Shown: positions 1 through 47,692 of the stretch, piece by piece
Position numbering within the stretch: the first letter of the stretch is position 1
Layout: the number at the start of each line of letters is the position of its first letter
Origin: a virus
Direction: 5' to 3' (one strand)
IMG/VR virus record: IMGVR_UViG_3300046167_000939
Coordinates: 1-47,692 of that record
Length of the DNA stretch: 47,692 nucleotides
Made by a program: the position numbers and the translations under genes
The notes under the pieces: generated by a model
The model's input: the letters and a program-made list of their open reading frames with translations, nothing else
Told to the model about the DNA's origin: nothing
Databases searched by the model: none

Positions 1-528
1 TGCATCAGTTGGATCAAATTTGTCTGTACTTGCAACAGCACCATGAGCAACTGTTGCTGTCTTGTGCTCACGAGAGAATCCGCTACCAGCAAGATCGTAT
101 TGACCGCCGAGTGCATCAGCTCCACCTTGGATAGCCTTACCAGAAGGACCACCATAGATTGACTCAGTTGTCTGATGAGGACCTTCGGCAGAGCCGTATG
201 TGTAATCGAGATAGAAGAGAAGACCACTTGGAAGACTCATTGGTTGAATTGAGACAAGCTCATTTGCAATAAGACCACCGAATACGCGACGAACGATTGG
301 GAATGCAATGTTTGAGAATCCACCGACAGAATCAGCGCCCATTGTGCTACTTTCACGAAGAACTTGAGCAGCTTGGTTCTCAAGAAGAGTAGCCATATTC
401 TCACGATTTGTTTCTTCCATACCACGAAGAAGACCAGTGCGAGACCATTTCTCAACGAGGCGCTTATTTTGCTGGCCTACGTGGCGATCTCTAATACCTT
501 CTGTTAACTTATTAAGTGTAAAACTCAT
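1..528 (-). CDS. gp23: Major capsid protein, T4 gp23-like (3' end cut by window)
   Basis: N-terminal 176 codons of the main shell protein, which assembles on the scaffold into the prohead and is trimmed by the prohead protease. The frame is open from ATG at 528 to the window edge, so the C-terminal two thirds are missing (T4 gp23 is 521 aa). I translated it by hand: it starts MSFTLNKLTEGIRDRH, and contains SNIAFPIVRRVFGGLIANEL and QPMSLPSGLLFYLDYTYGS, the conserved gp23-family block. AAGGAA lies about 9 bases upstream of the ATG. It directly follows the scaffold gene, as in T4 (22 then 23). Base use is far more GC-rich than most of the window: 26 of the first 60 bases are G or C, as in many highly expressed capsid genes. 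Confidence 0.95.
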   Translation of the reverse strand, partial: MSFTLNKLTEGIRDRHVGQQNKRLVEKWSRTGLLRGMEETNRENMATLLENQAAQVLRESSTMGADSVGGFSNIAFPIVRRVFGGLIANELVSIQPMSLPSGLLFYLDYTYGSAEGPHQTTESIYGGPSGKAIQGGADALGGQYDLAGSGFSREHKTATVAHGAVASTDKFDPTDA

Positions 529-571
529 ATGTTTATTTTCCTTATTCTTTATGTTTAAATTGTACTAATTA

Positions 572-2101
572 CTAGTTCTTGATACCAGCGAGGGTTGCCC
601 AACGGTTAAGTGCTACTGATTCGTTTATTGGCTTAGATTGTGCGCTACGAACAGGATTTGAAGAAGAACCAGATTGTCTTCTAGAAGCACTTTCAGAAAG
701 GTTACTATTCCGCTTAGTAGTTCCACTTACAGATGTCTTAGATAGGCTTTCAAAAAGAATTTTAGCCTCACCTAAGGTCTTTGCATCATCAAGTGATTCA
801 ACAATATGACGTTGTTGCTTCATTGTAAGATCTCGATTTTGCATGAGCTTGTTAGCATAAAGGAGCTTCGCGTTAAATAGGTTCATCTCTGAAAGTTGAC
901 TCTTCATTCCAACAAGAGCCTTTTTATATTGAGAAAGCTTGCTTTCTAGCATACGATTCTTGCGTACAACCTTTGCAGCTTTAGTTTTTATCTCATGAAG
1001 CTTGTTGAGTTCTACTCCGTCAACAAATGCTTCACTTTCAGATGACCCTCCGCCAAAGTGTGATGCCATATCTTTCGCTTCACTCTCTCTAAGCGCCTTC
1101 ATTTTTCCAATTTCATTTCTAAGCATATTTTCATCTATTTCGAAGACTGTTTCTGAAGGGTTGGTAGCATCAGAGTCAGCAGTATCGGCATGAGGCTCTT
1201 TACCATCTTCGTTTTCAGTACTATCTGTCTCAAGGAGTCCTTCAAGACTTAAGTCGTCACCTTCATCAACTAGACCAGCAGCAGTTGCCAAATCTTTGAC
1301 AGTCATATCAGCAAGATCTTCTGGACTAAGTTCAATATCATCTGTCTCTTCTGAATCTGCATCTTCTTCTGGATCTGCACTCTCTTCTGGATCTGCACTC
1401 TCTTCTGAATCTGCATCTTCTTCTGAATCTGCATCTTCTTCTGGATCACTCATCATTTCATCTGCATCATCTTCTTTAATCTCTTCATCAATTTCAAAAA
1501 GATCCATTTCTAAAAGATCTTCAAGGCTTTCATTGAGATATTTTCTATTTGAGTGTCTTTTAGACATGTTCTCTAACTCCTTATTTAGTTTATAATATTC
1601 TTTTAATATTTCTTTATTACTCTTAATTATACTGTTTTTACTTAAATTTGAAATTTCACTAACTAAATTTTGATATAGAGTAAAAATTCTATATTTATTT
1701 TCTTCATAGTTATTTGAATTTTCTGCAAGTGTTATTGCTCTTTGTATAGATTTTAGACTTTCATTTAAATCATTAATCTTTTTAATAGAAGCATCTTTTT
1801 TAGCATTGTTATTAATAAGCTTTGTTAGTATTTCTCTTGTTTCATTATTTAATACCAAGTCGTTTTTAGATTCATAAACTTCTTCGTTTTTAGATTCATA
1901 AACTTCTTCGTTATTGATTTTATTTAAAACTTCACTATTATTTTCATCTTTTGGATTTTTTTCTTCAAATAGTTTTTTCTCTACTAATGATTTAATCTGA
2001 GGAGAAATAGATTCAATAATTTGTTGTTTAACTTTTTCTTCTGCAGATAATTTAATTTGTTCTGCAGCTTCGATTGCTTCATTATATAATGTACTACTCA
2101 T
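572..2101 (-). CDS. gp22: Prohead core scaffolding protein, gp22-like, with a long N-terminal extension
   Basis: Internal scaffold around which the capsid shell assembles. Seen: 509 aa, highly charged, mostly helical or coiled in appearance; an acidic tandem repeat (about residues 219-250); many Leu/Ile-x-Glu sites of the kind cut by T4-type prohead proteases; and a C-terminus ending RWATLAGIKN. Position immediately before the capsid gene and downstream of the protease supports gp22. The usual family length is roughly 270-400 aa, so this is long. Residues 1-178 are AT-rich, while residues 179-509 are GC-richer and begin at an internal Met (1567) that has its own strong ribosome-binding site. 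The ORF may therefore be a fusion, or encode two nested products. The start at 2101 has only a weak AGG upstream. The gp22 role is inferred from context and composition; sequence conservation of scaffolds is low. Confidence 0.82.
   Translation of the reverse strand: MSSTLYNEAIEAAEQIKLSAEEKVKQQIIESISPQIKSLVEKKLFEEKNPKDENNSEVLNKINNEEVYESKNEEVYESKNDLVLNNETREILTKLINNNAKKDASIKKINDLNESLKSIQRAITLAENSNNYEENKYRIFTLYQNLVSEISNLSKNSIIKSNKEILKEYYKLNKELENMSKRHSNRKYLNESLEDLLEMDLFEIDEEIKEDDADEMMSDPEEDADSEEDADSEESADPEESADPEEDADSEETDDIELSPEDLADMTVKDLATAAGLVDEGDDLSLEGLLETDSTENEDGKEPHADTADSDATNPSETVFEIDENMLRNEIGKMKALRESEAKDMASHFGGGSSESEAFVDGVELNKLHEIKTKAAKVVRKNRMLESKLSQYKKALVGMKSQLSEMNLFNAKLLYANKLMQNRDLTMKQQRHIVESLDDAKTLGEAKILFESLSKTSVSGTTKRNSNLSESASRRQSGSSSNPVRSAQSKPINESVALNRWATLAGIKN
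1349..1449 (-). repeat. 18-bp tandem repeat encoding acidic hexapeptides in the scaffold
   Basis: Five full 18-base units plus a half unit (1349, 1367, 1385, 1403, 1421, 1439), with two alternating variants (gaat..gcat and ggat..gcac on the + strand). On the coding strand they give six-residue units of the type (D/S)-A-D-(S/P)-E-E. The antisense strand reads as a Ser-rich open frame, which is only a shadow of this repeat. Such slippage-prone acidic tracts are common in scaffolds, and copy number probably varies between relatives. Confidence 0.9.
1577..1583 (-). promoter_or_regulatory. Strong internal ribosome-binding site inside the scaffold gene
   Basis: The coding strand reads TAAGGAG, then nine bases, then ATG at 1567, inside and in frame with the scaffold ORF. 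This is a better Shine-Dalgarno than the one for the annotated start at 2101. The product from 1567 would be 331 aa, beginning MSKRHSNRKYLNESLEDLLE, which is a normal size for a gp22-type scaffold. The junction coincides with a visible rise in GC content. Confidence 0.65.
1860..1907 (-). repeat. 24-bp perfect tandem duplication in the scaffold N-terminal extension
   Basis: Two identical adjacent 24-base copies (1860-1883, 1884-1907) encode a duplicated NEEVYESK octapeptide. In-frame duplication, so the protein simply gains eight residues. Confidence 0.9.
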
Positions 2102-2122
2102 GTTTAAAACCTATTGTGTATA

Positions 2123-2881
2123 TCACTTATATATATTATTTTTTTTCAAAACATTATAATTATCAACAAAGTTTTGATTAGTAGTTCTGTTTAATATATC
2201 ATATGTTGAAGTTTTACCGTCATCATAATCTTCAAAATTAATTTGTGAAGAGCTATTTTTTACAGTTTCAGCACCATCTGTTGTAGGTGTCATATTCATC
2301 TCAAGGTCTGATGATGATCCACGTATGATAATTTTAATTCTTTTTTGTCCATAACCATTTTGTTTTATACCATGTCTGTTAACAGGTAAATGACCTTTTG
2401 GTGGTGCATCTGAAGTATTTGTTGAAGAATTCATGTTTTTATACATGCTACTTTTTCCAGATGATTTAACAATAACATTTCCACTTATATTGTTTCCATA
2501 TTCTGAAAGTATTGTTTCTTTAATAAAATCTTTAAGACAAGATTCTGATATAATGTTGCCATTCATTTCTTTACCTGCAGATAGACCTATTACCGAAGCT
2601 ATACTATTTCCTAGTCCACCTAAACTTGATATATCTTTTCCTTTTTGAGATAAACTATCTGTTGCGCCTCTGTGATATGAAGTGTGAGCTTTATTTTCTA
2701 TCCCTGCATCATTTTGGTCATAATCATCATTTGATTTATCATAGTCAATTAATCCTGCAAGATTGGCTAAATCTCTAACAGACATTCTTTTTAAATCTAT
2801 TTTTGATATAGAAATATTGTTTTTTTCTATATCATTTTTATAATCACTTTCATCGTAATCAAATTCTCCTTTTGGAAGAAC
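2123..2881 (-). CDS. Scaffold-region protein, 3' part of a +1-shifted gene (function unknown)
   Basis: The frame is open from a stop at 2884 down to 2123. The first Met is at 2785 but has no ribosome-binding site, and coding clearly extends above it: SKIDLKR-MSVRDLANLAGLID matches, across the supposed start, the scaffold segment SPEDLADMTVKDLATAAGLVD. The 32 codons above 2785 (VLPKGEFDYDESDYKND...) have the same acidic style as the rest. The likely true gene starts at 3017 in another frame and shifts +1 near 2870. A helix ISESCLKDFIKETILSEYG resembles those of the small neighbours and carries several Ile/Leu-x-Glu sites. It is probably a prohead core or head-associated protein; this is inference from position and the shared motif. 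Confidence 0.7.
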   Translation of the reverse strand, partial: VLPKGEFDYDESDYKNDIEKNNISISKIDLKRMSVRDLANLAGLIDYDKSNDDYDQNDAGIENKAHTSYHRGATDSLSQKGKDISSLGGLGNSIASVIGLSAGKEMNGNIISESCLKDFIKETILSEYGNNISGNVIVKSSGKSSMYKNMNSSTNTSDAPPKGHLPVNRHGIKQNGYGQKRIKIIIRGSSSDLEMNMTPTTDGAETVKNSSSQINFEDYDDGKTSTYDILNRTTNQNFVDNYNVLKKNNIYK

Positions 2882-3017
2882 TTAAAGCATCACCCATACT
2901 CCAATTACTTCCGATTCCTTTTCCAGGACCTCCGCCTAAAGACGCAATCCCTAATCCAGTTCTTCCGTCATAGTTAAAAGACCCTCCAAAAGAGTTAGGG
3001 TTAGTTGTAGAATTCAT
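2859..3017 (-). CDS. 5' part of the same +1-shifted scaffold-region gene (52 codons)
   Basis: ATG at 3017 opens a 52-codon frame ending at TGA 2861-2859: MNSTTNPNSFGGSFNYDGRT..., then a Gly-rich stretch and SNWSMGDALSSSKRRI. It overlaps by 21 bases the +1 frame that continues to 2123. Together they would make a 298-residue protein. The Gly-rich LGGGPGKGIGS segment echoes LGGLGNSIASVIGLS of the downstream part. It follows the 3033-3602 gene by 15 bases; the Shine-Dalgarno is weak (AAG in the stop region of the previous gene). It could also be a separate tiny gene, but then the downstream half has no start. Confidence 0.6.
   Translation of the reverse strand: MNSTTNPNSFGGSFNYDGRTGLGIASLGGGPGKGIGSNWSMGDALSSSKRRI
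2861..2881 (-). other. Candidate +1 frameshift site (AAAA, then AGGAG, then TGA)
   Basis: The only stretch where both frames are open. In the zero frame the codons are TCC AAA AGG AGA ATT TGA. A Lys tRNA could slip +1 from AAA to AAA on the four-A run (2870-2873), giving SSSKGEFDYDES. A Shine-Dalgarno-like AGGAG lies just before ATT TGA, reminiscent of the RF2 (prfB) frameshift signal. A one-base insertion error is the alternative. Confidence 0.5.
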
Positions 3018-3032
3018 AAAAATTACTTATTC

Positions 3033-3602
3033 TTATGGTTGATTATATTTTATGTTTTGATCATCTTCAGGGCTTTTTGCTTCACCAAGAATAGGAGGTA
3101 ACACATCTGAATTTTGTCCTGATGAGTTGTAATGACGACTAAAATATGTGCCTATTGTTGCTGCAGGTGTTGCAGGTTCATTACGATCGTCTCTCCATCC
3201 AAATCCTTTATTTTGTCTATCTTCAGAGATAGAAGCTTGATTCTGTGTAGGAGCTGATAGATTGTTAATATCAGGAGCAATTAAGTTTGGTCCTTTTTTA
3301 TTAGGTTTATCAACAGCATTACCTAAATCGTCATAAATTGATAAAGATGTTCTATTAGAAAAATCTATTTGAGAAATAAAATCTGGATTTCCTAACTCTG
3401 AAGTAATATCTAAGCTATTCATAGTATTAACAGAAGAATCAAATATATCACTTCTCATATCTGGAAATGCAGAGCTTTTATTATAAACTCCCATTTCACT
3501 AATACTTCCACCTTGATATGCTTCTCTTTGTCTTACAATTTGTTTATTAAATGTTGTAGCATTTACAAAATCTTCGGAACCTGCTTTTCTATATCCAGCC
3601 AT
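3033..3602 (-). CDS. Unrecognised head-module protein, 189 aa
   Basis: Hydrophilic protein without signal peptide or membrane segment; rich in Asn, Ser, Asp and Gly, and probably partly disordered. It starts MAGYRKAGSEDFVNATTF at 3602, with AAAGG eight bases upstream. The C-terminal part contains GFGWRDDRNEP and TIGTYFSRHYNSSGQ. No family recognised. Position between prohead protease and scaffold suggests a minor head or prohead-core protein, as a guess from context only. Confidence 0.75.
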   Translation of the reverse strand: MAGYRKAGSEDFVNATTFNKQIVRQREAYQGGSISEMGVYNKSSAFPDMRSDIFDSSVNTMNSLDITSELGNPDFISQIDFSNRTSLSIYDDLGNAVDKPNKKGPNLIAPDINNLSAPTQNQASISEDRQNKGFGWRDDRNEPATPAATIGTYFSRHYNSSGQNSDVLPPILGEAKSPEDDQNIKYNQP

Positions 3603-3633
3603 AATAAAAACCTTTCAGAGATAAATTAAAAAC

Positions 3634-3921
3634 TTATATACCTTTAATTATACGACGTCTAAGTTCTTTTTTAACTTCTTGAAGATTTTTTAGTTCTTCA
3701 ATCATTAGTGATTCTTTAATTTTACACTTTTGATAAAAATCCATACATTTTGACAAAGAGTTTGCATATCCTGATGCATCAACTTCTTTGACTTTTTTAT
3801 GAACATCTGATGGGTGTTTCATTTTCATTTCAAGAGTCTCTTTTAGTTGCTCTTTCTCTTCAATAATAATCCTTTTAATATCTTCAGGTGTAACTTGAAT
3901 TATTTTTTCTTTATTAGACAT
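3634..3921 (-). CDS. Small helical head-module protein
   Basis: 95 aa from the Met at 3921. GGAG sits six bases before this ATG, so it is preferred over the Met four codons earlier (3933). Strongly helical and charged. The N-terminal helix IQVTPEDIKRIIIEEKEQLK resembles the helix LKSIVKECLVELLAEG of the preceding gene and FIKETILSEYG of the following one, and contains Ile-x-Glu sites. I read it as a possible prohead core or internal peptide carrying a capsid-targeting-like helix, analogous in position to T4 small core proteins; no specific homologue recognised. Confidence 0.75.
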   Translation of the reverse strand: MSNKEKIIQVTPEDIKRIIIEEKEQLKETLEMKMKHPSDVHKKVKEVDASGYANSLSKCMDFYQKCKIKESLMIEELKNLQEVKKELRRRIIKGI

Positions 3922-3997
3922 ATAAATCTCCATTAAGTATTTTATCTTTTAATATGAATTTAATTATATAGATCACTGGTATTTTTATTATAAAATA

Positions 3998-4408
3998 TCA
4001 TTTGTCAGAAAATGCTAGTGTTGCCCAATTACCTGAAGATTCTGAAAATATGTCCATTGGATCATTTTCGTTAACTGTTTGACTATAAATATCGTTACTC
4101 TTAGAAGAAAATTTATTTGGTTGGTCTAATGAATTTTGTTCTTGCAAAGTTGTCCTTGCTGTGTCTTGTAATATAGAAGCCATAACTGGATCTTTTGTGG
4201 TTTGAGTTATTATTTTATTAGTAGACTCTTCAAATTTATGATTCACAATAACATCTTGGGTATTTTCTTCTTTTATAATATTATTACTTTTATTTAAAAT
4301 CGATTCAGAAAGTTTGTTTGTATTACCATTAGTCAATCCTTCAGCTAATAACTCAACTAAACATTCTTTAACAATACTTTTAAGCATTTTACGACTTACT
4401 TTTGCCAT
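3998..4408 (-). CDS. Small head-module protein with core-type N-terminal helix and WATLA C-terminus
   Basis: 136 aa. ATG 4408 follows GAGG by eight bases. The N-terminus MAKVSRKMLKSIVKECLVEL forms an amphipathic helix; the middle is Asn/Thr-rich and probably disordered; the C-terminus ends SSGNWATLAFSDK, which matches the scaffold C-terminus NRWATLAGIKN. Leu/Ile-x-Glu protease-like sites occur at LAE, LSE and IKE. The start lies immediately after the stop of the 4409-4996 gene. Likely a prohead core component; this is inferred from motifs and location. Confidence 0.75.
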   Translation of the reverse strand: MAKVSRKMLKSIVKECLVELLAEGLTNGNTNKLSESILNKSNNIIKEENTQDVIVNHKFEESTNKIITQTTKDPVMASILQDTARTTLQEQNSLDQPNKFSSKSNDIYSQTVNENDPMDIFSESSGNWATLAFSDK

Positions 4409-4996
4409 TTAAATTACCTCTGGTGAAATATTATCACCTAAAAATTTTTCAACAACACTTTCAAATTCTTTTCGATCTATAACAGTTAGACCTGCTCTCA
4501 ATTCAGGTGTTATTGCTGCAGTATCTTTTAAGTATAAATTAACACATCTTAGTCGTAAAGGATAAGTTTCTTTATTAGCTGCAACATTTATTTTGTTTAT
4601 GTCATTAGCTGAATCTGAGAAACTAAAAAATATATCAACACTATGAGCTTTAGTTATTATTTGAATAAAGTTTGTAATTTTTGGTAAAACAACCTTTTTA
4701 ACTACCGAAAATAAATCAATATTATTATTTTGTTTAAAATTTGTTATAACTTTTTCACCTGCTTCAATAGTATTATTATTGTTATTATCCTTGAAAATAT
4801 CTGTGTCGGGTATTTTGCTGTTTGTAGTAACTGCGTCAGCATCACCAACAGTTCCTACTTCTAACCCATCCGATTTTCTAATTATATGTCTAGTAATAGT
4901 TAAATCTTCAAAGCTCTTAATATATGGTATTGCACTAATTTGATATTCTGGTGTAAAATTGTGTCCAACTGATCTTGGAATATTTGATATTGCCAT
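4409..4996 (-). CDS. Small beta-type virion protein, paralogue A
   Basis: 195 aa starting MAISNIPRSVGHNFTPEYQI. The ATG at 4996 follows TGGAGG by ten bases, and its A is shared with the previous stop (TAATG). It is a tandem paralogue of the gene just upstream: both share the N-terminal 26 residues almost exactly, a central LPKIT..IQ strand, RCVNLY and a C-terminal AGLT.IDRKEF..VVE.FL. This copy carries an extra Asn-rich insert of about 60 residues. Predicted all-beta and soluble; perhaps a capsid decoration or neck-region protein, but I do not recognise a named family. Confidence 0.8.
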   Translation of the reverse strand: MAISNIPRSVGHNFTPEYQISAIPYIKSFEDLTITRHIIRKSDGLEVGTVGDADAVTTNSKIPDTDIFKDNNNNNTIEAGEKVITNFKQNNNIDLFSVVKKVVLPKITNFIQIITKAHSVDIFFSFSDSANDINKINVAANKETYPLRLRCVNLYLKDTAAITPELRAGLTVIDRKEFESVVEKFLGDNISPEVI

Positions 4997-5094
4997 TATG
5001 GTTGTGCCTCCAAAAAAGTTTCAACAACATCTATAAATTCTTTTCGATCTATTGAAGTTAAACCTGCAACAATTTCTAGCTCCTTACCATCATC
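4996..5094 (-). CDS. 3' part of +1-shifted small virion gene, paralogue B
   Basis: After the zero-frame stop at 5092-5090, the +1 frame reads DGKELEIVAGLTSIDRKEF, then a tail ending FLEAQP and TAA at 4998-4996. This matches the C-terminal 30 residues of the neighbouring paralogue (ELRAGLTVIDRKEFESVVEKFL). No start codon with a ribosome-binding site exists for it. Its stop overlaps the next ATG as TAATG, the coupling used elsewhere in this operon, so this frame is evidently the natural end of the gene. Confidence 0.8.
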   Translation of the reverse strand, partial: DDGKELEIVAGLTSIDRKEFIDVVETFLEAQP

Positions 5095-5099
5095 GATCA
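5087..5099 (-). other. Candidate +1 frameshift site (GAT GAT CGA TGA)
   Basis: Zero frame: AAT GAT GAT CGA TGA. The +1 frame continues GAT GAT GGT AAG. A shift at or just before the stop, after the rare Arg codon CGA, restores the paralogous sequence. Unlike the other sites there is no homopolymer here; the context is a GATGAT repeat with an extra C. Confidence 0.6.
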
Positions 5100-5410
5100 T
5101 CATTGAAATATAAATTAACACATCTAATATCAAGAGGAAAGGTCCTATCTGTATTTAATACAATTCCATTTTTCCCAGATTGAGCGTCTGTTTTAGAAAA
5201 ATATACACTTAAAGCTGCAGCTGCTTTGAATTGAATCCATTGAGTTATTTTAGGAAGTTCTACGACATAAACATTATCGTTGTTAACAATGAGTTGTGTA
5301 CCATTATCGTATGTATTTATTACACCAGATCTTATATATGGTATTGCACTAATTTGATATTCTGGTGTAAAATTGTGTCCAACTGATCCTGGAATATTTG
5401 ATATTGCCAT
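5090..5410 (-). CDS. 5' part of small beta-type virion protein, paralogue B
   Basis: Starts at ATG 5410 (MAISNIPGSVGHNFTPEYQ). This start is fixed by paralogy, by GGAG eight bases upstream, and by the TAATG overlap with the protease gene; a GTG three codons earlier is less likely. The zero frame stops after RCVNLYFNDDR, about 30 residues short of its paralogue. The missing residues are present in the +1 frame (4996-5094), giving a predicted full product of 138 aa. Function as for the paralogue: probable beta-rich virion protein, family unknown. Confidence 0.8.
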   Translation of the reverse strand: MAISNIPGSVGHNFTPEYQISAIPYIRSGVINTYDNGTQLIVNNDNVYVVELPKITQWIQFKAAAALSVYFSKTDAQSGKNGIVLNTDRTFPLDIRCVNLYFNDDR

Positions 5411-6012
5411 TATTTCCACTCCATTATGTCATTAAAGATTCTATCAATTCTATCAGATTTATTAAATACATTATTAATAAATTGTGATGATATTTCTTTT
5501 CCTTCTTTCATCATAAAAGCACCAGGTGTAGAAGGTTCACTTACAAAATCCCAACATATAAGTTGAAAGTCGTCTTGAACTATCTGCATGTCTCCTTGTG
5601 ATCTAGTACTTCCTACACCTCTAGAAGATATACCAAGTGTTACACCACTTTCAACAAGTGATTGTAATATTTTTCCACTAGGTGTGTTGAGAATTTCTAC
5701 AATACCGTAAACTATATTGCCTTCCATATACGCTTCTTTTATATTATGTGAAGCATTTTTAAGTTCAACAACAGAAGAGTCTGGATGATCGAGTTCACCT
5801 AATGCTCTGTTTTCTTTAATAAATTTTTGATAATTTCTTATTTCTCTCTCTAGAATATTTTTTGGGTATATACGACCATTCTGATTAAGAGTTTCAGCTT
5901 TTTGAAGAATACCTTTCATAATCAAAGGTTGACCTAGATTCTTTTGTTCTTTAATTATTTTCGGGTCGTATTCAAAGTTAACCCATTCTGTAATAAGTCT
6001 TTGTGCACTCAT
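5410..6012 (-). CDS. gp21: Prohead core protease, T4 gp21-like
   Basis: Serine protease that matures the prohead by cutting scaffold, core and capsid proteins, then itself. 200 aa, close to T4 gp21 (212). Seen: LNQNGRIYPKNIL (42-54), GELDHP with the presumed catalytic His76, SGVTLGISSRGVGS with presumed Ser129 or Ser130, and CWDFVSEPSTPGAFM with Asp155. These are the hallmark blocks of phage prohead proteases of the T4 type. ATG 6012 is preceded by AGGAG. It lies between the portal-side head gene and the scaffold-side genes, as in T4 (20-67-68-21-22-23). Confidence 0.95.
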   Translation of the reverse strand: MSAQRLITEWVNFEYDPKIIKEQKNLGQPLIMKGILQKAETLNQNGRIYPKNILEREIRNYQKFIKENRALGELDHPDSSVVELKNASHNIKEAYMEGNIVYGIVEILNTPSGKILQSLVESGVTLGISSRGVGSTRSQGDMQIVQDDFQLICWDFVSEPSTPGAFMMKEGKEISSQFINNVFNKSDRIDRIFNDIMEWK

Positions 6013-6013
6013 T

Positions 6014-6310
6014 TTAATCTCCTAATATTTCTTCTTTAAGTTTACCAATTGTTAAAAATCTTTGAAGATTTTCTTTTGACATATTACTACAGTCAAGACT
6101 TAATATGTTACTTTTAACATTATTGTATTTTTCTAAAAGAATTTTATTATTACAATCTTTAATATATTTTTCTAATAGATTTATACTTGAAGATTTTATA
6201 AATTTGTACTTTTCTTGCAAAGACTTTTCATCATCTTTCATAAAAAAAGTAATTGTTTCTCTTTGGATATTATTTAGTTTCGAATTGTACTTTTTTGTTA
6301 AACATTTCAT
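6014..6310 (-). CDS. 3' part of +1-shifted conserved head-region gene
   Basis: Helical, Lys-rich. The nominal Met at 6310 (MKCLTKKYNSK) has no ribosome-binding site and lies inside the upstream ORF. Joining the frames at the A6 run (6291-6296) gives MNEMFNKKYNSKLNNIQRET, continuing smoothly; from memory, proteins of this type carry an FNxKY...L...Q block in this place. The +1 frame ends at 6014, two bases before the protease ATG. I therefore treat it as the C-terminal third of a single 277-residue protein. Confidence 0.75.
   Translation of the reverse strand: MKCLTKKYNSKLNNIQRETITFFMKDDEKSLQEKYKFIKSSSINLLEKYIKDCNNKILLEKYNNVKSNILSLDCSNMSKENLQRFLTIGKLKEEILGD
6270..6297 (-). other. Candidate +1 frameshift site (A6 run)
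   Basis: Zero frame AAC AAA AAA GTA; the +1 continuation is AAC AAA AAG TAC AAT. The six-A run at 6291-6296 allows one-base slippage, with the Lys tRNA re-pairing on AAA or AAG. The zero-frame stop TAA is at 6272-6270. Removing one A restores one continuous reading frame. Confidence 0.6.
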
Positions 6311-6845
6311 TCATTATTTTATAAGTTAGTTTGTCAACTTTTTTTGGAACAAAATTTTCTTGTATAACTTCTTTTTTACTAATTAAATTTTCATGTAGTT
6401 TTACTTCATACTCAGTGATAATATCAAAACTAGGTGTATCACTTCTCCACTCATTTAATAAAGTTTGTATTGTAGCATATCTCCTAAAGTCTTTAACTTT
6501 TTCTTCAAAAATAATACCTTTACCAAAAGAATAATTTAAATCTTTTATAAGAAATGATTTTTCTTCTTCTAATTTTTTATTTTCAAACATATGATTACAT
6601 GCTTTTTTTGCTTCTTTAATTATTGATGTAGCAAGTGTCTCTGAAATGTTTTGAGTTTCTGATAGTGCTTTGAAAAGCTTATACTCTTTATATAATTGAG
6701 AATTTTTTTTAAAATGATTCTTAATTATATTAATTGCTTTTTCGGCGTTTTGATTATCATTCTCCATTAGACTCTTACAAACAAAATTAATTATTTGTTC
6801 ATATATTATTCCAATGTTTCTTTTTTTATTATGATTCTTCGCCAT
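6270..6845 (-). CDS. 5' part of conserved head-region protein (T4 67/68 position)
   Basis: Starts MAKNHNKKRNIGIIYEQIIN at 6845: AAGGA lies eight bases upstream, inside the portal gene's end. The earlier in-frame start (6878) would overlap the portal gene more and lacks this signal. Helical, charged, no membrane segment. The zero frame ends KKVQFETK at 6270, while the natural continuation is in the +1 frame to 6014. It occupies the place of the T4 prohead core genes 67/68, between portal and protease, but shows no sequence I can match to them. The function is probably in head assembly, inferred from order. Confidence 0.78.
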   Translation of the reverse strand: MAKNHNKKRNIGIIYEQIINFVCKSLMENDNQNAEKAINIIKNHFKKNSQLYKEYKLFKALSETQNISETLATSIIKEAKKACNHMFENKKLEEEKSFLIKDLNYSFGKGIIFEEKVKDFRRYATIQTLLNEWRSDTPSFDIITEYEVKLHENLISKKEVIQENFVPKKVDKLTYKIMNEMFNKKVQFETK

Positions 6846-8862
6846 TATCAATTTCCTTATTTTCAAACATATTATCATCTATAATTATATCATAGTCATC
6901 GTTATTTTCTTTTAATAGTTTATTTGTATTAATATTTAAAGAATTAGACATTTTCTCTAGATCTTTTGACATTCTATGTGAAATCTGTTTATCTATGAAA
7001 TTTTTAATCACTGGGCTTTGTGGCATAACACTATCAATAAACAAATTAGAATATGAAGGTGATTCTAATCCTTTTTTACTTAAAGCTCCACCACCTATTT
7101 CATCTTTTTTAAATGGATTGTTTCCATCAAAATTAATAGGATTATCAGATTTTCTATTTCTTGTAAACTTTCCTTTTTTAACTTTTGGACTTGGTTTTAC
7201 AGGATTATTATTGTCTGGTTTTTTGACGTCACTAGCATCGTAAATATCATTAGAGTCAAATTCACTTATTAAATCATCATATTCTGATAGATCGTCTTCA
7301 GACATTATTTTTCCTTTTTTAATTTCACCTGAAAATAACCCGCCTGAATCTTCTTCAGAATCACTACTTTGACTCGAACTTGCAATATCATCCATAGGAC
7401 TTAATTCCTTTTCAGAGTCTTCATTATCTTCGTCACCAAATATATTATTTTTTGATTCTGGTAGTTGAAGAACTTCAAGTTCCATTTCTCTAATTTTATC
7501 TTTATCTCTTCCTTTTTCTATTCTAGTTATTTCATCATCATTAAGCTCAATAATATGTTTTCTAATCCATTCTCTATCAACAAATCCTTCAGGTGCTTGT
7601 GCAGCAATTTCAAATTTAGTTCTAATTATCTCTAGTTTTTGTTGTTGAGCAATACTCGAAGGATTACATAATTTCAATTGAAAGTCTAATAGAGATTCAT
7701 CTGTGTATCCATGTGAGTATAAATGAATCATTGCTACTTTATTTAACTCAGAAATAATTGTTTTTTGTATTCTCTGGATAGTTCTACTAAATCTTATATC
7801 TTCTTGAGCTAAAGTTGCTTTTGCACCAATATCTTCATCATAACCTAAATAAGCTTTTGGTATTTTAAGAGCAGCAAATAGTTTCTTTTGAATATATTCA
7901 ACATCTTCTATTGCTGTTGTATTTGATCCACCAGCTAATGTCTCGATTCTAGTTCCACTTTCACCACCTCTAACTGGCAAGAAATAATCTTCGTCAACTG
8001 ATAATGGATTATATCTTAAGTCAACTTGACCAGTATTTTTATCTACAACAGCGTTTCTTTTTAAAGAAGTCTGAGCTTGCTCTAAATAGTCTGCAATGTT
8101 TTCAGGTGGAATATTACCTACGTCTATGTAGAAAACCCTTCTTTCAGGAGACCTAATGACTCTATAGACTAACATAGCATCTTCAATAAGTATTAATTGT
8201 CTCCAAACTCTTCTCGCACCTTCTAATACTGATGAACCATAAGGTAAAAAAGCATCACTTCCGAGGAGTCTAAAGTGAGAAACTTGCCAATTTTCTAAAA
8301 CTCTATTTCCTTGTGTTACCCATCTAAATCTTACAGCACCTGGGTCATTTGAATCAAATCCCTCTTCTCTTTCAATTTCAGATATTGGTATTGGAAAACA
8401 ATTTACAACACCGTATTCAGGATGTATATCATTAAACAAAAAGAAATCTCCATATTTACAAAGATTTCTAACCCACATAACTAAATTAAAATCAACATTA
8501 AGAACATCATAAAAAAGTTCATCTAATATTTTTTTAACCATTTTATTTTCAGAATAAATATTTAGTATTGTTCCTTCTACATCAGGAGAAACACATTCTT
8601 CAGCGTAAATATCTAAAGCTGAAGATATTTCAGGTGTTCCTTCCATTTCTGAAAAGTCTGAGTATCTTGACATTCTATCATATGAACCATAAGCTCTAAG
8701 TGTACTATTATAAACATCACTATGAGCCTTCTTAAAAACTTCTAAAGAAGATTTTGAATATGATCCTTTTTTTTCTAAATTCTTGATTTTTCTTTTAACT
8801 ACGGGACCTGATCTAAACAGACTAGTAAGTTTTTTAAATAAATTATTATTATTATCTGGCAT
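6829..8862 (-). CDS. gp20: Portal vertex protein, T4 gp20-like
   Basis: Dodecameric ring at the DNA-entry vertex, binding terminase and nucleating head assembly. 677 aa (T4 gp20 is 524). The N-terminal two thirds carry the family blocks: SRYSDFSEMEGTPEISSALD, LCKYGDFFLF, RSPERRVFYIDVGNIP, and IPKAYLGYDEDIGAKATLAQ with EDIRFSRTIQRIQ. From about residue 470 there is a long acidic, Ser/Asp-rich tail with Lys-rich patches, an extension beyond the usual core. Directly follows terminase (TAA then ATG, touching), and the next gene starts inside its 3' end. Confidence 0.94.
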   Translation of the reverse strand: MPDNNNNLFKKLTSLFRSGPVVKRKIKNLEKKGSYSKSSLEVFKKAHSDVYNSTLRAYGSYDRMSRYSDFSEMEGTPEISSALDIYAEECVSPDVEGTILNIYSENKMVKKILDELFYDVLNVDFNLVMWVRNLCKYGDFFLFNDIHPEYGVVNCFPIPISEIEREEGFDSNDPGAVRFRWVTQGNRVLENWQVSHFRLLGSDAFLPYGSSVLEGARRVWRQLILIEDAMLVYRVIRSPERRVFYIDVGNIPPENIADYLEQAQTSLKRNAVVDKNTGQVDLRYNPLSVDEDYFLPVRGGESGTRIETLAGGSNTTAIEDVEYIQKKLFAALKIPKAYLGYDEDIGAKATLAQEDIRFSRTIQRIQKTIISELNKVAMIHLYSHGYTDESLLDFQLKLCNPSSIAQQQKLEIIRTKFEIAAQAPEGFVDREWIRKHIIELNDDEITRIEKGRDKDKIREMELEVLQLPESKNNIFGDEDNEDSEKELSPMDDIASSSQSSDSEEDSGGLFSGEIKKGKIMSEDDLSEYDDLISEFDSNDIYDASDVKKPDNNNPVKPSPKVKKGKFTRNRKSDNPINFDGNNPFKKDEIGGGALSKKGLESPSYSNLFIDSVMPQSPVIKNFIDKQISHRMSKDLEKMSNSLNINTNKLLKENNDDYDIIIDDNMFENKEIDNGEES

Positions 8863-10494
8863 TTATTTTCCTATCAACCAACTTAAATCACCAAACGGAT
8901 CATTAGATTTTAACTTTGAATTTTTATTAGTAAATTTACTTTGAGGCATAAAAACAGGTATGAAAGGGTTCACACTATTTTGATTGTTATTATAGAAAGG
9001 AGAAACAATTGTGTTATTAATATTTGTATTATTTACTTCCATCCCTTTAAGAATAGCATCTGCTTGTTGCATTTGAGTAACATTATAAGTATTTGAATTA
9101 CTATCAGCTAACCAGCATCCAATTGCTATAGACATAACAAGATCATCGTTATATCCTTTCATAGCAGTTATTTTTTTACCATTCCATATAAAAGTTTTTA
9201 ATTCAGAATACAGTCTGTGTGAATACGTTTTTATTCTACCATTTCTTAAACATTCTTCGAGATTTGCAAGTATTTTATCTCTACTTTCTTTACTTGTAGT
9301 AAAACCAGCTTTAGAAATATTACTTCCTTCTCCATAAAGATATTCATATTTTTCTCTTTCTTTAGAAAAATATATGTTTTTATATCCAAGATCTGCTAGT
9401 TTTACAAGCATTGTATAACCATATGCATTGTTCTCAGGACAAACCATAGAATTGTTAAACCTTTTAGCAATATCATACACTAAAGACGCAAATTGATCTG
9501 GTGGAATTTTACCTTTAAATTCGCATGAAACTGATAAATTGTTATTATCTATAACATGGAAAGTTGAATAATCTCCACTATCTCCTCTTGCAATATCAGC
9601 AGATAGTGTGTAAGTATTATTTTCAATAGGATATTCCCAATACCAAACATTGTTTCCTGGACCACTTTTTTCTATAGGATGTTTTGATAATATTCTAACT
9701 TTTTCAAGAACATCATTTGTTATAAATGTATCACCTGAAGATGCAAAATCACATAATAATTCTTGTGATATTTGTTTCTTAGACATATTTTTGGTTTCTT
9801 TATTAAACCAATTATCATCTCTTTCTGGATGAACATCCCACATTAATTTAATAGAATTAAATTCGTTTTCTTTTCTTTCTGCTTTAGAATATATTTCGTG
9901 ATATTGTCCACCAACACCATTTGGTGTAGATAAAATAATAGCTCTACCACCTGTAGACAAGGTAGGATAAAGACCCATCCACAATTCATCAAAGTTCCTT
10001 ACAAAAGCTGCCTCGTCTACAATTAATAAAGAAAGAGCTTCTGATCTACCTGCATCTTCAGATGTAGGAACAGCTTTTATTTGTGATCCATTAGAAAATT
10101 CTATTTGTTGTTTATTGTTTGCTGTAATGATTGGTACTAATAACCATTTTGGCATGCTTTTTATATAAGTCTTTACTTTTCTAATAAAATTTTGTGCGAC
10201 TGCAAGTTTTGTTGCAATAATGAGTATATTTTTATCTTTATAAAAAACAGATTGCCAAACTGCATATGCAGCAACAAGTGTAGATAATCCTAACTGTCTG
10301 GATTTTAAAATTATATTAAATCTATGATCATTAAAATCTTTAACACAATCATCTTGAAAATCAAAAGTATTAAAATTAATAAGGCCTTTAAGTGGATGCT
10401 GTATTTTTAAGTATTTATTCATGAAATACACTGGATCTTTTCCACACTTAATAATTTCAGCTATTTGACCATTTTTAGACCTTGTATTTACCAT
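8863..10494 (-). CDS. gp17: Terminase large subunit, T4 gp17-like
   Basis: DNA-packaging motor: ATPase that drives DNA through the portal plus headful nuclease. 543 aa (T4 gp17 is 610). Seen: Walker A SRQLGLST (65-72), Walker B LLIVDEAAF (156-164, Asp160/Glu161), coupling motif STPNG (189-193), then the RNase H-like nuclease with SADIARGDSGDYS (Asp300), PENNAYG (Glu354) and GYNDDLVMS (Asp450/Asp451). All catalytic positions are present. It lies next to the portal. No small terminase subunit (gp16) is recognisable; the short gene just upstream is a possible but unproven candidate. Confidence 0.97.
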   Translation of the reverse strand: MVNTRSKNGQIAEIIKCGKDPVYFMNKYLKIQHPLKGLINFNTFDFQDDCVKDFNDHRFNIILKSRQLGLSTLVAAYAVWQSVFYKDKNILIIATKLAVAQNFIRKVKTYIKSMPKWLLVPIITANNKQQIEFSNGSQIKAVPTSEDAGRSEALSLLIVDEAAFVRNFDELWMGLYPTLSTGGRAIILSTPNGVGGQYHEIYSKAERKENEFNSIKLMWDVHPERDDNWFNKETKNMSKKQISQELLCDFASSGDTFITNDVLEKVRILSKHPIEKSGPGNNVWYWEYPIENNTYTLSADIARGDSGDYSTFHVIDNNNLSVSCEFKGKIPPDQFASLVYDIAKRFNNSMVCPENNAYGYTMLVKLADLGYKNIYFSKEREKYEYLYGEGSNISKAGFTTSKESRDKILANLEECLRNGRIKTYSHRLYSELKTFIWNGKKITAMKGYNDDLVMSIAIGCWLADSNSNTYNVTQMQQADAILKGMEVNNTNINNTIVSPFYNNNQNSVNPFIPVFMPQSKFTNKNSKLKSNDPFGDLSWLIGK

Positions 10495-10496
10495 TT

Positions 10497-10871
10497 TTAT
10501 TTAATCTCGTATACATATTTACATGAAAATTTTAATTTTCTAAATGGACTATATGGACTAACAGTTAAAGTTTCAAAATTATCACAGTCACTAATCTTTT
10601 TTGATATTAAAGATCTTTTAGAATTATCTTTAAAATCTTTTTTTATAGATTTTAATCGTGATTTAATCATTTCATCAGCTTCTTTTTTTAAATTAACAAT
10701 TTGATGTTGAAGATCTGATTCTCTAGAAGAGTTTAAAATAGTTATATATGTAATTGACATGCAACAATCACCTTCTAGTTTTGAAATAGTTTTTCTAGCA
10801 CCATCATTAGAAGTGTAATTATATACATTATCAATAGAATTACTTAAACTATTTAACATTTCATATTCCAT
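10497..10871 (-). CDS. Unrecognised 124-aa protein upstream of terminase
   Basis: Starts MEYEMLNSLSNSIDNVYNY at 10871, with AAGGA seven bases upstream. A helical middle (about residues 50-90, alternating charged and hydrophobic) and a Cys-containing beta-like C-terminus (SCKYVYEIK). It ends two bases before the terminase ATG, so it is translationally linked. Size and position would fit a small terminase subunit, but I see no DNA-binding motif that proves it. Confidence 0.75.
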   Translation of the reverse strand: MEYEMLNSLSNSIDNVYNYTSNDGARKTISKLEGDCCMSITYITILNSSRESDLQHQIVNLKKEADEMIKSRLKSIKKDFKDNSKRSLISKKISDCDNFETLTVSPYSPFRKLKFSCKYVYEIK

Positions 10872-10911
10872 AATGAATTCCTTTATTTTATTATTTAATT
10901 ATTACATAATA

Positions 10912-11169
10912 TTAATATTTATTAGGTCGCCAGCCTTTATCCCATTTTTCTTTATTAGGATAATAATATAAATCATAACATAATTTACATATACTTTTAT
11001 CTTTAGCACTTTCAACATCATCAACAGTAGAAATTAATTCTTTACAATTATTGCAATCTAATGATATAGGGTTATCATTTATTGGTCTAACAAATTTTAT
11101 ATTATTAATAAAAGATTCTTCTTCGTTTTTATCAATTTTATTCCATTTTTTATTAAGTATGGTAGACAT
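10912..11169 (-). CDS. Small Cys4 (zinc-ribbon-like) protein
   Basis: 85 aa. Two CxxC pairs (CNNCKELI and CKLCYDLYYYPN) separated by about 19 residues suggest a zinc ribbon; it ends NKEKWDKGWRPNKY. The start at 11169 overlaps the end of the Mre11-Rad50 fusion gene by 17 bases; AAAGG lies 11 bases upstream. Possibly a DNA- or protein-binding accessory to the recombination genes it follows; no function recognised. Confidence 0.8.
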   Translation of the reverse strand: MSTILNKKWNKIDKNEEESFINNIKFVRPINDNPISLDCNNCKELISTVDDVESAKDKSICKLCYDLYYYPNKEKWDKGWRPNKY

Positions 11170-14100
11170 AAGAGTCGTTTCCTTTTTTTGATATTTCTAT
11201 ATTTTTATCAACAATATCTTTAATTGAATCTACATGTGATATTATTAAAATAGTTTTAAAATACTTTTTAAGACTAGTAAGTAATCTAGAACAAGATTCT
11301 ATATTTGAATCATCAAGAGCACCAAATCCTTCATCAATTATAAAAATATCTGATTTAGGTAAAGAAGATATATTAATTAAAGCAACTCTTATTGCAATAG
11401 AAGTAATCATTTTTTCCATTCCACTTGCACATTCAATTATTCTTTTAGAGTCACCGTAGTCAATATAAACATTTAAACTTGAACCTTCATCTTCTATATT
11501 AATTGAAAAGTTTGTTACTCCTGATAGTATGTTATTTATTTCTTTGTTAATTAACGGTAAACTATTATTTATTAACATTGTTGGAATGCCTTTTTTTGAC
11601 ACTGAATGTGAGAATAAGTCATAAGTTTTCCATTGGTCTATTACAGAATAATAATTTTCTTTTTCTTTTTCTAGGTTTATTATATAATTTTCTATTTGAT
11701 ATTGATTTTTATTATTAATTACAATCAAGTTTTCATTATCATAGATATCAGAAGATATCTCATTTAATCCCTGTTTTAAAGACTTTATCTTTACACATAA
11801 TTCTTCATTAGAAGTTTTATTTAACTCATTTTTAATAATCTGTAGCTTTTCAAGCTTTTCATTATTTATGTTTAATTTTTCTTTTATTAGATCTAGTTTT
11901 TCTTTATTTCTTTCTAGATCAATGCTTGATTTATATTCTTTATTTAAAATTTCATTAAATTTTTTGATCTTTTCTTCTAAGTTTTCTTTTTCTATTGAAT
12001 TAACTGCAGAATTTATTTCTAATATATTTACTTCTATTTCTTTTATTTCATCTAATAAGGTATTAATGTTTTCTTTAGATTTATATGCATCTTTAATAAA
12101 TTTACAACTTGAAAAAGATTCATCACAAGGAACTTCTTCTAATATTTTTAAACTATTTTTATTTCTATTAAGATCTTCACCTAGAAATATCTTGTCTCTT
12201 TTGAAAGATTTTAACTTGTTTTTAAGTAAATCAAGTTTTATTTTGTCTTCTTCAAGATTTTTAATTGAATAATTTAATTTAAAAGATCTTATTTTTTGCA
12301 ATGTATCTTTTTCTTTTGCTAAATTATCATTTAAATTAATAATTTCTAATTCATCAGAACAAATTTTATTTTTAATATGATCTATTTCTTTTTTTACTTT
12401 TTCTAGTGAATATCCTGAATGATGTTCTTTGTTATTTTTTTCTATGTTATTAATTTCTAGTTTTATTTCTACTTCTTTATCTCTTAAAGAAGAGAGAGTA
12501 TCTTTTATTTTTAAAGATTCTTTAGATAAACTATTAATTTCATTGTTCTTTTGTTCAATTAAGTCATTCCAATTTTTTTCTTCAGAATTCTTGTGATTAT
12601 TTTTTAGTACAATATAGTCTTCTCTTGATAGTTTATATAAATCTTCATATAAGTCTAATGATAAAAAATTAGATAAAATTGTTTTTCTAGAACTAGATTT
12701 CTCTTTAATGAAAGTATTCATTTCACCTTGTGAAGCGAAAGAAGTATACAGAAAATCTTCAGATGTTCCGATTATATTTCTAATAATTTTTTCTGTTTCT
12801 CTTCTTTGTTCTTCAGTTTCATTATTCTCAAAATTATTATCTAAACTTTTTAATGTTAATTCTGTACTAGAGGTTATTTTTCCTTTCTTATCAGATTTTT
12901 TTGTAGTTATTCTTTCAATTAAATATTTTTTTTGATCAGAAGATATTACTGCTGAAGATTTGCAGTGTCCTTTTCTAGTATTAATTATATTTTGATTTTT
13001 AATAGATCCTCTGTCAGTAGAGTTATATAAACAATACATTAAACTTCCTGGTATAGATGATTTTCCTGCTCTATTATTTCCAAATAAACCAACAACTCCA
13101 TCTAGATTATCAAAATTAATAAAATTATCTTTACCATAAGAAAAAGTATTTTCAAAACTTAAATTGTGAATAGTCCATTTCTTATTATTACTTGTTAATA
13201 CACTAGGAATATTTTCTAAATACTTTTTAAAGAGCAAGTCAATTTTATTGATTCTACTTTCACTTACTACTTCACCAAAAAAGTCTTTTAATAATATATT
13301 TCTATTGTTATTATCTCTTAGATTTAACGAATTAATAATTTCAGGATTTATATTAGTATTAGAAGAATTAATATCTTTCTTGCCAGTATTTTGATATACT
13401 ATTTCTTTAGCAAGTTTTTCTTCTTTAAGATAATGGTGTAGTAATTTAATTTCTACTTGAGTAATGTTTTTATCTGAACGTATTCTAAAACGCGACCTTT
13501 TTTTAACTTTAGAAATAAAAGGTATTGTTTCTTCTACAGACCCTTTCCAGTCAATAGTTACAAAAGGGTGGGGGTTATCTATTGAAATGAATTTACTAGA
13601 ATATTCGTGTTTATTTTTTATATCCCATAAAAGAAAACCTTTTTTTATGTCTTCACCATAATTTTGCTGAATTGTTGATCCTGGATATGCAATTCTTTTT
13701 TCTTTATCAAGATATTGAAGCTTGTGAATATCACCTAAGAAAGAAAAATCAAAATCATCAAAAAATGTTATATTTACTTCACCTTCTAATTCCCAATCAA
13801 TATCAGTCTTTGACCCCCATACAGCTCCATGAAAACATGCAATATTTATTTCATCTTCAATAGGTTTAACATTTTTCCAATTTTCTTCATCAAAACAAGA
13901 AAAAACGCACCAATTAATCATTTTTCCATTAATTTTTTGGTTTGAAGGATATACACCACTATTTTTATATAAATTTAAATTATTATTGTTTAATGCATTG
14001 ACTATTGGTGTAATTGCATCTTGTCTGTCTTTATTTAATATTAAGCCATCATGATTACCTAAGATTATGTGTGTAGGAGCAATAGAAGCTAAGCTATTAA

Positions 14101-14299
14101 ACCACCAATTTAAGTTATCAATAATTTCAGGCGAAATACCTTGTGTTTTAGAATGAACAATATCACCACCAATAAAAATTGCGTCTGGCTTTTCTTCATT
14201 TAATTTTTCAAACAATTTGTTAAAAACATCTATATATTCATCATGTCTTTTAAGACCTCTCCAATGAATATCAGATATATGTGCACATTTAAAACTCAT
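11153..14299 (-). CDS. Mre11-Rad50-type recombination nuclease, gp47 and gp46 fused in one chain
   Basis: 1048 aa. Residues 1 to about 370 are an Mre11/SbcD-type phosphoesterase: HISDIHW (7-13), GGDIVHS (44-50), LGNHDG (80-85), CFHGAVWG (155-162), GDIHK (189-193) and PGSTIQQNYGED. From about 372 follows a Rad50/SbcC-type ATPase: WTIHNLSFENTFSYG, Walker A GNNRAGKSS (407-415), a long coiled coil with a CDESFSSCKF turn (a C-x6-C hook rather than C-x-x-C), signature CASGMEKM and Walker B DIFIIDEGFGALDD near the C-terminus. In T4 these are two proteins (47, 339 aa; 46, 560 aa) that process DNA ends for recombination-dependent replication. Here no stop separates them. ATG 14299 begins MSFKCAHISD. 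It is downstream of the primase and RuvC-like genes. Confidence 0.95.
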   Translation of the reverse strand: MSFKCAHISDIHWRGLKRHDEYIDVFNKLFEKLNEEKPDAIFIGGDIVHSKTQGISPEIIDNLNWWFNSLASIAPTHIILGNHDGLILNKDRQDAITPIVNALNNNNLNLYKNSGVYPSNQKINGKMINWCVFSCFDEENWKNVKPIEDEINIACFHGAVWGSKTDIDWELEGEVNITFFDDFDFSFLGDIHKLQYLDKEKRIAYPGSTIQQNYGEDIKKGFLLWDIKNKHEYSSKFISIDNPHPFVTIDWKGSVEETIPFISKVKKRSRFRIRSDKNITQVEIKLLHHYLKEEKLAKEIVYQNTGKKDINSSNTNINPEIINSLNLRDNNNRNILLKDFFGEVVSESRINKIDLLFKKYLENIPSVLTSNNKKWTIHNLSFENTFSYGKDNFINFDNLDGVVGLFGNNRAGKSSIPGSLMYCLYNSTDRGSIKNQNIINTRKGHCKSSAVISSDQKKYLIERITTKKSDKKGKITSSTELTLKSLDNNFENNETEEQRRETEKIIRNIIGTSEDFLYTSFASQGEMNTFIKEKSSSRKTILSNFLSLDLYEDLYKLSREDYIVLKNNHKNSEEKNWNDLIEQKNNEINSLSKESLKIKDTLSSLRDKEVEIKLEINNIEKNNKEHHSGYSLEKVKKEIDHIKNKICSDELEIINLNDNLAKEKDTLQKIRSFKLNYSIKNLEEDKIKLDLLKNKLKSFKRDKIFLGEDLNRNKNSLKILEEVPCDESFSSCKFIKDAYKSKENINTLLDEIKEIEVNILEINSAVNSIEKENLEEKIKKFNEILNKEYKSSIDLERNKEKLDLIKEKLNINNEKLEKLQIIKNELNKTSNEELCVKIKSLKQGLNEISSDIYDNENLIVINNKNQYQIENYIINLEKEKENYYSVIDQWKTYDLFSHSVSKKGIPTMLINNSLPLINKEINNILSGVTNFSINIEDEGSSLNVYIDYGDSKRIIECASGMEKMITSIAIRVALINISSLPKSDIFIIDEGFGALDDSNIESCSRLLTSLKKYFKTILIISHVDSIKDIVDKNIEISKKGNDSYVYHT

Positions 14300-14307
14300 T
14301 TTATTCC

Positions 14308-15297
14308 TTAAATCATAGATATTTTTGTTAAAAGAAAATCATTTTGCTTGTATTCTTTTGCATTACTTAAACATTCTTCAAACTGAGAGTGTGTCATATC
14401 ACCAACGTCATTTGCTACCCTTGTATCTAATATGTTTACTTTAACATCATATTCACTTAATAATTTTGCAATTTTAAGAGTTTTAAAATAAACATCTTTA
14501 TCTAAAGCAAGATTAATTTCTGTTTTATTTTCAACTATTTTTCTAAATAATTTCATATCATATGTTAAAGATGAACCTAATAAACATGTAGCGTTATCAT
14601 TTGTTTTTAATAAGTCTAAAGGGCCTTCAACTAAAGTTAAAGGAATAGACCAATCAATAAAAAGTTCATTAAAAATAATATCTTTTTTTGATACAGATGC
14701 ATTTTTATATTTAATAGGACTTGAAGAATCTACATCAATTCTGCGTGCAGTGTAAAAATTAATATCACCGTTATCATTAAAAGATGGTATTATAAGTCTT
14801 CTAATAAAATCATTGTCTAACGATACACCAAGTCTTAATAACAACAATTTATGTTTATTTATACCTCTTTTAATTGTATATTTAAATACATCTCTAATAT
14901 CAGGATGGTTACTATCGAAATTACTTGATAATAATCTAAAATCTTTTGGTAATTCAACTCTTTGTTCTTCTTCAAATAAATCTAAGTCTTTTTCACCAAA
15001 AAGATTTATTTGAAAATCTGAGTTTGTATTTTTTTTCTTAAATATCTTTTTAGATTCTGATATTTTTGATTTATCATATCTACTTACGATATATGATACG
15101 TCTGATCCTTTTTTGTCACATAACCAACAATGCCAAAAGTTTTTTTCAAGATGAATAACTAATTTTAACTTGTTTATATTGTCGTGTTTACAAAAAGGAC
15201 ACCAAATCGAAAGATTAAGACCGTCTTTAGATAATTGATATCTATTAGTTAAACTTTCGAAAAAGTATAGTTTATTGTTTACTGATGATTCTCTCAT
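14308..15297 (-). CDS. DNA primase (zinc finger plus Toprim)
   Basis: Synthesises RNA primers at the phage fork. Start chosen at 15297 (MRESSVNNKLYFFESLTNRY), which places the zinc finger near the N-terminus; the ORF is open further to 15357, but that part lies within the RuvC-like gene. Zinc ligands: WCPFC (Cys33, Cys36) and HCWLC (Cys57, Cys60). The middle carries the primase catalytic region, and LTLVEGPLDLL followed by LALDKDV is a Toprim domain (Glu and the DxD acidic pair). About 329 aa, similar to T4 gp61 (342 aa), but with a clear DnaG-like zinc finger. Overlaps the RuvC-like gene by 26 bases. Confidence 0.9.
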   Translation of the reverse strand: MRESSVNNKLYFFESLTNRYQLSKDGLNLSIWCPFCKHDNINKLKLVIHLEKNFWHCWLCDKKGSDVSYIVSRYDKSKISESKKIFKKKNTNSDFQINLFGEKDLDLFEEEQRVELPKDFRLLSSNFDSNHPDIRDVFKYTIKRGINKHKLLLLRLGVSLDNDFIRRLIIPSFNDNGDINFYTARRIDVDSSSPIKYKNASVSKKDIIFNELFIDWSIPLTLVEGPLDLLKTNDNATCLLGSSLTYDMKLFRKIVENKTEINLALDKDVYFKTLKIAKLLSEYDVKVNILDTRVANDVGDMTHSQFEECLSNAKEYKQNDFLLTKISMI

Positions 15298-15862
15298 TAT
15301 AAATTGCTGCCTTACAAATAACATAAGCGTCAGACATATCATAACAAGATTCATCAAATTTTACACAACCTTTATTTGGTCCACCCTTTAAAATCTTCTC
15401 AGGCCAAACAAAATCATAATTATTATGGTCAAAATCTCTTTTAACCCATTCAAAAACTTGTTCTTTAGTACTTTCTTTTAGTTTTTTATTTATCTTTATT
15501 CCAATATTTTTCCTAGCACTGTTTACATTAATATACTCTGGGATCACAGAATATATCTCTGAAGCAATATAAGAAACAATACCATTAAACATATTAAGTT
15601 TAGATAAAGTCTTTGCTGATGAAAAACCTTTACTAAATGACTGGAAACTCTCTTCTACACTAAGTACTATGTTTTCTTCAAACAAATATTTATTTTTAAA
15701 ATTTGTAAATTCATCTTTAATTTTGTTAGACTTATTAAATATACAAGATATCTTTTTTAGATTTACACTTTCTAAATTAACAAGATTTCCTGATATATCT
15801 AGTAAAGATATTCCTACAATAGATGTAGAGATATCCAATCCAATATATTTAACTTTATTCAT
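15272..15862 (-). CDS. RuvC-like Holliday junction resolvase or endonuclease
   Basis: 196 aa, RNase H fold. Seen: YIGLDISTSIVGISLLD with first catalytic Asp (residue 10), LSVEESFQSF with Glu, and a C-terminal DMSDAYVICKA with the last Asp pair. A RuvC-like nuclease would resolve branched DNA before packaging, the role of endonuclease VII (gp49) in T4. Clustered with primase and the Mre11-Rad50 protein, forming a compact DNA-metabolism island between tail and packaging genes. Start at 15862, six bases after the preceding stop. Confidence 0.88.
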   Translation of the reverse strand: MNKVKYIGLDISTSIVGISLLDISGNLVNLESVNLKKISCIFNKSNKIKDEFTNFKNKYLFEENIVLSVEESFQSFSKGFSSAKTLSKLNMFNGIVSYIASEIYSVIPEYINVNSARKNIGIKINKKLKESTKEQVFEWVKRDFDHNNYDFVWPEKILKGGPNKGCVKFDESCYDMSDAYVICKAAIYNERIISKQ

Positions 15863-15868
15863 ATATAA

Positions 15869-18800
15869 CTAATAATCCATCTTTAATCTAAATAATACAT
15901 TATCAGAATCTTTTTTAGCATAAGGCTTAACAACTTTAGCTTTAGCTACTATATTAAGATTTGAATCATGTAGGTTTATATCTGTAATATATACAAAATC
16001 CTCATCGGAGTTAAATGCAGATTCATTTAACCTTAAGTTTTCAATTTGAGATGTATTGTAAGATTTATTAGTTCTTCCTGAATATGCAGGTAGATTTAAT
16101 TCATAAACATTTAATTTTGAAGAAGATTTAAAATCTAATTTTAAACTAAACTCTCCAAAGTTTTCAAGAGAAGGATGTAATATAGTTATAATTCCTTCAT
16201 TATATAAACAGTGACCTACATAACTCCATTCTGCATGTTTTGTAAGTGAGTCAGCTCTATATAAAGTTCCTTTACCATTATCTTTTAATTTAATCTTTTT
16301 ATTTCCAAAAGTACCAGATAAACCTGAATCATATAATTCTACAGACTCTTTTTCTAATCTTCTTCCAAATATCTGTGTTGATATACAAAAAGCTTTTGAA
16401 TAAGTTTCAGACATATCATCATATAAGTTATATAAAGGATATTCTTGTTTAAAATATGGAATAAAATTAGCATTATCATCAATATTATCTAACTCTTTTT
16501 TAACAACATAAGGTAAATAACTAGCATTACTATTTACAAAAGAGTCATTAATTTTTCTAGATACTGGATTTGATAAGTCTTTTAAGAAATAGTCTGTTCC
16601 AACTTCAACAAATTTTTCATTATCATTGATATCACTTTTAATTTTTAAAAAGTTTGTTTGATTATTATCTGAAAGGGTGAAATCTTCTCTAAAAAAGTTA
16701 TTCAATGAAATATTTTTTAGTCCATCATAGTTTATTTTAAATGTCACACCATCAGAAATTTTATAAGTTTCTCTTTGTTCAAGAGGCATAAGACTTTTAA
16801 GACTATATGAATAATCATAAAGATTAGAGTCAGCTATATAAGTTATAAGATTATTTGATTTTAAAATAGAATCTTCTTTAATAACTTTATTTAAACTAAC
16901 ATGTCCTATATCAAAATAATTGTTATCGTCATAGTGAGATTCTTCATCAGAATTATTATAATAATTTTTATATTTTTGCGTTTGAAGACCATTATCACAT
17001 GGTATTATAAAATTATTTTTATAAGTAAAGTATTTTTCAAAATATAAATCAAAATCACCACTGTTTTCTAAAGATAATTCATGAAGTTTTTGATGATATA
17101 GTTTATTAATACTTTCTCCTTTTTTAATATTATCAACTAAATTACTTTGTCTATTTCCTAAAATATCACCACTAGGTATATAACTTAATACATTAAACAA
17201 ATTATAATTAGCTTGATCTGATGTATATTCACCATTAAATACAACATTTGGACATGATTTTTGTTTAAACTCAAATAAGAATTTTTCAACTATTACTTCA
17301 TGACCTAAGCATTTATTTGAAAAATAATTATTAATTGGACCTGAAAAGACATTGTTTTGCAAATTAATATTTGAAATAGAACCACTAGAAGTGTTATCAC
17401 TTATTCCGTTTAGATTAACGATTGATTTCTTTTTTATATCTTTATTAAAGTACAAAACAGGCAAGGAAAATATTAATCTATTATCACTAAAATCAGAAAT
17501 ACTATTTTCACATATAAGATTCTTAATATCATTTATACTACTGTTATAAACTCTTACATCACAAATTTCAGCACTCAAAGCTATACTAGTACTAGATGTA
17601 ATATAGTCACCATTCATAACATTTAAAGAATTGTTTATTTCAACATCAATACTAGTAGTACCGGTTTCAAAAAAATCATCTTCAATATTTTCTCCAAAGT
17701 TTATATTTTTAAGTGCATACGGACCAATATAATCTCCGTCAGAAGAAGAATTCACAGAAAATAGTTTTTTAAAAGTTTCAATTTCGTCAGATACATCTTT
17801 AAACGAATTTCCAATACAAATAAAACTATTACTATTATTTACTTTTCTAAAACCTAAAATATCAACTGTTACACTATCAATTTGATTTCCATCAATATAA
17901 ATTTTTAAGTTTAAAGTGTTTCTATTTATATCTTCTAAAGAAACACAAACATTTTGCCAATGATTATAATTAATAATATTATCACTACTTAAAACTACAT
18001 TTGTATCTTTTACAACATTACTAGATGATATGTTATCATTTAAAAAAACTACTGACTCATCGCTTAGTATATGTTCGTCACCTAAAGTTGCAAACAATCT
18101 AAACTTATCTGTATAACCAGATTGATCTGTGTTTGAACCTTTAACCAAATACAAACCAATTATTCCTGGAATGTTTAATACACATCCAGGATTAAAACTG
18201 TGACCTTCTATATTTTTGTTATTTTGATTAATATAAAAAGATAGTGTTAAATTATTATTATTATTTTCAAAAAAATCATAAACACTTTTACTATTATGAA
18301 AAGCATTAGGATAAACAATTATATTTTTATGTGTTTTATCTGTATTTTTTGAATTATTTATATTGAAAAAATTTAAACAATTATAATTTGAAAATCCCCA
18401 GTGAGGATTTAAAACTTTATACTTCATATTTTCTCTATAGAATTTATAAAGATTTTTTATTGACTTTTTCTTATAAAAATTTTCATCGTCTACAACAAAC
18501 TTTTGTTTAACCTTTTCAACACCAAACTTGAATTCTCCAGAATTATCAAGTGAAAATCCAACTGCTGAAAGATTAGATTCATTTTCATTATTTGCATTTG
18601 ACTTTATAACATTAAGTTTTTCTAGGACTGTTCCACCTGAATCTTTATCGAAATTTGAGTTAATGTGACTATTGAATTTTTCAAATTCATAAGAATTACT
18701 ATTAATATTTAAAGAATAAGTCTTTTTAGGATTATTAATCTTAGAACTTAATTGACCATAAACTCCTGATTCTTCAATTTCTAAAGACTCTAGATCACTG

Positions 18801-18892
18801 CATTCAATTGAAGCAGAAACATATGTTTTTTGTGGTTGTAATTCGATTGTGTTTTTTACAATCATTTTAGGATCAATTAAGTTTAAAGTCAT
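15869..18892 (-). CDS. Large virion protein with LamG-like domain
   Basis: 1007 aa. The N-terminal part is mainly beta with HWGFSNYNCLNFFNIN; a LamG/concanavalin-like domain spans roughly residues 200-400 (LTLSFYINQNN, HSFNPGCVLNIPGIIGLYLV, HWQNVCVSLE, LKIYIDGNQID). The C-terminus, ITDINLHDSNLNIVAKAKVV to RLKMDY, resembles the C-terminus of the next upstream protein. Likely a fibre, baseplate or appendage protein that contacts carbohydrate or a partner subunit; LamG folds often bind glycans. Very Asn-rich, reflecting AT-rich codons. Last gene of the tail block before the DNA-metabolism island. Confidence 0.82.
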   Translation of the reverse strand: MTLNLIDPKMIVKNTIELQPQKTYVSASIECSDLESLEIEESGVYGQLSSKINNPKKTYSLNINSNSYEFEKFNSHINSNFDKDSGGTVLEKLNVIKSNANNENESNLSAVGFSLDNSGEFKFGVEKVKQKFVVDDENFYKKKSIKNLYKFYRENMKYKVLNPHWGFSNYNCLNFFNINNSKNTDKTHKNIIVYPNAFHNSKSVYDFFENNNNNLTLSFYINQNNKNIEGHSFNPGCVLNIPGIIGLYLVKGSNTDQSGYTDKFRLFATLGDEHILSDESVVFLNDNISSSNVVKDTNVVLSSDNIINYNHWQNVCVSLEDINRNTLNLKIYIDGNQIDSVTVDILGFRKVNNSNSFICIGNSFKDVSDEIETFKKLFSVNSSSDGDYIGPYALKNINFGENIEDDFFETGTTSIDVEINNSLNVMNGDYITSSTSIALSAEICDVRVYNSSINDIKNLICENSISDFSDNRLIFSLPVLYFNKDIKKKSIVNLNGISDNTSSGSISNINLQNNVFSGPINNYFSNKCLGHEVIVEKFLFEFKQKSCPNVVFNGEYTSDQANYNLFNVLSYIPSGDILGNRQSNLVDNIKKGESINKLYHQKLHELSLENSGDFDLYFEKYFTYKNNFIIPCDNGLQTQKYKNYYNNSDEESHYDDNNYFDIGHVSLNKVIKEDSILKSNNLITYIADSNLYDYSYSLKSLMPLEQRETYKISDGVTFKINYDGLKNISLNNFFREDFTLSDNNQTNFLKIKSDINDNEKFVEVGTDYFLKDLSNPVSRKINDSFVNSNASYLPYVVKKELDNIDDNANFIPYFKQEYPLYNLYDDMSETYSKAFCISTQIFGRRLEKESVELYDSGLSGTFGNKKIKLKDNGKGTLYRADSLTKHAEWSYVGHCLYNEGIITILHPSLENFGEFSLKLDFKSSSKLNVYELNLPAYSGRTNKSYNTSQIENLRLNESAFNSDEDFVYITDINLHDSNLNIVAKAKVVKPYAKKDSDNVLFRLKMDY

Positions 18893-18905
18893 AACCTACT
18901 CTTAA

Positions 18906-18931
18906 TATTAATAATCTATATTAATAATCTA
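18906..18931 (-). repeat. 13-bp perfect tandem duplication at a gene end
   Basis: tattaataatcta occurs twice head to tail (18906-18918, 18919-18931). The copy at 18919-18931 encodes the last Leu-Asp-Tyr codons and stop of the 18921-20150 gene; the other copy lies after the stop. Probably a small slippage duplication without effect on the protein. Confidence 0.85.
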
Positions 18932-20150
18932 GTCTAACACTAATCGACAAATCAACTTCTGGGTTTTTCTCAATAGGTCTAGAAGTTTTAGCAACTGCTA
19001 ATAATTCATCATCTTTTGCTCCATATAAACCAACAGTTGTAATATATGTAAAAGGATCATCTCCTTTTTCTTGTATACATCTTATATTACCATCTTCATC
19101 AATATATGTTGGGTTAGTTGAAAAGTTTGCGTCATTTGGGCCGACTCTGCAAAAGTGAATTGTTGAATTAATACTAGTCTGATTAATAAAACCAATAGCT
19201 GACTTGTTATCTCTTCCGAATCTTGTATCTGCAATATGATCAACAATATTGTCAATTGATCCACTTATCCAAAAATGAGGAATGAAATCATTATCAAAAT
19301 TAACTTCATTATTACTGTTATTAACAGAAGAAATTGGTCCAACAACATGATCAGTAGATCTAAAAATCTGTTCAGCGTCTAAAACAATAACACCTTTATT
19401 GTAAAATATCAATCCAACTTTTGTATCACTACTATCAGATATAAACCCTATATGACCTGACATAGGTGATACATTTAAATTAGATGAAGATCCTACATCA
19501 GAATAAAGTTTAAAATCTTGAGTAGATGAAATAGATCCACTAATGTTATTAGTAGTACTAGAAGCTTCATCAAGTGATTTGTGTATTTTAATTGAAAATT
19601 GTTCTTTATCTAATCCATCTCTTACAAAAAGTCTTTTAAAGTTTATAAAAAGAGCATAGTCAATTCTATCATCTGGATCAGTAGATTCATACGGAACATG
19701 AAAAGCAGAGTCTGAATTGCCTAGCAAATAGTGTGCATATTGCTTGTATATGTTTGATTTTTCTCTCATCATAAGTGTAGTATTATCAAACACTTTTTTT
19801 CCACTTGAATCTGGTATAATAGTAATACCATTAATAGTTTCTGTTCCATCTTCGTTTTTTTGTGAAAACGATCCAATTGTCAAATCTAACATTTCGTTAG
19901 AAGTTTGATAATTATGATCTTGATCAAATACTGTTTGATATAAAGAAGAAGTTACTGAACCTTCAAAATCAAGACCTCCTGTTACAAAAACTTCATATTT
20001 TTTTCTTGTATATATTGGAGTCGTCGTTACATCATCGCCTGATGTAGTATCATACTTGCTTGCAATATCTACTTGTAGTATATCTACTAATTGTCTAATA
20101 TTAGACTTCTTGTAAACTCTGTCAGTACTATTTATATTATAATATGTCAT
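18921..20150 (-). CDS. Virion structural protein of large T4-like phages, 409 aa
   Basis: Begins MTYYNINSTDRVYKKSNIRQ. A beta-rich, soluble protein with FKLYSDVGSSSNLNVSPMSG, KVGLIFYNKGVIVLDAEQIF, and a conserved C-terminus DPFTYITTVGLYGAKDDELL, then AVAKTSRPIEKNPEVDLSISVRLDY-type ending. I know this C-terminal pattern from structural proteins of marine T4-like phages, without a defined role. It shares the ending with the LamG protein downstream, suggesting a common assembly module. Spacing of 19-28 bases to neighbours; same operon. Confidence 0.83.
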   Translation of the reverse strand: MTYYNINSTDRVYKKSNIRQLVDILQVDIASKYDTTSGDDVTTTPIYTRKKYEVFVTGGLDFEGSVTSSLYQTVFDQDHNYQTSNEMLDLTIGSFSQKNEDGTETINGITIIPDSSGKKVFDNTTLMMREKSNIYKQYAHYLLGNSDSAFHVPYESTDPDDRIDYALFINFKRLFVRDGLDKEQFSIKIHKSLDEASSTTNNISGSISSTQDFKLYSDVGSSSNLNVSPMSGHIGFISDSSDTKVGLIFYNKGVIVLDAEQIFRSTDHVVGPISSVNNSNNEVNFDNDFIPHFWISGSIDNIVDHIADTRFGRDNKSAIGFINQTSINSTIHFCRVGPNDANFSTNPTYIDEDGNIRCIQEKGDDPFTYITTVGLYGAKDDELLAVAKTSRPIEKNPEVDLSISVRLDY

Positions 20151-20169
20151 TTAATTTATCCTATTCAAT

Positions 20170-20907
20170 TTAATTACTAGTTATAGTAACTGGAAATATT
20201 AATGAAGACTTAGAATTATTTCCTATAATTTCTATTTGTGTCTTTATTTCTGAAGAGTTTGAAGAAGTTGCATAATATTTATAAGAGTCATTAGTAGTTT
20301 TACCTATTGCAGTAACAACTATTTGACCAAATCTTTGATTGTCAAATTCAGCTTCTGAATTTAATTCTTGTGCAGGAATAACATAATAAGCAATATCATC
20401 TCTAATATCGTCAGGTTCTAATTCATTTATTTTTATAATTTTATTAAACATTTTTACAATGAATTCTGAGTCTACCAACCCAGTCTCTGTAATTATAAGA
20501 TCACGATCTTGGTTTAAAAATGTCTTAAAACTAATTTTTGCATTTTTATTTAAATCAGATGAACTATTAGAAGATATTGTTACTGATGTGTCTTGAGAAC
20601 TTATTAGTTTTAAAAAAGGAAATGCATAAATACTATTAGTATTATTTGCAATAAATGTTCTGACTGGGTATTTTAATGCAAGATCTTTATCAGTAACAGC
20701 TTCAAAAACTGGTGTGTTCTTCTCTATTTTTTCTTTTCCAATAATAAGACCATATTTTTTTAAAATAGAATAGTCAACTTCATCATCACCTAGTCTAAAC
20801 CTAGATATACTAAATGAATTATCATTGTTAGATAACAATTCTCTTCCTTTTTCTGTCAAAACAGCGTCAATTATGACATTGTTTGTTGAATGATTTAGAA
20901 ATCCCAT
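20170..20907 (-). CDS. Conserved virion structural protein (MGFLNHSTNNVIIDAVLTEKG family)
   Basis: 245 aa. The N-terminus MGFLNHSTNNVIIDAVLTEK followed by GRELL and a RLGDDEVDYSILKKYG block is, from memory, a well-conserved signature of a structural protein in cyanophages and other marine T4-like phages; EKNTPVFEA and LALKYPV follow. Precise role unknown, probably baseplate or tail. It resembles in its opening the 30522-31532 protein (LIDYKLTEFGRDKLS), so the two may be distant paralogues. Preceded by a 66-base AT-rich gap, and AGGAG before the ATG at 20907. Confidence 0.87.
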   Translation of the reverse strand: MGFLNHSTNNVIIDAVLTEKGRELLSNNDNSFSISRFRLGDDEVDYSILKKYGLIIGKEKIEKNTPVFEAVTDKDLALKYPVRTFIANNTNSIYAFPFLKLISSQDTSVTISSNSSSDLNKNAKISFKTFLNQDRDLIITETGLVDSEFIVKMFNKIIKINELEPDDIRDDIAYYVIPAQELNSEAEFDNQRFGQIVVTAIGKTTNDSYKYYATSSNSSEIKTQIEIIGNNSKSSLIFPVTITSN

Positions 20908-20973
20908 GTGGCTTTTTCTCCTAGTAATACTCTTTATTTTATATATAAATATAATTAAATAAAATTTGTTATT

Positions 20974-22611
20974 TTAATTTTGTTGCTTTTCAAAGTTTTT
21001 TATTTTAAAATCTTTTTCGTACTTTTTTAAATCGTTAACTCTAAATATAGTAAACTTGTAATCTTCATCATCTTTTAATATACTAATTTCTCTATCTCCT
21101 ATATTAACAAAACCATAATCAGGTGTTACATATAACTTTATGCTTTTTATGTTTTTTAAAATAGGTAAATTATCAATCATATTATCATTATATTTAAAAA
21201 ACTTACTATTTTGCATAATTTTTTCATTAGGTTTATTTCTCGGAGCATCTGAGTCTGAAACTATGTCGTATATTATTTTGTCTTCAAATGGATCATATAA
21301 AATAGCAATTTGTTCTGAATAATTTGAAAACATACCATGTGCATCAATAGTCCTTATAGCATAAATTGTTATCTTTCCTCTTTTATAATCACTATCTAAA
21401 TAATTATATTTTACTTCACCTGGCGTCTTGAGAATCATTTCTTCTGGTATTATTTCTCTTGGTTGATATAAATCATTCTCATCGTGACCTTCTAATTGTG
21501 AAATAATTGTAAATGGTTCATCTAGACTGTATCTTCTAAGTATTTGATACCCTTTAGCATCATATTGATAATCAGACGGCTCGTCCCAACTAATCTTAAG
21601 AGAATTATTATTCAATTTAAATCTTATATTATTAGGAGGTGGAGGAGCTTCATTTTCAAAACATTCGATTTCTTTTGTGATATAAGGATAATCACATAAT
21701 AAATATGTATTTAAAATTAAAGGGTCATTTGAGTCATTTTGCATATAAAGATAAACATTAGAAACAACATATCTATAAGTTTCACCATACCTTACAGCTT
21801 CATCTTCATAAGAAGAGTTTAAATAAAGTTCCTCTGAATCTGAATTTTTTGTTATAAATTTGCCACATAAAAATTTATATTTTTCATCTTCATCAAGAAT
21901 ATATTTTTCTAAAAGTAATCCACATCTTATTGCGTTATAATTAGAAAAATCAATGTTTACATTATTTGTTTCATTAACTTTCTTAGATAAAACATTTAAA
22001 TTTGAAAATATAGATCCATCTGAAGATGATTCGCTAATTAAATCATCGTTTTCTTTTGATATATTTGAATAAACAATATCATTATAAACTTTATTTTGCT
22101 CGAAAAATCCTGTTTCTGGGAAAAAAGAATTAATTGTAATTTTATCTGTATTTATTCCAAAATCTTCTGGGTTTAAATAAGACATTCTCTGTGTATATTT
22201 AATATTATTAGAAGATGTAGTAAATTTGTCTTTATTGTAAAATCCAATATTATCTGACTTTTCTTTTTCATCTAAATCAATAGATAAAAATTTTCTTTTT
22301 GTAATCATTTGATCGATTTTATTAAAAATTTTTATACTAATTTTGTCTATACTATTTAATAACGATAAATTAAAAACTTCTGGTAAGAAATTATCTCTAT
22401 TGTAATTAGATCTATCAATTTCATTATGATTATTTAAAGTTAGTCTAATAAATCTTTTTTTATATCTAGATGATTCTGTGATCTTTATAATATTATCGTC
22501 TATAACTGTTTCATTTTTCTCGTAATAGTTATAAATAAAATTTGATTCAACTTTTAAATCTTTATTTCTTCTTCCATTTAATGAAAAAATGTGATCAATA
22601 ACCTTATTCAT
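20974..22611 (-). CDS. Virion protein with fibronectin type III domain
   Basis: 545 aa. A fibronectin III-like domain at roughly residues 325-430: PPPPNNIRFKLNNNSLKISW, then GYQILRRYSLDEPF, and ITIYAIRTIDAHGMFSNYSE with the typical Tyr and W/Y core. Flanking regions are beta-rich without recognised family. FN3 domains in tailed phages sit on tail and baseplate surface proteins and may aid weak host-surface adhesion. Its ATG overlaps the upstream stop (4 bases), so it is coupled to the 1733-residue protein. The gap after it holds no gene. Confidence 0.85.
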   Translation of the reverse strand: MNKVIDHIFSLNGRRNKDLKVESNFIYNYYEKNETVIDDNIIKITESSRYKKRFIRLTLNNHNEIDRSNYNRDNFLPEVFNLSLLNSIDKISIKIFNKIDQMITKRKFLSIDLDEKEKSDNIGFYNKDKFTTSSNNIKYTQRMSYLNPEDFGINTDKITINSFFPETGFFEQNKVYNDIVYSNISKENDDLISESSSDGSIFSNLNVLSKKVNETNNVNIDFSNYNAIRCGLLLEKYILDEDEKYKFLCGKFITKNSDSEELYLNSSYEDEAVRYGETYRYVVSNVYLYMQNDSNDPLILNTYLLCDYPYITKEIECFENEAPPPPNNIRFKLNNNSLKISWDEPSDYQYDAKGYQILRRYSLDEPFTIISQLEGHDENDLYQPREIIPEEMILKTPGEVKYNYLDSDYKRGKITIYAIRTIDAHGMFSNYSEQIAILYDPFEDKIIYDIVSDSDAPRNKPNEKIMQNSKFFKYNDNMIDNLPILKNIKSIKLYVTPDYGFVNIGDREISILKDDEDYKFTIFRVNDLKKYEKDFKIKNFEKQQN

Positions 22612-25600
22612 ACAACCTCAACTTCGATAATATACGAAAAGCTATCATAAAATTCATCATTTTCATATGGTCTTCCTGGAAGTAATGGTGAATCTGGTTC
22701 ACCATAATATTTTTCCATAATTGATTTAATATCTTCTCTACCTATAACTATTGAGAAAATATCATAAAAAGATTTGTCTTGGAAAATTAAATCTAATCTA
22801 TCGTTACTTGAATATTCTGATATATGATTTAAAAAGTCAAGTGAATATATCCTGTTTGAATTAATAAAACTTCTATCAATATCATCATTAAATATATTTT
22901 CTATATTAGAAAAAGATTCTAAAAATACTTCTTCAAATTCTTTCTTATTCATTATATTAACAAAACTCTGTACTGAAGAGTTTATTAAGTTATTTTCTAT
23001 ATCAATATTATTTATGTAATTTTCATCTATATTTTTTTGTGTTCTATAATTTGTATATTTTACTGCATTTGATATTATCATTGATCTATAAATAGATAGT
23101 GATATATCAATAAGATCATTGTCGTTTGAAGATAATAATGATTGATTGTTATTAATCAATCTTTCTGTGTTAATATTATTAATGATATTTTCTTTAATAA
23201 ACAACACTGATTCGTCTCTATTAAGTAAATTATATCTTTCTTTTAAATCTTTACTGTCAAAATTATATGCTCCAATAATATCATCAATAAAAATACCACT
23301 TTCAGATGCTAAAGTATTTCTTTTAGCTAAGTCTAAATATGAAGGAACAATATCAGTAAAAACTGGGGTATAAATCTTGTAAATAGGAGGAATAAATATA
23401 TCAGGAAATTTATGATTTATAATATTACATTTAAATTTTAAAATCTTTTTGTTACTTAAAAGACTTGCTATTTTATAATCAATTCCAAACCTAATAATAT
23501 CATATTTCGTGTATAACGAGTTAAGAGTAGAAATACCTTGATTAGCTAGTAAACTCTTATTTTTTTCTCTCAATAATACGTTTTCAAAAAAACTTTTATT
23601 ATTTTCGTTTATACTATAATTAAAATGATTTTTTAAATTAAAATTTAAGTCTCTTGGTAAATCAAAATAATTTTTTCTATATTCTTTATCCTGAAAATAA
23701 TAATAGTCATTCATATGTTTTGAAATATAATTTAATCTTAAATCGTTGTTTATTAAATTAATCGAATTTTCTATTTGAAATCTTTCTTCTAATTTTGATA
23801 AACTATCACTAATAAATACTAAATCATTTTGAGTCCCTTGAAAATTTTCAATTTCTGAAACGTAACTATATAAAGTGTCAAATGACATAATTTCACAAAT
23901 ATCAGAATTATTTAGTGTTCTAAGAATATTTTGTAAATCTGCATTTAGTTTTGTATAAAGTATTTGATCAAATTCATCACTACTTTCTGGTAATATATCA
24001 CGTTCAAATTTCATATCCTTAGATTTTGTAATCATTTTATCAATAAATCTTTTAAAATATAAATTAAAAACTTCATCATTCCACATTGAATTTTTTACGT
24101 TATCAAGTGATATACTTCCAACAAAATGATCTGATTGATTTGGTGTATCATTAATTGCATCGTGTATATTTCTTTTAACTGATAACTCTATTATATTATC
24201 ATAATATGTTGAATAGATATTGCACATAGGTATAAGAAGACTTCCAAATATTTCTATAATATCTTTATTGTTATTTATATAATTATAAGTGTCTTCTAAT
24301 GTAGAAATACTTGAAATTTCACTTTCAAAATTATCATTAACAAATTTAAACATCTCTATAACTGTTTTATTAATAAGTGTTGATAATTGTGAAACACTTT
24401 CTCCACCTCCTATTAAATATTCTATTATAGATGTTCCATAAGTATTATAATTTAGAGAACTTATAATGTCATCAAAAACTCTTTCTCCATCAAGATTAGA
24501 AATATTACTAATATAATCTTCTAAAGTATTATTTCCAATTAATCCATTGTTATTTGCTTTTCTATAAATATTATATATAATACCTTTATTTCTGTCAAAG
24601 TCATAAGAAGTTTTTTCTTCTTTATCTAAATTTAAATAGACATCATGATTATAAAATTCATTATATACATATTCATAAAGACCTGAAAAATCTTCATTAT
24701 CACTATTACCACTAGAAATTATTTTTGCATTTGAAGATGCTATACCAGCATCTTCAACAAGACTGCTATATTGTGAACAATCTAAATTTTTTCCTATTTT
24801 ATATTTTGTAGAAAGATATGGAAAACAATAAGTATAAATTTTTCCTGGCATAACTCCAAAATCTTTATCATTTTTGGCATAATAATCACCATCAGTAGGA
24901 TCAGTAAATACACTAATTGTTAAATCTTCAGGTTCTACAGTAGTAACTTTTGTATCTGGAAATTCTATTGTCCTTAACGTAAAACTTTTTTGTCTTTGTA
25001 TATTCTTAACTGAAAAAACTTTATTTATATACTTTAAATATGATCCATTAGTTTTTTCATTTATTGTATTAAAGTCATTTTCTACTTTTATATTTTTATA
25101 TCTTAGAATTGAAGATATTGCTATTACACTGAATATTTCGCTATTTTTTTCATTAATAATCGCGTCACTTAATAATTTATCAAATCCATCTGCACTTCTG
25201 AATATGTTTTTATTAAGTTTATTTCTAATTGATTTTAAGATATAATGAAAATATGTAGAACTGTTTTTAAATTCACTATCTGTATAATATGAACTTAAAA
25301 AATTCTTAATATCACTTCCACTAATAGGAAAATTTATATCATCATTACTAGACAATTTAAATTCCATAGAATCTTTTATACCATTATACTCTTTTGAATA
25401 GTCAAAATTTTTGTAAAACTCTCCTTGAAAAGAATTAATAAATTCACTATCATCATAATTGTCTAAAGAATATTTTGATATATTTGAATATAGTAATGAT
25501 AAAAAAGGTGTTGTTCTTTCAATCTTAGATACATTTTTAACTTTATCTTTGAAATTATCAAGATAGTCAATAAAAGAGTTTTCATTAGAATTTTCTAATT

Positions 25601-27809
25601 TTTTTCTTTTTAATCTATTAATATTTCTTCTTAAATCAAAAGATATTTTCTCCCAATTATCTTTATTAAAACTTTTTTGCTTATCATCATCTATTATATG
25701 ATAAAGATTATCATCATCGCGTCTATAAGACATCGAAACTAATCTATTAGGAATATACTCATCTATAGAAGTTAAAGAAGAGTTAAATTTTATAAACTTT
25801 TCTGACATTTTGTTCAATGGTATGTTATTCATTGAATTTCTTAACAATACAAACCCAGGTTGAACTTTTAAAGGCTTTGAAATAAAATGATTTTTTATAA
25901 AATGTAAACTATTTAATTTTAAAACTTCAGCCGAATAACTTAAATTGTCTTCTCCTGAATGAGTATATTCTATCATTTTTTTTGAATCAATTAACTCAGA
26001 AGAATTTTTTAAAACTATGTTATTAAAACTTTCTGATGATCTTTTTACAAAATCCAATGAATAAGACTTGATACTAATAGGGTCTATAAAACTTCCAGAA
26101 TTATTTCCAAATTTTAAATGTGTAAACTTTTCTATTTTATCACCTTCAGATAAATCTTTATCTCTAACAAAAGAATATGTAAATTTAGTAGAAGATAATA
26201 TTGATTTTGCTCTATTAAAACTTATATCACTTTCTGGATTTTTTAATTCATTTAAATTACTCTTGTGACTAGAAAAAGTCATATCTGTTAAGTTTATTTC
26301 AAAGAAATTTTTATCTGAAAAGTCTTCTGTTGTCATTTGACTAAAAGTAAACGGATTAAAAATTAGATTTTTATAAGTATCAAAACTTGTACTATTGGTT
26401 GTATAATCACCGAATTTATCATCGTAAATATCATTATTATAATTTTTTTCTTCAGTAAAGTAACTGTATTTAGATACCACATTTTCTAAAAATAAACTAT
26501 ATCCAAAAGTTCTAAATGTTTCCTCATTTGTAGTTGAAATTTCTCCAAAAACATCTTTTGACAAGTTTTTTATTGAGTCAAAATTATCTTCATCAAAGCC
26601 TTTAAAATCAAAAATATTTTGATTTTTAATATAAATGTTATCGTAATTAATAGGATTAAAAATACCATCACTATTTGTTTCACGTGATAAAAGACTATTT
26701 ATCTTTACAAAAGGTATACTGTTAAAATTTTTACTTTCAATCAAAGAATAAGATTCTTTTTCTTCACTATCATTAATTTTTTTATTATAAAATTCGTAAG
26801 AAATTGAATCTTTATAAAATCCATTAAGAGAAATACTTGTATTTGTAAAAACTTGTCCAATTAATTTATCTGAATTTATTATAAATTTATTTTCATTAGC
26901 ACTTTTTAAATAACTACTTTCGCTGTTAAATGTTGAACACATAATTTCAAATACATTACTCATATTATCAATGTAATTACTATTATCAAAATCATTTGTT
27001 GATCTAGATAAGATAAAATTTTCAATGTTACTATTGAATTTCTTGTTGTTATTTTCTCCTTTTGAGAAGTCAATATCATCATTGTCTAGCAGAATTCTTG
27101 CAATCTTTCCTAAAGAAGATGATTTACTTTCGTTTAAATAAAAATTTGCCAATTTATTTCCAAAATTTAATTTAGATTTTATAATATCCTTTTTTTCTAG
27201 TATAATCTTAAAATCATTATAAGTTTTAATTATACTATCGTTAGTATCTTTTAAACCTTCATAATAAATCTCTCTAAATGTTTTTTGATTTCTATTACCC
27301 AAGAAAAATCTGTTTGCGTTAGCTTCTTGTATGTCTTCAAGATAATTTTTATGTATAGAAAATATAGAGTCTGGTAATATACTACAATCATTTGTTCTAA
27401 ACAGAACTTTATCTTTTACTTTTATCATTTCATGAGTTAAAACATTAGGAAAATCAATATCTGTATTACTATTATTAGAGTTTCCTAATGTTCTTAATAA
27501 ATTATTTTTAATAAAATTACTAGAAATTGAAAAGTTACCATATACAATATCCTCTGAAGGGTTTTCTAAATTTAGTGTATCTTCAATCTCATCTTCAGTA
27601 AATGGATTTCTTTCAAGTGCTGCCTGATTACTTATATCTCTTAATAAATCAAAATCTATTGTATCTATAAATCCAAAATCAGATAATCCAATAAAACCAG
27701 ATAATCCAAGTGTTAGGCCACCGAGACCGGCCGCTCCTACTTCTAAATCAACAGGTGTTCCTCCTATTGTAGTTCCTCCGTCAATTCCATTTTTTAAATT
27801 TAAAACCAT
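22608..27809 (-). CDS. Giant virion protein, 1733 aa, unrecognised
   Basis: The largest gene of the window. Starts MVLNLKNGIDGGTTIGGTPV at 27809, with AGGA eight bases upstream. The first 60 residues are Gly-rich and hydrophobic; the rest is extremely Asn/Ser/Asp/Ile-rich with no membrane segments and no long coiled coil, arguing against a tape-measure protein. Around residues 980-1030 there is VTTVEPEDLTISVFTDPTDG and PGKIYTYCFPYLS, and near 1465 FPDIFIPPIYKIYTPVFTD. It ends in SYIIEVEVV. Lying among LamG and FN3 proteins, it is probably a large baseplate or peripheral tail component. No family recognised. Confidence 0.82.
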   Translation of the reverse strand: MVLNLKNGIDGGTTIGGTPVDLEVGAAGLGGLTLGLSGFIGLSDFGFIDTIDFDLLRDISNQAALERNPFTEDEIEDTLNLENPSEDIVYGNFSISSNFIKNNLLRTLGNSNNSNTDIDFPNVLTHEMIKVKDKVLFRTNDCSILPDSIFSIHKNYLEDIQEANANRFFLGNRNQKTFREIYYEGLKDTNDSIIKTYNDFKIILEKKDIIKSKLNFGNKLANFYLNESKSSSLGKIARILLDNDDIDFSKGENNNKKFNSNIENFILSRSTNDFDNSNYIDNMSNVFEIMCSTFNSESSYLKSANENKFIINSDKLIGQVFTNTSISLNGFYKDSISYEFYNKKINDSEEKESYSLIESKNFNSIPFVKINSLLSRETNSDGIFNPINYDNIYIKNQNIFDFKGFDEDNFDSIKNLSKDVFGEISTTNEETFRTFGYSLFLENVVSKYSYFTEEKNYNNDIYDDKFGDYTTNSTSFDTYKNLIFNPFTFSQMTTEDFSDKNFFEINLTDMTFSSHKSNLNELKNPESDISFNRAKSILSSTKFTYSFVRDKDLSEGDKIEKFTHLKFGNNSGSFIDPISIKSYSLDFVKRSSESFNNIVLKNSSELIDSKKMIEYTHSGEDNLSYSAEVLKLNSLHFIKNHFISKPLKVQPGFVLLRNSMNNIPLNKMSEKFIKFNSSLTSIDEYIPNRLVSMSYRRDDDNLYHIIDDDKQKSFNKDNWEKISFDLRRNINRLKRKKLENSNENSFIDYLDNFKDKVKNVSKIERTTPFLSLLYSNISKYSLDNYDDSEFINSFQGEFYKNFDYSKEYNGIKDSMEFKLSSNDDINFPISGSDIKNFLSSYYTDSEFKNSSTYFHYILKSIRNKLNKNIFRSADGFDKLLSDAIINEKNSEIFSVIAISSILRYKNIKVENDFNTINEKTNGSYLKYINKVFSVKNIQRQKSFTLRTIEFPDTKVTTVEPEDLTISVFTDPTDGDYYAKNDKDFGVMPGKIYTYCFPYLSTKYKIGKNLDCSQYSSLVEDAGIASSNAKIISSGNSDNEDFSGLYEYVYNEFYNHDVYLNLDKEEKTSYDFDRNKGIIYNIYRKANNNGLIGNNTLEDYISNISNLDGERVFDDIISSLNYNTYGTSIIEYLIGGGESVSQLSTLINKTVIEMFKFVNDNFESEISSISTLEDTYNYINNNKDIIEIFGSLLIPMCNIYSTYYDNIIELSVKRNIHDAINDTPNQSDHFVGSISLDNVKNSMWNDEVFNLYFKRFIDKMITKSKDMKFERDILPESSDEFDQILYTKLNADLQNILRTLNNSDICEIMSFDTLYSYVSEIENFQGTQNDLVFISDSLSKLEERFQIENSINLINNDLRLNYISKHMNDYYYFQDKEYRKNYFDLPRDLNFNLKNHFNYSINENNKSFFENVLLREKNKSLLANQGISTLNSLYTKYDIIRFGIDYKIASLLSNKKILKFKCNIINHKFPDIFIPPIYKIYTPVFTDIVPSYLDLAKRNTLASESGIFIDDIIGAYNFDSKDLKERYNLLNRDESVLFIKENIINNINTERLINNNQSLLSSNDNDLIDISLSIYRSMIISNAVKYTNYRTQKNIDENYINNIDIENNLINSSVQSFVNIMNKKEFEEVFLESFSNIENIFNDDIDRSFINSNRIYSLDFLNHISEYSSNDRLDLIFQDKSFYDIFSIVIGREDIKSIMEKYYGEPDSPLLPGRPYENDEFYDSFSYIIEVEVV

Positions 27810-27821
27810 TATTTTCCTACT

Positions 27822-29144
27822 TTACTTATATTCTAGTTTAATATTTGGCTTATGTAAATCGCTACTTAAAACATTAAACTCAGAAGAGTTTGTTTTTAAA
27901 TCTAAACTCTGATTAACATAATTATTTATGAGTATTTTTTTATATAAAGAGTTGTCTTTTTTATTGTTTATAATAATACAAAATCTTTCTAAAATTCTTC
28001 TAACAAATAATTTGTTTCCTCTTCCCCATATTTTTCTATAATCAGAATATATATTATCATTTATTTCTAATATATCATTGTTCATATTAGATAAATAAAG
28101 ATTTTTCTGTTCAATAAAAAATGGTATATTTTTAAAGATAAAAGAAGAGCCGGGTTTAAGCAAAAATCTATTTTCTTTTGTATTATTCATACCATTAGAA
28201 GAATTAAAATCTTTAGGGTTAAACTCAAAAGTTATCATTTTTGATATATTAAATGTATAATTTTTAATATCTTTATTTGCAAACAAATCTTTGATATCAA
28301 AAATAAAATTTAAACCTTCTTTCTTTTTTGAAAACATCCTGATGTTGTTTCTGTTAGAATCATAATAAGATTTGAAAGTAAATTTATTATAATATTCGTT
28401 ATTTTCGTTAGTGATATTATAAAGTTCTTGTTCTATATTAAATCTACTAACCGTATTAATATCTCCAATGTCTTCTGTTTGGTCTTCATCATCTATTTCC
28501 TGGATATTTGTTTGATTATTAACAAAAAAAACTTTGTTACTTAGTTTATCTTTGTTTAAGTTAAAAATACTGTTGATTTTTTTGTTTATATTATTACTTG
28601 AAGTATTTGTAAACAAAGAATTTCTTAGTAAATTATCAATTTTAGAATATTCTCCAGGTAATATTTCATTTAAAAATTTTGATGTTTCTTCTTTTTTATT
28701 GTCGTCAATATTATTTTCACTTACAAGTGATGAATGAGTCCCTTTAGGCATTGTTAATGATCTAGTTATAATTTTTGTATTTCTAAAATTTCCCATATTA
28801 GATATTGGTATTTTAATTTTTTTAAGATCATCACTAATCAAGTCAGACAATCTAAAATTAAAATCTTTTTGTAACACATCGTTACTACCAATAGGATTAT
28901 AACTTATACTAAATGACATAAATGTATTTTCTGTGACTTCTTGAGAAAGATAATCATTAGAAACAGTATCGTAAGATAAATTATTTAAAAGAGTTTTATT
29001 TGTATCTATGAGACTGGGGTTAAAGTCTAATTCAAGTCCACTTGGTATAAACTTTGGTCTACTAAACGATTTATTAATAAGATCATTAAATATTCTTGAG
29101 TTTGAGTTACCATTAGATTGAATTTCCTTTTGTATTATTTTCTT
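27822..29144 (-). CDS. Tail-region protein with unresolved start (open frame extends well above first Met)
   Basis: The first Met is at 28919, but it has no Shine-Dalgarno, and the same frame stays open for 75 more codons to 29144 with convincing protein sequence (NSNSRIFNDLINKSFSRPKF, IPSGLELDFNPSLIDTNKTL). No ATG, GTG or TTG occurs in that extension. Two explanations fit: the upstream gene shifts +1 near its stop at 29113, making one 900-residue protein; or translation begins at the out-of-frame ATG at 29113 (TAATG) and a base is missing. Content: hydrophilic, beta-rich, with ELYNITNENNEYYNKFTFKS and a Phe-rich SFIFKNIPFFIEQKN block. Function unknown; baseplate or tail from context. Confidence 0.75.
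   Translation of the reverse strand, partial: KKIIQKEIQSNGNSNSRIFNDLINKSFSRPKFIPSGLELDFNPSLIDTNKTLLNNLSYDTVSNDYLSQEVTENTFMSFSISYNPIGSNDVLQKDFNFRLSDLISDDLKKIKIPISNMGNFRNTKIITRSLTMPKGTHSSLVSENNIDDNKKEETSKFLNEILPGEYSKIDNLLRNSLFTNTSSNNINKKINSIFNLNKDKLSNKVFFVNNQTNIQEIDDEDQTEDIGDINTVSRFNIEQELYNITNENNEYYNKFTFKSYYDSNRNNIRMFSKKKEGLNFIFDIKDLFANKDIKNYTFNISKMITFEFNPKDFNSSNGMNNTKENRFLLKPGSSFIFKNIPFFIEQKNLYLSNMNNDILEINDNIYSDYRKIWGRGNKLFVRRILERFCIIINNKKDNSLYKKILINNYVNQSLDLKTNSSEFNVLSSDLHKPNIKLEYK
29113..29131 (-). other. Possible +1 frameshift site or lost start (AAAAGG ... TAATGG)
   Basis: Zero frame ACA AAA GGA AAT TCA ATC TAA. Both the zero frame and the +1 frame of the following gene are open across 29113-29144. 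AAAAGGA also looks like an ordinary Shine-Dalgarno for the ATG at 29113, which however leads to a stop after 28 codons in a non-coding-looking frame. This site is the least certain of the set. Confidence 0.35.
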
Positions 29145-30522
29145 CTACATTTATCATACTTTCAACTTGTGTTGTATTAATAGGGTATATTTCAACATTT
29201 TCATATTTTACAATAATTCTATCAGGTTCAGGTGGAGGAATGGTAATTTGTGCTACTCTACTTCTTCTAATATAATAAACATTACTTGACAAACTAGAAT
29301 ATATTGACTCTAAAGAAAAATTTCCATTTATAGAAGTAATAGAATAGTCATTTTTAAAATTATTTGTTGTATAAAGTTTATCAATTAACGAAGCTTTATT
29401 TTCTTTTGAATTTGCGAATTGATTATTTATTTTAAAATTTTTACTACTAACATCATCAGGTATTAAAGCCAAATCAACCTCTAAAAAATTTATCATATGA
29501 TGAGGAGTCCCACGCTCAGTTCCTGGACTGATTTGAATTTTATTTCTAAAAATTTCTTTTATTATTGTATCTTTATGTTTTTGATAAAAAGTATTATAAT
29601 ATTCAATTATTTTTTCTCTAGATATAAATTTTTCTTTTATAAATAAAAAACTTTTATATATAAAACTTATTTCAATACCCAAATCAGTATTACTATTATC
29701 TATAATACTTAAATACATGTTTTTTATTAAATTATTAGAATAATTCTCTAATAGACTATTAGATAAAAAGTTTTCTTCAAATATGTTTTGACTAGAATTG
29801 CTAGGTTTAACATTATAAACTTGATCATTGAAATTTATTTGAATCTCTGCCATTGTTTTACTAAAAGATTCTGAATTTAAAACAACTTCATCAAGTACTA
29901 CTACAGGTCCACCTTCGTAGTCATCATTATAAGAATTAAAAATTATATCAAAACTACTTTCAATTAGATTTTGATTAATATCAATCCTATCATTAATATC
30001 TATAATTTCATAATCAGACAATCTTTTATTATTTGTATTAAATACATAATTTTCAACAATATTTTTATTATCATCTAAAAAATATATCCTGAAAATGTGA
30101 GGCTTTTGAAATCCTGTTGTAGTTGAAGTTCCTGGAAGACCTTCAGAAGGTGAACCATCAAACGCGACTACGTAGTCTGTTATTGAATTTATTGCTTTAG
30201 TCAAACTAACAGGAACAATATATTCTTCATAAGAATCATCGTTACTAAGATTTAAAACTAGTGGTATATTTTCATATCTGTATTGATTTGATATTTTTGG
30301 GTTGTTTGAATTTAAAAATCTATTATTGATTTTGTCTATATTTAAAATATCATATTGCACAAATTTTCCTGTAGAAGACTTCTCAACACACACTTTAATA
30401 TAACTTGCTCTTTTAGAAATAGCTTTACTTTTATTTATTAAAAAAGTAAAGTATAAAAAGTCTTCATCTTTAACAACATCATTATCAACATTAAAATTTT
30501 TAATTATTTCATTTGTATTCAT
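29113..30522 (-). CDS. Tail-region virion protein, 469 aa, unrecognised
   Basis: Starts MNTNEIIKNFNVDNDVVKDE at 30522, overlapping the previous stop as TAATG. Predicted beta-rich with YIKVCVEKSSTGKFVQYDIL and a proline-rich TIPPPEPDRIIVKYENVEIY near the end. No motif recognised. The zero frame ends NTKGNSI at 29113; the following reading frame is +1 relative to it and has no proper start, so the two may be one protein. Part of the contiguous tail operon. Confidence 0.78.
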   Translation of the reverse strand: MNTNEIIKNFNVDNDVVKDEDFLYFTFLINKSKAISKRASYIKVCVEKSSTGKFVQYDILNIDKINNRFLNSNNPKISNQYRYENIPLVLNLSNDDSYEEYIVPVSLTKAINSITDYVVAFDGSPSEGLPGTSTTTGFQKPHIFRIYFLDDNKNIVENYVFNTNNKRLSDYEIIDINDRIDINQNLIESSFDIIFNSYNDDYEGGPVVVLDEVVLNSESFSKTMAEIQINFNDQVYNVKPSNSSQNIFEENFLSNSLLENYSNNLIKNMYLSIIDNSNTDLGIEISFIYKSFLFIKEKFISREKIIEYYNTFYQKHKDTIIKEIFRNKIQISPGTERGTPHHMINFLEVDLALIPDDVSSKNFKINNQFANSKENKASLIDKLYTTNNFKNDYSITSINGNFSLESIYSSLSSNVYYIRRSRVAQITIPPPEPDRIIVKYENVEIYPINTTQVESMINVEENNTKGNSI

Positions 30523-31532
30523 TATTCAACAACCAATGTAAACATATTAACAAAGCTATAGTCATTATTTAAATTAAAATAATATCTCTTATTTTCTTCG
30601 TTTATTTCTTCTTTTAAATTTCTTGTTAAAAATACTTTTCCTATTAAATAAATGTTCTTGAAATTATACTCTTTTGAATCGTAAAATTCACCTAAATGAA
30701 CAAAAGAAAGTTTTGACAAGTTAACAACATTATCAGTCGATGTTACTTTTTTGTGCATCTCAAAAAGATAAACGTCTTCGTCTAACATTTTTTCTTCGTT
30801 AAAAATATATTCTAGTCTATGGATATTACTATCTGTAGAAATTTTATTAATAATATCAATAACAAAGTCTTCTTTATTTGTAAATTGCGGTATTTCATCA
30901 TCAATATTTAAACTTTTAAAAATAATTTCAAATGGTCTATCTAAAAAAATATCTTCATTAAGGAAAAGACTTCCTCCACTAGAAACAGTAGGAGGCATAA
31001 ATTTATTTCTTGTTTTATCAATAAATCGTTTGTCGTTTTTAACGTAATCAATATTGCTTAACAAAGTTTTGTATGATTTAATTGTAGGATAAGATGAAGG
31101 TTTTTGATGAAAGTCGAACTCGTCTTTTTCATCTTTAAAGTCAAAATTAATTTCTCTATTATCGTTTTCTGATTTTAAAACTTTATTGTCTAATAATTTT
31201 AAATCAATTAGATAATCAGATGTTGTTCTGTTCGATTCTTTATTTATAAACAATATGTTATTATCTAATTGATCAAAAGATATAACAGAAGACAACGTAT
31301 ATTCAGGATTAATTATATTATTAACATTTACATCAACTTCAAAAGGTAAATAAGATGAAATATCAGATACTTTAAAGCTTTTTAAAGATTCGTAATCTTC
31401 GTTATAAACAATACTACTATCAGAAAAAGTGTAATATTTTAAATCAAGAGATCCTAAAGATAACTTATCTCTACCAAACTCAGTTAATTTATAATCAATA
31501 AGTCTTTTATCTTTTTCTAGAAAACCTGCCAT
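30522..31532 (-). CDS. Conserved virion structural protein, 336 aa (MAGFLEKDKRLIDYKLTEFG family)
   Basis: Starts MAGFLEKDKRLIDYKLTEFG, followed by RDKLSLGSLDLKYYTFSDSS, a block I recall from structural proteins of large marine phages, distantly echoing the opening of the 20170-20907 protein. Contains KFMPPTVSSGGSLFLNEDIF in the middle. Soluble alpha/beta; no catalytic motif. AAAGGA lies 11 bases upstream of ATG 31532. Role unknown; from context a baseplate or tail component, possibly a paired partner of its paralogue. Confidence 0.82.
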   Translation of the reverse strand: MAGFLEKDKRLIDYKLTEFGRDKLSLGSLDLKYYTFSDSSIVYNEDYESLKSFKVSDISSYLPFEVDVNVNNIINPEYTLSSVISFDQLDNNILFINKESNRTTSDYLIDLKLLDNKVLKSENDNREINFDFKDEKDEFDFHQKPSSYPTIKSYKTLLSNIDYVKNDKRFIDKTRNKFMPPTVSSGGSLFLNEDIFLDRPFEIIFKSLNIDDEIPQFTNKEDFVIDIINKISTDSNIHRLEYIFNEEKMLDEDVYLFEMHKKVTSTDNVVNLSKLSFVHLGEFYDSKEYNFKNIYLIGKVFLTRNLKEEINEENKRYYFNLNNDYSFVNMFTLVVE

Positions 31533-31557
31533 TTAATTATATTCCTTTACTAATATG

Positions 31558-34500
31558 TTAAGTATCTGAAAATATTATTTCACTTGAATTATAATAAGCA
31601 TTTTTATTCGTATTGTAACTTTTAATTAATTCACCTTCTTCTATAGAAAAATCTTCAAACGAAACACAAGAATTAAATTCACCACCTTCAATTCTAGCTG
31701 TAGGGTTTCCAAATGTTCCTAATTTATCTAAAGTAATTTTTATCTCAACTAAGTTTGTATGTAAACTTTCTTCAACAACTTCAGCAGTAACATTTAATTT
31801 AAAATCTATAACATTACTTGGATTACCAATTTGTTTTTGAATTTTATCGTTTATTTGATTAATACTTGAAGCAACTAAGTCTACAAAAGCTCTTTTTTGT
31901 ATTTCTAAATCTGCTGGGTATATTTCATTTGATTTGATAAAAGCGTTGTAAATAGTTGGGTCGACTTCTGTTAATATAACTTTGTTGTTTTCTATTTCAC
32001 TAAATAAATCAGAAACAGAATATCTTGGAGGATCTAATTCATCTATACCTTCACTTGTAATACCTAATGCTGAATCTGTTAACAAATAAATACTTATTGA
32101 ATTTTGACAATTATCAGTAATCTTAAATGTAAGTGAAGATTGACCTGATGTTTTTCCTGTCGTTGAAGACATAATTTTTTCTTTTAGATAGTTTGTGCCT
32201 TTAAATTCGTTAATTTTATTAAAATTAAAAATTAATTTTCCTGATATTTTTGCTGGATTTTTTTGTTTAAAATATCCTGACATGAATCTTTTATTAATAT
32301 TGAAATATTTACTTTTATCAAATTGATGAATTAAAGAATAATATAGCTTATCATTAGGCATTCCAAAATGATATTTGTTAAAATAATGTTTAATTGAATA
32401 TTTTTTACTATTTTCAGTAAAATAATCGTTTTCTGGTAAAGAAGAAGTATATTCACTATGAGGATAATTAACACCTGCTATAGAGCTAACAATATCAGGT
32501 TTACCAAAACTAGGTAGTTCAAAAAAATTACCTAACTTTATTTTATTTTGATTAGAATACTTATTTTTATTTATAAGAAAACCTGATTTTCCTATTATTT
32601 CTCTATCATAAAAATTGTTATCTAAATAACCTAGATTACTTCCAACTTGGTCTACCAATTCTTTTTGAAAATAACCTATTTTTTTTGTATTTTTGTATTG
32701 TTTACTTTCTTTATTTAAAATTATTTTTTTATTCTTATCTTCTTGATAATGTCCTATTAAATGTATTTTAAAGGGGTAATCATTACTAGAACTAATTTTA
32801 ACTAAATCCTCACCTATTCTTATATTATTATTTTCCGGATAGTCTTCTTGACATTCAAAAGAATTACTTAAAGAAATACCTAGAACTAGATTATCACTTG
32901 GTAATAATATATAACTACTTTCTTCATACATTTTTTCATTTAATATAACATTTTTATTGTTTACATCTAAAATGATTTCTTTGTTTGAAGTATTATTTAA
33001 ATTTTCTGCAATTATTGATCTTCCTGATTTTAAAGATAAATTTGTTCTATCACTTGAAGGCTTTTCAGGATATAAATTAAAACTAGTAAACTTTGGAAGA
33101 TTTTTATTTTCATAATAATGTTTAACTGGAGCAACAATTTTAATCGATTCATTAGTATAAATACACTCTGAATCATTTGAAGAATTCAATAAAGAAGATT
33201 GTGATTTGTTGATTAATAAATCAACAGATTTCTCTATTTTTTCTAAGTTTATTATATGATTGTCTGGATTAGATTTACCTGAAGAATAATTTGCAATAGA
33301 AACAGAAGTTATAATATCTCTTTGTTGCGTTTCATAATGTCTTTTATCAATGTTTTGTATGTTATTTTTTTGTATATAATTACTATCATGAACAGAGTCT
33401 CCAAGAACTGTTCCATGTAATTCCATGTCATTAATCTGCGATTGAGTAAAGTTTACATTTTGATCTTTGTTATTAGAAGTAAACACAGTGTCACCTTCGT
33501 AATTAATAGGATCAATATTAATAAAGTTATTACTTCCATAATAAGTCTTTAATGAATTATCTAAATTAGAAGTATTTAATTTTCCTCTTTGATTAATTAA
33601 AAATAAGTTTACAAAGTTTATACAAGGAGTATTTCCTTGTCCATCAAGCAAAGAAACAGACCAATTTGACATTGTAAATTCTAAACAGACTTTTTCAATT
33701 ACAAAAGGTTTTGAAATATAGTCTGACGCTTTTATTATATGTCTATCTTTTGCTGTGTATTTTGAATCAAATGGAAATCCAAAATTACTAATTGGTATTG
33801 TTCCATAAGAAGATTTAATAATATTATCTGAAAGAGACTGATTTGATAAAATATCTTCATATACAGATACACTACTAAAACATATTGGCGAATTCTCAAC
33901 AAAAGAACCAACATCATTTTTATAATCACTTGAAATGTTACCTAAATAATCATGTGGCCCAAAATTATTTTTTATATACTCTGGATTATATAGATAAACA
34001 GTATTACCATTAAAAGTATGATAAGAAGTCCCATCAGGAAATGTAACTTCTCTAGTATTACCTTTTTTACTAAAAGACAGATAAATATCACTATTATTTG
34101 ATTTTTTTAAATCATAATCGATCGTAATTATATTATTTATTTCTGTTTTTTCTAAAACATCATTATCTTCTTTGAAAGTGCATGGCATATCTTCAAGATA
34201 ATTTTCTTTAAGCATTCTATCATAAACATGAGGATTTTGTGTAAAAGTCTGTTGTTCAAATCCAGAAACACCAACTTGTGAATTATTACTATTAATTATT
34301 TCATAAAAAGGATATGTATTAGGAGTATTAACTATTTTAGACTTGTTATAAAAACCAATTTCAGTCAATATGTTATTACTAATATATTTTGACTCTATAC
34401 CAGCTGTTGGTACTATATTTTTTTCTAAAAAATTAATAGTTCTGCTATCATGGAAAAAATATTCTCTTTTATCTAATTTAATGTCTGAGTGGATTAATTC

Positions 34501-34668
34501 ATTATCAAAAAAACTAAAGCTTAACTCTGAGTCTTTTCTTTGTTTGTTAAAAGATTGAGTTACTATTCCTGATTTTATTGTATGATGATTATCATTATGA
34601 TTAACAGACAGACTTGATCCACCAAATTTACTATACCCTATTGAATTAAATTTTGTTCTATACTTCAT
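31558..34668 (-). CDS. Large virion protein, 1036 aa, unrecognised
   Basis: Starts MKYRTKFNSIGYSKFGGSSL at 34668, TAATG-coupled to the upstream gene with GGAAG as ribosome-binding site. Early block SELSFSFFDNELIHSDIKLD and HDSRTINFLEKNIVPTAGIE; a central FVIEKVCLEFTMSNWSVSLL with NFVNLFLINQRG; the C-terminal third contains SSLTFKITDNCQNSISIYLL and a region IQKRAFVDLVASSINQINDK. Mostly beta-rich and Asn/Ser-rich. I do not recognise a family; the size and the neighbours (LamG baseplate-type proteins) suggest a peripheral baseplate or appendage structure. Confidence 0.82.
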   Translation of the reverse strand: MKYRTKFNSIGYSKFGGSSLSVNHNDNHHTIKSGIVTQSFNKQRKDSELSFSFFDNELIHSDIKLDKREYFFHDSRTINFLEKNIVPTAGIESKYISNNILTEIGFYNKSKIVNTPNTYPFYEIINSNNSQVGVSGFEQQTFTQNPHVYDRMLKENYLEDMPCTFKEDNDVLEKTEINNIITIDYDLKKSNNSDIYLSFSKKGNTREVTFPDGTSYHTFNGNTVYLYNPEYIKNNFGPHDYLGNISSDYKNDVGSFVENSPICFSSVSVYEDILSNQSLSDNIIKSSYGTIPISNFGFPFDSKYTAKDRHIIKASDYISKPFVIEKVCLEFTMSNWSVSLLDGQGNTPCINFVNLFLINQRGKLNTSNLDNSLKTYYGSNNFINIDPINYEGDTVFTSNNKDQNVNFTQSQINDMELHGTVLGDSVHDSNYIQKNNIQNIDKRHYETQQRDIITSVSIANYSSGKSNPDNHIINLEKIEKSVDLLINKSQSSLLNSSNDSECIYTNESIKIVAPVKHYYENKNLPKFTSFNLYPEKPSSDRTNLSLKSGRSIIAENLNNTSNKEIILDVNNKNVILNEKMYEESSYILLPSDNLVLGISLSNSFECQEDYPENNNIRIGEDLVKISSSNDYPFKIHLIGHYQEDKNKKIILNKESKQYKNTKKIGYFQKELVDQVGSNLGYLDNNFYDREIIGKSGFLINKNKYSNQNKIKLGNFFELPSFGKPDIVSSIAGVNYPHSEYTSSLPENDYFTENSKKYSIKHYFNKYHFGMPNDKLYYSLIHQFDKSKYFNINKRFMSGYFKQKNPAKISGKLIFNFNKINEFKGTNYLKEKIMSSTTGKTSGQSSLTFKITDNCQNSISIYLLTDSALGITSEGIDELDPPRYSVSDLFSEIENNKVILTEVDPTIYNAFIKSNEIYPADLEIQKRAFVDLVASSINQINDKIQKQIGNPSNVIDFKLNVTAEVVEESLHTNLVEIKITLDKLGTFGNPTARIEGGEFNSCVSFEDFSIEEGELIKSYNTNKNAYYNSSEIIFSDT

Positions 34669-35591
34669 TAATCTATTCTTCCATAATATGCTAAAGAATC
34701 TATACCATTTGATAAAGAATAGTCACAATCTATCCCTCTAGAAGAATATAAGGTAGATTCTTTTATAGCCTTATTTTTATCTCTTATTGACAATATTTTA
34801 TTATTTATAGATTCACTTGTAAACTTATATCTATTTTGTTTAGAGTCAATCTGATGATTATTTACTTTTTGTGTTCTATCAAAAAAAGGATTTACTTTTT
34901 GTTCTTTGTATGCAAAATATCTTACTTCACTTGATATTATATTTTTCTTTTTTGTAATAACCGTGTTTGTTGTTATTCCAGAAATAGGATTAACACTTTT
35001 TATTATTTTATCTATAACTATTTTATCTTTTTCTGAATGTATGAAACTAGAAATAATATCATCTTCATAATGTGATACTGTATCGTCTATCTTTTCTGTT
35101 TTATCATCTATTCTTAATATTTCTCCAAAAGAATTTTTTGAATTACCTAAAGAGTTACTTTTAAATCCTTTTAAATTATCAATATATGTTTGGTTCATTT
35201 GTATTTTACTGACATTAGAAAACACATCCAATCTATTAGTTAAAGTAAAAAAATTATCGTAATTAAAAGAAAAAGGATAATCTACAATATCATCTAATGA
35301 ATCAAATCCCGCATATTTCCTTGTAGACAAAATATTTCTTTCAACAAAACCATTATCTTTTCTGAATGTGTCTATTCCTAATTTTATCTTTGTGATAGTA
35401 TTTTTAACCTTAACTAATTTTCTGTCCCCAAAATCTAAAAAAGGATTAAAAACTTGAGTCTCTTGAAACATCTCCTTATATTTTTCTTCTGTTACATACT
35501 CACAGTTAGTATCAATTAAAGATTTAGATCTTTTAAAATTAAATTTAAATTCTTTTCTATTTTGTCTTTCTTCAAATCTAGAATCACTCAT
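34668..35591 (-). CDS. Tail-region protein, 307 aa, unrecognised
   Basis: Highly charged, no membrane segment: MSDSRFEERQNRKEFKFNFK, FNPFLDFGDRKLVKVKNTIT, then HYEDDIISSFIHSEKDKIVI and a C-terminal YSRGIDCDYSLSNGIDSLAY. The start at 35591 has only a weak AAAGA. It ends TAATG into the 1036-residue protein, so the two are coupled and may form a complex. No homologue recognised. Confidence 0.78.
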   Translation of the reverse strand: MSDSRFEERQNRKEFKFNFKRSKSLIDTNCEYVTEEKYKEMFQETQVFNPFLDFGDRKLVKVKNTITKIKLGIDTFRKDNGFVERNILSTRKYAGFDSLDDIVDYPFSFNYDNFFTLTNRLDVFSNVSKIQMNQTYIDNLKGFKSNSLGNSKNSFGEILRIDDKTEKIDDTVSHYEDDIISSFIHSEKDKIVIDKIIKSVNPISGITTNTVITKKKNIISSEVRYFAYKEQKVNPFFDRTQKVNNHQIDSKQNRYKFTSESINNKILSIRDKNKAIKESTLYSSRGIDCDYSLSNGIDSLAYYGRID

Positions 35592-35603
35592 TTATAAATC
35601 TTT

Positions 35604-37049
35604 CTATACTTTTTTAATTAAAGAGTTTTCTAAGAACTCTATAGAATCATCATATCTAAATTTGCTATTTTGTCTTCTATAATCTTGATAATTATATAAA
35701 TCTGAGTTTGAAACTGAGATACGACTATCTGAGTTTTTATATTGATACTTATTTCTTTCTAAAATATGTGACTCATATACAAAATTAAATCCTAAATAGT
35801 TAACTCGAGATGGTATTGCTTCATATAATAAGTCTTCTAGAATATTATCAAAATATTTATATACCTGATATAACATATTAAAATTGATTTCTTCTCTCGG
35901 TTTTATTCTCTTAAAGTAATCGTCTCTTAACTTAGAAAAATCTAAATAATCTTGTTCATAAAGATAACTAGAAATTGACAACTTATCAGTAAAATAATCA
36001 TTAATTGATATAAGCTTTGATATATCTTGATTTAAAAAATGAACAGCAGAAAAATCAATGTATAATCTTTGATCGTCATGATATAAATATTCTGGATGGT
36101 GTTGTGAAGAAAAACTTAAATTGTAATTTTTATATTGATCTTTAATTGAGTCACTTTCAAAAGAATTTATATAAATCTTATTAGAATTACTAGGTGAATC
36201 TATTTCATAATTTTGTTTAAAAAGTATCAAATCATCAGCAGAAAATATATTTTCACTATTAATGTTACCGTCTGTAAGAAGATCACTACCTACATAAAGA
36301 TAAGATTTTAAATCTGTTTCATTTTCAACTTTTGATAAATCACTAATATAATTAAATAGTTCATTTGAATCTTGATATTCTTGATTAATATTTTCACTTA
36401 AATCGATATTTATGTAAAGATTATCAACAGACATATTATCTGTTTTTTCTCCAATGAATTGTATATCTTTAGACTTATTTCTTAATATATCATTATGTAA
36501 GTACTTATCATATAATCTAATTTGGCTTATCTTGCCTTGAAAAGAAGTTTCATAAGATAAACCATCAATCTCAATACTTCTTACTGTATCTTTATATTTA
36601 TAATCTCCACATGAAATTTGATAAATATTTGTTTGACCACCAGCATCTTCATAATTTAAAGATGTTTTTATCTTAATATTTTTATTATATGAGTAAGACA
36701 ATTGACCTATTGGAGATACATCAAGCTGATATTCATAAATGTCTTTTGAATCAATATACTTTTTCCTTAAACAAATATAGTATGTATAGCCATTTAATAG
36801 ATTAATATTTTCTATTGTTTCTTTTAGAACTGTATTGTTATTTAAATTTTCAATATTTAAATAAAGATCTAAATCTCCAAAGTCTACTTCTTTATTTTTT
36901 CTATTAAACACAACATTAATATAAGGATTATCATGTTGTCCAGAAATGATAGTTCTGTCTATTCTAAAAAGTGACTGGCTATTATTAAACATTTTAACTT
37001 TTGACTTATCAAAGTTGAAATAAAATTCAAAAGTCCAGTTTTTTTTCAA
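35604..37049 (-). CDS. LamG-like domain, 3' part of a +1-shifted baseplate protein
   Basis: The only available start is TTG at 37049, without a ribosome-binding site, inside the upstream gene. The sequence KNWTFEFYFNFDKSKVKMFN followed by SLFRIDRTI is the beginning of a LamG/concanavalin-type beta sandwich, with SFQGKISQIRLYDKYL as the typical late strand. In phage baseplate-type proteins I know, such a domain follows directly after the 'KGT..SI...' helical block carried by the upstream gene. The two therefore look like one 1182-residue protein split at an A8 run. The C-terminal half is Tyr/Asp-rich. Confidence 0.75.
   Translation of the reverse strand: MKKNWTFEFYFNFDKSKVKMFNNSQSLFRIDRTIISGQHDNPYINVVFNRKNKEVDFGDLDLYLNIENLNNNTVLKETIENINLLNGYTYYICLRKKYIDSKDIYEYQLDVSPIGQLSYSYNKNIKIKTSLNYEDAGGQTNIYQISCGDYKYKDTVRSIEIDGLSYETSFQGKISQIRLYDKYLHNDILRNKSKDIQFIGEKTDNMSVDNLYINIDLSENINQEYQDSNELFNYISDLSKVENETDLKSYLYVGSDLLTDGNINSENIFSADDLILFKQNYEIDSPSNSNKIYINSFESDSIKDQYKNYNLSFSSQHHPEYLYHDDQRLYIDFSAVHFLNQDISKLISINDYFTDKLSISSYLYEQDYLDFSKLRDDYFKRIKPREEINFNMLYQVYKYFDNILEDLLYEAIPSRVNYLGFNFVYESHILERNKYQYKNSDSRISVSNSDLYNYQDYRRQNSKFRYDDSIEFLENSLIKKV
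37027..37047 (-). other. Candidate +1 frameshift site (A8 run)
   Basis: Eight A residues on the coding strand (37039-37046). Zero frame GAA AAA AAA CTG GAC TTT TGA; the +1 frame gives GAA AAA AAC TGG ACT, i.e. E-K-N-W-T-F-E, joining a typical LamG opening. Dropping one A restores a single 1182-codon frame from 39150 to 35604. Confidence 0.5.
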
Positions 37050-39150
37050 AACTGTTTATTTGACTATTAAACTTCGTCTTTCGAAACCTTTCAGTCTTAA
37101 AATAGATTTTATTTAATGCATTACCCGTATTGTTATAAGTTGTAGTATCAAACTTTTTACTGTGTCGATTAAAATCAATAAATTTTATTTTTTGCCTACT
37201 TGAACAAAATTGATTATTTATATTTAATCTATTTTGCCCATTTAACTCTTTTATCTTTATAAACTTATTGGACTCTAAACCGAAAGAATTAAAAACAGAA
37301 TTTATGCTTCTTACAGTTCCTTTTGACATAAGATAATCTTTTGAATTTAGTAAAAACCTTTTCCAAAGAATATTTTGTATTTGTCTTATACTTAATGTTG
37401 ACATAACTTCTTCGTAAGACAAATTTTTATTATCAAGTTTTTCTTTTAAAGGAAATGCATATAACTCTCTAAATTTAAAACCCATTTGATTTAATGCTAA
37501 TGGTAAGATTACACCATCAATTTTTTTATTTTTATTAATTTTATCATAATCAAAACTCAATAATTCCGTAAAATTGTCTATATACATTTTTATTTGATCA
37601 AAAAATCTTGCCCAAATAGAGATGAGTTTAATCAACTCTTGATTTATAGATCTTTCAGTACCAATTACATTAGATTGACTTTTTACTTTATCGCTGATAT
37701 ATGTTTCGCTAATATTGTCATAATCAGATCCTTCTAGAAAAATATTTTTAGGAAAAAGTTTCCAGAAAGAGTTTGGATTAATTAAGTCATATTCTTTAGC
37801 AGAATCTAATAATATAGTTTTTTGGTCGTGTGAATGTACTGAAAATAGAATAGGATTTAAATTATCTTTTTCATATTTTAATGGAATATCAATGGCTTCT
37901 TCGGCATTAAATACAATCCCATTTCTTTCATAATTATCGATAATAGAAAATATATTATTTACATTATCAGCAGAGGTAACAGACTTTAATTCGCCATGTA
38001 ATTTGTTTCCAGAGTAATCCAATACAATATGATTATTAGAGTATATACCAGATGGTTCATTTAATCTTAAATAAAGTTTTAAATTTTCTTGTGAATGTAT
38101 ATTTTCATCTTTAAATTTTAATATGTCTTTAAAATCTCTATCTTTTCCAGAGAAAAACCTAAACTCATCAATTAGACCAACAAACCCTCCAGTAAAACTA
38201 ACGTTAACGCTGTTGTTAAGGTTATAAATTATCTTAGAAGAATTACCTATATATACTTTTGAGTTTTTAAATTCCTGGCTAGAAAAATTTAAATTTAAAC
38301 TATTTATATTACCAATTATAGTAACGTCTGAAGAAGATTTATTTATTTCTTTTCCATTAACATATAAATGAAAACTATTTTCAAGTAAATCATTTTTTAC
38401 TTCAAAACAAATATGTTGGAATTTTTCTAATTTTATTTTAAAAGTAAACTCAAAATAATTTTGATCACTTGTCATTATAAATGATATATCACATGTATCA
38501 TTAATTGAATTATGATTTTTTGCTTTTATAAAAAATCCTTCATTATTTCCATATTTTTCAAAAATACATACACTTGGACTTATACCCCCACCAAGAGAAA
38601 TATTATTTGGATATATCCAGAAATCAAAAGAAAAAGATTTACCATTAGGGTTAAAGTTATCTAAAAAAGATTTTCCTTTATAATCGTTTAACAAACTTCC
38701 TTTTGAATCATTTATAACAATTGACTTGTTACCGTCGAATTGCATATAATTTCTTGATTTATTTACTTTGTTGTCTAAAATATATTTTGTAAATCCATCA
38801 AGTTTCTTAAGGTATTGACTTACTTGAAATCTTGATTTATCATATGGAAATTCATTTATTGATTTATCAAAAGCAAAATTAACTTTTTCTACAGCAGAGT
38901 CAAAAAACACATGTTCAGCAAAATTTTCATAATCAATACTTTCAATTTGCTGTGTGCTTATAAAACCATCATATCCATCTATTCTTTCAAAAAACTCTGT
39001 TTCATTATTAAGATAAAGATCTATAAAAGTTCTAAAATCAGAATTTTCTAATAGATTTTTTGAAGTAACAAAATTACTATGAGATTTTCTCTTGTTAGTA
39101 TTTTGTAGTGTATTTGCAATATCTGATTTAGAGGAAATTAAATTTGTCAT
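37027..39150 (-). CDS. LamG-containing baseplate or tail protein, 5' part
   Basis: 707 aa. N-terminal DHxFFDSAV-like block (AEHVFFDSAVEKVNFAFDKS, LKKLDGFTKYILDN), then a LamG domain at about 136-340 (SFSFDFWIYP, FHLYVNGKEI, GGFVGLIDEFRFFSGKDRDF), then a helical part with IRQIQNILWKRFLLNSKDYL followed by MSKGTVRSINSVFNSFGLES. That last block (LWKR...KGT..SI....G) is, from memory, typical of large baseplate-associated phage proteins. ATG 39150 overlaps the preceding stop. The zero frame ends FEKKLDF at 37027, and coding continues in the +1 frame. Confidence 0.82.
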   Translation of the reverse strand: MTNLISSKSDIANTLQNTNKRKSHSNFVTSKNLLENSDFRTFIDLYLNNETEFFERIDGYDGFISTQQIESIDYENFAEHVFFDSAVEKVNFAFDKSINEFPYDKSRFQVSQYLKKLDGFTKYILDNKVNKSRNYMQFDGNKSIVINDSKGSLLNDYKGKSFLDNFNPNGKSFSFDFWIYPNNISLGGGISPSVCIFEKYGNNEGFFIKAKNHNSINDTCDISFIMTSDQNYFEFTFKIKLEKFQHICFEVKNDLLENSFHLYVNGKEINKSSSDVTIIGNINSLNLNFSSQEFKNSKVYIGNSSKIIYNLNNSVNVSFTGGFVGLIDEFRFFSGKDRDFKDILKFKDENIHSQENLKLYLRLNEPSGIYSNNHIVLDYSGNKLHGELKSVTSADNVNNIFSIIDNYERNGIVFNAEEAIDIPLKYEKDNLNPILFSVHSHDQKTILLDSAKEYDLINPNSFWKLFPKNIFLEGSDYDNISETYISDKVKSQSNVIGTERSINQELIKLISIWARFFDQIKMYIDNFTELLSFDYDKINKNKKIDGVILPLALNQMGFKFRELYAFPLKEKLDNKNLSYEEVMSTLSIRQIQNILWKRFLLNSKDYLMSKGTVRSINSVFNSFGLESNKFIKIKELNGQNRLNINNQFCSSRQKIKFIDFNRHSKKFDTTTYNNTGNALNKIYFKTERFRKTKFNSQINSFEKKLDF

Positions 39151-40994
39151 TATACAAACCTTAAAATTGTATTGTCATTTAATACTTTTTTATAAAGACC
39201 AGTTAATGGATCTGTATATTTGAATATGAAATTTACTCTTTTATTTTTAAAATTCTCAGAAGAGAACATATTCAATATATAATATTTTCCATTAAATTTA
39301 AGCATTGTATATGAATCTTCATCGCTAATAATCTTTTGACCTGTATCAACATCATACATTTCATATGTTATTTTTCCTAAATTTTCACTATAAAGTTTTG
39401 TAGGAACATTAACCGATTTATATTGTTTATTTATGTCAATAAAACTCATTTTTATTGATACAAATGTATTATTTGCTTTTAATTCACTTTGCAAAATATC
39501 TAAAGAAACTCTGATGTTTTTATCGTCAAAAGATATTTCACTTTGATCAACTTCTGATAAATTAAAATTTATATTTTCTTTTTTAATTGTAGATGTTGTA
39601 CCCGAACCATTATCATAATAATATTCTAGTTCAACAGGGATATATCCTAACTTATTTAACTTATTATTAAAAATAGAATCAGTCTGGATTTGACTTATTA
39701 TCGCATTAGATAAAGAAAACTTTTTTATTCCTATAATTTCATCACCTTTGTAATTATATATAGTCTGACCTGTTATTGCTTCTGTTTCTGAAAATATGTT
39801 TTGATTACTATCTCCTATAAATGAAAACTTAAGTTTTACATTGAAACCATTTGTAAAACTTTTAAGAGAATTACCTTTAACATTCATAAGATAAAAATTT
39901 TCTTCATTATCAAAATATCTTTTTTTGTCTACAATAACATTTTCAATTTCATTATCGTCTATTTTTATTATTAATTGTGGTATGAAACTTTTATTTTTTA
40001 AATTTCTACTACCAAATCTTTTAACAAAATAAGTGTTTTTATCAAAAAGATTATCTAAATCAAAATGAATTACAAAAGACTCTTTGTCGAAGTTTGCTGT
40101 TCCTTTAAAAAACTCGTGTAAATAGTTTGTAACATCGAATGATAAATTTTCTTTTCCTGTTTCTATATTAAAACTTTCAAAAGAACTATTTGACTGAATG
40201 AAAAGATCGTCACCAGAAACTATTCCTTCATTTGTCCAAGATACATTAGAATCGCTATTTAATATTTTAAAATTTGCATCATCTATATCAGAAAAGTGAA
40301 TAACATCTTTACCTAGTCCTTCTCTAAAGTCATTATCTAGAACATTTAATTTTAATGAAAAACCTTTTGCTTTAGTTGAAGATTGACCTATATCTATTAA
40401 TTTTATCTCGGCATTAAATTTAGGGTTTGCTAAGTCTCTAAAGACCGAGTTAGCTATACTACCATCAGAAATATGAGATTCTTTAATTTTTGAAATGTCA
40501 AACGATATAAGTCCAGCTGAGTGCTCGAATCTAGTAAATCCTTTTGAAGAAATATTTGTACCAGATGTGCTTATTAGTGTGTCGCCAGATGAACCAGGTT
40601 TATTCTGTTTAAGCAGAATTTTGTCATCGTATAATTTCATCGCAGAAACACCAAAGTTGTTATCTGAGTTAATCTTAGAAATTGTATTAGTTAAAGAATC
40701 ATTAACATTGTTACCAATACTTATCAAAATATTATTACCAGTAACAGAAGAATTGTTATCATATTCATACGTGTTACTAGCGCCATCAGAATCTATGATT
40801 GTAAAAGTGTCACCATCTGATGGAATTCCAGAAATATGTAGTATGCCTCTAGCAAAAGTTTTTTTATTTTCTTCAGAAATTTTAAACAAATCTATTGATG
40901 AAGATTGTCCAACATTTGAATTTAAACCATTGTTACTTATAGTTTGAATATCAGTTACGTATGTATCTTTTATAGGATTTTCTATTATAATCAT
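39150..40994 (-). CDS. DNRLRE-like structural protein
   Basis: Start chosen at ATG 40994 (MIIIENPIKDTYVTDIQTIS) rather than GTG at 41006, which overlaps the gp6 stop. The opening DTYVT..., SNVGQSSSIDLFK, then RGILHISG and LISFDISKI, has the pattern of DNRLRE/disaggregatase-related beta domains (a one-strand-missing jelly-roll with a 'DTYV...NVG....L' signature). The remainder is beta-rich, ending YTDPLTGLYKKVLNDNTILR. Such proteins connect tail or baseplate to fibres in some marine phages; the role here is inferred from its place next to gp6. Confidence 0.8.
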   Translation of the reverse strand: MIIIENPIKDTYVTDIQTISNNGLNSNVGQSSSIDLFKISEENKKTFARGILHISGIPSDGDTFTIIDSDGASNTYEYDNNSSVTGNNILISIGNNVNDSLTNTISKINSDNNFGVSAMKLYDDKILLKQNKPGSSGDTLISTSGTNISSKGFTRFEHSAGLISFDISKIKESHISDGSIANSVFRDLANPKFNAEIKLIDIGQSSTKAKGFSLKLNVLDNDFREGLGKDVIHFSDIDDANFKILNSDSNVSWTNEGIVSGDDLFIQSNSSFESFNIETGKENLSFDVTNYLHEFFKGTANFDKESFVIHFDLDNLFDKNTYFVKRFGSRNLKNKSFIPQLIIKIDDNEIENVIVDKKRYFDNEENFYLMNVKGNSLKSFTNGFNVKLKFSFIGDSNQNIFSETEAITGQTIYNYKGDEIIGIKKFSLSNAIISQIQTDSIFNNKLNKLGYIPVELEYYYDNGSGTTSTIKKENINFNLSEVDQSEISFDDKNIRVSLDILQSELKANNTFVSIKMSFIDINKQYKSVNVPTKLYSENLGKITYEMYDVDTGQKIISDEDSYTMLKFNGKYYILNMFSSENFKNKRVNFIFKYTDPLTGLYKKVLNDNTILRFV

Positions 40995-40998
40995 ATTA

Positions 40999-41775
40999 TT
41001 ATCCACTCACAACTTCAATATCAGATGCATATTTAAGCTGGAATATTCCACCTTTTGGAGGAGATAATATTCCATCTTTATAATTTTCAAATACTGAAAA
41101 GCTGTTATTGTTATATTTTCTATCTAAGTTTTCTAAATCAATTCTGTTTAAGTCGTTATTAGTTTTTGGTCTTATAATTGTCTTAAAATTAGAAGTTATT
41201 GTAAGTACACCAGGAGTGTCTAATACTATTCTAACAATTTTATTAACATTTATAGCTTCCCCAATTTGAAGTTTTTCAAACATCATTAAAGTAAAAATTT
41301 TACTTTGTACTTCTACTATTACATCTTGCTGATCATGATTATTTGATATTTTAATTTTTAAATACAATCCAATATTAAACACATCTGTGTCAATTATATT
41401 AAATGTATCACCAATTATTCTATATTCATTTAAATAATTAGATAAGTTATATTTAAGTGAATCATTTGATTTAACATAAAATCCGTCTTCATCACGACAT
41501 ATTATATAAAGATCTTTTGTAGACTTGGAATATGGATTATCTAATACAGATGATTTACTAATTCTACCAAAGTTTGAAGGCATACTATGTATTCTAGCTA
41601 ACAAATCTTCATGTGTTACAATTCTTGATTGAGCTTTCATTGAAGAAGATATATGACCTCTAAGTTCTTCTAAAGTTAACGCATTTGAACCACCTACCGC
41701 AGATTCATCGTTTAGTACTGAAATTGAATTGATGATAAGATCAACTTGCGCATCGTTCTCATTTGATAAATGGGG
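40999..41775 (-). CDS. gp6: Baseplate wedge gp6-like protein, C-terminal part (+1 frame)
   Basis: The first Met is at 41640, but it lacks a ribosome-binding site and the frame is open to 41775. It carries the most conserved part of the gp6/baseplate-J family: NDESAVGGSNALTLEELRGH, then AQSRIVTHEDLLARIHSMPS with NFGRI. Those residues straddle the nominal start, so 41640 is not the real start. Further on: LYIICRDEDGFY, LNEYRIIGD, and the C-terminal PPKGGIFQLKYASDIEVV. Together with the upstream part the protein would be about 615 aa, near T4 gp6 (660 aa), the wedge protein that clamps neighbouring wedges around the hub. Confidence 0.9.
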   Translation of the reverse strand, partial: PHLSNENDAQVDLIINSISVLNDESAVGGSNALTLEELRGHISSSMKAQSRIVTHEDLLARIHSMPSNFGRISKSSVLDNPYSKSTKDLYIICRDEDGFYVKSNDSLKYNLSNYLNEYRIIGDTFNIIDTDVFNIGLYLKIKISNNHDQQDVIVEVQSKIFTLMMFEKLQIGEAINVNKIVRIVLDTPGVLTITSNFKTIIRPKTNNDLNRIDLENLDRKYNNNSFSVFENYKDGILSPPKGGIFQLKYASDIEVVSG

Positions 41776-41777
41776 GG
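41759..41777 (-). other. Candidate +1 frameshift site in gp6 (C6 run)
   Basis: Six C residues on the coding strand (41772-41777). Zero frame TTC TTC CCC CCA, reaching TGA at 41761-41759. Reading one base further gives CCC CAT TTA TCA AAT and the conserved gp6 continuation. CCC-C is a known +1-slippery proline context for bacterial ribosomes. C runs this long are very rare in the window. Confidence 0.7.
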
Positions 41778-42847
41778 AAGAAATAATTTAAACTATCAAT
41801 AATATTAATACTTCTAGCAGAAACATTATGATCTTCTCCTCCTCCAAATTTATATTTAATATTTATTGTTTTCCCAGCTGGTGAAACACCTAGACTATTA
41901 CTATTAATTAATTTTTTAGGGTCTAATGAATAACTTCCAATATAGTCTCTAGATAATAAAGGTAATGCAATTTCTTCAGGATTAGTTAAAACACCATTTT
42001 CGTTAACTACGTTTCCATTACTATTTCCAAATCTAATTGTAGTTAAACCATCTTCAAAGTCTCTTTCTAAAATATATCTAAAAGCTGCAGGTACTACATT
42101 AAAGTATGCATTTTCTCCTAAATCAACTTTTTCATAAACAGTGTCTTGTGATAAAAATTCAACTTCTTTATATTCATTTATATCTGAAGAATTATCGTTA
42201 ACTTTAAATATTTTTGTTATATTTTCATTACTTAATGTATAAGATAAAAAATTATCAACGCTATTTTCGTCGAACATAAAAGATTCGTTTATAATATTAC
42301 CAGATATACAAATACCTTCTTTTTTAAGCATTAAATATCTTGTACCTCCAACAAATACTTCTTGGATAATATTAATATCTTTTGAAAAATCAACATTTTC
42401 TTCTAGGATAAATGTTATATCATCAATCGATCTTAGTTGTGTCTCTCTTTTTATAATAGGAAGGTATTCTTTTTGAGGCATATCCATATTATTAATAGCA
42501 GGGACGATCATATAAAAAGAAACTTCAACACTTGAAGGTGAAGCAAAACCTGACTTTATATTAGCTTTTCTTAAATGATTCAACAAACTATATTCTGTTG
42601 ATGCTGTTTCATAATCTAATTCGTTAATTTGCTGATCAATGTAAAAAGTTAAAGACTCACCTACAATCGCTGCAAAGTCGAGAAGCATACCGCCAAGAGA
42701 AGATTCAGAAAAATCAGAAATTCTATCAGGAAAATTGCTCCTTGCATAATCTAAAAGCTCACTTTTAAATTCTTCTTTATTTTTATTAATGAGTCTTTTT
42801 CTATTAAAATAATTTTTTTCTTTATTAAGAATGCTTACGTTTGACAC
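41759..42847 (-). CDS. gp6: Baseplate wedge gp6-like protein, N-terminal part
   Basis: 362 aa from GTG at 42847, with GAGG nine bases upstream. The N-terminal block LLDYARSNFPDRISDFSESS followed by LGGMLLDFAAIVGESLTFYI and DQQINELDYETA is the hallmark of the T4 gp6/baseplate J-like family. A beta-rich middle has TTIRFGNSNG and KYKFGGGEDHNVSARSI, which normally lies mid-protein, showing the ORF is truncated here by a stop at 41759. It overlaps and precedes the +1 continuation. Located between gp25 and a DNRLRE-type protein. Wedge proteins gp25 and gp6 act together with gp53 in T4. Confidence 0.93.
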   Translation of the reverse strand: MSNVSILNKEKNYFNRKRLINKNKEEFKSELLDYARSNFPDRISDFSESSLGGMLLDFAAIVGESLTFYIDQQINELDYETASTEYSLLNHLRKANIKSGFASPSSVEVSFYMIVPAINNMDMPQKEYLPIIKRETQLRSIDDITFILEENVDFSKDINIIQEVFVGGTRYLMLKKEGICISGNIINESFMFDENSVDNFLSYTLSNENITKIFKVNDNSSDINEYKEVEFLSQDTVYEKVDLGENAYFNVVPAAFRYILERDFEDGLTTIRFGNSNGNVVNENGVLTNPEEIALPLLSRDYIGSYSLDPKKLINSNSLGVSPAGKTINIKYKFGGGEDHNVSARSINIIDSLNYFFPPFIK

Positions 42848-42852
42848 TGAAA

Positions 42853-43341
42853 TTACCTCGATGTTAATAATTTAATTATTAACTTGTTTTTTTCTTCTAT
42901 ATCACTTATTGTATAATCAATATTAATTTCAAAATATTCTGGATTATCAAAAGTCTCAGGTATTTTAACTGAAGAGTAGTTATTTAAAGAAACAAATGGC
43001 ATAAAAATAGATACTGCAGTTTGTATCTCAGACATCACTATGTCTTCTATGTCTCCTAGTTCAGAACTGTTATACATGTCTATTAAGTTTGTTCCAAAAT
43101 CAGGTAAACAAAGGTATTCACCTTTTCTAGTTAAAACTAAATTTTTAAGATTACTTTTTACTTGGTCCGAAATTTCATAAGTCATTTCAAATAAAGTCTC
43201 TTTACTGTTCTTGGGAGGAGAAATAGGTAACTTTATTCCTATTGGATTTTTATTTGATTCAAGTATTTTATTTTTATACTTTTCTTTTTTGATATAATCT
43301 TTTCTAAGTTTACCTGTGTTTTTAAACTTTGAATTTAGCAT
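42853..43341 (-). CDS. gp25: Baseplate wedge protein gp25-like
   Basis: 162 aa (T4 gp25 is 132). NLKNLVLTRKGEYLCLPDFG (about 65-83), followed by TNLIDMY, is the gp25/W-type signature; the C-terminal part has EIQTAVSIFMPFV and EINIDYTIS. A Lys-rich N-terminal extension of about 35 residues precedes the core. gp25 bridges the central hub and the wedge and joins gp6 in the baseplate core. Start ATG 43341 with AGGA nine bases upstream. No gp53 gene is recognisable next to it. Confidence 0.93.
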   Translation of the reverse strand: MLNSKFKNTGKLRKDYIKKEKYKNKILESNKNPIGIKLPISPPKNSKETLFEMTYEISDQVKSNLKNLVLTRKGEYLCLPDFGTNLIDMYNSSELGDIEDIVMSEIQTAVSIFMPFVSLNNYSSVKIPETFDNPEYFEINIDYTISDIEEKNKLIIKLLTSR

Positions 43342-43397
43342 TTAAAAATTTCCTAGATTTATAATTAACAAAGATAATTATATAAACTTAAAATAAG

Positions 43398-45278
43398 TCA
43401 TGATGTTTTAACAAATTTACTAAGTAATTTATCTAAATTTTTTTCAATATTTTCTAGTCTTTTAAATAAATCTTCTTCTTTTGAAGCTTTAAAGTTATCT
43501 ATTTGAGTTTGATAAGCATCAATATTTAATTTTGCAAACGAAGACATAGACTTAGAAACCTCAGTCAAAAGAGTTGTCCCTTGGCCTGAAATTGGTGTAC
43601 CTGACAACGAAATAGAAAAAGAATTTAAACCATTTAAAAGACCGTCAAAAGACTCTTTTGTTATTTTGTTAATTTCTTTAGATTGAATGAAAAGATCCTT
43701 TATAAGATATAAACTAGTTTTTTGTACAAATAAAATCTCTTCTAAAAAAGCATTTAACTGTTCTCCTAATACTAAACTATTCATTTCATTAGAGTAACCT
43801 AGGTAAACTGATGCATTATATCCATTCTGTGTGTCTGGTAATCTATTATAATCTCCTATTACTATTTTTTGTCCGTTTAAATGAATATTTCCTTCATTTG
43901 ATAACATTAAATACGAAGAAAAATTATCATTAGACACAGGATTTAAAAGTGTAATGCTACCTTGAGAGTCTTTGTGAAGACTAAATGTAATGTCATCTGA
44001 TATTGATGTTATTGATGACATTTTATTTTGACTATAGTTTGATATTGGTCTGTTGTTTGGTATAAAAGAAACATAATCGTTACTTAACGGAGGTCTCTCT
44101 AAAGTGTTTTTTGGTAATAAAACAGGTTCTACAAAATTATCAATATGTGGAATTGTAAACTTAATATTATTTTTAATAATTTTACTCTCACTAGAAGATT
44201 CAGAAACTATAAGAGAAGAACTATTGTTTTTTATGTTATATTGTTTTTTAATACCTAGTGAAGTCCTAATATTATTGTCTACTTTATCTGGGTTTTTAAA
44301 CTGCTGTATAGACTTAACTGTTTCATAAAATAAACCATTATCAACATCAGGACTAATATTATTGCCATATAAAATTAATTTTTTTCCATCATCATCAATT
44401 ATATTTTCATCTGAAATGAAACTAATTTTTTTAGTAGAATTAAACGATTTATTTTTTAATTTCTCATTAATACCAGCAATAATAGATATTTTTCCACTAG
44501 CAGGATCTCTAAATGTACTATCATTCTCAGATAAACTTTTTTTAACATTATAATAGTCAGAACCAAGTTCAATACTAGTATTATGAGTCCCTCTTAAGAC
44601 TAAATCTTCATGATTAATTATTGAATCACAAGAAGGTCTTAGTCTATATTTTTTTAATTCACTTGTGTAGTATTCATTATTTAGTAACTTATTAGAAATA
44701 ATAGATTTAACTTCTGTATCTGGATTGTGAATTAAATTATTATTTAAACTAAGAATTTCTTTTTTATTGTTTTCAATTCCAAGAATACCTTTTTGTTCTG
44801 ACTTAATACCGTCATTAATATCAAGTCTACTAGGTGAAAAATAAGATATTTCTCTTTCATTAAAGCAATAAGATGTATCTTCTGTATTTAATAAACTGTG
44901 TACTCTTCCTAAATAATACCCGTTTATATTGTATTTTTCTACACTATTAAACTTTTTATTATTTAAATTGTATCTATAAAACCATACAGTTTCTCCAATC
45001 TTTATTGGAAAGTTTATATGTGAAGAAATAAAAGGTATAGCAATATTTATAATGTTATCTTCTTGTTTAATATAATTATCATTATAGACTAAATCTACAC
45101 AAAATACAGTATTTTGAGGTAATGAAGATATAAATCTTAAAAAGTTTTTGTCTTCAATAACACTATCATCATCAAAATATCTTTTAAGGATATTATTCTG
45201 AATTAAGTCGTTTGTTATTTTTACAACGTCACCTGCAAATTCTTTGATAACATAAACTACTTTATATTGAATAAACAT
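43398..45278 (-). CDS. Baseplate hub or spike-like protein (OB-fold type)
   Basis: 626 aa. An N-terminal beta domain with FISSHINFPIKIGETVWFYR, then NINGYYLGRVHSLLNTEDTS and YCFNERE, matches the OB-fold region of gp5-like spike or hub proteins in marine T4-like phages. A central GSITLLNPVSNDNFSSYLML and GNIHLNGQKIVIGDY suggests beta-helical or spike-shaft type repeats. The C-terminal 60 residues form a coiled coil (FKRLENIEKNLDKLLSKFV). No lysozyme domain is visible, unlike T4 gp5. Upstream of gp25, as expected for a baseplate centre. Confidence 0.8.
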   Translation of the reverse strand: MFIQYKVVYVIKEFAGDVVKITNDLIQNNILKRYFDDDSVIEDKNFLRFISSLPQNTVFCVDLVYNDNYIKQEDNIINIAIPFISSHINFPIKIGETVWFYRYNLNNKKFNSVEKYNINGYYLGRVHSLLNTEDTSYCFNEREISYFSPSRLDINDGIKSEQKGILGIENNKKEILSLNNNLIHNPDTEVKSIISNKLLNNEYYTSELKKYRLRPSCDSIINHEDLVLRGTHNTSIELGSDYYNVKKSLSENDSTFRDPASGKISIIAGINEKLKNKSFNSTKKISFISDENIIDDDGKKLILYGNNISPDVDNGLFYETVKSIQQFKNPDKVDNNIRTSLGIKKQYNIKNNSSSLIVSESSSESKIIKNNIKFTIPHIDNFVEPVLLPKNTLERPPLSNDYVSFIPNNRPISNYSQNKMSSITSISDDITFSLHKDSQGSITLLNPVSNDNFSSYLMLSNEGNIHLNGQKIVIGDYNRLPDTQNGYNASVYLGYSNEMNSLVLGEQLNAFLEEILFVQKTSLYLIKDLFIQSKEINKITKESFDGLLNGLNSFSISLSGTPISGQGTTLLTEVSKSMSSFAKLNIDAYQTQIDNFKASKEEDLFKRLENIEKNLDKLLSKFVKTS

Positions 45279-45284
45279 AAATAT

Positions 45285-45665
45285 TTACCCATTAATCTTA
45301 TTAAAGATATCGTCTTCTGAAATCTCAGAAGATTTTTCTTCTTCTTTAGCAATAAGTTCAGCAAGTTTTAATATTTGATCATTTGATTTACTCATTCTCT
45401 CAATATATTTTGACATAATTGCACCAATGTTCATATGTTCATTAATACCTGCACCTGTCATAGAAATATATGCGTCATTAAAAAGCATTTTTGACTTTTC
45501 TCTGTCTTCAACTGAATTTTCATATATTTCTTTCCAGAGCATTTTCTTTTTATCTTCTAAAGAATCAATATTTTCCAAAATATCAGAAAAGTTTTTTATC
45601 TGTTCTTCTTTTTTTTCAACTACATCCAGTTTTTTAGAAATGGATTCAATGTTTTGTGTCTTCAT
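45285..45665 (-). CDS. Conserved small helical protein downstream of late sigma gene
   Basis: 126 aa, nearly all helical: LEDKKKMLWKEIYENSVEDR, then MSKYIERMSKSNDQILKLAE, then a Glu-rich tail. I recall proteins with the KYLERM.KSN.QL.KLAEL block next to the late sigma gene in marine T4-like phages, but without a known function. Position between the sigma factor and the baseplate hub could suit a transcription accessory or a tail assembly helper; the sequence alone does not decide. Nine bases separate it from the sigma gene stop. Confidence 0.8.
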   Translation of the reverse strand: MKTQNIESISKKLDVVEKKEEQIKNFSDILENIDSLEDKKKMLWKEIYENSVEDREKSKMLFNDAYISMTGAGINEHMNIGAIMSKYIERMSKSNDQILKLAELIAKEEEKSSEISEDDIFNKING

Positions 45666-45674
45666 AAATTATCC

Positions 45675-46379
45675 TTAGAATATATCGAACATCTTATCAG
45701 GTCCAGCTATTTTTTTATAATGTTTTCTTATCGTTGACAAAGAAGAACTAAGCTCAGAACTATTAAGTCCTGATATTTCCCTTAAATAAACAAATATAGC
45801 TCTTTTATTTAAGTAATCTAGATTGTCAACATTAGTAAATATCTGTTGAATAGCTTTTATACAACGTTTATCTCTACCATCTTTTAATTGATTTTCTATA
45901 TAAATTAACATTTCATCTATTACATTAGGAATATTATTTTTTCTCTCTTTTTCATCAGGAGATAATTCTATTCTACTTTCAGACAATTTTGATTTGTCTC
46001 TAAACGACATACTTTCTGGTGCATTTAAAGAAACACTTCTATTAGCATTCTTTGCTAATCGTCTTGAGTTAATAGTTAACCAATTTTTTGCAACAACATT
46101 AAAATAAGAAAAAGCTTTAGTACCATTATCTGGATTCCATTTATGAAGTGTTTCAAATAAAAAAGTCGAGCAATCATTTTTTAAGTGACTTATATCTTCT
46201 ATAGTTGCTTTAAATTTATAGACAGATACAAGACTATGTACTAATTCATTAAAAGCAGGCATTATATGTTCTTCGTATAATGAATCTTTTTCTTTTTTAC
46301 AATCAGATTTTTGATATAAAACTATTTTTTCTTGTGTTTCTAGAGTAAAATATTGTTTTCTTTTTCTTTTTTTTGTCAC
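45675..46379 (-). CDS. gp55: Late-transcription sigma factor, T4 gp55-like
   Basis: 234 aa. FLFETLHKWNPDNGTKAFSY (74-92), then FNVVAKNWLTINSRRLAKNA, is the region-2-like signature of phage late sigma factors; it ends in a C-terminal helical part GLNSSELSSSLSTIRKHYKK that looks like a remnant helix-turn-helix. It redirects host RNA polymerase to late promoters. Start GTG at 46379 with AAGGA upstream. The GTG overlaps the TGA (46378-46376) ending the +1 frame of the preceding gene, so its translation is likely coupled to ribosomes that made the frameshifted product. Confidence 0.9.
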   Translation of the reverse strand: MTKKRKRKQYFTLETQEKIVLYQKSDCKKEKDSLYEEHIMPAFNELVHSLVSVYKFKATIEDISHLKNDCSTFLFETLHKWNPDNGTKAFSYFNVVAKNWLTINSRRLAKNANRSVSLNAPESMSFRDKSKLSESRIELSPDEKERKNNIPNVIDEMLIYIENQLKDGRDKRCIKAIQQIFTNVDNLDYLNKRAIFVYLREISGLNSSELSSSLSTIRKHYKKIAGPDKMFDIF

Positions 46380-46507
46380 ATTTTTTCCTTATGATCTTCT
46401 AAGTCTGAATATTCTTTTTTTGGTTTATCTATATTACTTAATTCATAAGAAATATCTAGTATAATATCTCTTGTTTCTTCTATTTCAAACAAAAGTCTTC
46501 TAATTTC
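46376..46507 (-). CDS. 3' part of +1-shifted small membrane-anchored protein
   Basis: The +1 frame after CCC at 46511-46509 reads EIRRLLFEIEETRDIILDIS and ends ...DHKEKM at TGA 46378-46376. From memory, the family carries the continuous string PLFxDSPEIRR, whose two halves lie in different frames here. Only a TTG at 46519 without ribosome-binding site could serve as separate start. Charged and helical, predicted cytoplasmic. Full product would be about 103 aa. Confidence 0.8.
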   Translation of the reverse strand, partial: EIRRLLFEIEETRDIILDISYELSNIDKPKKEYSDLEDHKEKM

Positions 46508-46512
46508 AGGGG
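46506..46512 (-). other. Candidate +1 frameshift site (CCC TGA)
   Basis: Zero frame AGC CCC TGA A; sliding Pro tRNA from CCC to CCT and reading GAA next restores the conserved D-S-P-E-I-R-R. A shifty proline codon directly before UGA is the architecture of known +1 recoding sites (RF2 CUU UGA; antizyme UCC UGA). One extra C in the C4 run (46509-46512) is the mundane alternative. Confidence 0.7.
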
Positions 46513-46688
46513 CTATCAAAAAATAAAGGAATTTCTAATATTTCATTGATTCTTATATATTTTTCATCTATTTTTGTTAGTGAATTTTCTAATTTATCTT
46601 GTATGTTTAATACAATTAATGCAAATTTAATACAGTAATAAACAAAAAAAATCAATAAAAAAAACAAAACTAATATTAATATAGTCAT
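46506..46688 (-). CDS. Small membrane-anchored protein, 5' part
   Basis: 60 codons. Residues 3-27 form one hydrophobic helix (ILILVLFFLLIFFVYYCIKF), so the protein is probably membrane-anchored with its C-terminus in the cytoplasm; then NSLTKIDEKYIRINEILEIP and LFFDSP before TGA. It belongs, from memory, to a small conserved family of T4-like marine phages of about 90-110 aa, so the zero-frame product is truncated. ATG 46688 overlaps the stop of the glycosyltransferase (ATGA). Function unknown. Confidence 0.8.
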   Translation of the reverse strand: MTILILVLFFLLIFFVYYCIKFALIVLNIQDKLENSLTKIDEKYIRINEILEIPLFFDSP

Positions 46689-47692
46689 AGTAAATTCTCA
46701 AAAAAGTAATTATATTCTTTTAGTATTTTACTAATATTATAATTTTGTTTAATTTTTTCTTTATTATCTAAAGATATCTTCTTATAAAAAGTTTCTTTAT
46801 CAAAAAATTTATCTAAACATTCAATCATACTCACCTCACAGAATTCTGCCCATGTTGGTTCCTGGTTTTCATCAATAAAATTATTACTAAAAAAATCTAA
46901 TTTTTTTAAATTATAGTCAACACCTAAAAAACTATCTTTTAAGTATTCTTTATATGCTGAATGATTTGTAGCAATAATAGGTAAACCAGAAACTGCTGAT
47001 TCAATAAAAGACAGACCCCACCCTTCACCTCTTGTTCCTGAAAGAAAGCAACTAATCTTCTTGCAATTATATAAATCATATAATTCTTCTATAGATACAT
47101 TTCCAAATATTAATTGAATCTTCTCTCTTTCTTTAAGAGAAAATCTTTTTTTTATGTTATCTAATAAAATATTTTTTTCTAATAAAGAATATTTTCCTGT
47201 GTTTACTTTTAATAAAACACCAATATCTTTATCTTTCACAAAATCAATAGCTGTTTTTAAAGTCTTATATGTATTCTTTCTATCTGAAATGTCTTCATTA
47301 CTTGTTATTTGACCCATTATTAAAATATTTTTGTCGTATTTTAATTTTTCATCTATATTAATAACACTCTTATGATCATCTTCAAAGTAATCATAATATG
47401 CTTCGTTAATTACTTCTATCGGAGTTTGTATATTTATACCAAAAAGATTAGAAGTGTTAACAAAAGCTCTTTTAGTAAACTCTGATGGTACTATTACTTT
47501 TGTCATTGAGTTAACATTGTCAATCCAAGATTTTTTAACAATATTTGTTTCGAAACCAGCAGTAATTCCTATATTAATAGGTGATATATTAATCCATTCA
47601 TGTGGCAGACCAATTTGATATGATATATTAAAAGAACTATTTTTTTTATTTGCTAAAAGAACAATATTATTTATTAAGTCTTTTTGTAAATT
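46685..47692 (-). CDS. Glycosyltransferase, GT4-type (5' end cut by window)
   Basis: Open to the window edge: above the Met at 47506 the frame continues for 62 codons with good sequence (LPHEWINISPINIGITAGFE, then WIDNVNSMTKVIVPSEFTKR), so that Met is internal. The C-terminal domain has ILIMGQITS, LLKVNTGKY, QLIFGNVSIEELYDLYNCKK and the E-x7-E donor-binding motif in EGWGLSFIESAVSGLP, all typical of GT-B family 4 enzymes. It transfers an activated sugar to an unknown acceptor, perhaps phage DNA, a virion protein or host surface glycan. It is coupled to the next gene by an ATGA overlap. Confidence 0.9.
   Translation of the reverse strand, partial: NLQKDLINNIVLLANKKNSSFNISYQIGLPHEWINISPINIGITAGFETNIVKKSWIDNVNSMTKVIVPSEFTKRAFVNTSNLFGINIQTPIEVINEAYYDYFEDDHKSVINIDEKLKYDKNILIMGQITSNEDISDRKNTYKTLKTAIDFVKDKDIGVLLKVNTGKYSLLEKNILLDNIKKRFSLKEREKIQLIFGNVSIEELYDLYNCKKISCFLSGTRGEGWGLSFIESAVSGLPIIATNHSAYKEYLKDSFLGVDYNLKKLDFFSNNFIDENQEPTWAEFCEVSMIECLDKFFDKETFYKKISLDNKEKIKQNYNISKILKEYNYFFENLL

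Follow-up and report, generated by a model that had tools for sequence, protein, structure and literature searches.

The scaffold gene of the virus analyzed here raises the question of whether a single T4-type head gene, read by an ordinary ORF search as one protein, encodes two scaffold proteins from two start sites. The window, by which we mean the whole stretch of DNA analyzed, is the IMG/VR virus record IMGVR_UViG_3300046167_000939 (47,692 bases), and its minus strand contains a T4-type head module composed of a portal, a prohead protease, several small ORFs, an ORF in the scaffold position, and gp23. The main components are as follows.

6829..8862, minus strand: T4-type portal gp20 (Pfam Portal_T4, E 7.8e-80)
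5410..6012, minus strand: separate prohead protease gene of the gp21 type (Pfam Peptidase_S77, E 4.9e-29)
572..2101, minus strand: scaffold ORF, long form, 509 aa, in the gp22 position (neighbors identified; the ORF itself has no family match)
1..528, minus strand: major capsid protein gp23, with its 3' part lost at the end of the window (Pfam Gp23, E 3.3e-12)

The scaffold ORF thus lies between the gp21-type protease and gp23 and downstream of gp20, as expected for a T4-type gp22, with the small ORFs intervening between the protease and scaffold genes. Neither Pfam at E 0.01 nor PHROG gives it a significant match, and when its relatives are scanned as well the two databases return scattered weak matches only. 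Comparison by hhalign of a 49-row profile of its C-terminal part (the C part, downstream of the internal start described below) with the single T4 gp22 sequence gives E 0.34 over 26 columns, and there is nothing significant between T4 gp22, gp67 or gp68 and the profiles of either the C part or the N part that precedes it.

The internal start and the protein predicted to begin there are defined by three features.

1577..1582, minus strand: internal Shine-Dalgarno (SD) sequence AAGGAG, doubling as Lys-Glu codons (sequence and conservation)
1565..1567, minus strand: internal in-frame ATG (Met179); Met is aligned at this column in 96 of 101 distinct ORFs
572..1567, minus strand: predicted short form, 331 aa, N-terminus MSKRHSN (start conserved in relatives; its own gene in locus L065)

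The spacer from GGAG to the ATG at 1567 is 9 nt, and 178 residues of the 509-aa ORF lie upstream of the ATG. The first-pass annotation of this DNA had described an in-frame internal start with an optimal ribosome-binding site at a compositional boundary, and both parts of that description are confirmed in the sequence: AAGGAG stands at the stated spacing from ATG 1567, and the boundary is real, since the GC content is 22.1% in the N part (11.2% at third positions) and 39.3% in the C part (24.7%), with 25.3% for the window as a whole. Among 189 internal in-frame ATGs in window ORFs of at least 100 aa, two have anti-SD pairing of -8 kcal/mol or lower, one of them being ATG 1567; these energies use the usual bacterial anti-SD and assume that of the hosts to be the same. 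The other very strong SD is GGAGGT (-10.6) before the ATG at 42331 (minus strand), inside the ORF at 42871-41762.

A search with the full ORF, using six search peptides of which none spans the junction between the N and C parts, yielded 80 viral loci. Eight were dropped, seven that are cut by a contig start and the split locus L065, leaving a junction set that with the window has 73 rows and 59 distinct sequences. All 59 distinct junctions have xxGGAG, with a spacer of 9 nt in 57 and 6 nt in 2, and 51 have AAGGAG; elsewhere in the same ORFs AAGGAG encodes Lys-Glu in 15 of 176 cases, and the background of a GAG Glu codon following a G-ending codon is 84 of 4272 (2.0%). A second search, with an N-part profile, gave 80 rows that partly overlap the first set, and searching the N part alone against viral contigs gave six loci, five of them on contigs of the full-ORF search. 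Across the 101 distinct ORFs, a Met with an SD of -5.5 or lower is found within 14 residues of the aligned column in 96, and with an SD of -7 or lower in 93. The exceptions are L139, L140 and L142, a single small group with no SD at the position; L153, which has no convincing SD; and L159, which has an SD and ATG elsewhere with a spacer of 6. Two MAG contigs from another genome collection both have AAGGAG-9-ATG at the junction. All relatives bearing the internal start are metagenomic or MAG contigs; in the phages collection no isolate with the internal start was found, and the isolates immuto and Mel-JY01 do not have it.

The organization of the gene is equally constant. Among 158 loci (redundant by contig) the N and C parts are in one ORF in 145, ten have the C part only and all ten begin at a contig start, and one, at a contig end, consists of the N part alone. 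The remaining two are L062 (5081-6657), with a frame break within the N part and the internal start intact, and L065, in which two separate genes are split exactly at the junction and TAAGGAG provides a stop codon overlapping the SD. Relatives with separate genes, which were looked for as a sign of the fusion that the first-pass annotation had proposed, are therefore represented by this one split locus as against 145 fused ones. That annotation also held that a single full-length scaffold product, together with a full-length fusion conserved in all relatives, would speak against its proposal; of these two, the fused frame is indeed kept in nearly all relatives, as is the internal start.

A single SD-ATG of this kind proves little, because the Glu-rich scaffolds of an immuto-like outgroup often provide one by chance: if the best of all internal Mets is taken, the SD reaches -7 or lower in 43 of 66 outgroup ORFs, reflecting the resemblance of Glu-rich codons to SD sequences. 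What makes the internal start significant is that its position is fixed. In the clade to which the window scaffold belongs (n=85, deduplicated) one alignment column has Met with an SD of -7 or lower in 78 ORFs and the runner-up column in 7, whereas the best such column in the outgroup (n=42, deduplicated) reaches 9. By this comparison of alignment columns, the internal SD-ATG of the scaffold clade is far beyond chance.

The signal is also a strong one. In 76 deduplicated representatives the mean SD is -8.6 kcal/mol for the internal start, -5.0 for the ORF's own start, and -7.5 for the gp23 start, and the ORF's own SD is the weaker of the two in 73 of the 76, although the internal set was picked for GGAG and the own starts were not, and SD strength is not equal to translation rate. 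Averaged over 73 loci, 62% of GC-matched windows from the same ORF are more structured than the internal start region. Measured against the gp23 of the same locus, the codon usage index is 0.58 for the C part and 0.50 for the N part, with the C part higher in 55 of 59. At the junction there is a codon-usage step of +0.075, with GC at synonymous third positions rising in 65 of 76, but this lends weak support, as steps of like size occur inside gp23 (-0.066 and +0.060) and the individual change points in codon usage scatter widely (median +126 codons); we dropped it as decisive proof of higher expression for the former reason. A separate internal promoter was also considered. The T4-late-like sequence TATAAATA occurs in exact form upstream of 6 of 75 own starts, 3 of 76 internal starts and 3 of 68 gp23 starts, and at 0 of 380 random places, and the count at internal starts is insufficient for such an assignment.

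The N part of the long form has two predicted helical elements.

1964..2098, minus strand: N-terminal helix, residues 2-46, ancestral in the scaffold family (AlphaFold; outgroup scaffolds have it)
1568..1846, minus strand: bundle of helices, residues 86-178, in the long form only (mean pLDDT 81.9 in the AlphaFold model of the N part)

The N-part model has a low-confidence stretch at residues 50-78 and shows the bundle at 86-177, and the full-length model has a mean pLDDT of 66.5. A fold search with the N-part model finds no match at E <= 0.001 in PDB or BFVD, the top PDB rows being generic helical bundles. The N-part profile matches the N-termini of the scaffolds of immuto (E 5.4e-12) and Mel-JY01 (E 7.1e-11), the best match to immuto ending at profile position 122 of about 200, so that most of the bundle is outside it. 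With ORFs open at a contig start excluded, all 85 outgroup ORFs have the N-terminal helix, and because it is found at the N-terminus of outgroup scaffolds that have no conserved internal start, it is the scaffold's own N-terminus. Judged from these profile matches and alignments, the first ~45 residues are the ancestral N-terminus of the scaffold family, and what goes with this clade is the helical bundle together with the internal start. In a tree built from the conserved core (85 rows), the clade is set apart from three outgroup scaffolds with 98% SH-aLRT support.

The part of the gene common to both predicted forms includes a candidate processing site and two conserved segments.

1493..1501, minus strand: Leu-Phe-Glu, 25 residues in from the short-form N-terminus, a candidate site for gp21-type (L/I-X-E) cleavage (no change of Glu203 among 48 chosen rows)
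722..1147, minus strand: conserved scaffold core, about residues 319-460, containing NLFNAKLLYANKL (alignment)
581..604, minus strand: C-terminal RWATLAGI motif (alignment)

The N-terminus of the short form is basic, with a mean net charge of +2.0 over its first eight residues and a positive charge in 63 of 76. In 69 of 76 the first 60 residues from the internal Met include L/I-[FY]-E, the median position of the Glu being 15; elsewhere this tripeptide is found 42 times among the 14,748 residues of the N parts and 45 times among the 20,910 residues of the remaining C parts. A passage of PMC9026906 gives the rule that T4 gp21 cuts after L/I-X-E, and passages of PMC9026906 and PMC9958956 describe the N-terminal targeting peptides of T4 internal proteins as being removed at L/I-X-E. 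By its anatomy, the short-form N-terminus may be likened to these cleaved targeting peptides.

We propose, with a probability of about 0.8, that this is one gene with two starts, encoding a minor long and a major short head scaffold. Ribosomes starting at 2101 would produce the long scaffold of 509 aa, with the N-terminal helix, the bundle, an acidic middle and the C-terminal core, and those starting at 1567 would produce the short scaffold of 331 aa, which shares the acidic middle and the core and opens with a basic N-terminus leading into a gp21-type L-[FY]-E site. We infer that both are probably made, since a strong internal start has been kept in place in nearly all examined relatives, and that the short form is probably the bulk scaffold, since the internal ribosome-binding site is much the stronger. 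The long form would then probably be the minor partner, entering the same core by way of the C-terminal part common to both, and its N-terminal module may have a low-copy job, for instance in core nucleation at the portal or in fixing the core size; such a role is conjecture. A more tentative and somewhat doubtful extension is that the ratio of long to short form, set by two unequal ribosome-binding sites, acts as a built-in gauge, with rare long molecules seeding the core at the portal or limiting its size and short ones filling it, and that with the internal start the bulk scaffold also gained a new processed N-terminal peptide, basic and terminating in L-[FY]-E.

Other explanations account for parts of these data. 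The first-pass annotation had seen in residues 1-178 a separate small core protein fused to gp22; such a protein could be gp67/gp68-like, and the internal start would be the old gp22 start. The exact split at the junction in L065 and the position of the bundle, mostly outside the best N-part match to the immuto scaffold, speak for this, but the helix is the scaffold N-terminus in all 85 outgroup ORFs, the N-part profile finds nothing in T4 gp67 or gp68, and one locus in 158 (redundant by contig) is split. L065 itself is inside the clade on a long branch, its place there unsure, and for this reason its separate genes look more like a later fission. With an ancestral helix and a fused frame in 145 of 158 loci the claim is mostly unsupported, and we regard it as improbable. 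The other part of that annotation, a nested start, has strong support.

It is less probable still that the short form alone matters, with a weak upstream start and an N part that serves the internal start chiefly as leader or regulator. This would agree with the weakness of the ORF's own SD and with L062, where the N-part frame is broken and the internal start is not; against it, the N part is kept as protein, first helix included, across relatives of 15-60% identity and into the outgroup, and the frame is open in 145 of 158 loci, 11 others missing one part at a contig end. The least credible alternative, to which we give very little weight, is that Lys-Glu and Met are kept for the needs of the protein only and resemble a ribosome-binding site incidentally. 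In one alignment of 48 rows neither Glu175 nor Met179 varies, and Glu-rich scaffolds do yield SD-like strings by chance, yet the residues neighboring these two are not conserved. The synonymous choice is moreover fixed (AAGGAG in 51 and xxGGAG in 59 of 59, against AAGGAG for 15 of 176 Lys-Glu pairs elsewhere), and no relative in the junction set keeps Lys-Glu-x-x-x-Met with AAAGAA codons. As the residue preceding the junction Glu may be Lys, Glu, Gln, Arg or Leu, and as GGAG is in a different frame (Ile-Gly) in L112 and L146 yet 8 nt upstream of the Met, it is the nucleotides that are kept and not the amino acids alone.

The two-start reading has parallels in other viruses. Shaw and Murialdo reportedly described in 1980 how, in the C / Nu3 pair of phage lambda, a scaffold arises from an in-frame start within a longer head gene and shares its C-terminus; the long product of that pair is the protease. 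The first-pass annotation had drawn this parallel, and the nesting holds in that an in-frame internal start gives a C-terminal scaffold, here at the sequence level only, but the comparison does not extend to the long form, whose N part is helical with no Pfam match or protease domain, the protease being the separate gene at 5410-6012. In herpesvirus UL26/UL26.5 a nested scaffold likewise shares the C-terminus of a longer product, with a separate promoter and with the protease in the long form, and nested scaffolds are known as protease-scaffold pairs. If both products are made, the present gene would instead pair two scaffolds, in a T4-type head whose protease is encoded separately. Closer to hand, the scaffolds of Flavobacterium phage immuto and Microcystis phage Mel-JY01 have a homologous N-terminal helix, acidic middle, core, and C-terminal R(W/M)xKLAGI, but the immuto-like group has no conserved internal start and its N-part match consists of the helix and an acidic stretch with little of the bundle.

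T4 itself offers a precedent for a second in-frame start in a head-core gene. An internal start is annotated in gene 21 of NC_000866, where gene 22 has no annotated second start, and a passage of PMC9026906 states that the short gene 21 product, gp21s, from Met45, is also essential for head assembly; the nested start is thus in the protease gene in T4 and in the scaffold gene here. The T4 core is described in part of PMC9958956 as a mixture of species, with ~580 copies of gp22, ~340 of gp67, ~240 of gp68 and ~55 of gp21. A few phrasings tried in the open-licence literature found no description of such a two-start T4-type scaffold. Because an ordinary ORF search gives one scaffold, a second head-assembly protein would have been missed throughout a diverse clade, and core nucleation and size setting in T4-type heads, an old question, would become testable through the start-site ratio.

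Several features of the neighboring ORFs are also of note. The 136-aa ORF at 3998..4408 (minus strand) has the C-terminus NWATLAFSDK, very like the RWATLAGIK of the scaffold, and it starts with MAKVSRKMLKSIVKECLVELLAEGL, basic residues and then L-x-E. Of 55 representative loci having enough flank, 48 have a small ORF with a WAxLA[FG] end upstream of the scaffold, and this type of C-terminus may be a shared head-targeting tag. The ORF upstream of the scaffold (2123..3017, minus strand) is interrupted by a frame change near 2880, at an AAAA run, and its two pieces match a single ORF in many relatives (e.g. L023 5077-5937); the change is either a sequencing error, an assembly error or real decay. 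A TVKDLAxxAGLVD-type motif is present both in this upstream protein (2123..2785, minus strand) and in the acidic part of the scaffold (572..2101, minus strand), and is found in both proteins in L003, L004, L006, L010, L014, L023 and L033, seven among the 22 close loci listed. Finally, the ORFs at 4409..4996 and 5090..5419 (minus strand) have nearly identical N-termini (MAISNIPxSVGHNFTPEYQISAIPYI) and then diverge, perhaps reflecting a recent partial duplication.

Follow-up and report, generated by a model that had tools for sequence, protein, structure and literature searches.

The head module and the tandem genes A and B

The window, meaning the whole stretch of 47,692 bases of the virus record analysed here, had a G+C content of 25%, and no tRNA genes were found in it. 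PHROG matches were obtained for its genes of the terminase, the portal, and the head maturation protease. Among cultured phages, identity to its terminase reached at most about 40%, the Flavobacterium phages 'immuto' giving the best match. In G001, a related contig of 211 kb, the corresponding capsid gene matched the PHROG of the major head protein. The order of the head genes was T4-like, with two tandem paralogues, B and A, located between the protease and capsid genes. The parts of this pair, with G001 and a near-identical contig, L011, for comparison, are as follows:

5099..5410, minus strand: N-terminal part of copy B; 104 codons match intact relatives, and the open frame continues to a TGA at 5090-5092
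5087..5104, minus strand: break of copy B, AATGATGATCGATGATGG; L011 and G001 are one base shorter here, and frame 0 of the window hits the TGA
4996..5097, minus strand: remainder of copy B, its C-terminal part, in the +1 frame; 33 codons and a TAA stop, with 91% identity to the C-terminus that L011 B has in frame
4409..4996, minus strand: copy A, the intact tandem paralogue of 195 AA; identical to B over the first 77 nt except at one position

Copy B opened at an ATG at 5410 on the minus strand with ATGGCAATATCAAATATTCC, and its frame 0 ended after ...CVNLYFNDDR in the codon pair CGA-TGA. The conserved C-terminus (IDDGKELEIVAGLTSIDRKEF...EAQP) was found past this pair in the +1 frame, which read IDDGKELEIVAGLTSIDRKEFIDVVETFLEAQP and closed at a TAA that overlaps the start codon of paralogue A (TAATG, 4994-4998). 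An earlier note had reported this overlap and had placed AGLTSIDRKEF of copy B in +1 after CGA TGA and AGLTVIDRKEF of paralogue A in frame; the sequence bore out all three statements and their coordinates, and the argument from the paralogue was correct. Its term '+1 break' is also right as arithmetic, the offset in copy B being one extra base modulo 3. Likewise, the homopolymer that it had found to be missing was indeed missing, with no run longer than two bases in GATGATCGATGATGG at the break. An ATGATG in the +1 frame overlapped the frame-0 stop. The 15-base junction occurred once in the window and matched no other IMG/VR contig.

The A/B proteins are a family without a name in T4-like environmental phages, marked by a conserved segment, VGHN(F/Y)xPEYQIS, at the N-terminus and a second, GLTxI...EF, at the C-terminus and carried by environmental phages with T4-like head genes (window 4409-5410; relatives L025-L042). 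Two contigs besides the window contained the tandem pair. There was no confident PHROG or Pfam match for A or B and no sequence match among solved structures, a tblastn search of the 'phages' collection with copy A gave no match, and a scan of bacterial and archaeal genomes for relatives of A and B found none. The AlphaFold model of intact B was strand-rich (pLDDT 74, pTM 0.65), and fold comparison pointed to cupins, carbohydrate-binding modules, and small phage proteins at TM-scores too low to be used for identification. The earlier note's designation of B as a small virion gene is plausible by position, as B is flanked by genes for a gp21-like protease and a gp23-like capsid protein, but was confirmed by no match to a family or fold. 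At the nucleotide level, the first 77 nt of A and B (4920-4996 and 5334-5410) showed the single difference listed above while the rest of the proteins was about 40% identical, and the same stretch was more diverged in G001. The near-identity of these 5' ends suggests recent gene conversion or homogenisation.

Gene B in related contigs

L011 (IMGVR_UViG_3300048536_000741; 6,202 bases) aligned to window positions 4965-11167; the two sequences differed by 13 substitutions and by two indels, each of which breaks a gene in the window but not in L011. In L011, gene B was one open frame of 137 codons from its ATG, and in G001 (74% identical), G003, G004, and G005 gene B or its counterpart was held in a single frame. 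A profile scan of other contigs found 20 complete A/B family members (18 of them distinct, L011 B included; the count leaves out L044, a very distant match, and L043, which is truncated), and all 20 were open from the N- to the C-terminus without a stop. The B of the window was therefore the only broken one among the A/B members compared. Its N-terminal part was 98% identical to the intact B of L011 and 74% identical to that of G001, and because both this part and the +1 peptide (91%) remain so similar to a near-identical contig, the break is not a chance arrangement of unrelated frames. A tandem 7-base duplication (GATGATC/GATGATG) was considered as the origin of the break and rejected, as the alignment showed the window to be only one base longer than L011 and G001.

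The substitutions between the window and L011 were unevenly placed, with 11 of the 13 falling within 5031-5923. Those in B were mostly amino-acid-changing and those in the protease were all silent. This 0.9-kb cluster could be a recombined segment or could represent faster evolution of B. The break itself differed from the L011 sequence by a substitution and one extra base. The haplotype of the window at copy B is thus a real variant of that of L011, and the strains are not exactly the same here. In scans of other contigs for the exact junction and for the haplotype, none was found to share the haplotype of the window.

One-base gene breaks across the window

Comparison of the window with the open frames of G001 revealed seven genes split between frames, near 2,877, 5,098, 6,295, 29,118, 37,040, 41,775, and 46,510, and the offset was identical at all seven, one extra base modulo 3. 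The breaks at 29,118, 37,040, and 41,775 were confirmed by G007 (88% DNA identity) and those at 5,098 and 6,295 by G003 and G005. In the reverse direction, frames of the window compared with G001, G003, G005, and G007 gave no breaks apart from A/B paralogue cross-matches, and the same was true of G001 and G007 compared with each other in both directions. Besides copy B, the broken genes were as follows, where the otherwise identical contig is IMGVR_UViG_3300048536_000809:

2871..2896, minus strand: gene 2123-3011 is broken by one extra base near 2877, with no long run there
6014..6878, minus strand: second broken gene, a 287-AA ORF in L011; in the window, ORFs 6014-6310 and 6270-6878, with T6 in place of T5 near 6295
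29099..29119, minus strand: a gene of 888-893 AA is broken here into the ORFs 29113-30522 and 27822-28919, with one extra base outside any long run
37039..37046, minus strand: T8 run (T7 in the otherwise identical contig), splitting a 1,174-1,185 AA gene
41772..41777, minus strand: G6 run (G5 in the otherwise identical contig), which splits a 615-619 AA gene; no other G/C run of six occurs in the window
46509..46512, minus strand: G4 run (G3 in the otherwise identical contig), which splits a gene of some 100 AA

Aligned to window positions 30,007-47,692, IMGVR_UViG_3300048536_000809 differed by zero substitutions and by exactly three one-base insertions in the window, each of which splits a gene. 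Zero substitutions together with three gene-breaking insertions is the pattern of consensus error and not that of evolution, and in our reading of the alignments this contig is the strongest evidence for error. Where near-identical sequence was available, five indels were counted in 23.9 kb, or 21 per 100 kb. With its seven breaks, and with three insertions over 17.7 kb free of substitutions, the window carries an excess of frame-breaking indels that have no counterpart in near-identical sequence.

The earlier note had called the lack of a base run unusual for a homopolymer-type sequencing error; read as a point against sequencing error, this part of its argument failed. Four of the seven insertions lay in runs of at least four bases (T6, T8, G6, G4), and three (near 2,877, near 29,118, and in copy B) lay outside runs of three or more. 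Since two of the six other gene-breaking insertions thus also lack such a run, its absence at copy B does not set copy B apart and is no argument against error, and the contig with zero substitutions over 17.7 kb lacks all three of the bases inserted there.

Because near-identical copies in other contigs are intact and genes of the window are broken by six further one-base insertions, the most likely cause of the break in copy B is a sequencing or assembly error, and we consider it very probable that it is an insertion in the consensus of this contig rather than a frameshift of biological origin. The break would be due to a single added base at about 5098-5099, within the GAT-rich stretch, and would belong to a set of at least seven single-base insertions that break genes, in an insertion-biased, long-read-like error profile. 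The phage itself would then have an ordinary, unbroken gene B of about 137 codons, located between the gp21-like protease and paralogue A. The extra bases and the intact relatives are plain in the alignments, and the window is presumably a long-read contig. A consensus mixed from two strains is a possible alternative origin of the break, and would likewise make it an artefact.

Two observations count against error at copy B, namely that the site has no long homopolymer and that it lies in the one stretch with true differences from L011. An alternative is a real, strain-specific frameshift, for instance a slip in the GAT-rich stretch, by which B would be cut to 106 AA with paralogue A perhaps compensating. 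Copy B does lie in the only segment polymorphic relative to L011, with five amino acid differences in B and zero in the neighbouring protease, and the tandem paralogue A, with the same conserved ends, is intact. Against this stand the six further one-base insertions that break genes in the contig, of which the zero-substitution contig lacks at least three, and the open frame of every complete A/B family member found elsewhere, and we consider a real mutation unlikely. The preferred reading, an error in the consensus, carries a warning: in a contig with at least seven spurious-looking gene splits, recoding, split genes, and short ORFs should not be taken as biology without the reads, and ORFs called at the six other break sites of the window are fragments of larger genes.

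Recoding and comparison with known systems

The C-terminal peptide of copy B is still conserved, and it could in principle be made purposely, by programmed +1 ribosomal frameshifting at CGA-TGA or by a stop followed by restart on the ATGATG that overlaps it. The codon after CGA is a stop, the kind of slow or absent A-site codon found at known +1 sites such as CCC_UGA, at which tail genes of Listeria phages undergo +1 frameshifting (PMC5009743). Neither a shift nor a restart is needed, however, in L011 or in any complete family member elsewhere, and the frame arrangement was not conserved among relatives, with single frames in L011, G001, G003, G004, and G005. Most frame-breaking indels soon run into a stop codon. 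Shift codons known for +1 frameshifting include CUU, CCC, and UCC, and to our knowledge CGA-TGA is not among the +1 shift sites; judging from the codons, an Arg tRNA at CGA would have no matching pairing to the +1 codon GAU, and inspection of the sequence revealed neither P-site re-pairing nor a known shift codon. Downstream RNA structure did not exceed chance (z = 0.54 relative to shuffles), no Shine-Dalgarno-like element was seen just upstream of the shift point, and the six other breaks were scattered in unrelated sequence contexts. With near-identical and distant relatives intact and no stimulator found in the downstream fold or just upstream, programmed frameshifting was rejected, and we regard it, or a purposeful restart, as extremely improbable. 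We give equally little credence to the related proposal that the extra base is real and that the full B is produced in this strain through +1 recoding or stop-restart, which would yield two forms of a head-module protein.

Compared with the +1 frameshifting of the Listeria phages PSA, A118, and A500 (PMC5009743), copy B is similar in being a phage gene of a structural module with a +1 offset at a stop. It differs in that its offset is not conserved even in a near-identical contig, in lacking CCC or another re-pairing codon, and in showing no stimulatory structure in the downstream fold and no sign of two products. There is a likeness to the T4-like head module (gp17, gp20, gp21, gp23), as the terminase, portal, and protease of the window and the major head protein of G001 match such PHROGs and A and B are located between the protease and capsid genes, the difference being that A and B themselves have no confident PHROG or Pfam family match. 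The breaks in the window can be compared with those of long-read virome assemblies, in which 474 indels per 100 kb were reported for long reads only and 22.78 after short-read polishing, with an excess of insertion errors noted for PacBio subreads (PMC6487183). The window differs in that three of its seven sites lie outside runs of three or more, and the platform of the window is itself presumed; in both cases, however, single-base indels split genes, the gene-breaking cases in the window are all insertions, and its rate of about 21 per 100 kb resembles that of polished long-read assemblies.
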